Shown: piece after piece, positions 1 through 34,374 of the stretch
How the letters are laid out: each line of letters begins with the position of its first letter
Position numbering within the stretch: position 1 is the stretch's first letter
Assembly (NCBI GenBank): GCA_030428835.1
Contig: JAUIEP010000039.1
Coordinates: 1-34,374, forward strand
Source of the DNA: Gammaproteobacteria bacterium
Lineage (GTDB): Bacteria; Pseudomonadota; Gammaproteobacteria; Pseudomonadales; Halieaceae
Length of the DNA: 34,374 bases
Direction: 5' to 3'
Notes under the pieces: model-generated
Seen by the model: the letters and a program-made list of their open reading frames with translations, nothing else
The model's database searches: none
What the model was told of the DNA's origin: nothing
Program-made: the position numbers and the translations under genes

Positions 1-3000
1 GACGGCATCCGCGCCGACCTCGACTGGATGCAGCGCATCGGCATCGGCGGCCTGCAGAACTTCGACGCCGCGCTGAACACGCCGCAGCTCGTGGACGAGC
101 GCCTCGTGTACATGACGCCACAGTGGCGGGACGCGTTCCGCTTCACGGCCGAGGAGGCCGACAAGCGCGGCCTTGAGCTGGCTATCGCGGGCTCGCCCGG
201 CTGGAGTGAGACGGGCGGGCCGTGGGTCGCGGCCGAGGACGGCATGAAGAAGGTGGTGTGGACGTCTGTCACGGTGGAGGGCGGTGCGCCCGTGAGTGAG
301 GCCTTGCCGCCGCTACCCCGCGCCAGTGGCACCTACCTGGATGTTGTTGGACAAGGGTCCGAGGGCCTGTCGTCGACCGTACACGAGGTGCCGGAGCTGG
401 CGCGCGATACGCTGGTACTGGCCTTCCCCGCGCCGCCGGGTGACACGCTGCCGGCACCCGCGCTGGCGAGCGATGGCACCGCACTGGATGCGGACCTGCT
501 CAGCGACGGGCGCTTTGCCGCGCATGTCGCCGTGGCCAAAGCGAAGGGCAAGGAGCCCACCGTCATCGACATGACCTTCGACCAGCCGCAGACCGTGCGC
601 GGGATAACGCTGCATGCGCACGGCGTGCAGGGCCTCGTGGGTGAGCCGAACGTGTTGCCCGCACTGGAGGTCAGTGATGACGGCGAGGACTGGCGCGAGG
701 TGGCCACGGTGGCGCTCTCGGAGGCGCCCAGCACGGTCTCCTTCGCGCCGGTGACCGCGCGCCATTTCCGTGTGGTGATGCATCCGCGCCAGACCGCCTC
801 GCCGATGGGGGGCATGGACTTCCTGGCATCGGGCGTGGACGCCGCGTCGATGGTGCGGGTGTTCCAGGCAGATGCCGACAATGAAGGCGACAGCGAGGTG
901 CTCGGTGCGATGGCCGGTATGCGCGGCGGCGAGTTCCAGTTCAGCGAACTCGCCCTGCACGCGGCGCCCAAGGTGTCGCAGTTCGAGCAGAAGGCCGGCT
1001 TCTTCGTGGCGCCGGACTACTATGCGTTGCCGGCGACAGACATCGCCGCGGGCGACAGCGTGCAGCCGGACGACGTGCTCGACATCACGGACAAACTGCG
1101 CAAGGACGGTCGCCTGGACTGGACGCCGCCTGCTGGCCGCTGGCAGGTGCTGCGCCTGGGCTACTCGCTCACCGGCAAAACCAACCACCCCGCACCGGCG
1201 GAGGCCACGGGCCTCGAGGTCGACAAGTTCGACGGCGCCGCCGTGCGCCGCTACATCGAGACCTACCTCGGTAACTATCGCAAAGCGACCGGCAAAAAGC
1301 TGATCGGAAAGCACGGCCTGCGCGCGCTGCTCACCGACAGCATCGAGGTCGGCGCCAGCAACTGGACGCCTAAGATCGTGGAGCAGTTCAAGCGCCTGCG
1401 CGGCTACGACCCCACGCCCTGGCTGCCGACACTCACCGGCGTCGTGGTGGGTTCGGGCGCGCAGAGCGACGCCTTCCTGTACGATTTCCGCCGTACGCTG
1501 GCGGACCTGATCGTCAGCGAACACTACGGCGTGATCGCCGAGGTCACGAAGGAACTCGGCCTGACCTACTACAGTGAGGCGGTGGAGAGCATCCGCCCGG
1601 TGCTCGGCGACGACATGGCGATGCGCGCACCGGCCGATGTGCCCATGTCGGCCATGTGGACCTACGGCAAGGGCGGCCCCATCCAGTCCTACATCCTCGA
1701 TGTGCGCGGCGCCGCCTCGGTGGCGCACGTCTACGGGCAGAACATCGCCGCGGCGGAATCGCTGACCTCCGTGTTGCAGCCCTGGCAGCACAGCCCGGCG
1801 GTGCTGCGGCCGATGATGGATCTCATCCTCGCGCACGGCGTCAACCGGCCCGTCATCCACACGTCCGTGCACCAACCGGTGGATGACAAGTTTCCGGGCC
1901 TCGCGCTGCTGATCTTCGGCCAGTACTTCAACCGCCACGAGACCTGGGCGGAGATGGCGAGGCCCTGGGTCGACTACATGGCGCGCTCCAGTTTCCTGCT
2001 GCAGCAGGGGCGCAACTATGCCGACGTTGCGTACTTCTACGGCGAGGAAGCGCCGCTCACGATGCTTTTCAAGGACGGGCTGCCCGACGACGCCCCCACC
2101 CGCTACGCCTTCGACTTCATCAATCCGAACGCACTGCGCGATGTTACCTCGGTGCAGGGCATGGAACTCGTGACCGAGGGCGGTGCGCGCTATCGCGTGC
2201 TGTACCTGGGCGGCAACAGCCACTTCATGACATTGCCGACGCTGCGCCGCATCGCCGAGTTGGTCGAGCAGGGCGCCACCGTGGTCGGCATGGCGCCGCG
2301 CGCCACGCCGTCGCTGGCGGATGACACGGACGCCTTCGCTGCGCTGGTGGAGAATCTGTGGCGCGGCGGCAAGGGCGGCAAATTCGGCAAGGGCAGGGTG
2401 GTGGCCTCGAACGACGTAGAGGCCGTGCTGGCAGGGCAGGGTCTCGCGCCTGATTTCGCCCACACAGCCGATGCGGAAGTATTGTTCAACCATCGCCGCC
2501 TCGACGACGGCGACCTGTACTTCCTGTCCAATCGCTCCACCGATGACGTGTCGGGCGAGTACCGCTTCCGCGTGACCGGCAAGCAACCGCAGGTTTGGCG
2601 CGCGGACACGGGCGAGGTGAGCCCGGTGTCCTACCGCACCGACGGCGACGTCACGGTGGTCGATCTACCCGTGGCGCCGCAGGATGCCTTCTTCGTCGTG
2701 TTCGTGGAACCGGCGACGACGCCTGCCGCGACGGTTGCGCGCACGAACTGGCAGCCGATTGCGGACGTGGGCGCGGGCCCCTGGCAGGTGGCGTTCCAGC
2801 CCGGCCGCGGCGCGCCCGCGAGCGTGGCGCTGGACGCCCTCGCGCCGCTGAACGAACACGCGGACGACGGCGTGCGCTACTTCTCGGGCACCGCCAGCTA
2901 CACGAAGTCCTTCGAATTGCCCGCGGGTGTCGAACCCGGCGCGCCGCTGCAGCTCGACCTCGGCGCTATCGGCGACGTGGCCGAGGTGTACGTGAACGGC

Positions 3001-3237
3001 GAACTGGCCGGCACGGCCTGGCGCGAGCCCTATCGCGTGGACGTCGGTGAGCTGCTGCAGGCCGGCAAAAATGCCCTCGAGGTGCGCGTGGCGAACCTCT
3101 GGGTCAACCGCCTGATCGGCGATGTGCAGCCGGACGCCGAGCCGGTCACCTGGACGAGTACGAAGATCTACCTGCCCAAGGCGCCGCTGCGCACATCCGG
3201 CCTGTTGGGCCCTGTGCAGTTGCTGCGGGGCGAGTGA
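1..3237 (+). CDS. GH106-like large glycoside hydrolase (alpha-L-rhamnosidase family), 5' partial
   Basis: The frame is open from base 1, so the N-terminus, including any signal peptide, lies outside the window; 1078 residues are visible. The first residues (DLDWMQRIGIGGLQNFD) match the start of the catalytic barrel of GH106-type alpha-L-rhamnosidases, which are usually about 1100 residues. Around residues 175-265 there is an inserted beta-sandwich of discoidin-like character (ITLHAHGV, LEVSDDGEDWREV, ARHFRVVM). The last 150 residues form a jelly-roll sugar-binding domain (LDLGAIGDVAEVYVNGELAG, then NALEVRVANLWVNRLIGD), as in GH2/GH106 enzymes. The family removes terminal rhamnose from plant or algal polysaccharides and glycosides. 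The stop codon overlaps the next start (TGATG), so the two are probably translationally coupled. The family call is fairly secure; substrate and catalytic residues are not assigned. Confidence 0.8.
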   Translation, partial: DGIRADLDWMQRIGIGGLQNFDAALNTPQLVDERLVYMTPQWRDAFRFTAEEADKRGLELAIAGSPGWSETGGPWVAAEDGMKKVVWTSVTVEGGAPVSEALPPLPRASGTYLDVVGQGSEGLSSTVHEVPELARDTLVLAFPAPPGDTLPAPALASDGTALDADLLSDGRFAAHVAVAKAKGKEPTVIDMTFDQPQTVRGITLHAHGVQGLVGEPNVLPALEVSDDGEDWREVATVALSEAPSTVSFAPVTARHFRVVMHPRQTASPMGGMDFLASGVDAASMVRVFQADADNEGDSEVLGAMAGMRGGEFQFSELALHAAPKVSQFEQKAGFFVAPDYYALPATDIAAGDSVQPDDVLDITDKLRKDGRLDWTPPAGRWQVLRLGYSLTGKTNHPAPAEATGLEVDKFDGAAVRRYIETYLGNYRKATGKKLIGKHGLRALLTDSIEVGASNWTPKIVEQFKRLRGYDPTPWLPTLTGVVVGSGAQSDAFLYDFRRTLADLIVSEHYGVIAEVTKELGLTYYSEAVESIRPVLGDDMAMRAPADVPMSAMWTYGKGGPIQSYILDVRGAASVAHVYGQNIAAAESLTSVLQPWQHSPAVLRPMMDLILAHGVNRPVIHTSVHQPVDDKFPGLALLIFGQYFNRHETWAEMARPWVDYMARSSFLLQQGRNYADVAYFYGEEAPLTMLFKDGLPDDAPTRYAFDFINPNALRDVTSVQGMELVTEGGARYRVLYLGGNSHFMTLPTLRRIAELVEQGATVVGMAPRATPSLADDTDAFAALVENLWRGGKGGKFGKGRVVASNDVEAVLAGQGLAPDFAHTADAEVLFNHRRLDDGDLYFLSNRSTDDVSGEYRFRVTGKQPQVWRADTGEVSPVSYRTDGDVTVVDLPVAPQDAFFVVFVEPATTPAATVARTNWQPIADVGAGPWQVAFQPGRGAPASVALDALAPLNEHADDGVRYFSGTASYTKSFELPAGVEPGAPLQLDLGAIGDVAEVYVNGELAGTAWREPYRVDVGELLQAGKNALEVRVANLWVNRLIGDVQPDAEPVTWTSTKIYLPKAPLRTSGLLGPVQLLRGE

Positions 3238-5381
3238 TGCCTGCGCTGCACACGCTCGGCCGGTTAGCGGCCGGCCGAGTATGCGCGACCGCAACGCTGG
3301 CGCTGGGCGCGCTCGCGCTGTCCAGTGCGGCGGTGGCGGCGGATGACTGTCGCGCGGCGAAGGACGAGCTGGCCGCGCTGCAGCAGGACAGTCTTTTTAC
3401 CCAGCCCTATATTGACGTGGACGAGTGGCGCAATACACCCGTGCGACACCGCTACGTACACGGCGGCTTCATCGGTACGCAGACGCGCTTCTCCTATTAC
3501 CTGCCGCCCGAGACGCGCTACGACGGGCGCTTCTTCCAGTACATCACGCCGGTGCCCGACAACGAGTACCTGTCGCAGGGCGCAACGGGCGAGGAGGACC
3601 GCATCGGCTTCGCCATCGACAGCGGCGCCTACTTCATCGAGACCAACGGCGGCGGCTGGGAAAACATGGCCGGCCCCGGGTTGCCCGCCGACCGCACCAT
3701 CGCGGGCTATCGCGCCAATGCCGCGGCAGCGCGCTACTCGCGCATCGTGGCCATGCAGATGTACGGCTGCGAGCGGCCCTTCGGCTACACCTACGGCGGC
3801 AGCGGCGGCGGCTACCGCACCATCGGCGGCATGGAAAACACGTCAGGCGTGTGGGACGGCGCGGTGCCGTTCGTTATCGGTTCGCCCATGGCCGCGCCCA
3901 ACGTATTCACCGTGCGCATGTACGCGCTGCGGGTGCTGGCGGACAAGCTGCCGGCCATCGCCGACGCGGTGGATGTCGGCTCCGGCGTCGACGTGCGCTC
4001 GCTGCTCACCGACGAGGAGGCCGCCGCTTTCGCGGAAGTCACGGCCATGGGCTTCCCTCGCGCGGCGTGGTACGCGCACAAATCGCTCAACCTGCACGGT
4101 TACGCGCTGTTGTTCCCCACCGTGCTGGGGCAGGACCCGCAATACTTCGCCGAGGATTTCTGGCACAAGCCCGGCTACGAGGGATATCGTCCCCCGGCAT
4201 CGCTGACTGCCGCGCTCATTGACCACAGCACGAAGGTGAAGCGCGTGATCACGGCGCGCGACACGGCGCAGGCCGCAGCGCAAAAAGCAAAGCAGAGCGG
4301 CGGCAGGGCGGACGATGCGTTCGAGGCCATGCTGAAGGCGCAGGGCGCGCAGCGCCCCGTCGCGCTGCAACTGGACAGCCTGCCGGTCCAGGACCTGTTG
4401 GGCGCGCAGATCACGGTGACCTCGGGCGCAGCGCAGGGCGCGCGCATACTCGTCAGCCATTTCGACGGGGATACGGTGCAGCTGCGCAGCAGCGCGGGCG
4501 CGCTCGCGGGCCTCAAGGCCGGCGATACCCTGCACATCGACAATCGCGACTACCTCGCCTCACAGACCTACCACCGCCACCAGGTGCCCGACGCGGGCTA
4601 CCCCGTGTACGACGTGTTGCGCGATGCGCGCGGCAAGGCGCTGTATCCCCAGCACCGGCCGTTGCTGGCACCGCAGTTCGCAGCCGGTGCGGCGGGGTCC
4701 GTGCCCACCGGCAAGTTCGCGGGCAAGATGATCGTGCTGTCCAACCTGCACGACACCGAGGCCTACCCCTGGCAGGGCGACTGGTACCTGCAGGCGGCGC
4801 GGGAGCACCTGGGTGATGCGCTTAACGACCGTCTACGCCTGTGGTACACCGACCGCGCCACCCACGGGGACCACATGACGCTGCAGCAACCCACGCAGAC
4901 CGTGAGCTACCTCGGCGTTCTGCAGCAGGCGCTGCGCGACGTCAGTGCGTGGGTGGAGGAGGGCATTGCACCGCCCGCCACGAGCGGCTACCGCATCGAG
5001 GGCGGACAGGTGTATCTCGAGGACAGTGCCGCGGCACGCGGCGGTATCCAGCCGGTCGTCGCGGTGCGCGCCAACGGCGCGGCGCGCGCGGAGGTTGCGG
5101 CGGGCGACACGGTCACGCTTACCGCCACCGTCGATGTACCGCCCGGCGCGGGCGAGGTCGTGGCGCTGGCCTGGGATTTCGGCGGCGACACGCCGTTTCC
5201 CGACACGCAGGTGATTGCCGAGGGAGACCGGCGCAGCCCGCGACCCGCCACCACGCACCGGTTCGATACACCCGGCACGTATTTCGTCACGCTGCGCGCC
5301 GAGGTGCAGCGCGACGGCGACACCGCGACCCCGTTCACCCGCATTCGCAACCTGGGGCGGGCACGGGTGGTGGTGCGCTGA
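3237..5381 (+). CDS. Secreted alpha/beta-hydrolase-like protein with C-terminal PKD domain
   Basis: 714 residues. The ATG at 3237 shares a base with the upstream stop; a GTG lies one codon earlier but the ATG is the better start. A Sec signal peptide runs to about residue 34 (hydrophobic LALGALALSSAAVAA). The centre has a nucleophile-elbow-like glycine motif, YGGSGGGYRTIGG, with Ser189 as the likely nucleophile, and a late His in the stretch TDRATHGDHM. This is the layout of large tannase/feruloyl-esterase-like hydrolases, but I cannot place it in a named family. The last 95 residues look like a PKD fold (LAWDFGGDTPFPD, then HRFDTPGTYFVTLRAEV). Its position after a rhamnosidase-like enzyme suggests it removes acyl or other substituents from a carbohydrate in the periplasm or outside the cell. 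That role is inference. Confidence 0.65.
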   Translation: MPALHTLGRLAAGRVCATATLALGALALSSAAVAADDCRAAKDELAALQQDSLFTQPYIDVDEWRNTPVRHRYVHGGFIGTQTRFSYYLPPETRYDGRFFQYITPVPDNEYLSQGATGEEDRIGFAIDSGAYFIETNGGGWENMAGPGLPADRTIAGYRANAAAARYSRIVAMQMYGCERPFGYTYGGSGGGYRTIGGMENTSGVWDGAVPFVIGSPMAAPNVFTVRMYALRVLADKLPAIADAVDVGSGVDVRSLLTDEEAAAFAEVTAMGFPRAAWYAHKSLNLHGYALLFPTVLGQDPQYFAEDFWHKPGYEGYRPPASLTAALIDHSTKVKRVITARDTAQAAAQKAKQSGGRADDAFEAMLKAQGAQRPVALQLDSLPVQDLLGAQITVTSGAAQGARILVSHFDGDTVQLRSSAGALAGLKAGDTLHIDNRDYLASQTYHRHQVPDAGYPVYDVLRDARGKALYPQHRPLLAPQFAAGAAGSVPTGKFAGKMIVLSNLHDTEAYPWQGDWYLQAAREHLGDALNDRLRLWYTDRATHGDHMTLQQPTQTVSYLGVLQQALRDVSAWVEEGIAPPATSGYRIEGGQVYLEDSAAARGGIQPVVAVRANGAARAEVAAGDTVTLTATVDVPPGAGEVVALAWDFGGDTPFPDTQVIAEGDRRSPRPATTHRFDTPGTYFVTLRAEVQRDGDTATPFTRIRNLGRARVVVR

Positions 5382-5397
5382 CAAGGAGAATGCATTG

Positions 5398-6555
5398 ATG
5401 CAATGTTTGTACTTTCATCGCACCCCGCGGGTGCCGGTCCGCGCGGCGCTCGTCGCGCTGCTGTGTTTCATAACGGGCTGCGCCACCGGCGGCGCGATCA
5501 CTGCCACAGGAGAATCCACCGTGCTCGACTGCCCCTTGCGCGACGAACCGTATTCCACGCGTACACCGCTCATGGACATCATGCTGAGTGAGCGCGCCAG
5601 TGCAATCGTCAACCGCCACATGGGCGGCGTGCTGGACCAGCTGCCGCCGACTTTCGCGAGTCGCGAGGCGCCGTCCTTCAGCGCCATCCTCGACCTGCAC
5701 GCGCTGGCGGGCCTGGCCGGTTCGCCGCCCGAGGTGCTCGAGTCTATCGATGCGGAGCTCGCCCAGCTCGCGCTTACCGATGAGGAGCGCAAGGCTCGTT
5801 GCGCGCGCTACGACGCCGACGAACCGGACCTCGCCATCCCCGCGGGCGGGCCGCGGTTGCTGCTGTTCCAGAAGATCACCGGCTTCCTCGATGCGCCGTC
5901 GGTGAACGCCGCCACCGCCACGCTCTACGAACTCGCGGCTGAGCACGGCTGGAGCATCGTGGAGACGGACCGCGCCGGTGTCATGACCCCCGAAAGTCTC
6001 GCGCGCTTCGACGCGGTGATCTGGAACAACACGAGCGGCGATGTACTGACGTTGACCCAGCGCGCGGCGTTCAAACAATACATCGAAGGGGGTGGCGGCT
6101 TCATCGGCATCCACGGCGCCGGCGGCGACCCGGTGTATTTCTGGGACTGGTACGTCGACACCCTGCTGGGTGCGCGCTTCATCGGCCACTCGGCGGACCC
6201 GCAGTTCCAGGACGCGAAGATCGATATCGAGGACAACGCGACCGGTATCGGCGCGGACCTCGCGCCGGGCTGGACCATGCACGAGGAGTGGTACGCGTTC
6301 GCGAGCAGCCCGCGCGAGACCGGCGCGACGGTGATCGCCACGCTCGACGAGTCCACCTTCTCCCAGGTGGGGCGCGGCGGGCAGTACCTCAGTATGGACG
6401 ATCACCCCATCGTGTGGACGCGCTGCATCGGCGCCGGCCGCTCCTTCTACTCCGCCATCGGCCACCGGCCGGAGGTGTACGCGGACGAAAAACACCGCCG
6501 CCTGCTGGTGGACGGCATCGCGTGGGCCGCCGGTGGCGCCTGCAAGCAAGACTGA
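5398..6555 (+). CDS. ThuA-domain lipoprotein
   Basis: 385 residues from the ATG at 5398, which has AAGGAG (5383-5388) at good spacing; the frame is open further upstream but inside the previous gene. The N-terminus is a lipoprotein signal: basic residues, a hydrophobic stretch and the lipobox ITGC with Cys28. After a helical N-terminal region, residues from about 160 form a ThuA domain (class I glutamine-amidotransferase-like fold): LLLFQKITGF, NNTSGDVLT, GGGGFIGIHGAGG, then HPIVWTRCIGAGRSFYSAIGH. The family name comes from trehalose utilisation in rhizobia; members are thought to act on oxidised (3-keto) sugars. A second ThuA domain lies in the gene at 8949. Being next to a GMC oxidoreductase pair supports action on an oxidised glycoside at the membrane, which is inference. 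Confidence 0.85.
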   Translation: MQCLYFHRTPRVPVRAALVALLCFITGCATGGAITATGESTVLDCPLRDEPYSTRTPLMDIMLSERASAIVNRHMGGVLDQLPPTFASREAPSFSAILDLHALAGLAGSPPEVLESIDAELAQLALTDEERKARCARYDADEPDLAIPAGGPRLLLFQKITGFLDAPSVNAATATLYELAAEHGWSIVETDRAGVMTPESLARFDAVIWNNTSGDVLTLTQRAAFKQYIEGGGGFIGIHGAGGDPVYFWDWYVDTLLGARFIGHSADPQFQDAKIDIEDNATGIGADLAPGWTMHEEWYAFASSPRETGATVIATLDESTFSQVGRGGQYLSMDDHPIVWTRCIGAGRSFYSAIGHRPEVYADEKHRRLLVDGIAWAAGGACKQD

Positions 6556-6594
6556 TTATCAAACGGCGCCACGGGCGCCCACGGAGGCACACCA

Positions 6595-7221
6595 ATGGAC
6601 AGACGGGAATTCCTGGAATGCGCCGCGCTGCTCATCAGCGGCACCGCGCTGCAGCAGCGGGCCTTTGCCCTGAGCAGCGAGCAACAGCAGTACCTCGCAA
6701 CGGCGGACGACTACGTGAGCAAGTCGGCAAAGCTGTTCAGTACGGCACAGCGCAAGCTTGTTGCCGCCGCGGCGGAGACCATCATCCCGCGCACGGAAAC
6801 GCCCGGCGCGATCGACGCCGGCGTGCCGCATTTCATCGAGCTGATGGTCGAGGACTGGTTCAATGATGGCGAGCGCGCCATCTTTATGGCGGGCCTTGCG
6901 GATCTCGAACAGCGCATTCCCGCCGAGCATGGCAAGCCCTTCGACGAACTCGGTGACGAGCAGCAGCTGGCCGTGCTGGAGGCCCTGGAGGCGGCGGCAT
7001 CCGACTCACCCTGGTACCAGCAGGGCAACATCCGCCGCGCGTTCATCAGCGACGCGCCGTTCATCTGCCAGCTCAAGGAACTGACCGTGTGGGGTTTCTT
7101 CACGTCAGAGACCGGGACGAAAGAGGTGCTGCGCTACAACCCGATGCCGATGAAGTTCGACCCCGAGTACCCGAGGAAACCCGGGGACACCACGTGGGCG
7201 CCACCGAACTTTTACCGCTAG
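6595..7221 (+). CDS. Gluconate 2-dehydrogenase subunit 3-like small subunit of GMC oxidoreductase
   Basis: 208 residues, preceded by GGAGG at proper spacing. It starts MDRREFLECAALLISG, a twin-arginine-like signal, as is usual for the small 'hitch-hiker' subunits that carry a folded FAD subunit through the Tat system. The body matches the gluconate 2-dehydrogenase subunit 3 family: LVAAAAETIIPRTETPGA, then GVPHFIELMVEDWF, and near the end FFTSETGTKEVLRYNPMP. The flavoprotein gene follows after 18 bases, the usual order for gluconate 2-dehydrogenase, FAD-glucose dehydrogenase and glucoside 3-dehydrogenase. It is probably an export chaperone and structural subunit in the periplasm, without its own redox centre. 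Confidence 0.9.
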   Translation: MDRREFLECAALLISGTALQQRAFALSSEQQQYLATADDYVSKSAKLFSTAQRKLVAAAAETIIPRTETPGAIDAGVPHFIELMVEDWFNDGERAIFMAGLADLEQRIPAEHGKPFDELGDEQQLAVLEALEAAASDSPWYQQGNIRRAFISDAPFICQLKELTVWGFFTSETGTKEVLRYNPMPMKFDPEYPRKPGDTTWAPPNFYR

Positions 7222-7239
7222 GCCAGGAGAGAACACACG

Positions 7240-8949
7240 ATGAAGACGCAACAGAATTACGATTTCGACGTGATCGTCGTCGGCTCCGGCATCACCGGCG
7301 GCTGGGCGGCCAAGGAACTCACCGAAAAGGGCCTGAAGGTGCTGGTGCTGGAGCGCGGCAGGGACGTTAAACACGGCAGCGGCTACCTGGGTGAGCACGC
7401 GCCGGGTTGGAAACAGCCGTTCAACGGTAAGCCGGATCGCGAGTTGGAGGCGCGCGACTACCCGGTGCAGAGCAAGCTGTACGCCTTCAGCGCCGCCAAC
7501 CGGCACTTCTGGAACAACGACCGCCTGAACCCCTACGCCGTGGACGAGGGCAAGCCGTTCGACTGGTTCCGCGGCGATGTGGTCGGCGGGCGGTCGCTCA
7601 TGTGGGGGCGGCAGAGCTACCGCTGGAGTCCCCAGGACTTTCGCGCCAACGCGACCGACGGCCACGGCATTCCCTGGCCGGTAGAGTATGAGGACATCGC
7701 ACCGTGGTACAGCCACGTGGAGAAGTTCATCGGCGTGAACGGCCGCAAGGAGGGACTCGCGCAACTGCCCGACGGCGAGTTCCAGAAACCCATGGAGTGG
7801 TTTCCTATCGAGAAGACCATCCAGGCGCGCCTGCGCAAGAGCGCGCCGGACATCACCCTCACCAATGCGCGCACTGCCATCCTCACCGAAGACCTGCCCG
7901 GCCGCTCCGCCTGCCACTACTGCGGTCCCTGTGAGAACGGCTGTTCGACCGGCAGCTATTTCAGCTCGCAGGCGTCCACGCTGCCGGCGGCGCGTGCGAC
8001 CGGCAACCTGACGCTCAGGCCCGACTCGGTGGTGGAAAAGCTGCAGTACGACGAGGCGACGGGGCGCATTAGCGCCATCCACGTGGTGGATGCGCAGACC
8101 ATGGCACGCAGGGCCTACACCGCTCGCGCCTACTTCCTGTGCGCCTCCACCATCGGCAGCACGCAGTTGTTGCTGAACTCGGCCAGCGCGGCCTTCCCCA
8201 ACGGGTTGGCCAACCGCAGCGGCGTGCTGGGCCACTACCTGATGGACCACTTCCTCAGCATCGGCGCGGTCGGCATGTTCGCCGAGCACAGCGATACCTA
8301 CTTCTACGGCAATCGCCCGACCGGGCTGTATATCCCGCGCTTCCGCAACGTAGGCAAGCGCGACGACGACGCCGACTTTATCCGCGGCTACGGCTACCAG
8401 ACGATGATCAACAGCTCCAACTGGATGGGCCAGCTCAATGCCAAGGGCTTCGGCGCCGCGCTGAAAAACCAGCTCAGCGCATTGCCGCCGACCTGGGTGT
8501 TCTACATGGCCGGCTTCGGCGAGTGCCTGCCGCGCAAGAGCAATCGTCTTTACCTCAGCAAGAAGAAGGACCGCTTCGGCGTGCCGCAGGTGGCGTTCGA
8601 CTTCGAGTGGGGCGACAACGAGCGCGCGATGGGTAAGGACATCCAGAAGCAGGCGCTGCGCATCGTCAACGCAGCCGGTCCCGCGTTCGCGATACCCATC
8701 GGCGACACCGAGAACCTGTCGACGCCCGGCGCCGGCATCCACGAGATGGGCACCGCGCGCATGGGCGACGATCCGGGCGAGTCAGTACTGAACCGCTACA
8801 ACCAGGCCCACGACGTGCCGAACCTGTTCGTGACCGACGGCTCGTTCATGACCTCGGCGTCCTGCGTTAACCCGTCACTCACCTACATGGCATTCACGGC
8901 GCGCGCGTGCGATTACGCGGCGCAGCAGTTGGCCGCCGGCGTGATCTGA
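7240..8949 (+). CDS. GMC-family FAD-dependent dehydrogenase, catalytic subunit (glucoside 3-dehydrogenase/gluconate 2-dehydrogenase type)
   Basis: 569 residues with RBS AGGAGA at 7224. An N-terminal FAD dinucleotide fold (VVGSGITGG, G15/G17/G20, with Glu38 after the second strand) and a C-terminal GMC_oxred_C domain with GIHEMGTARMG (His501) and CVNPSLTYMAFTAR (Asn544) give the catalytic pair expected in this family. Residues 225-235 carry Cys225, Cys228, Cys231 and Cys235 in CX2CX2CX3C spacing, in the region where bacterial FAD-glucose dehydrogenases hold an iron-sulphur cluster. It has no signal peptide of its own, which fits co-export with the small subunit just upstream. It probably oxidises a sugar or glycoside in the periplasm and passes electrons to a cytochrome c; the fusion gene that overlaps its stop codon contains one. 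The substrate is not determined by sequence. Confidence 0.9.
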   Translation: MKTQQNYDFDVIVVGSGITGGWAAKELTEKGLKVLVLERGRDVKHGSGYLGEHAPGWKQPFNGKPDRELEARDYPVQSKLYAFSAANRHFWNNDRLNPYAVDEGKPFDWFRGDVVGGRSLMWGRQSYRWSPQDFRANATDGHGIPWPVEYEDIAPWYSHVEKFIGVNGRKEGLAQLPDGEFQKPMEWFPIEKTIQARLRKSAPDITLTNARTAILTEDLPGRSACHYCGPCENGCSTGSYFSSQASTLPAARATGNLTLRPDSVVEKLQYDEATGRISAIHVVDAQTMARRAYTARAYFLCASTIGSTQLLLNSASAAFPNGLANRSGVLGHYLMDHFLSIGAVGMFAEHSDTYFYGNRPTGLYIPRFRNVGKRDDDADFIRGYGYQTMINSSNWMGQLNAKGFGAALKNQLSALPPTWVFYMAGFGECLPRKSNRLYLSKKKDRFGVPQVAFDFEWGDNERAMGKDIQKQALRIVNAAGPAFAIPIGDTENLSTPGAGIHEMGTARMGDDPGESVLNRYNQAHDVPNLFVTDGSFMTSASCVNPSLTYMAFTARACDYAAQQLAAGVI

Positions 8950-11900
8950 TGAAGAAAGTCATTCTATTATTGGTTGTAGTCGCCGCTATCGCGGCGGGTG
9001 TTGGCTACGTGTACAAGAATCGGCCGATACCGGATTTCGGCCGCTCGGTCCTGGTGTTCTCCAAAACGGCGGATTTTCGTCACGAGTCGATACCCAAGGG
9101 CATTGAGACCCTCACTCAGTTAGGGCGCAGCGGCAAGTTCAACGTGGTGGCCACCGAGGACGCCGGCGTATTCAGCGACGACAGTCTCGGCGGTTTTCGC
9201 GCGGTGGTGTTTCTCAATACCACCGGGGATGTCCTCAATGCCGAACAGCAGAACGCGTTCGAGCGCTATATCCAGGCCGGTGGCGGTTATGTGGGTATTC
9301 ACGCCGCCGCAGATACCGAGTGGAAGGAGGCTCCCTGGGGCTGGTACCAGCGCCTGGTGGGCGGAGTGTTTGAATCCCATCCCCGCGACAGCGACCAGCT
9401 CGCGACGCTGCGCGCCACGGGCGCCGCGCATCCGGCGACAGACGATTTACCCGGCGAGTGGCAGGCCAGCGACGAGTGGTATGACTTCAAGCGACTCTCC
9501 GACGGAATTCGGGTACTGATCGAGGTGGATGAGACCACCTACCAGGATGGTCAGATGGGAGAGTCCCACCCGATCACGTGGTACCGGGAGTTCGATGGCG
9601 GCCGCAGTTTCTACACAGGCCTCGGCCATACGGACGCGGTGTACGACAACAGCACGTTTCAACAGTTGCTCCTGGGAGGCATCGATTGGGCCATGGGCGA
9701 AGCCGCCCTTGACTACACGCGCTCACGGCCCGAGATCTGGCGCTTCAGCCACCGCATACTCGACAGTGCGCTCGACGAGCCGTTGAAGCTGGCGTTCTCG
9801 CCCGCGGGCGACCTGTACTTCATCGAACGCGGCGGGGCGATCAAGCGCTACGATTTCGAGGCCCAAGAGTCGAAAACCGTCGCCCAACTCGAGGTGTTTA
9901 CTGCGCAGGAGTACGGGTTGCTCGGCCTGGCCTTTGACCCGGACTTCGCGAGCAACCAGTGGTTGTATCTCTACCGTACCGTTCCCCAGGGTGACACGGC
10001 GCGGCTGGTGCTGTCGCGCTTTCGGTTGCACGAGGATCAACTCGACCTCGACTCGGAGCAGGAGCTGCTGTCGATGCCCGGGGATGGCAACGTGCGGATT
10101 CGCACGACGCACACGGGCGGCGATATGCAGTTCGACGCGCAGGGCAACCTGTGGTTGACGACCGGGGATGATACCGAGGCCGACAACCATGGCCGCATTG
10201 ACGACCGGCCGGGGTTCCTCTATCACGATGCGGCCCGCACGTCCGGGAACACCAACGACCTGCGCGGCAAGATCCTGCGCATCCGGCCGCGCGCCGAACC
10301 TGATGCGAATGGCCGCTACTACGACATTCCCGACGGCAACCTCTTTGCAACGCCGGAAGAGGGGCGTCCCGAAATCTACGTCATGGGCCTGCGCAATCCC
10401 TACACCATCGCCGTCGATGACCGCACCGGCACCGTCTACTGGGGCGAGGTGGGACCCGACGGCAGGGAAGACGATGCACGCGGCCCCATGGGCTACGATG
10501 AAATCAACCGCAGCACCGCGCCGGGGAACTTCGGCTGGCCCTACGTGATCGGCGACAACTTTGCCTATCACTACTATGACAAGGCGAACGAGGCCGTTCT
10601 GGACAGGGTCGATGTCAATGCCCCGGAAAACCGGTCGCGCAACAACACGGGCGCGCGCATCCTGCCGCCGGCTCAGCCGGCGTGGATCTACTACCCTTAC
10701 GGGGACAGTGACCGCTTCTTTGAGCTGGAATCGGGCGGGAGAAATGCCCTGGTAACCACGCCGTTCTACAGCGAAGACTACGCCGACAGCCCCATCAAGT
10801 TTCCCGACTGGCTGGACGGCAAGCTCATCATCGGTGATTTCATGCGCCGGTGGTTGCAGGTGGTGTCACTGGATAGCGCGGGAGAGATAGAGAGCATCAC
10901 GCCGCTGATCGATCACCGTTTCTCCGCGCCGCTGGACATGGCTTTCGGGCCCGATGGCGCTCTGTACGTGGTGGAGTACGGCACCACCTGGTTCGAGGCG
11001 AATCCCGACGCCTACCTCAGTCGCGTGGAATTCTACCCCGGTGACAACCCCGCACCGGTCGCCATCGCGCGTGCAGACAAATCTGTGGGTGCCGTTCCGC
11101 TGGCCACCGTGCTGGACGCGAGTGACTCCTATGACCGGGGCGCGGATGCGGCAACGCTGCGCTATCGCTGGGAGCGCATGGTGAACGGCAAGGCGGTGGA
11201 GTTGCTCGGTACCGCGCAGCGGCAGCCCGTGCAGTTCACCACGCCGGGTGAACACCGCGTCCGGTTGACGGTCACCGACGAGGGTGACAGCTCACACGAA
11301 CAGTACCTGCGGTTTGTCGCGGGCAACGAGCCGCCGGAGGTCAGCATCGAGATCAAGGGCAACCGCAGCTTCTACCGCGAGGGCCAGACGCTGGAGTACG
11401 AGGTTGCCGTCACGGACCTGGAGGACGGCGACAGCGCCGCACCGGGGTTTCCCGGTCACAGGGTGGTCGTAAATTCCACCTATGTGCGCAGCGACAAGGA
11501 GCCGGAGGAGGCGCTGGCGCAGTTCAACGTCGATCCGTTGTTGCTGGGGCGCGAGCTTGTCACCAGCGGTAGCGATTGCCATGCCTGTCATCAACAGGCG
11601 GAGGCGTCCATCGGTCCGTCACTGGAGGCCATCGCCGAGCGCTACGCCGCCCGACCCGATGCGGTGGAATACCTGTCGGCGAGCATCGGTGACGGTGTCA
11701 GCGGTCAGTGGGGTGGCAGTCACGCCATGCCCAGCCATCCCGATCTCAGCGCGGGTGAGTTGCGGGCGGCGAGCGCCTTCATATTGTCACTTGCAGGCGC
11801 GGGTGATGTGCAGGACGCGCAGGCGTTGACCGGCTCCCTGCAGTTTGATGCCCACCAGGATGACAGCATTTCGGTGCGGCTGGAAAACATTGTCACGGTC

Positions 11901-12437
11901 GATTTCGGGACCTTCTACCCGGGCAGGTACGTATTGCATGCGGCCTACACCGATGCGGGCGCGCCGGGTGATGTACCCGCGCTGCGCGGCACGGCAGCCG
12001 TCATCCTGCATCACCCCAAGCAGACGGCCGGCTTCCTGGCTGACGGTGAGCACCTGAGTAAAATGTCGCTGCAACCCGGGTTCTCGATCGGTGTGCTGGG
12101 CGCGCCGGAGCTTTCCGGCGCATTCGCTCACGCGGTCGCCGAGGCGGTGGATCTGACGGACATCTGCCGGATTGAGGTGAAAGCACTCGCTCTGAGCGGC
12201 ATGCTCGCGGGCGGCGAACTGCAGTTGCGCATTGGCGATTCCGAGGCACCTCTGGGCAGCTTCCCCGTCGAGCCCTCTTTGATGCCGTCGATGGAGGAGC
12301 CGACGGGTGTGTTTGATGTGTCGGGCATCGACGGTGTACACGATCTTCGCCTGGGGTCGCCGGTTACGCAGGACAACGCAGGTAGTGCTATGTACGCGTT
12401 CTCTGAGCTGGTGTTCAAGTTCTGTGCCGGGCGCTAG
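8949..12437 (+). CDS. ThuA - sorbosone/glucose dehydrogenase propeller - PKD - cytochrome c - CBM-like fusion protein
   Basis: 1162 residues from the ATG at 8949, which overlaps the upstream stop (TGATG). Residues 1-20 are a signal peptide or membrane anchor (MKKVILLLVVVAAIAAGVG). Residues 30-240 are a ThuA domain (FSKTADFRHESIP, GGGYVGIHAAADTEW). About 255-690 is a PQQ-type sugar dehydrogenase six-bladed propeller (GLLGLAFDPDF, MQFDAQGNLWLTTGDD, LRGKILRIRP, GLRNPYTIAVDD). About 700-840 holds PKD/Ig-like domains. Cys877-His-Ala-Cys880-His881 with Met927 (HAMPSHP) is a class I cytochrome c. The last 140 residues resemble a carbohydrate-binding module (CBM6-like). Similar ThuA/propeller/cytochrome combinations are known, and sequence does not prove that PQQ is bound. 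The haem could accept electrons from the GMC enzyme upstream, which is inference. Confidence 0.85.
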   Translation: MKKVILLLVVVAAIAAGVGYVYKNRPIPDFGRSVLVFSKTADFRHESIPKGIETLTQLGRSGKFNVVATEDAGVFSDDSLGGFRAVVFLNTTGDVLNAEQQNAFERYIQAGGGYVGIHAAADTEWKEAPWGWYQRLVGGVFESHPRDSDQLATLRATGAAHPATDDLPGEWQASDEWYDFKRLSDGIRVLIEVDETTYQDGQMGESHPITWYREFDGGRSFYTGLGHTDAVYDNSTFQQLLLGGIDWAMGEAALDYTRSRPEIWRFSHRILDSALDEPLKLAFSPAGDLYFIERGGAIKRYDFEAQESKTVAQLEVFTAQEYGLLGLAFDPDFASNQWLYLYRTVPQGDTARLVLSRFRLHEDQLDLDSEQELLSMPGDGNVRIRTTHTGGDMQFDAQGNLWLTTGDDTEADNHGRIDDRPGFLYHDAARTSGNTNDLRGKILRIRPRAEPDANGRYYDIPDGNLFATPEEGRPEIYVMGLRNPYTIAVDDRTGTVYWGEVGPDGREDDARGPMGYDEINRSTAPGNFGWPYVIGDNFAYHYYDKANEAVLDRVDVNAPENRSRNNTGARILPPAQPAWIYYPYGDSDRFFELESGGRNALVTTPFYSEDYADSPIKFPDWLDGKLIIGDFMRRWLQVVSLDSAGEIESITPLIDHRFSAPLDMAFGPDGALYVVEYGTTWFEANPDAYLSRVEFYPGDNPAPVAIARADKSVGAVPLATVLDASDSYDRGADAATLRYRWERMVNGKAVELLGTAQRQPVQFTTPGEHRVRLTVTDEGDSSHEQYLRFVAGNEPPEVSIEIKGNRSFYREGQTLEYEVAVTDLEDGDSAAPGFPGHRVVVNSTYVRSDKEPEEALAQFNVDPLLLGRELVTSGSDCHACHQQAEASIGPSLEAIAERYAARPDAVEYLSASIGDGVSGQWGGSHAMPSHPDLSAGELRAASAFILSLAGAGDVQDAQALTGSLQFDAHQDDSISVRLENIVTVDFGTFYPGRYVLHAAYTDAGAPGDVPALRGTAAVILHHPKQTAGFLADGEHLSKMSLQPGFSIGVLGAPELSGAFAHAVAEAVDLTDICRIEVKALALSGMLAGGELQLRIGDSEAPLGSFPVEPSLMPSMEEPTGVFDVSGIDGVHDLRLGSPVTQDNAGSAMYAFSELVFKFCAGR

Positions 12438-12476
12438 CGCGGGGTAAGCCAGGGCGCCGCGTGCCAGTTGGCGCGA

Positions 12477-13922
12477 CTACCCGAGTCGCGCCGCCACGCG
12501 CGGCAGGTCCCTCACCGTGCGGATGCCCGGCTCGGCCGCGCACACGTAGGGAATCGCGTTGACCGCGCCGAAGGCGGTGTAACCCGACATCTGCTCCGCG
12601 ACCGGCGCGCCGGTCAGCGGCATGCCGATGCTGATGTCCAGCGGCGCGTCGCCCTCCACCTGCACGCGCCAGCCGTTGTCGCCCAGTTGCCAGTCGCGTG
12701 TAAGGTCCGTGCTGCAATACCAGTTGGAGCGGAAGCGCAGCACGGGCTCGCCGTTGCGCAGGCCCGCCACCGTCACGCGCAGTGCCGCCACCGTGCCCTG
12801 CTCGATGGCGGCGCCGTCCGCCAGTGTCACGCGTTCTTTAGCCGCCGCCGTCTCGCCGAACATGTCGAAACCGTCGAGCGTGATGGACAGCGCGTCGGCC
12901 AGCGTGGTCAGCGAATCCTCGAAACACTGCGCCATGTGCATGAGCAGGCCCGGGTCGATGGCGTCTTCCAGCGGCCGGCCGTAGCCCATGACGTCGAAGA
13001 TCATCTCGGTGGAGCAGGAGGCCGGTATGTCCGCGAACTCGTCGATGGTCAGGCAGTCCAGGCGGCGCTGGATGGAGGTCAGCACCAGCGGCAGCGCCTC
13101 GGTAATGAAGCCGGGACTGGAGCCGGTCGCGTGCAGCGACGCGCCGCCCGCCTCACACGCGGCCTCGATGCGCTCGCGCAAGTCGCGCGGCATCTTGCGC
13201 GGGTTGAAGAACTCGCCGCGCGTGGTGATCACGTTGATGCCGGCGCTAAGCAGCGCGCACAGGTCGTCGGCGTCGTACCCTTCCTGCATATAAAGGACGC
13301 AGTCGGGCTGCAGCGCGATGATGTCGTCGCGGCTGCGCGTGGCTGTCACGCCGACGGGGTCGATGCCGCAGATCTCGCCCGCGTCGCGGCCTTCCTTGTC
13401 TTGCGAGTGCACGCGCAGACCCACCAGTTCGAGGTTGGGGTGGTTCACCACCGCGCGCAGGCTGCCCATGCCGACCTTGCCGGTGGCCCACTGCACCACG
13501 CGCCACTGTTCCAGGTGCTCGGCGAGGCAGTGCAGGAGGTAGTCGATGTTGCCCTGCGCGCGGCCGCAGGCCTCGTCTTCCGGCAGGTCGCTGCCGCTGA
13601 AGCTGCAGCGCCAGTCCACCCGGCAGCCCGCGCCGGGCAACTCGGTGACGCTCGCGCTGCCCCGGTAGTTGTGGAAGGGCAGCATGGGGTGCGGCGCGAT
13701 GGTGTAGGTCAGCGCGCGTGATTCGGGGTCGATCGAGGTCAGGGTCTCCTCGACCGGATCATTGCCGCCCATGTGCAGGCGCCGCATGGGGCCGGCGGGT
13801 GTCTCGACGAGTTCGGTCTTCTCCGGCCCCGGGATCCAGCCGATTTCGCCCCAGTCGGCCAGTAGTTCCCAGGCGCGCGCGGCGGGTACGCGCAGGGTGC
13901 GGGCGGCGTGGATATTGGGCAT
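12477..13922 (-). CDS. SRPBCC domain fused to DapB-like NAD(P)-dependent dehydrogenase
   Basis: 481 residues; the start has AAGGTGAT about eight bases upstream. Residues 1-137 are an SRPBCC (polyketide cyclase/START-like) domain: ARTLRVPAARAWELLADWG, then PFHNYRGSASVTEL and VDWRCSFSG. From Trp140 the sequence changes to the dihydrodipicolinate reductase-like family, with the Rossmann strand RVVQWATGKVG and a C-terminal domain seen in 2,4-diaminopentanoate dehydrogenase-like proteins. Stand-alone members begin at just this point, for example the paralogue at 23554-24612 (MLRIVQWSTGGVG), so the fusion has almost no linker. It is transcribed divergently from the P450 gene and ends 39 bases from the convergent fusion gene. 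It probably reduces or oxidises a carbonyl or imine of a hydrophobic ligand that the SRPBCC domain may hold; this is inference. Confidence 0.8.
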   Translation of the reverse strand: MPNIHAARTLRVPAARAWELLADWGEIGWIPGPEKTELVETPAGPMRRLHMGGNDPVEETLTSIDPESRALTYTIAPHPMLPFHNYRGSASVTELPGAGCRVDWRCSFSGSDLPEDEACGRAQGNIDYLLHCLAEHLEQWRVVQWATGKVGMGSLRAVVNHPNLELVGLRVHSQDKEGRDAGEICGIDPVGVTATRSRDDIIALQPDCVLYMQEGYDADDLCALLSAGINVITTRGEFFNPRKMPRDLRERIEAACEAGGASLHATGSSPGFITEALPLVLTSIQRRLDCLTIDEFADIPASCSTEMIFDVMGYGRPLEDAIDPGLLMHMAQCFEDSLTTLADALSITLDGFDMFGETAAAKERVTLADGAAIEQGTVAALRVTVAGLRNGEPVLRFRSNWYCSTDLTRDWQLGDNGWRVQVEGDAPLDISIGMPLTGAPVAEQMSGYTAFGAVNAIPYVCAAEPGIRTVRDLPRVAARLG

Positions 13923-13969
13923 GGGTAATCACCTTTAATAGTGGATCGGGTCGTGTATGGGTCGTGTGG

Positions 13970-14009
13970 TTGACAGCATGCCAAATTGGTGACAATGTTG
14001 CGACACCAA
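13970..14009 (+). promoter_or_regulatory. Candidate P450 promoter (-35 TTGACA) with overlapping operator-like palindrome
   Basis: In the 109-base divergent gap, TTGACA (13970-13975) is a perfect -35 box. No strong -10 is seen 17 bases on (CAATGT at 13993). Across that point lies a dyad, TTGGTG (13986-13991), 12-base spacer, CACCAA (14004-14009), with one further C/G pair inside. It is the size of a TetR-type operator and would block the -10. The P450 start at 14032 follows, with GGGAAG as RBS. The elements are visible; their function is inferred. Confidence 0.45.
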
Positions 14010-14031
14010 ATTAGCCAGTGGGAAGCATGAC

Positions 14032-15237
14032 ATGAGCACAGAGGCGCAGACAAGCGGCGACGCGGTTTACTGGGACCCTTACCGTCCCGACCTGGGCAAG
14101 GACCCGTACCCCACCTACAAGCGGATGCGCGCCGAGGCGCCGCTGTACTACAACCCGGACTACGACTTCTATGCGGTGACCCGCTTCAACGATGTCGAGG
14201 CCTGCCTCAGCGATCACCAGAACTTCATCTCCGGTCGCAGCGACATCCTGGAATTCATCCGCGAGGACATGGAAGTTCCGCCCGGCATGTTCATCTGGGA
14301 AGACCCGCCGCTGCACACGGCCTACCGCACGGTGGTGATGCGCGTGTTCACACCCAAGCGCATGAACGACCTCGAGGGCATGATCCGCGACTACTGCGCG
14401 CGCTGCCTCGACGCGGTCGTCGGCCGGGACAAGATCGACTTCATCGCCGACCTGGGCGGCCAGTTACCCGGCGGGGTGATCGGCATGCTGCTGGGTATTC
14501 CCGACGAGGACCGCGACGCCGTGCGCGACCGCGTGGAAGCCGCCCTGCGCACCGAGGAAGGCAAGCCCATGGAGATGGACCAGGCGGCCATCATGGGGGA
14601 AAACTTCGAGGCCTATATCGACTGGCGCATGGACAACCCGTCCGACGACCTGATGACGGAACTGCTGAACACCGAGTTCAAGGACCCGGAGGGTGTCGTG
14701 CGCAAGCTGACGAAGGAAGAGGTGCTGATCTTCGTCAACCTGCTCGCCGGCGCGGGCAACGAGACCACCTCCAAACTGATCGGCTGGATGGGCAAGCTGT
14801 TGGGTGAGCATCCCGACCAGCGTCGCGCCGTCGCCGCTGACCTGTCCCTCGTGAACAATACCATCGAGGAAATACTGCGCTTCGAGCCGCCCGGTCCCTC
14901 CGTTGCGCGCTACGTCGCCAACGATGTCGTGGTGCAGGGCCAGACGGTGCCCGCGGGCAGCGTCATGCTCAACATCATCGCGGCGGCCAATCGTGACGAA
15001 GGCCGCTTCGTAGACGGCGAACGCTTCGATATCCATCGCCAGGGACCGCCGCACATGACGTTCGGGCGCGGCATCCACACCTGCCTCGGCATGGCGCTCG
15101 CCCGCGTTGAAGGGCGCGTCGCGCTGGAGGAGATCCTCAAGCGCTTCCCCGACTGGACTGTCGACACCGACAACGCGCAACTGTCGTCCTCTTCCTCCAC
15201 CCGCGGCTGGGACACCATGCCCGTCTTCGTGGGTTGA
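14032..15237 (+). CDS. Cytochrome P450 (bacterial class I type)
   Basis: 401 residues, a normal length for a soluble bacterial P450. The I-helix has LLAGAGNETTSKLIGW (acid-Thr pair near residues 244-246), the K-helix EEILRFEPP supplies ExxR, and the haem loop is FGRGIHTCLGMALAR with Cys351 as thiolate ligand. There is no membrane anchor. A 2Fe-2S ferredoxin gene follows after 18 bases and is the likely electron donor; the ferredoxin reductase is not in the window. It would hydroxylate a hydrophobic substrate. The neighbouring dehydrogenases, SDRs and acyl-CoA ligase fit a terpenoid, steroid or aromatic side-chain pathway, but the substrate is unknown and I assign no CYP number. Confidence 0.93.
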   Translation: MSTEAQTSGDAVYWDPYRPDLGKDPYPTYKRMRAEAPLYYNPDYDFYAVTRFNDVEACLSDHQNFISGRSDILEFIREDMEVPPGMFIWEDPPLHTAYRTVVMRVFTPKRMNDLEGMIRDYCARCLDAVVGRDKIDFIADLGGQLPGGVIGMLLGIPDEDRDAVRDRVEAALRTEEGKPMEMDQAAIMGENFEAYIDWRMDNPSDDLMTELLNTEFKDPEGVVRKLTKEEVLIFVNLLAGAGNETTSKLIGWMGKLLGEHPDQRRAVAADLSLVNNTIEEILRFEPPGPSVARYVANDVVVQGQTVPAGSVMLNIIAAANRDEGRFVDGERFDIHRQGPPHMTFGRGIHTCLGMALARVEGRVALEEILKRFPDWTVDTDNAQLSSSSSTRGWDTMPVFVG

Positions 15238-15255
15238 TCGGAAGTACAGCGGCGC

Positions 15256-15576
15256 ATGGCAAAGATTACGTATATCTCCCGGGCGGGAGAGGAAACCGTG
15301 CTCGACGTGGCGAATGGCAGCACCGTGATGCGCGGCGCCGTGGACAACGCGGTCAAGGGCATCATCGGTGACTGCGGCGGCGCCTGCTCCTGCGCCACCT
15401 GCCATGTCTACGTCGACCCCGCCTGGCTCGACAGGGTGGGCGAGGTCGGTCCCATCGAGGAGATCCTGCTGGAGGAAGTCTGCGACCCGCAGGACAACAG
15501 CCGCCTCGGCTGCCAGATCACCATCACGGACGAACTCGACGGGCTGGTGGTGCGCCTGCCCGAGAAGCAGGTCTGA
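15256..15576 (+). CDS. [2Fe-2S] ferredoxin, putidaredoxin/adrenodoxin type
   Basis: 106 residues, typical of putidaredoxin-like proteins. The cluster ligands are Cys40, Cys46 and Cys49 ([10 protein letters not shown]) with Cys86 (SRLGCQI) as the fourth. The start [13 protein letters not shown] and the end [10 protein letters not shown] are characteristic of the family. It lies 18 bases after the P450 gene and so is most likely its electron donor in the cytoplasm, accepting electrons from an FAD ferredoxin reductase encoded elsewhere. The RBS is weak (GGA about 12 bases upstream), so translation may depend on coupling with the P450. Confidence 0.95.
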
Positions 15577-15679
15577 TTCGACCCCCGGCCCACGCGGCAC
15601 TATCATGCGTTTTCTCCCGGGTGGCGTGCACTGCGCTGCCGCGGGATCACTGTCCCAGCCATAACACCGGAGTCCCCCG

Positions 15680-16726
15680 ATGAGCACACAAGAGTTTCCC
15701 GAACTGAGCTGTTACCTGCTGCCCGGCCACACACAGACTCCGGCGGACGCGATGCAGCAGGCGCGGCAGGCCGAGGCGCTCGGCCTCGGCCGGGTCTGGC
15801 TGTCCGAACGCTTCGACGTGAAGGACGCCGGCGTGATCTGCGGCGCCGCCCTCGCCGTGACCGAGCGCATCGGCGTCGCCACGGCCGCCACCAACCTGCA
15901 TACCCGGCACCCGCACGTGCTGGCGACGATGTGCAGTTCCCTGCACTATTTGTCGGGCGGGCGCTTCACCCTCGGGCTCGCCCGCGGCGTGGGCATACGC
16001 GACGAACTGATGGGCCTGCCCTCGGTGGGTAACCAGCAGATGGCCGAGGGCCTCGATATCCTGCGCACGCTGTGGTCGGGCGGCAAGGTGATGGGCTACA
16101 ACGGCCCGATGGGCAACCTGCCGTACCTCAGCAGCGGCGACTGGCTGGACGCCGACATCCCGGTCTACTTCGTGGGCTTCGGCCCGAAGGCCCTGGTCTT
16201 CGCCGGGCGGCATTTCGACGGCGCGCACCTGCACACGTTCATTACACCCGAGGGCCTGAAGCGCGCCCGCGCCGCGGTGCAGGAGGGCGCCGAAAAGGCG
16301 GGCCGCAATCCCGATGACGTAAAAATCTGCACGGTGCTCGCGACGGCACTTGAGCCCACCCGCGAGGCGCACCTGCGCAAGATGGTGGGCCGGATGGCGA
16401 CCTACATGCAGGCGCCGGGCTATGCTGACATGCTGGTAGCGCTCAACGACTGGGACCCGAAGGTGCTCGAGGACTTCCGCGTGCACCCGGCCGTCACCTC
16501 CGTGCCCGGCGGCATCGACAGCGTGGCCACGCTGGAACAGCTCGAGGAAATCGAGAAGCTGATCCCCGCCGAGTGGCTGTCGGCGGCGGCGGTGGGCAGC
16601 GCGCAGGAATGTGCCGCGCGCATCAGGCTGGAACTCGAGGTCGGCGCCGACGAGGTCTGCATCCACGGCTCGACCCCCGACGAGTTCGCGCCCGTTATCG
16701 ACGCGTATCGCAAACTCAAAGGTTAA
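15680..16726 (+). CDS. LLM-class flavin-dependent oxidoreductase (F420-type subfamily)
   Basis: 348 residues. It shows the luciferase-like barrel: QARQAEALGLGRVWLSERFD, then GVATAATNLHTRHPHVLA, YLSGGRFTLGLARG and, near the end, GADEVCIHGSTPDEFAPV. It resembles a subfamily first defined in mycobacteria as probable F420-dependent (MSMEG_2249-like). No F420 biosynthesis gene is in the window, and many proteobacterial members probably use FMN, so the cofactor is open. It follows the ferredoxin gene after about 100 bases in which I see no terminator, so it may belong to the P450 transcript. Likely role: redox step on a pathway intermediate. Confidence 0.85.
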   Translation: MSTQEFPELSCYLLPGHTQTPADAMQQARQAEALGLGRVWLSERFDVKDAGVICGAALAVTERIGVATAATNLHTRHPHVLATMCSSLHYLSGGRFTLGLARGVGIRDELMGLPSVGNQQMAEGLDILRTLWSGGKVMGYNGPMGNLPYLSSGDWLDADIPVYFVGFGPKALVFAGRHFDGAHLHTFITPEGLKRARAAVQEGAEKAGRNPDDVKICTVLATALEPTREAHLRKMVGRMATYMQAPGYADMLVALNDWDPKVLEDFRVHPAVTSVPGGIDSVATLEQLEEIEKLIPAEWLSAAAVGSAQECAARIRLELEVGADEVCIHGSTPDEFAPVIDAYRKLKG

Positions 16727-16761
16727 CCCCGCGCGCCGCGCGCAAGAGCCAGGATTCCGTT

Positions 16762-17742
16762 ATGCAAGCTATCGTCTGCACAGAGCACGGCGCCCCGGAC
16801 CTGTTGCAACTGCAGGACATACCGCGGCCGGAACTCGGCAGCACCCAGGTGCGCGTCAGGGTCAACGCGGTGGGCATCAACTACATCGAGGGCCTGCTGG
16901 TGCAGGGCACCTACCAGATCAAGGTGCCGACCCCGTTTGTGCCGGGCGGCGACCTGGCCGGCGAGGTGATTGAAGTCGGGGCAGAAGTAAGCGGTGTCAC
17001 GCCGGGGCAGCGTGTGCTGGCCAGCACCGGTATCGGTGCGCTCACCGAGGAGGTTGTGCTCGCTCCCGCGCAGTTGACGCCGATCCCCGCGGGCATGAGC
17101 GACGCCCAGGGCGCGACCTTCCTGCAGTCCACCGCCACCGCCTGGTTCGCGCTCAAGCATTGCGGCGCCATCCGCGCCGGCGAAACCCTGCTCGTGCTCG
17201 GCGCCGCCGGGGGTACCGGGATGGCGGCCGTGACGCTCGGCAGGGCGCTGGGCGCGCGGGTGATCGCCGCGGCCTCCACGGAGCAAAAGCTGGCGGCGTG
17301 CCGGGCGGCCGGCGCGCACGAGACCATCAACTACAGCAGCGAGGACCTGAAAACCCGCGCGAAAGAACTGTCCGGCGGCGGCGTGGACCTCGTCTTCGAC
17401 CCCGTGGGTGGCACGCTCGCCGAACCCGCCTTGCGCGCCTGCGCGCCGGGGGCCAGGTACCTCGTTATCGGCTTCGCCGGGGGTCCGATTCCCCAGATCC
17501 CGCTCAACCTGCCGCTGCTCAAACGCTGCTCCATCGTGGGCGTGAACTGGGGCGCCAGCGTGGCGGACGACCCGGCGCTCGTCCCCGCCGTCCACGGCGA
17601 CATTTTGCGGCTGTTCGAGGAAGGGAGTATCCCGCCGCCGCCGATTACCGAGTTCCCGCTCGCGGACACCGCCGGGGCGATGAACAGCCTGCTCAACCGT
17701 GAGCTCGTGGGCCGCGCGGTCGTCAGGGTCGCGCGGGATTAA
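16762..17742 (+). CDS. NAD(P)H:quinone oxidoreductase-like MDR protein (zinc-independent)
   Basis: 326 residues from the ATG at 16762; the frame is open upstream but overlaps the previous gene, and MQAIVCTEHGAP is the normal family N-terminus. It has the GroES-like catalytic fold followed by a Rossmann domain with LVLGAAGGTGMAAV (Gly147-Gly153). The structural and catalytic zinc ligands of alcohol dehydrogenases are absent, so it belongs with quinone oxidoreductases and enoyl reductases. It could reduce an enone or quinone-like intermediate with NADPH. It sits 35 bases after the LLM gene and just before the promoter region at 17777-17810. Specific substrate unknown. Confidence 0.88.
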   Translation: MQAIVCTEHGAPDLLQLQDIPRPELGSTQVRVRVNAVGINYIEGLLVQGTYQIKVPTPFVPGGDLAGEVIEVGAEVSGVTPGQRVLASTGIGALTEEVVLAPAQLTPIPAGMSDAQGATFLQSTATAWFALKHCGAIRAGETLLVLGAAGGTGMAAVTLGRALGARVIAAASTEQKLAACRAAGAHETINYSSEDLKTRAKELSGGGVDLVFDPVGGTLAEPALRACAPGARYLVIGFAGGPIPQIPLNLPLLKRCSIVGVNWGASVADDPALVPAVHGDILRLFEEGSIPPPPITEFPLADTAGAMNSLLNRELVGRAVVRVARD

Positions 17743-17776
17743 CAAGCTAAACCAGTCATTAATGTTGTAAAAAGGC

Positions 17777-17810
17777 ATTCCAAATTATAGCTGGCACTAT
17801 ATAATGTGCC
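17777..17810 (+). promoter_or_regulatory. Candidate promoter with perfect -10 inside a dyad
   Basis: TATAAT at 17800-17805 is a perfect -10 box in otherwise GC-rich DNA; only a weak -35 (ATTCCA, 17777-17782) is found at 17-base spacing. The -10 lies in the centre of an 18-base dyad, GGCAC (17793-17797) and GTGCC (17806-17810), seven of nine pairs matching. A weak -35 with an operator over the -10 suggests a controlled promoter for the gene at 17838 and perhaps the genes after it. Function is inferred. Confidence 0.5.
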
Positions 17811-17837
17811 GGTCAGTTACCTACCATGGAGCAAGCA

Positions 17838-18413
17838 ATGGCCAAGTTCACGTACGAAGAAATCAAGGCACACCTCGACAAGTGGGTCGAGGCCAACCGC
17901 AGTGCGGGGGAGAAGGGCGAGGGCTGGGACAAGATGTACCAGTTCTACACCGAGGACGCCCTGTACAGCTGGAACTACGGCACCGACTACGAGTTTGTCG
18001 CCCGCGGCCACGAGCAGTTGCGCGACTGGGCGTTCGGCACCGAGATGGCGGGCCTGGACGGCTGGCGCTACCCCTATATCCGCACGCTGATTGACCCGGA
18101 AAAAGGCGAGGTCGCGGTGTTCTGGAGGCAGCAGGCGCCAACCAATGACCCGGATACGGGGAAGCCCTATGAAGCGCTGGGTACGGGCGGTTCCTGGTTC
18201 CGCTACGCCGGCAACGGCAAGTGGAGCTGGCAGCGCGACTGGTTTGACCTGGGCAATGTCACCAGCCTGTTCATCAAGATGATGGAGAACAAGGACCTGT
18301 CCGACGGCATGCTGGCGCGCATGGAGCGCCAGGCCCAGGGTCTGCCCCCGGGCTGGGTGCCGGTGGCTGACTTCGACTGGCTGGCCACGATCGAAGCACC
18401 GGACGATATGTAG
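17838..18413 (+). CDS. SnoaL/NTF2-fold protein (ketosteroid-isomerase-like superfamily)
   Basis: 191 residues from the ATG at 17838, chosen because GGAG (17828-17831) is well spaced before it; an in-frame ATG at 17826 has no such site. The sequence has the cone-shaped NTF2-like pattern: a long first helix, then MYQFYTEDALYSWNYG, FVARGHEQLRDWAFG and the strand FWRQQAPT with SWQRDWFDLG. Many Trp and Tyr residues would line a hydrophobic pocket. Members include isomerases, cyclases, epoxide hydrolases and binding proteins. As the first gene after a likely regulated promoter in an oxidative cluster it could isomerise or hydrate an intermediate; no catalytic residues can be named. Confidence 0.7.
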   Translation: MAKFTYEEIKAHLDKWVEANRSAGEKGEGWDKMYQFYTEDALYSWNYGTDYEFVARGHEQLRDWAFGTEMAGLDGWRYPYIRTLIDPEKGEVAVFWRQQAPTNDPDTGKPYEALGTGGSWFRYAGNGKWSWQRDWFDLGNVTSLFIKMMENKDLSDGMLARMERQAQGLPPGWVPVADFDWLATIEAPDDM

Positions 18414-18461
18414 AGGGCCGGGGCGGTCCTGCGGGGGTCGCCACGCCACACGTCGCGAACA

Positions 18462-19340
18462 ATGTCAGCGCTGGAGGGTAAGAACGCCGTTGTCACCGGT
18501 TCCAGTATGGGGATCGGCAGGGCGGTGGCCGTGGAACTCGCCGAGCACGGCGCCAACGTGGTGCTGAACAGCAGTTCGAGCAGCGCCGCGCTGGACGAGG
18601 CCGTGGATGCGGCACGCGCCACCGGTGCGAAGGCGATAGCCTGCCCGGGCTCGGTAGCCGATGTGGAGTTCGCACCGGCGCTGATCGAGCGCTGTGTCAG
18701 CGAGTTCGGCGCCATCGACATCCTGGTCAACGTGGCCGGCATCGTGGAACCCCCCGGCAGCTCCATACTGAACATCGAGACCGACGACTGGCTCCGGCAG
18801 ATCGACGTGCACCTGAACGGTACGTTCTACACCTGCCGCCAGGCGGCGCGGCACATGGTCGAACAGGGCCACGGCAGCATCGTCAACACCTGTTCACACG
18901 CGCTGACCGGTTCGTTCGGCGGCACGGGCTATGCCGCGGCCAAGGGCGGTGTGTACAGCCTGACCCTGGCGCTGGCGAAGGACCTCGAGGAATACGGCAT
19001 CCGGGTGAATGCGATCTGCCCGGGCGCGGCGTCGCGGATGTCCACCGGACCGGATTACGAGGCGCACATCGACAGGCTGTTCCGCCGCGGGATTCTCGAC
19101 GCGGGCAGTCGCGACGCCTCGCTCAACCCGGCGCCGCCGGAGTTCCTGGCGCCGGCCTACGCGTTGCTGGCCAGCGACCTGGCGGCGGGCGTTACCGGCA
19201 GGCTGTTTTCGGCGGCCGGCGGTTATCTCGGCGAGTTCCGGGGCCTGCGGGAGACCCTGATCGCCTACAGGGATCATGCGGACGGTGACAAATGGCAGCT
19301 CGAGGAGCTGGCGAACGAGTTGGAGCGCGCGGGCGCCTGA
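18462..19340 (+). CDS. Short-chain dehydrogenase/reductase
   Basis: 292 residues, about 40 more than a classical SDR because of a C-terminal extension. Cofactor motif TGSSMGIG (12-19), NVAG in place of NNAG near residue 90, catalytic Ser145, Tyr157 and Lys161 (YAAAK) are all present. It would interconvert an alcohol and a ketone with NAD(P). It stands just before the CYP51-ferredoxin fusion. From memory, an SDR gene also neighbours cyp51 and its ferredoxin in Mycobacterium tuberculosis (Rv0765c-Rv0763c), so this may be a conserved unit that oxidises the P450 product. The link is inference. Confidence 0.9.
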   Translation: MSALEGKNAVVTGSSMGIGRAVAVELAEHGANVVLNSSSSSAALDEAVDAARATGAKAIACPGSVADVEFAPALIERCVSEFGAIDILVNVAGIVEPPGSSILNIETDDWLRQIDVHLNGTFYTCRQAARHMVEQGHGSIVNTCSHALTGSFGGTGYAAAKGGVYSLTLALAKDLEEYGIRVNAICPGAASRMSTGPDYEAHIDRLFRRGILDAGSRDASLNPAPPEFLAPAYALLASDLAAGVTGRLFSAAGGYLGEFRGLRETLIAYRDHADGDKWQLEELANELERAGA

Positions 19341-19414
19341 CAGGAAATTCCAGAGGGTAGGGCCGCGCCGACACAGTGCCGGCGGCGGCACCCGATGCAA
19401 GAGAGGACGAAGCA

Positions 19415-21061
19415 GTGAGTGCAACGAAAGAAGCGACAGAGGATGAGATTCACACCGGAGGCAAGGAAGCGCCCGTGCTGCCCGGTGCGGACGCGGAACT
19501 GGGTCACCTGAACGAGCTGCGCGAACGGCCGACCGCGCTGATGCAGCGCGTGGCGGACGAGCTCGGTGAGATCGGCGAGCTCGACTTCGCGGGCAACAAG
19601 GTCGTGATGCTCATGGGTGAGGCGCAGGAGCGCTTCTTCCGCGCGAGCGACGAGCAACTGGATCAGGCGGAAGCCTACCCGTTCATGAAGCCGGTCTTCG
19701 GCGAGGGCGTGGTGTTCGACGCCTCCCCGGAGGAGCGCAAGCAGGCCTTGAAGAACCAGTCGCTGCGCGGCGACTTCATGAAGGGGCACGCGGCCACGGT
19801 CGACCGCGAAGTGCAGGCAGCGATGGACAAGCTCGACGACGAGGGTGAAATCGACCTGCTCGATTTCTTCTCCGAGCTCACGCTGTACACCTCCAGTGCC
19901 TGCCTGATCGGCAAGGAGTTCCGCCAGGAACTGACGCCGGAGTACTTCAAGGTGTTCTACGACCTGGAGAAGGGCACCGACGCCATGGCCTACGTCGACC
20001 CGTACCTCGACCTGCCCGTGTTCCACACGCGCGACAAGGCCCGGGAGCGGCTCGTCGAGCTGCTGGACGGCGTCTTCGAGAAGCGCGACGCCATGGAGGA
20101 CAAGACGGTCGAACTGTTCGACTTCCTGCGCACGCTGAAGGACGAGAACGGCGAGGCCCTGTACTCCACCGACAAGATCACCGGGATGTTCATCTCCATG
20201 ATGTTCGCGGGGCACCACACCACCAGCGGCACCGCGGCGTGGACGCTCATCGAGCTGTTGAAGAACCCCGCTGTGCTGGCCGACGTGGTAGAGGAACTGG
20301 ACGAACTGTACGCCGACGGTCGTGATATCAGCCACCAGGCGCTGCGCGAGATTCCCCTGCTGGAGAGCAGCATCAAGGAGGCGCTGCGCCTGCACCCGCC
20401 GCTGATCCTGCTGATGCGCAAGGTTATGTACGACTTCCACTACAAGGGCTGGACGGTACCCGCGGGCAAGCTGGTCGGCGTGTCGCCCTCGGTGTCCAAC
20501 CGCATGCCCGAGTGTTTCCCCAACCCCGAGGCCTTCGATCCCACCCGCTACACCGGTGACCGCGCGGAAGACAAGCAGCTCTTCGCCTGGATCCCGTTCG
20601 GCGCGGGCCGGCACCGCTGCGTGGGCGCGGCCTTCGCCATGATGCAGTTGAAGGCCATCTTCAGCGCGGTGTTGCGCAACTTCGAGTTCGAGTTGTCGCA
20701 GCCGGTGGAGACCTACCGCAACGACGAGAGCAAGATGGTCATCCAGCTCGAGCAGCCGTGCATGGCGCGCTACCGCAGGCGCGTGCCGGCTGGAGCGGCC
20801 GTGACCGGCAAGAGCAAGGCGGCCGGGCAGGACGCCGCGGACGACAGGCCGCAGGCCAGTTTCACCATCGAGATCGACCGCGACCTGTGCCAGAGCCACG
20901 CAGTGTGTGTCAGCGAGGCGCCCGAGGTATTCTCGCTGGACGAGAACAAGGAGGTCGTGATCGCCACGGACATCGCGGACGCGGACAGCCACGCCATCGA
21001 CATGGCCGTGAAGTTCTGTCCCACGGGTGCCTTGACGCTCAAGCCCATCAACAGGGGCTAG
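19415..21061 (+). CDS. CYP51-family cytochrome P450 fused to a 3Fe-4S-type ferredoxin
   Basis: 548 residues from the GTG at 19415, chosen for AGAGGA seven bases upstream; another GTG at 19376 has no RBS. The P450 part (about 1-455) matches bacterial CYP51 closely: AYPFMKPVFGEGVVFDASPE, MMFAGHHTTSGTAAWTLIEL (His267, Thr270), EALRLHPPLILLMR and FGAGRHRCVGAAFA with haem ligand Cys402. A linker rich in Ala, Gly and Lys (about 455-480) leads to a ferredoxin domain with Cys492, His495, Cys498 and Cys535-Pro536, the pattern CX2HX2C...CP of P450-linked 3Fe-4S-type ferredoxins. A CYP51-ferredoxin fusion was described in Methylococcus capsulatus as a sterol 14-demethylase. No sterol biosynthesis gene is seen here, so a role in steroid or triterpenoid breakdown is equally possible. 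Confidence 0.9.
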   Translation: MSATKEATEDEIHTGGKEAPVLPGADAELGHLNELRERPTALMQRVADELGEIGELDFAGNKVVMLMGEAQERFFRASDEQLDQAEAYPFMKPVFGEGVVFDASPEERKQALKNQSLRGDFMKGHAATVDREVQAAMDKLDDEGEIDLLDFFSELTLYTSSACLIGKEFRQELTPEYFKVFYDLEKGTDAMAYVDPYLDLPVFHTRDKARERLVELLDGVFEKRDAMEDKTVELFDFLRTLKDENGEALYSTDKITGMFISMMFAGHHTTSGTAAWTLIELLKNPAVLADVVEELDELYADGRDISHQALREIPLLESSIKEALRLHPPLILLMRKVMYDFHYKGWTVPAGKLVGVSPSVSNRMPECFPNPEAFDPTRYTGDRAEDKQLFAWIPFGAGRHRCVGAAFAMMQLKAIFSAVLRNFEFELSQPVETYRNDESKMVIQLEQPCMARYRRRVPAGAAVTGKSKAAGQDAADDRPQASFTIEIDRDLCQSHAVCVSEAPEVFSLDENKEVVIATDIADADSHAIDMAVKFCPTGALTLKPINRG

Positions 21062-21085
21062 GCGGGCAGGGCGATTGCAACCGGG

Positions 21086-21125
21086 CGCGCCGCACGGGTG
21101 AGAGTGTGGCGCGTTGTCGTTTTTT
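21086..21125 (+). terminator. Intrinsic terminator after the CYP51 fusion
   Basis: Stem CGCGCCGCAC (21086-21095) pairs with GTGTGGCGCG (21104-21113), ten pairs with one G-T wobble, around an 8-base loop. Six T residues end at 21125. It begins 25 bases after the stop codon. The next start is only 22 bases beyond the T-run, so the terminator probably lets some transcripts through or works as an attenuator. Confidence 0.7.
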
Positions 21126-21147
21126 GGATCGATACCAAGAGCAATAA

Positions 21148-22170
21148 ATGAAGGTTTTTGTGACGGGCGGCTCCGGCTTCATCGGGGCGCACACCACCAT
21201 GGCGCTGCTGGACGCGGGTCACGAGGTGCGCCTGCTCGTGCGCAATCGCGCAGCAGCGGATGCATATTTCACGCAGCGCGGTTACAGCATCACCGACTAC
21301 GTGGTCGCCGACCTGCAGGATACTGCCGCGGTGATCGACGGCATGGCCGGTTGCGACGCGCTCTTTCACGCCGCCGCCATGGTCAGCGTCGACCCGCGCC
21401 AGGCGCAGGAGATACGCCGCACCAACCAGGGCACGATACGCGCCATCATGCAGGGCGCGCTCGACAGGGGCGTGCGGAACATCGTCTACGTGTCGAGCAT
21501 GATCGCGCTGTTCGCGCCCGGCGTCACCGCGATCGATGACAGTTCGCCCCTGGGAACGTTCAACAGCCCGTACGCGGCGTCCAAGCGGGAGTGCGACGCG
21601 TACGTGCGCGAGTTGCAGTCGCGGGGCGCCCCGATCCAGATGACCTACGCTAGCGGCGTTTACGGCCCGGACGACCCGAAGCTCAGCGAGAGCAACGAGG
21701 CGCTGATCGCGTTCCTCTCGATGATCCCCAACACCACGAGTGGCATGCACTGCGTCGACGTGCGCGATGTCGCCCTGGCTCACCGCTACCTGCTGGAGAA
21801 CCCGGTGGCGGCGGGGGGCGACAACACAGGTGCGCGGTACATACTGGCCGGCCCGTATTACACCTGGCCGGAATTCCACCGGCTCATCTGCGAGGTGACG
21901 GGGCGCGATATCCGGCATCCGCGTATGCCGGGCCCGGTCCTGCGGGGCGTGGGTCGCGCGCTGGACCTGGTGCGCAGGTTCCGCCCGATCGACTACCCGA
22001 TGACGACGGAATCCATGCAGGTCACCACGCGTTTCCCGGTCGCGGACTCCAGCAGGATCGAGCGACTGGCGGGCCTCGAGTTCCGGCCCGGCAGGGAAAC
22101 CTTTACCGAGACCCTCGCGTGGCTCGCACGTGAAGGGCACATCAAACCCAGGTGGGCCGGGCTCGAATAG
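21148..22170 (+). CDS. Extended SDR, NAD-dependent epimerase/dehydratase or 3-beta-HSD-like
   Basis: 340 residues. The N-terminus MKVFVTGGSGFIGAHT is the extended-SDR nucleotide motif TGxxGxxG (6-13). Ser116/117 (VYVSSM), Tyr142 and Lys146 (PYAASK) form the catalytic set, and ASGVYGPDDP and HCVDVRDVALAH are the usual later motifs. The mid-section resembles 3-beta-hydroxysteroid dehydrogenase/dihydroflavonol reductase types more than sugar epimerases. It would oxidise or reduce a hydroxyl group of a cyclic substrate, which fits two P450s nearby. It follows a terminator hairpin by 22 bases and precedes an unrecognised gene by 37 bases. Confidence 0.85.
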   Translation: MKVFVTGGSGFIGAHTTMALLDAGHEVRLLVRNRAAADAYFTQRGYSITDYVVADLQDTAAVIDGMAGCDALFHAAAMVSVDPRQAQEIRRTNQGTIRAIMQGALDRGVRNIVYVSSMIALFAPGVTAIDDSSPLGTFNSPYAASKRECDAYVRELQSRGAPIQMTYASGVYGPDDPKLSESNEALIAFLSMIPNTTSGMHCVDVRDVALAHRYLLENPVAAGGDNTGARYILAGPYYTWPEFHRLICEVTGRDIRHPRMPGPVLRGVGRALDLVRRFRPIDYPMTTESMQVTTRFPVADSSRIERLAGLEFRPGRETFTETLAWLAREGHIKPRWAGLE

Positions 22171-22207
22171 GGCTGGTTTACCGACGAATACCAAGGAGAG
22201 ACACCCG

Positions 22208-23542
22208 ATGGCACTACGCGACGATTACCTGGGCGATTTCGACCCCACCCTGGACCTCACGGGTTTTTCCAGGGCGTTCCTGTCCCGCCTGATGCACGAG
22301 TACAACCTGATCGGGCACCTGCTCGACCGGTCGGGGCAGCCGCTCGTCGCGCTGGAATACGGCGAGGAGGGCTTTGTGCGCTCCGGCATCGAGGAGTGGC
22401 AGTGCGCGAGCCCCATCTACTCCAGGCGCATGCAGAAGCTGATGAAGTTCGAGGGCAGTGACGTCGGCACGGTATTCAAGAACATCCAGTTGGAGGTGGG
22501 CGCGCCGCAGCAGTTCCTGGACTTCCAGTTCCGCCTGGACTCCCCCGGGTACGGCGAGTTCTGGCTGCCGCACTGCGGCGCGCTGACCGACCTGGAGCGC
22601 AATGGCGACGAGGGCAAGCTGACCAAGCTCATGTGCCACGACATCGAGGACCCCACCTTCGACGCGACCGCGGCCGCCACCCACCCGAAGATGATCATGC
22701 GCCCCGTGCACCGCCCGCCGCGCAATGACTCGCCGGTCGGCAACGGCAAGGACCGCTATCCGGTCTGCCGCTGGATGGTGATGTTGTCCGACGAGGTGCA
22801 GGACTACGACAACCACCCCAACCTCGCGGTCATGGCGCAGACCCATATCGCGAACATCGACATCGCCGTACCCGGTGACAAGGTCGAGGAGGGAGGATGG
22901 GACAATTACGCGGGCGCTTTCGACCCGCACTGCCAGTTCGAGGACTTCTCGCAGTGGGCGCTGGTGCAGTTACTGCAGGAGAACGCCGTGCAGGCGACGA
23001 TGCTCGCGCACAGCTACACGCTCAGCCAGACCACGAATTACGGCGAGGAGGTCAGCCGCCGCTTCACGAGCCAGCTCTTCGAGGGCCACGCGGCGGTCGG
23101 CGTGCAACGATTGCAGGAAAACATCGAGGGACTGGCCGGCAACGACATCGGCACGATCGCGAAAGTGATCCAGTTGCACCCGATCTTCCAGCCGCGCACC
23201 TACATCGATATCGCCATCGAGCAGTTGTCGGATGACCGCCTGCGCCTGTCGGTCAACGACTGTCCGGCGCTCAACGAAACCATAGCGCACGGCTGGTTCA
23301 CCCAGCTCGGCCCGGAGCCGCACCCCGCGCTGGATGCTCTGGTCGCGCAGGTGAATCCGCGGGCCTACTGTGTTGCCGCAGACGACCCCGGCTCCGCCAG
23401 GTTCGCGTGGGACATCGCCATCGACCCGGGCAGGGCGCCGGCGGAAGCGCCGATCGCACTGCAACTGGCGCGCACCAGTAGCGGCATGGACTTCAAGTTC
23501 GAGCAGCGGCGCCTGCCGGTGGGGCTTATCGCGCGCGGTTGA
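22208..23542 (+). CDS. Conserved-looking protein of unknown function, 444 residues
   Basis: The start at 22208 has AAGGAG (22193-22198) nine bases upstream; the frame is open into the previous gene but without a good site. I do not recognise the family. There is no signal peptide or membrane helix, so it is probably cytoplasmic. It mixes long acidic helices (FSRAFLSRLMHEYNLIGHLL, then QWALVQLLQENAVQATMLA) with strands (YIDIAIEQLSDDRLRLSVND). Conserved-looking points are LPHCGALTDLERNGD, MCHDIEDPTFD and QLHPIFQPRTY. Codon use matches its neighbours, so it is a real gene. It lies between an extended SDR and the convergent DapB-like gene (11-base gap), so it may act on the same compound. No enzymatic role can be claimed. 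Confidence 0.8.
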   Translation: MALRDDYLGDFDPTLDLTGFSRAFLSRLMHEYNLIGHLLDRSGQPLVALEYGEEGFVRSGIEEWQCASPIYSRRMQKLMKFEGSDVGTVFKNIQLEVGAPQQFLDFQFRLDSPGYGEFWLPHCGALTDLERNGDEGKLTKLMCHDIEDPTFDATAAATHPKMIMRPVHRPPRNDSPVGNGKDRYPVCRWMVMLSDEVQDYDNHPNLAVMAQTHIANIDIAVPGDKVEEGGWDNYAGAFDPHCQFEDFSQWALVQLLQENAVQATMLAHSYTLSQTTNYGEEVSRRFTSQLFEGHAAVGVQRLQENIEGLAGNDIGTIAKVIQLHPIFQPRTYIDIAIEQLSDDRLRLSVNDCPALNETIAHGWFTQLGPEPHPALDALVAQVNPRAYCVAADDPGSARFAWDIAIDPGRAPAEAPIALQLARTSSGMDFKFEQRRLPVGLIARG

Positions 23543-23553
23543 CGCGGACTCAG

Positions 23554-24612
23554 TCAGCTTTTTAGCACCTGCCACGGTACCGTAAGCGGCAGTTCCATGG
23601 CGGTCACCAGCCCGGGCCGCGCCCGGCACACGTGCGGGATCGCGTTGACGATGCGCATCGCCGTCGCCGTCATGCCGTCCCGCGAGTAGCTCTCGTTGTC
23701 GCCGAGCGTCAGCTCCACGCGGATGTCGGGGTCGCCCTGTATCTCTACCCGGTAGGTGCCGTGGTGTTCGGCCTGAGGCCAGTGCGGGGCGATGTCGGCC
23801 GACATCCGGTTCACGTGCTCGATAACGATCGCGTCCCGGCCGTCCACCACGCCGATGGTCTCGAAGCGCACCGCGCCCACCGTGCCCGCCTCGATGCGGC
23901 CGATAGCCACATCCAGTGGCCGCTCCGTGACTTCCTTGTAGTAGGTCTCGCGGATGTCCTGCAACTCCAGCCCGAGCGCGTCGGCGACCATCCTCACCGG
24001 CGCCGACCAGGTCATGGCCTGCACGCCCGGCAGTTCTATGATCACTTTGTCCTCCGGCGGCCGGCCGAAGCCGAACACGTCGCGCATGACCTCCACTACC
24101 GGGTAGTCGTCGTAGCGGAAGATCTCCTGGGTGCGAATGCTCGTGATGGAGCGCGACAGCGTCGTCAGCAGCAGCACCAGGTGGTCGGCGGCGAAACCGG
24201 GCTCGATGCCGGAGACATAGAGCGACGCATTGCCCCTCGTCGCGGCGTCGTGGATGCGCGCAAGGCTCTCCCCGTCGTAGCCGCTGTGGTGCACGAGACC
24301 CGCGATCGAGGTGCTGACGATGTTGATGCCCGCCTCGAGCAGGGTGCAAAAGCGCTCGATGACCTCGCCCGGCCGCACGTCGCCGTTCTCGCAGAACACG
24401 ACGCAGTCGGGTTTGAGGGACAGGACTTCGTCTATGTCGCGGGTCGCCGTGATGCCCCAGGGCGGTTCCCCCAGTATGTCGCCGATGTCGCGACCGCCCT
24501 TGGCCTCGGCGTGCACCAGCACACCCACGAGATCCAGCTCCGCGCGCTCGCGGATCGCGCGTGCAGCGAGGGCGCCCACGCCACCGGTGGACCATTGAAC
24601 AATGCGCAACAT
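23554..24612 (-). CDS. DapB-like NAD(P)-dependent dehydrogenase
   Basis: 352 residues; RBS AGGGAGGA lies seven bases before the start. It opens with the Rossmann motif MLRIVQWSTGGVGALAARAI of the dihydrodipicolinate reductase-like family often annotated as NAD(P)H-dependent amine dehydrogenase or 2,4-diaminopentanoate dehydrogenase-like. It aligns by eye along its length with the C-terminal part of the fusion at 12477-13922 (for example PDCVVFCE against PDCVLYMQ, and NAIPHVCRARPG against NAIPYVCAAEPG), so the two are paralogues. The metabolic amine dehydrogenase role is unlikely here; such genes recur in terpenoid and steroid-like catabolic clusters, where the reaction is not settled. It is divergent from the acyl-CoA ligase. 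Confidence 0.85.
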   Translation of the reverse strand: MLRIVQWSTGGVGALAARAIRERAELDLVGVLVHAEAKGGRDIGDILGEPPWGITATRDIDEVLSLKPDCVVFCENGDVRPGEVIERFCTLLEAGINIVSTSIAGLVHHSGYDGESLARIHDAATRGNASLYVSGIEPGFAADHLVLLLTTLSRSITSIRTQEIFRYDDYPVVEVMRDVFGFGRPPEDKVIIELPGVQAMTWSAPVRMVADALGLELQDIRETYYKEVTERPLDVAIGRIEAGTVGAVRFETIGVVDGRDAIVIEHVNRMSADIAPHWPQAEHHGTYRVEIQGDPDIRVELTLGDNESYSRDGMTATAMRIVNAIPHVCRARPGLVTAMELPLTVPWQVLKS

Positions 24613-24640
24613 TGGCGTCCTCCCTGCCGATCAGGCCTAC

Positions 24641-24666
24641 ATATTAAACATAGTTTGCGCTATATT
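24641..24666 (+). promoter_or_regulatory. Candidate promoter/operator in divergent gap
   Basis: The 85-base gap between the divergent DapB-like and ligase genes is AT-richer than its surroundings. TATATT (24661-24666) is a fair -10 for the ligase; the -35 at 17 bases (TACATA, 24638-24643) is poor. A small dyad, AAAC (24646-24649), ATA, GTTT (24653-24656), lies between the two boxes and could be an operator half. Suggestive only. Confidence 0.3.
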
Positions 24667-24697
24667 CCCATTTTTAGCACTGGGCAGGCCAATCCCG

Positions 24698-26311
24698 ATG
24701 AACCCGCTTCCGCTGCACAGGACGGAGGATCGCCACCTGGCGCGCATCCTTGAACTGCAGGCGCAGACCAACGGCGACACCCCGTTCCTGATCTCGGATC
24801 ACCTGCGTGTCACCTATGCCGAGGCGGACGACATCACCGCGCGCATGGCGGCGGGCTTTGCCGGGCTGGGCATCGGCCGCGGCGACCGCGTGTGCCTGCT
24901 CATGGCGAACGTGCCGGAGCTCGTGCTCGTGTGCCTGGCGCTGAACAAGCTCGGGGCGATCTGGGTGCCGATCTGCACGGACTACCGGGGCGAGTGGCTG
25001 CGCGACACGCTGCGGCGCAGCCGCTGTGTCGCCCTGTTCACCGACCTTGCTCACCTGCCCCGGTACCTCGAGGTGCAGGAGGCGTGCGACGTGCGGCAGT
25101 TGTACCTGCTTGACGGTGACGCGGCGGATGCGCCCGGCGCCGTCTCCTACGCGACGCTGCTGGACAACGCGCCCCACCGCTTCGACCACACACAGTTCGA
25201 CTACGGCGATACCTGCGCCATTCTCTGGACCTCGGGCACCACGGGGCGCTCCAAGGGCGTGATGCAGTCGCACAACAACTGGATTCGCTCCACGCAGCTC
25301 GGCGCCGGGCTGCAATACACGCTGCGCCCCGGCGATATCGTGTACTGCGCGTTGCCGCTGTATAACTCGGGCTCGTGGCTGACCTGCGTGGTGCGCGCGA
25401 TGATGGGCGGCATCGGCTGTGTGATCGAGGAGAAGTTCTCCGTCAGCCGCTTCATGGAGCGTATCGCGCACTTCAACGCCACGCAGACCTTCGCCATCGG
25501 CGCCATGGGCGTGTTCCTGATGCATTCCCCCGAGCGCGACGACGACGCCGACACGCCGCTGCGCGAGGCCGCCATCGCGCCGATGCCACCCGAGCTCTGG
25601 CAGAAGTTCGAACAGCGCTTCGGCGTGCGCCTGAACCGCGCCGGGCTGGGCATGAGCGAGTGCCTTTTGCACCTCAACCAGGAACACACCGACCTGGACC
25701 TGCCCACCTACTGCCTGGGCCTGCCCGTGCCGGATGTCGACGTGCGCCTGTTCGACGAGGAGGGCGTCGAGGTACCCGATGGCGAGACCGGCGAGATCTG
25801 GGTGCGGCCGCTGGCGCCGCACATCCTCTGCAACGGCTATTTCGACGACCCGGAAAGCACGCGTAACGCCTTTAGTGGCGACTGGTTCATGACCGGCGAC
25901 CTCGCGCGGCGTGACCCGGAGACGCGCGCGTTCTACTTCGTCGATCGCAAGAAAGACGCCGTGCGCTTTGCCGGCAGGAACATCTCGACCCTCGAGGTGG
26001 AGAACGTGGTGCGCCGCCATGCGTCCGTCAAGGATGTGGCGGCGTTCGGCATCCCGAGCGAGTTGCTGGCCAGCGACGACGAACTGGCGCTGGCCGTCGT
26101 CCTGCACGAGGGCGCCGCGCTGGCGCCGGACGAACTGTGCGCCTTCATCAACGATGCCGCGCCGTACTATTTCGTACCGCGCTACATCGACTTCGTCGAC
26201 GCGCTGCCGTACACGCCGACCAACAAGGTGCAGAAGTTTGTCCTGCGCGAGCGCGGGGTCGGTGCCGGTACCTGGGACCTGAAACAATCGAACTACGAGG
26301 TGAGGCGCTAG
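24698..26311 (+). CDS. AMP-binding acyl-CoA synthetase (CaiC-like)
   Basis: 537 residues from the ATG at 24698 (GGCAGG about nine bases upstream); a start at 24602 would overlap the divergent gene. Adenylate-forming motifs are present in order: TSGTTGRSKGVMQSH (phosphate loop, about 178-192), GLGMSEC, WFMTGDLARRD, FVDRKKDAVRFAGRNIS and the C-terminal PTNKVQKF with the catalytic Lys. It resembles carnitine/crotonobetaine-CoA ligases and fatty-acyl-CoA synthetases used in catabolism. It activates a carboxylic acid to its CoA thioester in the cytoplasm, likely the acid formed after oxidation by the P450 and dehydrogenase enzymes nearby. The following SDR starts one base after its stop. Confidence 0.92.
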   Translation: MNPLPLHRTEDRHLARILELQAQTNGDTPFLISDHLRVTYAEADDITARMAAGFAGLGIGRGDRVCLLMANVPELVLVCLALNKLGAIWVPICTDYRGEWLRDTLRRSRCVALFTDLAHLPRYLEVQEACDVRQLYLLDGDAADAPGAVSYATLLDNAPHRFDHTQFDYGDTCAILWTSGTTGRSKGVMQSHNNWIRSTQLGAGLQYTLRPGDIVYCALPLYNSGSWLTCVVRAMMGGIGCVIEEKFSVSRFMERIAHFNATQTFAIGAMGVFLMHSPERDDDADTPLREAAIAPMPPELWQKFEQRFGVRLNRAGLGMSECLLHLNQEHTDLDLPTYCLGLPVPDVDVRLFDEEGVEVPDGETGEIWVRPLAPHILCNGYFDDPESTRNAFSGDWFMTGDLARRDPETRAFYFVDRKKDAVRFAGRNISTLEVENVVRRHASVKDVAAFGIPSELLASDDELALAVVLHEGAALAPDELCAFINDAAPYYFVPRYIDFVDALPYTPTNKVQKFVLRERGVGAGTWDLKQSNYEVRR

Positions 26312-27073
26312 ATGGGCTTACTGGACGGCAGGGTGGCGATCGTGACGGGCGCCGCGGGCGGCGTGGGACGAGGCATTACCCTCGCGCTGGCGAAGGAGGG
26401 CGCCCGGGTCGCCGTGGTGGACATCAATCGCGAGGGAGCCGAAGAGACGGTCGCGCTTGTCGCAAAAGAAGGCGGCGTGGCCGGCGCCGTGGCGTGCGAC
26501 ATCCGCGACTCCGCGCAGGTCGACGCGGCGGTGGCGCGGGTCGCGGACGAGTTCGGCGGCGTCCACATACTGGTGAACAACGCCATCGCGGCGAACATCA
26601 ATATCCCGCTCGACAAACTGACGGACGAGGACATCGCGCTGTCGCTCGACACGGGACCCAAAGCCAGCCTGTATTTCATGCGCGCCTGTTTTCCCCATCT
26701 CAAGGGCGACGGGCGCGTCATCAACCTGCGCTCGGCCTCGGAGGTGCAGGGCATACCCGGCATGGCGCCGTACATCGCGGCGAAGGGCGCCGTCGCCGCC
26801 CTGACGCGCGCGGCTGCCCGCGAGTGGGGCAAGCAGGGCATCACGGTCAACTGCATCGCGCCGCTGGTGTACACGCCCGCGGCGAACCAACACTTCGGGG
26901 GCCTCACCGAGGAACAGTTACAGTCCTTCGTCCTGCGCGGTCTGTCCATTCCCCGCTTCGGTGAGGCGGAACAGGATATCGGTCGCACCGCAGTGTTCCT
27001 GTGCGGGCCAGACGCGGCCTACATCACCGGCTGTACCTTGTCGGTGGACGGTGGTGGCAGCTTCATGAGTTGA
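26312..27073 (+). CDS. Short-chain dehydrogenase/reductase
   Basis: 253 residues, classical SDR length. Its ATG directly follows the ligase stop, so the two are co-translated. Motif TGAAGGVG (12-19), Asp37 after the second strand (AVVDI), which favours NAD over NADP, NNAI in place of NNAG (89-92), Ser141/143 and Tyr154-Lys158 (YIAAK) are visible; it ends in the usual SVDGGGS. Coupling with the ligase suggests it works on a CoA thioester such as a hydroxyacyl-CoA, which is inference. It is the last intact gene before the scar and low-GC island. Confidence 0.9.
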   Translation: MGLLDGRVAIVTGAAGGVGRGITLALAKEGARVAVVDINREGAEETVALVAKEGGVAGAVACDIRDSAQVDAAVARVADEFGGVHILVNNAIAANINIPLDKLTDEDIALSLDTGPKASLYFMRACFPHLKGDGRVINLRSASEVQGIPGMAPYIAAKGAVAALTRAAAREWGKQGITVNCIAPLVYTPAANQHFGGLTEEQLQSFVLRGLSIPRFGEAEQDIGRTAVFLCGPDAAYITGCTLSVDGGGSFMS

Positions 27074-27210
27074 TTCGATCGCCCCGCAACCACCGCCACC
27101 CGGTACACCAGGCGGCGCCCCGAGACGTCGGGCACGGCCTAGTGCTGCACGCATTCCTGGTCCCAGATTAACAAGTCGCCGGGCTGCCCGCCGAGACAAG
27201 CATGTGAGTA
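27071..27210 (-). pseudogene. TauD/TfdA dioxygenase remnant, C-terminal piece with internal TAG
   Basis: Read on the minus strand from 27210, the frame gives PGDLLIWDQECVQH, then TAG (27139-27141), then AVPDVSGRRLVYRVAVVAG. This matches the C-terminus of TauD/TfdA Fe(II)/2-oxoglutarate dioxygenases; E. coli TauD reads WDNRVTQHYA at the same place, so the TAG stands where Tyr is expected. The His before it is the family's distal iron ligand. Upstream of 27210 the frame soon hits a stop and the DNA turns AT-rich. The matching N-terminal piece lies at 28930-29061. The gene is clearly dead. Between this piece and 27836 there is no intact gene. Confidence 0.8.
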
Positions 27211-27719
27211 TCCGTGCTGGTATCAGCAGAAAGTGCGAAAGGGAGTTAGAGCAGCAACAAGCCATCGAATCCGCCGAGCCAGTAGAGCACCACCGATGCA
27301 TTGCGGCTCATGAAAGCAGTCGCTCTAGCCCATTGCCTCTCTTATTGAAGTTCATTGATGTTCGTCTAGGTGCTCAAGCAATTGAGTGCTGACGGCGCAA
27401 CAGCGGAAATGGAAAACTCCTTTGCCAACTGGCGTGCTTCTTTGTACAAGATTCAACGATCTGCTCAGGTATCCATGGTGTACCACTCTGAGAACTTTCT
27501 GTGCAGATCCCGGAGATTGCAGACATGGCGAGCAATAGCAGAATGGCGTTGAGTACGTGTGGAGATTCTGGATGAATTCCCACATTTATCTGTAGGTAGG
27601 GTTTCCAATGTCTTCGCACTTTAGGGCTGTAAGGTTTATGGGCGCGACATGGCAGAGATAGTGCGGCAGGGCATTTGCGTTGATATGCTATTCTGCTAAT
27701 TCTCAGTTGCACTGATAAA

Positions 27720-27743
27720 CGTTCAGCTCTCGGTCGCTGAACG
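27720..27743. repeat. Hairpin, 8-base perfect stem
   Basis: CGTTCAGC (27720-27727) and GCTGAACG (27736-27743) form a perfect stem with an 8-base loop, followed by CATTTTC. It could be a weak terminator for a transcript entering from the left or a structural element of the island. Confidence 0.5.
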
Positions 27744-27773
27744 CATTTTCACCTGAGCAAAACATTGATTCGT

Positions 27774-27810
27774 GTTAGTCTTCCGTGGTCTTCGACCACG
27801 AAAGACTGAT
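27774..27810. repeat. Long hairpin upstream of the island gene
   Basis: Arms 27777-27790 and 27794-27807 pair over 14 positions with one mismatch around the loop TTC; wobble and one further pair extend it to 27774-27810. It lies 26 bases before the start at 27837 and has no T-run, so it is more likely a 5' leader structure or a mobile-element end than a terminator. Confidence 0.6.
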
Positions 27811-27836
27811 GTCCGAATAGATTAGGCAGAGCGATC

Positions 27837-28874
27837 ATGAAGCAAAGTTATTGTATTCGTTGTTTGTTGTTGGTAGTCCTCATCTGGACGAATGGCGCAA
27901 TTGCGGGGGTGAAAGTAGAGTTTTGTAATGAAGGTACGACCAGTTTTCGCTGGGCCTACATTGCTCATGATGGAGGAGTGTTTGGAAGGTCTACATCCAT
28001 GGAAGATGCGGTAGATATCTGGGCTAGCGGTTTCTCCTATGCACCCGCAGGTCAGTGTCGGACAACCCGGTCAGAGATTCATGGAGATGAAATATATTTT
28101 GTATTTCTAACTACAGGTGAGGATATTCAGTACTTCCAGCTCACATGGAACGGGGCTCGAATAGAGCAGGATGAGCATCCAATTGATGAAGTATGCGTTC
28201 CGTTGGACGGTTACGTTTTCCGTTACTCAGTGGACCCCGCAAATTATAAAGACGGCAAGGTCGTTAGGTGTCCCGACAAGATAGGTAGTTACGGCAGGTT
28301 AGAATCCGATGATCCAAGAGAAATGGGCATCGCCAAAGTCTCCGGGGGAATCCGAGTAGAAGGCGATGTGTTTCTCACTATCACCATACCGCGCCTGTAT
28401 GATCTGGCGGAATACAGTCTGAGGAGAGAGGGTGAAGAGGGCCCAGCCACGCCGGTGGTGAAGATTGCTTCACTTGAAGAGCAAGTGGTTTTAAAAAAGC
28501 GCGTGAGAAGCGCCTATGTGGAGTACAGTGAACCTTGCAATGTGGTATCCAGGCTCTCTTTGGAAGATTATGGCATCGTCACAGATAAGGACTTGGCTGT
28601 GTACACGATGGATAGGCTTGGAAATATGGAGGTTCAGTTAGACAGGGGTGGAAACACGATCAAAGTTCCTGCGGGCAGCTTCTACGACATTCTCAGCGAG
28701 GGCAGGTTTAGTCTATATCGCGTTGTAACGCGCTCCCAATCGCTGCATAACACCCAACACGCCGGGTATTTTGTTGAAGCCGAATTTGCCACTTGGGGCG
28801 GATTTTATCTCGATAAATCGGCGGTTGATCTCGAGAAAGTTCGGTTAGAATGGTGCAAAAATAACCTGACCTAG
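27837..28874 (+). CDS. Secreted protein of unknown function, low-GC, DUF1036-like N-terminus (tentative)
   Basis: 345 residues. A Sec signal peptide is clear: MKQSY, a hydrophobic run CLLLVVLIW, and a likely cut after AIA near residue 23. The mature N-terminus (VKVEFCNEGTTSFRWAYIAH, later WASGFSYAPAGQC) recalls the DUF1036 pattern of a CN near the start, aromatic residues and a GxC after a W-x-x-G; this is a weak match from memory. Paired cysteines suggest disulphides and an extracytoplasmic site. Base and codon use differ strongly from all neighbours, pointing to transfer. The RBS is weak (AGGCAGAG) and two hairpins lie upstream. No function can be assigned. Confidence 0.75.
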   Translation: MKQSYCIRCLLLVVLIWTNGAIAGVKVEFCNEGTTSFRWAYIAHDGGVFGRSTSMEDAVDIWASGFSYAPAGQCRTTRSEIHGDEIYFVFLTTGEDIQYFQLTWNGARIEQDEHPIDEVCVPLDGYVFRYSVDPANYKDGKVVRCPDKIGSYGRLESDDPREMGIAKVSGGIRVEGDVFLTITIPRLYDLAEYSLRREGEEGPATPVVKIASLEEQVVLKKRVRSAYVEYSEPCNVVSRLSLEDYGIVTDKDLAVYTMDRLGNMEVQLDRGGNTIKVPAGSFYDILSEGRFSLYRVVTRSQSLHNTQHAGYFVEAEFATWGGFYLDKSAVDLEKVRLEWCKNNLT

Positions 28875-28887
28875 TACCAGTTCGCCT

Positions 28888-28916
28888 TATCGGAAACACT
28901 AGGGACCTCTCCGATA
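28888..28916. repeat. Inverted repeat after the island gene
   Basis: TATCGGA (28888-28894) and TCCGATA (28910-28916) pair perfectly around a 15-base loop, 14 bases after the stop at 28874. No T-run follows. It may end transcription of the island gene and marks the right edge of the low-GC DNA. Confidence 0.4.
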
Positions 28917-28929
28917 GAGTGAACGGATT

Positions 28930-29061
28930 TCAGCACAGATGGCTGTAGTCGCGCACCGCGAGCATGTCATTGAGCAGCGTGTCGGTGAGCGGCTGCGCGA
29001 AGTCCACGCCCGCAACGCGCGCCCCGAGGTATTCGCCCATCTTCGTGATCTGCAGTGCCAT
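28930..29061 (-). pseudogene. TauD/TfdA dioxygenase remnant, N-terminal piece (43 codons)
   Basis: The minus-strand ATG at 29061 opens a 43-residue frame: MALQITKMGEYLGARVAGVD, then FAQPLTDTLLNDMLAVRDYS and a stop. It matches the first 45 or so residues of TauD/TfdA dioxygenases (E. coli TauD: ITPLGPYIGAQISGADLTRPLSD in meaning and spacing). Its G+C matches Region D, and it lies 49 bases after the lipoprotein hydrolase gene, so it was once the last gene of that minus-strand operon. The frame breaks exactly where the low-GC island begins; the C-terminal piece is at 27071-27210. Confidence 0.8.
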
Positions 29062-29110
29062 ACGGTTTTTCCCGCGCCGTGCGCCGGTTCCTGTTGTTCG
29101 TGGTGTCGCG

Positions 29111-30016
29111 CTAGCGGCGCAGCTCGAGATCCTTGGCTTGCACGGACCATGTGTCCGGCGCGCAGTCCGGGCAGGGCCGCTCGACTACCGCCTTGCGCAC
29201 CTGCGGATTGCCGTAGAGCGCGAAATCCATCCACTGCAGGCCGATCTGCGCGACCTCCGCCTGGATGCCGGTATCCGTGGACACTGTCACATGGTCCGCT
29301 TCGAAGCGCGTGGCGAGGTAGCCGGGTACGCCTACTGGCAGCAGCGAGTAGTCCAGCTGCGCGAACGCGGTGGCGATATCCGTGGGTCCGCCGATCGCGT
29401 AGCCCACGGGTACCAGGATGTTGCCCATGACGGCCGCGGCGGCCTCCTCGGGCGCGCCGGGCGGGGCGCTGGAACCGGACAGCACGAACACGGCGCGCAC
29501 CCGATCGTCGACGGACGCGAGGTTGAGCGCCACGATGCCGCCGCAGGAATTGCCTGCCGCGACCACGCGCTCGAGGTCCAGGCGGCCGGCGTAGGGGCTG
29601 CCCGCGCGATTGTTCTCTGCAACGACCCAGTCCAGCGCCGCGACCTGGTCGGCGACAGTGGTCGGGCCGGCGCCGGGGATACTGGTGCTGGCGGTAGCGC
29701 TTGGGGCCAGAAGGACAAAACCCGCGGCCGCCCAGCGTTCGAGAATCGTCAGCCACGGCGTGTCCAGCAGCACGCACGCGCCGTTGGTCCAGACGATCAC
29801 CGGCAGCGGCGCACCCAGCGCCGCGAGGTCTGCCGGGCGGTAGATGTTGTAGCCGGGCAGGGCGGCATCCTCGTCGACGGTAATGGAGAGGTTGCGCTCA
29901 AGAGCCGGCATTACGAACAGCTTGTTGTCCGAGCCGTCGCTGCAGGCACTCGCAAGTACGAGCAATACCAACAGCGCCAGCCCGCGCGCTGCTTTCCGGA
30001 AGTGGCGTTCAGTCAC
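29111..30016 (-). CDS. Alpha/beta-hydrolase-fold lipoprotein
   Basis: 301 residues. The N-terminus has basic residues, a hydrophobic LALLVLLVLASAC stretch and a lipobox with Cys25, so it is likely an outer- or inner-membrane lipoprotein facing the periplasm. The fold is that of dienelactone-hydrolase/cutinase-like enzymes: PLPVIVWTNGACVL, then VAALDWVVAENN, the nucleophile elbow AAGNSCGGIVALN with Ser157, and FEADHVTVSTD as a likely His region. It is probably an esterase that frees an acid or alcohol outside the cytoplasm. The gene follows the alpha/beta hydrolase at 30028 by 11 bases, so they share an operon. Confidence 0.8.
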   Translation of the reverse strand: MTERHFRKAARGLALLVLLVLASACSDGSDNKLFVMPALERNLSITVDEDAALPGYNIYRPADLAALGAPLPVIVWTNGACVLLDTPWLTILERWAAAGFVLLAPSATASTSIPGAGPTTVADQVAALDWVVAENNRAGSPYAGRLDLERVVAAGNSCGGIVALNLASVDDRVRAVFVLSGSSAPPGAPEEAAAAVMGNILVPVGYAIGGPTDIATAFAQLDYSLLPVGVPGYLATRFEADHVTVSTDTGIQAEVAQIGLQWMDFALYGNPQVRKAVVERPCPDCAPDTWSVQAKDLELRR

Positions 30017-30027
30017 GGCGCGCTCCT

Positions 30028-30978
30028 TTACAGGAATACGGCGGGGATGAGAGCGTTAAAGATATCAGCCCGTTCCCACTGCAGGAAGTGACCCGCGCCG
30101 GGCACCAGCAGCGGGCCGATGCGGTTGGGGAAGGCCACCTCGCAGCGCGCGACGAACTGCTTTTCCACGACTTCGTCTTCCGGCCCGTACAGCAGCAGCG
30201 TGGGCACCTCGACGGCGTCCATGAACGGGATCTCCTCGAAGGGCCGCCCGTGGGCGAGCTGGTAGGGCGCCCAGCCGGCGCGCAGCCGCGCCTCGTCGGC
30301 GAAGGGTTCCGTCATGAAGTCGATATCCTGCGGCGTGAAACCTCCGCGCGACGCCCACAGGCGGCTGGAATACATGCCCGCCACCCAGAGCCTGCGCGCC
30401 TCGGGCGTCGCCAGCATCGCGGCCAGCTCGTCGGGGCGCGCGCCCTGCAGCACGCGGTAGTCGCCGGTGGGGTCGTTCGCATCGTCGAGGATATCGCTGG
30501 CGATACCTGCTGCGGCGTAGTCCACGGCCATGGGCGGCACGGAGTTGAAGAAACACAACTTCTCGACAAAGCCGGGAAAGCGGTTCACGAGGTCTATCGC
30601 CACGGCGCCGCCGACGTCGCCGGCAGCCAGCATGCAGGTGTCGTGGCCGAGTCGGTCATGCACCAGCGTGTGGATGTCGCGCGCGTAGGTGACGATGTCG
30701 TGCCGGTCATCCGCCGGCAGGTCGCTGTCGCCCGCGCCGCGCAGGTCGGGCACGATGACCTCGAAGCCGGCCGCCGCGAGCGGCCCGATATTGCGCCACC
30801 AGATGCGCTTGGTCTCGGGGTAGCCGTGCAACAACACCAGCGGCGTGCCGCCGACGCCCTCGCGCACGAACGCCAGCGACAGGTCTGTTGCCACCTCGGC
30901 GCGGTGGATTGTGAACGCATCGGCCGCCGGGGTCGGCGGCTGCGCGGGGCGATGCCTTACGTCGTAGTTGTAGTCCAT
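30028..30978 (-). CDS. Alpha/beta hydrolase, epoxide hydrolase/haloalkane dehalogenase type
   Basis: 316 residues, no signal peptide. HGYPETKRIWW (51-61) is the oxyanion-hole region and AAGDVGGAVA puts an Asp (residue 121) where the nucleophile sits; an Asp nucleophile marks epoxide hydrolases and dehalogenases, not esterases. VPDLRGAGDSD, the acid region YGPEDEVV and a late His (GAGHFLQWE, about residue 297) complete the triad. The cap domain lies between. An epoxide hydrolase would suit a cluster with P450s, but haloacid or haloalkane dehalogenation cannot be excluded. It lies 58 bases after the amidohydrolase gene in the same direction. Confidence 0.85.
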   Translation of the reverse strand: MDYNYDVRHRPAQPPTPAADAFTIHRAEVATDLSLAFVREGVGGTPLVLLHGYPETKRIWWRNIGPLAAAGFEVIVPDLRGAGDSDLPADDRHDIVTYARDIHTLVHDRLGHDTCMLAAGDVGGAVAIDLVNRFPGFVEKLCFFNSVPPMAVDYAAAGIASDILDDANDPTGDYRVLQGARPDELAAMLATPEARRLWVAGMYSSRLWASRGGFTPQDIDFMTEPFADEARLRAGWAPYQLAHGRPFEEIPFMDAVEVPTLLLYGPEDEVVEKQFVARCEVAFPNRIGPLLVPGAGHFLQWERADIFNALIPAVFL

Positions 30979-31036
30979 GCCGGGCAGTCCTGTCGTGCGG
31001 CAGGCGGCGGGTGCACCCGCCGCCCGGGCCTTATGG

Positions 31037-32749
<1,713 letters not shown>

Positions 32750-32871
32750 GGTGGAAACCCTCTGCGTATGCTTATTGGAAATGGGAGTATGAGGTACAGC
32801 GTCGAAGTACAAGATTGAACGACTAGGCTAACTTGAGGCGCCCCGGGGATTAAGCTACGCTGGCCGAAATT

Positions 32872-32894
32872 ATTATTTCCAAAATAGAAATAAT
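32872..32894. promoter_or_regulatory. LysR-type operator palindrome next to the LysR start
   Basis: ATTATTTC (32872-32879), seven bases CAAAATA, GAAATAAT (32887-32894): a perfect 8-base inverted repeat holding a T-N11-A core, the LysR box. It ends two bases before the ATG at 32896. A matching half site, ATTTCCAA on the minus strand (32775-32782), lies 26 bases before the amidohydrolase start. Binding here would link self-control of LysR and control of the divergent operon. Confidence 0.65.
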
Positions 32895-32895
32895 T

Positions 32896-33813
32896 ATGGA
32901 TTGGGATGGCATAGATGAGTTCCTGGAGGTGGCGCAGAGCAACAGCTTCAGCCGTGCCGCGGAGCGGCTCGGGCTGTCGAACTCGCAGGTCAGCAAGCGG
33001 GTCGCGAAGCTCGAGGCGCGCCTGGGCGCGCGGCTGCTGTACCGCACCACCCGCCGCGTAACGCTCACCGACGAGGGCCTGCGCTTCTCGAAGCTGGCCA
33101 CCGCCGCCCGCGACAAACTGCAGGCGGCCGAGGCCAGCATCGGCGGCGCGGCGGGTGAACTGCGCGGCACGCTGCGCATCAACCTCGCCGGCGCCTTCCA
33201 GGAGGAATTCCTGGTCCCGCTGCTGGCCAAGTTCCAGCAGATGAATCCCGCACTCGAGGTGCAACTCGACTTCACCGACGCGCCCGTGGACCTCGTGGCC
33301 GACGGCTACGACCTGTCCATCTGCGAGGGACCGCTGCTGGACTCCTCGCTGGGCGGCAAACCGCTGGCGGCCTTTCACAAACTGCTGGTGGCCAGCCCCG
33401 ACTACCTCGCGCGCGCGGGCACGCCGCGCAAGCCCGCCGACCTCGCCGGTCACGAGTGCCTGGTGGCGTCCGGACACCAGTGGATACTGAACAACGGCCG
33501 CAAGGAACAGCGCGTGCGCGTGGGCGGCCGCTGGCGCTGTGCCAACAGCCACGCGCTGCGCCAGGCGGCGCGCAGCGGCGTGGGCATCGCCAGCCTGCCC
33601 GACTTCGGCGTGGCGAAGGACCTCGAGCGCGGTACGCTGGTGGAGGTGTTGCCCGAGTGGAAGTACCACGAGGTGCAGGCCTGGGCCGCGTACCCGGAGA
33701 CGCGGCTGATACCGCCGCGCGTGACGCGCTTCCTCGAACTGATGTCGCGCGAGTGGCAGTTGGACACTTTCAGCCCGCTGAAACTGCGGGCGCGTGAACG
33801 CGGAACAACATAA
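32896..33813 (+). CDS. LysR-family transcriptional regulator
   Basis: 305 residues. The winged helix-turn-helix is at the N-terminus (MDWDGIDEFLEVAQSNSFSR, SNSQVSKRVAKLEARLG, RLLYRTTRRVTLTDEG), followed by the effector-binding domain. The N-terminal sequence fits the family start exactly, yet there is no Shine-Dalgarno sequence: the operator palindrome fills the space just before the ATG, so the mRNA may be leaderless or very short-leadered. It is divergent from the amidohydrolase operon, the usual LysR target, and also lies just upstream of the SDR at 33824. The inducer is unknown. Confidence 0.93.
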   Translation: MDWDGIDEFLEVAQSNSFSRAAERLGLSNSQVSKRVAKLEARLGARLLYRTTRRVTLTDEGLRFSKLATAARDKLQAAEASIGGAAGELRGTLRINLAGAFQEEFLVPLLAKFQQMNPALEVQLDFTDAPVDLVADGYDLSICEGPLLDSSLGGKPLAAFHKLLVASPDYLARAGTPRKPADLAGHECLVASGHQWILNNGRKEQRVRVGGRWRCANSHALRQAARSGVGIASLPDFGVAKDLERGTLVEVLPEWKYHEVQAWAAYPETRLIPPRVTRFLELMSREWQLDTFSPLKLRARERGTT

Positions 33814-33823
33814 GGAGTCGGTA

Positions 33824-34374
33824 ATGGATTGTTTCAGGCTGGACGGCAGGACCGCCCTCATCACCGGGGCGGGCGCGGGTATCGGCAAGGCCACCGCGCT
33901 GTGTTTCGCGGAGGCGGGTGCCAACGTCATCGTGGCTGCGCGAACGCGCGATACCATCGAGGAAGTCGCGCGTCGTTGCGCGGAGTTCGGCGTCGACGCC
34001 CTCGCCGTGGTAACCGACATCAATCGCGCCGAAGATCTCGATAACCTCGTAGAACGCAGCGTGGAGCGCTTCGGCGGCCTCGACATCGTCATCAATAACG
34101 CCGGTGGCGCCGGAGCGCCGGTGCCCGCGCTGGAGATCACCGACAAGTACTTCTCCGACCTGCTGCACTTCAACCTCGTGAGCCGCTTCGGCCTGATGCG
34201 GCGCTGCATCCCGCACCTGCTGGAGAGCGACGCCGCCAGCGTGGTGATGATTTCCTCGGTGCTGGGCCGTATGCCGGACCCCGGCTTCCTCACCTCCAAC
34301 ACGATCAACGCCGGGCTCAACAACATGACCCGCGAACTGGCGACGGAGTTCTCGCCGCGCATCCGCTTCAACGG
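33824..34374 (+). CDS. SDR-fold protein lacking the YxxxK catalytic pair, 3' partial
   Basis: 183 residues are visible; the gene runs off the window. RBS TAAGGAG (33811-33817) overlaps the LysR stop, so the two are coupled. TGAGAGIG (14-21) and NNAG (91-94) show an intact nucleotide-binding fold, and Ser145 (MISSV) is kept. Thirteen residues on, where Tyr is expected, the sequence is SNTIN: Ser158 replaces Tyr and Asn162 replaces Lys. I re-read these codons from the bases. It may be a non-catalytic or divergent member; the missing C-terminus cannot be checked. Confidence 0.85.
   Translation, partial: MDCFRLDGRTALITGAGAGIGKATALCFAEAGANVIVAARTRDTIEEVARRCAEFGVDALAVVTDINRAEDLDNLVERSVERFGGLDIVINNAGGAGAPVPALEITDKYFSDLLHFNLVSRFGLMRRCIPHLLESDAASVVMISSVLGRMPDPGFLTSNTINAGLNNMTRELATEFSPRIRFN

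Follow-up and report, generated by a model that had tools for sequence, protein, structure and literature searches.

Gene content and organisation of the locus

The sequence analysed here (the window) is a stretch of 34,374 nucleotides, contig JAUIEP010000039.1 of assembly GCA_030428835.1, from a gammaproteobacterium of the family Halieaceae. The features discussed below are as follows.

14032..15237, + strand: second P450 (PF00067, 98.6 bits)
15256..15576, + strand: 2Fe-2S ferredoxin adjoining the second P450 (Fer2, 25.8 bits)
15680..16726, + strand: F420-dependent LLM oxidoreductase (TIGR03857, 360.9 bits, cut-off 218.4)
16762..17742, + strand: zinc-type/quinone oxidoreductase (PF00107, 89.7 bits)
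17838..18413, + strand: 8,14-sterol reductase (8,14-Bsr) homologue with predicted NTF2 fold, 191 aa (residue match, 84-row alignment, model)
18462..19340, + strand: SDR between Bsr and CYP51 (PF00106, 161.8 bits)
19415..21061, + strand: CYP51-ferredoxin fusion, 548 aa (frame open from 19376)
19499..20758, + strand: P450 (CYP51) domain of the fusion (PF00067, 239 bits, residues 42-461 of the 561-aa frame)
20867..21037, + strand: 3Fe-4S-type ferredoxin domain of the fusion (Fer4_15, 41.7 bits, residues 498-554; CxxHxxC...CP)
21148..22170, + strand: 3beta-HSD/SdmB-like SDR (3Beta_HSD, 57.9 bits)
22208..23542, + strand: U444, a conserved protein of 444 aa without a family match
24698..26311, + strand: acyl-CoA ligase (PF00501, 220.1 bits)

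The genes for the Bsr homologue, the SDR, the CYP51-ferredoxin fusion, the HSD-like SDR and U444 share a strand and stand 37 to 86 bases apart from one gene to the next (using the 19415 start), the Bsr gene being two genes upstream of the fusion. An earlier note on this DNA had described a CYP51 relative with a C-terminal ferredoxin lying among SDRs, an acyl-CoA ligase and another P450, with no sterol biosynthesis genes in view. All of these neighbours are present, the fusion is borne out by its Pfam domains (p450 and Fer4_15), PDB matches and motifs, and none of the window ORFs scanned scored over cut-off for sterol synthesis. The Bsr homologue, U444 and two other CYP51 genes of the genome were absent from that note.

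DAP_DH_C-type dehydrogenases are encoded on the - strand on both sides of this cassette (12477-13922 and 23554-24579), one of them possessing an N-terminal Polyketide_cyc2 domain. Further upstream, positions 1-12437 encode on the + strand a GH106 rhamnosidase (942 bits), ThuA domains, a GMC oxidoreductase, a gluconate-dehydrogenase subunit (Gluconate_2-dh3) and a GSDH with PKD and cytochrome c-like parts.

The CYP51-ferredoxin fusion and its phylogeny

The ORF of the fusion is open from 19376 to 21061 (561 aa), and the Pfam residue numbers refer to this frame. Translation probably begins at the GTG at 19415, which follows AGAGAGGA, for a protein of 548 aa. Comparison with PDB sequences showed matches to 1x8v, a CYP51 chain (E 1.7e-163), to 1e9x, named CYP51-like Rv0764c (E 7.8e-163), and to 6mcw (E 7.5e-147), the last aligned over residues 29-557, ferredoxin included. 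We take the sources of 1x8v and 6mcw to be M. tuberculosis and Methylococcus capsulatus, respectively. The B'-helix AYPFMKPVFGEGVVFD, the I-helix FAGHHTTSG and the heme motif PFGAGRHRCVG, read in the sequence, are all intact, and the first two are presumably CYP51 signatures. The ferredoxin part reads CQSHAVC...CP, which is a CxxHxxC...CP pattern; in a 2019 review of mycobacterial P450s, such a motif is tied to a [3Fe-4S] cluster (PMC6469627). These comparisons confirm the predicted product of 19415-21061 as a CYP51 family P450 that shares a single ORF with a 3Fe-4S-type ferredoxin.

A quick maximum-likelihood tree was built from 86 CYP51 rows, 32 rows of loci L073-L119 having been dropped beforehand; its outgroup branch is long and its root unsure. 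The window CYP51 and that of its closest relative (locus L040, 87% identical) were placed among Myxococcota sequences (SH-aLRT 97-99), in a clade of 49 rows, mostly Myxococcota and Actinomycetota. The CYP51 of M. capsulatus falls in a separate 16-row clade together with CYP51s from the order to which the window belongs, most of them fused. Since the window CYP51 nests among Myxococcota and not with Methylococcus, it was probably gained horizontally from a Myxococcota-like source.

The 8,14-sterol reductase homologue

A bacterial NTF2-fold 8,14-sterol reductase, which acts directly after CYP51 and converts its product to an 8(14)-sterol, has been described by Lee, Giner and Welander (2026; PMC13277303). 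In that paper six pocket residues were tested (Y37, Y43, Y78, Y80, D133 and D136 in M. capsulatus), and homologues were reported from gammaproteobacteria and others, often adjoining CYP51. Judged by its residues and predicted fold, the product of 17838-18413 is a homologue of this enzyme. Its SnoaL_2 match (27.0 bits) is the same as the cut-off, and its predicted model (pLDDT 92.7) matches NTF2-family chains, including ketosteroid isomerase 1w00 (E 1.3e-5). All six probed residues are kept (Y37, Y43, Y78, Y80, D134 and D137), the pairing with the M. capsulatus residues being made by number and spacing, plus F37 of Haloechinothrix aidingensis. Five of the six are invariant in all 84 rows of the alignment (84/84), while position 37 is Y in 73 rows and F in 11; the latter include H. 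aidingensis (L076), for which F37 is also given in PMC13277303. The second Bsr of the same genome possesses an identical set of six residues. A Bsr homologue of Nocardioides alcanivorans (L104:11585-13720) shares one frame of 712 aa with an aldehyde dehydrogenase.

Conservation of the neighbouring genes

A contig scan confirmed 311 relatives, the best 80 of which were taken as named loci; several of these stop at contig ends. Loci of the window's own order were tested where flanks of about 1.5 kb were available (29 of 44 places). A Bsr match over 60 bits was identified anywhere in the locus in 68 of the named loci (best 80 of 311); 66 of these 80 loci, and 21 of the 29 order loci, carry one on the same strand as CYP51 and no more than 2.5 kb from it. 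By a motif test, the CYP51 is fused to ferredoxin in 32 of the 80 (again the best 80 of 311) and in 14/29 order loci.

The closest relative (L040) retains the order LLM, Bsr, SDR, CYP51-ferredoxin, HSD, with its SDR at the same position (77%) and its LLM oxidoreductase adjoining Bsr (81%). Among the best 80 of the 311 relatives, L040 is the only locus with the LLM gene within 2.5 kb of CYP51, and the SDR at 18462-19340 has a homologue (over 80 bits, same strand, same distance) in 14 of the 80. A homologue of the HSD-like SDR was found within 2.5 kb of CYP51 in 14/29 order loci and in six of the named loci (best 80 of 311). A P450 resembling the second P450 of the window lies equally close to CYP51 in 54 of the best 80 of 311; the PDB chains closest to the window protein hydroxylate a range of substrates, and no counterpart was seen at L040. 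Homologues of the acyl-CoA ligase are located near the second CYP51 of the same genome (65%) and, in another genome (G047), between two CYP51 genes (73%).

No sequence match to U444 emerged from Pfam, NCBIfam or PDB. Its 25 homologues (30-53% identity) align well and all come from loci carrying CYP51, some of them not adjacent to it; among Myxococcota and Actinomycetota, the protein is a conserved feature of CYP51/Bsr loci. The predicted model is confident (pLDDT 90.4) but only weakly resembles H-NOX, Bet3 and phenol-sensor domains. U444 may represent a new family involved in the pathway proposed below, perhaps as a sterol binder.

Sterol synthesis and steroid degradation in the genome

The genome assembly (5.23 Mb, 319 contigs) is 99.98% complete with 3.06% contamination. 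The earlier note had proposed a search of the genome for oxidosqualene cyclase and squalene epoxidase, and neither was found. No SQHop_cyclase match (PF13243, C-terminal domain) occurred among five candidates from the whole genome, in a search that was positive in 2/14 control genomes. The sole match to squalene epoxidase in the whole genome was marginal (20.1 bits), in a protein scoring 430.9 bits, over cut-off, to UbiH/UbiF-family hydroxylases; the epoxidase model also matches in E. coli. The organism is apparently without the ability to make sterols.

Homologues of steroid ring-degradation enzymes were identified. There are seven KshA_C matches over cut-off, and a KstD homologue (603.7 bits, under the curated NCBIfam cut-off) adjoins a KshA_C protein. 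Matches to HsaA (342.4 bits), HsaC (165.6 and 223.1) and HsaD (148.5) all fall short of the cut-offs curated by NCBIfam, and the HsaC and HsaD candidates score slightly higher against biphenyl-type models than against the steroid ones; three of these homologues sit inside one 20-kb stretch. No SdmAB-type C4-demethylase scored over cut-off: the HSD-like SDR reached 98.4 bits against the SdmB model (cut-off 600), and of the three KshA_C proteins scanned out of seven, two matched SdmA at 73.1 and 42 bits (cut-off 600) and the third gave no match. Since the C4 methyls would also have to be removed, this counts against a role of the cassette in degradation. P450 searches gave 41 match segments in the genome, about 36 frames. 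One further locus (L192, G000:C275) holds matches over cut-offs to cofC, cofD, cofE, cofG (partial at the locus end) and npdG, on the basis of which coenzyme F420 is probably made.

Three CYP51 genes are carried by this genome: the window copy and one each on contigs C93 and C167, the latter two falling in a third clade of the tree (20 rows). The C93 copy is unfused and has its own ferredoxin gene and its own Bsr; the only other genome sampled from the genus, G201, also has a CYP51 of this type. The C167 copy has a ferredoxin gene nearby, and its B'-helix signature reads VQYG, the FD having been lost; no Bsr was seen on its 16.7-kb contig. A PF04116 (fatty acid hydroxylase) protein lies beside it (L121:396-1511). 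Contigs C93 and C167 could include contamination.

Co-occurrence of CYP51, Bsr, HsaA and cyclase

The distribution of these genes was examined in 293 genomes sampled from the larger order, with thresholds of E<=1e-60 for CYP51, E<=7.1e-41 for Bsr (strong Bsr), E<=1e-50 for HsaA and E<=0.001 for cyclase; since the genomes are related, Fisher p values from them are not independent tests. CYP51 was found in 39/293 genomes, at 44 places. Strong Bsr occurred in 25/293 genomes (15 genera, 10 families), all with CYP51, and in none of the 254 genomes without it. It was missing from 14 of the 39 CYP51 genomes, including G214 and G254 whose CYP51 is fused, a result that counts against the degradation reading. 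Left out of this count are six further genomes whose Bsr-like matches are all weaker (best E 1.5e-19 to 3.2e-16); CYP51 is present in four of them and absent from G186 and G286 (E about 1e-17).

HsaA was identified in 31/39 CYP51 genomes versus 55/254 others, and in 19/25 strong-Bsr genomes versus 67/268 others, its curated cut-off being passed in only one of the 293. The six Bsr genomes without HsaA (G017, G031, G045, G059, G092 and G120) speak against a uniform rule. A cyclase match was seen in 13/293 genomes (11 over cut-off), comprising 3/39 CYP51 genomes and 0/25 strong-Bsr genomes; with so few cyclases overall, the lack of one in Bsr genomes carries no significance on its own (Fisher p 0.61). 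Ten families of the order include genomes with CYP51-Bsr but no cyclase, and in 7/10 of these some member has HsaA.

The three genomes with both cyclase and CYP51 (G105, G157 and G260) have cyclases of the DCTAE type. The open frames at L149, L150 and L151 are 1125-1138 aa long. At L149 (G157:C35, around 7833-8807), near a distant CYP51, a squalene epoxidase part precedes the oxidosqualene cyclase (DCTAE); this frame, which alone among those of 1125-1138 aa was covered by the Pfam scan, looks like an epoxidase-cyclase fusion.

Cyclase and HsaA were also searched for in the named genomes of 46 of the 80 loci (best 80 of 311). Cyclase-domain matches (E<=0.001) were found in 17/46, 12 over cut-off; two were DCTAE-type, six had a DDTA motif and one high-scoring match had no motif assignment. 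Oxidosqualene cyclase thus accompanies a related CYP51 in 2/46 named genomes, which again counts against degradation. HsaA was present in 32/46 (16 over cut-off) and missing from 14/46.

Proposed function of the cassette

We consider it probable that the CYP51-ferredoxin/Bsr cassette lets a steroid-degrading gammaproteobacterium use 14-alpha-methyl sterols, as an early step of their breakdown. The substrates would be imported sterols retaining the 14-alpha methyl, such as lanosterol, obtusifoliol or similar precursors. The fusion would oxidise off C32 to give an 8,14-diene, with its ferredoxin as electron supply, and 8,14-Bsr would reduce and shift the double bonds to the 8(14)-ene. The HSD/SDR enzymes may then act on the 3-hydroxyl and the acyl-CoA ligase on the side-chain acid, and KstD/Ksh/Hsa-type enzymes of the genome would open the nucleus. 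The genes, their order, the residues, the failure to find a cyclase, the ring-degradation homologues and the order-wide co-occurrence come from the present analysis, and the CYP51-ferredoxin and Bsr reactions are taken from the literature on homologues; from these we infer the identity of the substrate, the order of the later steps and growth as the purpose. Besides the points already named, the KstD and Hsa scores under cut-off, the Bsr and named genomes lacking HsaA, the weak Bsr-like matches of G186 and G286, and an assembly of 319 contigs with 3.06% contamination count against this reading. The further proposal, that CYP51, 8,14-Bsr, the F420-linked oxidoreductase and U444 work together as a catabolic module dedicated to 14-methylated sterols or to triterpenoids of the lanostane type, is more doubtful, and we advance it tentatively.

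Imported 14-methyl sterols might instead be trimmed to 8(14)-sterols that are kept for membrane or signal and not used as food. CYP51 and Bsr alone yield a finished 8(14)-sterol in E. coli, as described in PMC13277303, and the 6/25 Bsr genomes and 14/46 named genomes lacking HsaA would fit such remodelling. Against this, KstD, KshA and Hsa homologues occur in the same genome, HsaA is enriched among CYP51 genomes, and acyl-CoA ligases lie near two of the genome's CYP51 loci, and we regard remodelling as unlikely. It is also quite unlikely that the fusion works outside a sterol pathway, oxidising for example a triterpenoid, hopanoid or xenobiotic. The 41 P450 match segments of the genome and its three CYP51 paralogues, one of which has VQYG in place of the signature and no Bsr on its contig, favour such a substrate, but the window copy keeps the mycobacterial CYP51 sequence at the signature sites and lies beside a homologue of the enzyme that takes the CYP51 product as its substrate.

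The upstream genes raise the prospect of lanostane-type triterpenoid glycoside (saponin) breakdown, in which the products of 1-12437 would remove sugars and CYP51-Bsr would treat the aglycone. Although the GH106, GMC, Gluconate_2-dh3, ThuA and GSDH genes all share the + strand, they have no match over 80 bits in the compared loci (L040 covers 10 kb upstream of CYP51, too short for most of them) and are parted from the cassette by a DAP_DH_C-type gene on the - strand, which leaves this a remote prospect. Finally, that the organism makes its own sterols is barely credible: M. capsulatus does use this architecture for biosynthesis (PMC13277303), but the nearly complete assembly yielded no cyclase, its squalene epoxidase match is UbiH/UbiF-type, and the same search does find cyclases in the order, for instance near CYP51 in G157.

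For the preferred reading, early breakdown of 14-alpha-methyl sterols, the Bsr neighbour, the ring-degradation homologues and the failure to find a cyclase strengthen the proposal of the earlier note that this CYP51 serves to degrade outside steroids or triterpenoids, a use that we infer. Its claim of a new role has to be narrowed, because a role on exogenous lanosterol has already been proposed for Mycobacterium in PMC13277303; a catabolic CYP51 is therefore not wholly new. This genome unites CYP51 and Bsr with ring-degradation homologues, without a detectable cyclase, and the setting makes it testable whether CYP51-Bsr is a catabolic entry step.

Comparison with known systems

The CYP51-ferredoxin/Bsr pair, including its occurrence in gammaproteobacteria, is already in print, as is the proposed use of exogenous lanosterol by mycobacteria. 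In PMC13277303, formation of the 8,14-diene by CYP51-ferredoxin and then of the 8(14)-ene by Bsr was shown in E. coli. The M. capsulatus system (CYP51-ferredoxin, 6mcw, and 8,14-Bsr) likewise has a P450-ferredoxin fusion, the same kind of catalytic motifs and a genomic 8,14-Bsr homologue. The likeness to M. capsulatus drawn in the earlier note thus stands for the fused architecture but not for descent: the two CYP51s belong to different clades, and M. capsulatus makes sterols whereas no cyclase was found in the window genome. More distant are the CYP51s of G105, G157 and G260 from the same order (32-35% identity, frames of 483-495 aa), which, unlike that of the window, have no matched ferredoxin part and lie within about 4 kb of a cyclase.

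The mycobacterial CYP51B1/ferredoxin/8,14-Bsr system resembles the window through the best PDB matches of its CYP51. PMC13277303 cites a Mycobacterium that converted lanosterol to a C19 steroid bearing an 8(14) double bond, and M. tuberculosis has no complete sterol synthesis pathway according to PMC6469627. Related Actinomycetota, such as L071, have a CYP51-ferredoxin-Bsr neighbourhood as in the window, but at L071 the ferredoxin is unfused by the motif test and the other flanking genes differ. Nearest after L040 are the fused CYP51-ferredoxins of Myxococcota, Binatota and delta-type MAGs (most of L041-L063), often with Bsr adjoining; at these loci an LLM gene is missing from the same strand within 2.5 kb, and the HSD lies near CYP51 in only a few, whereas the window has both.
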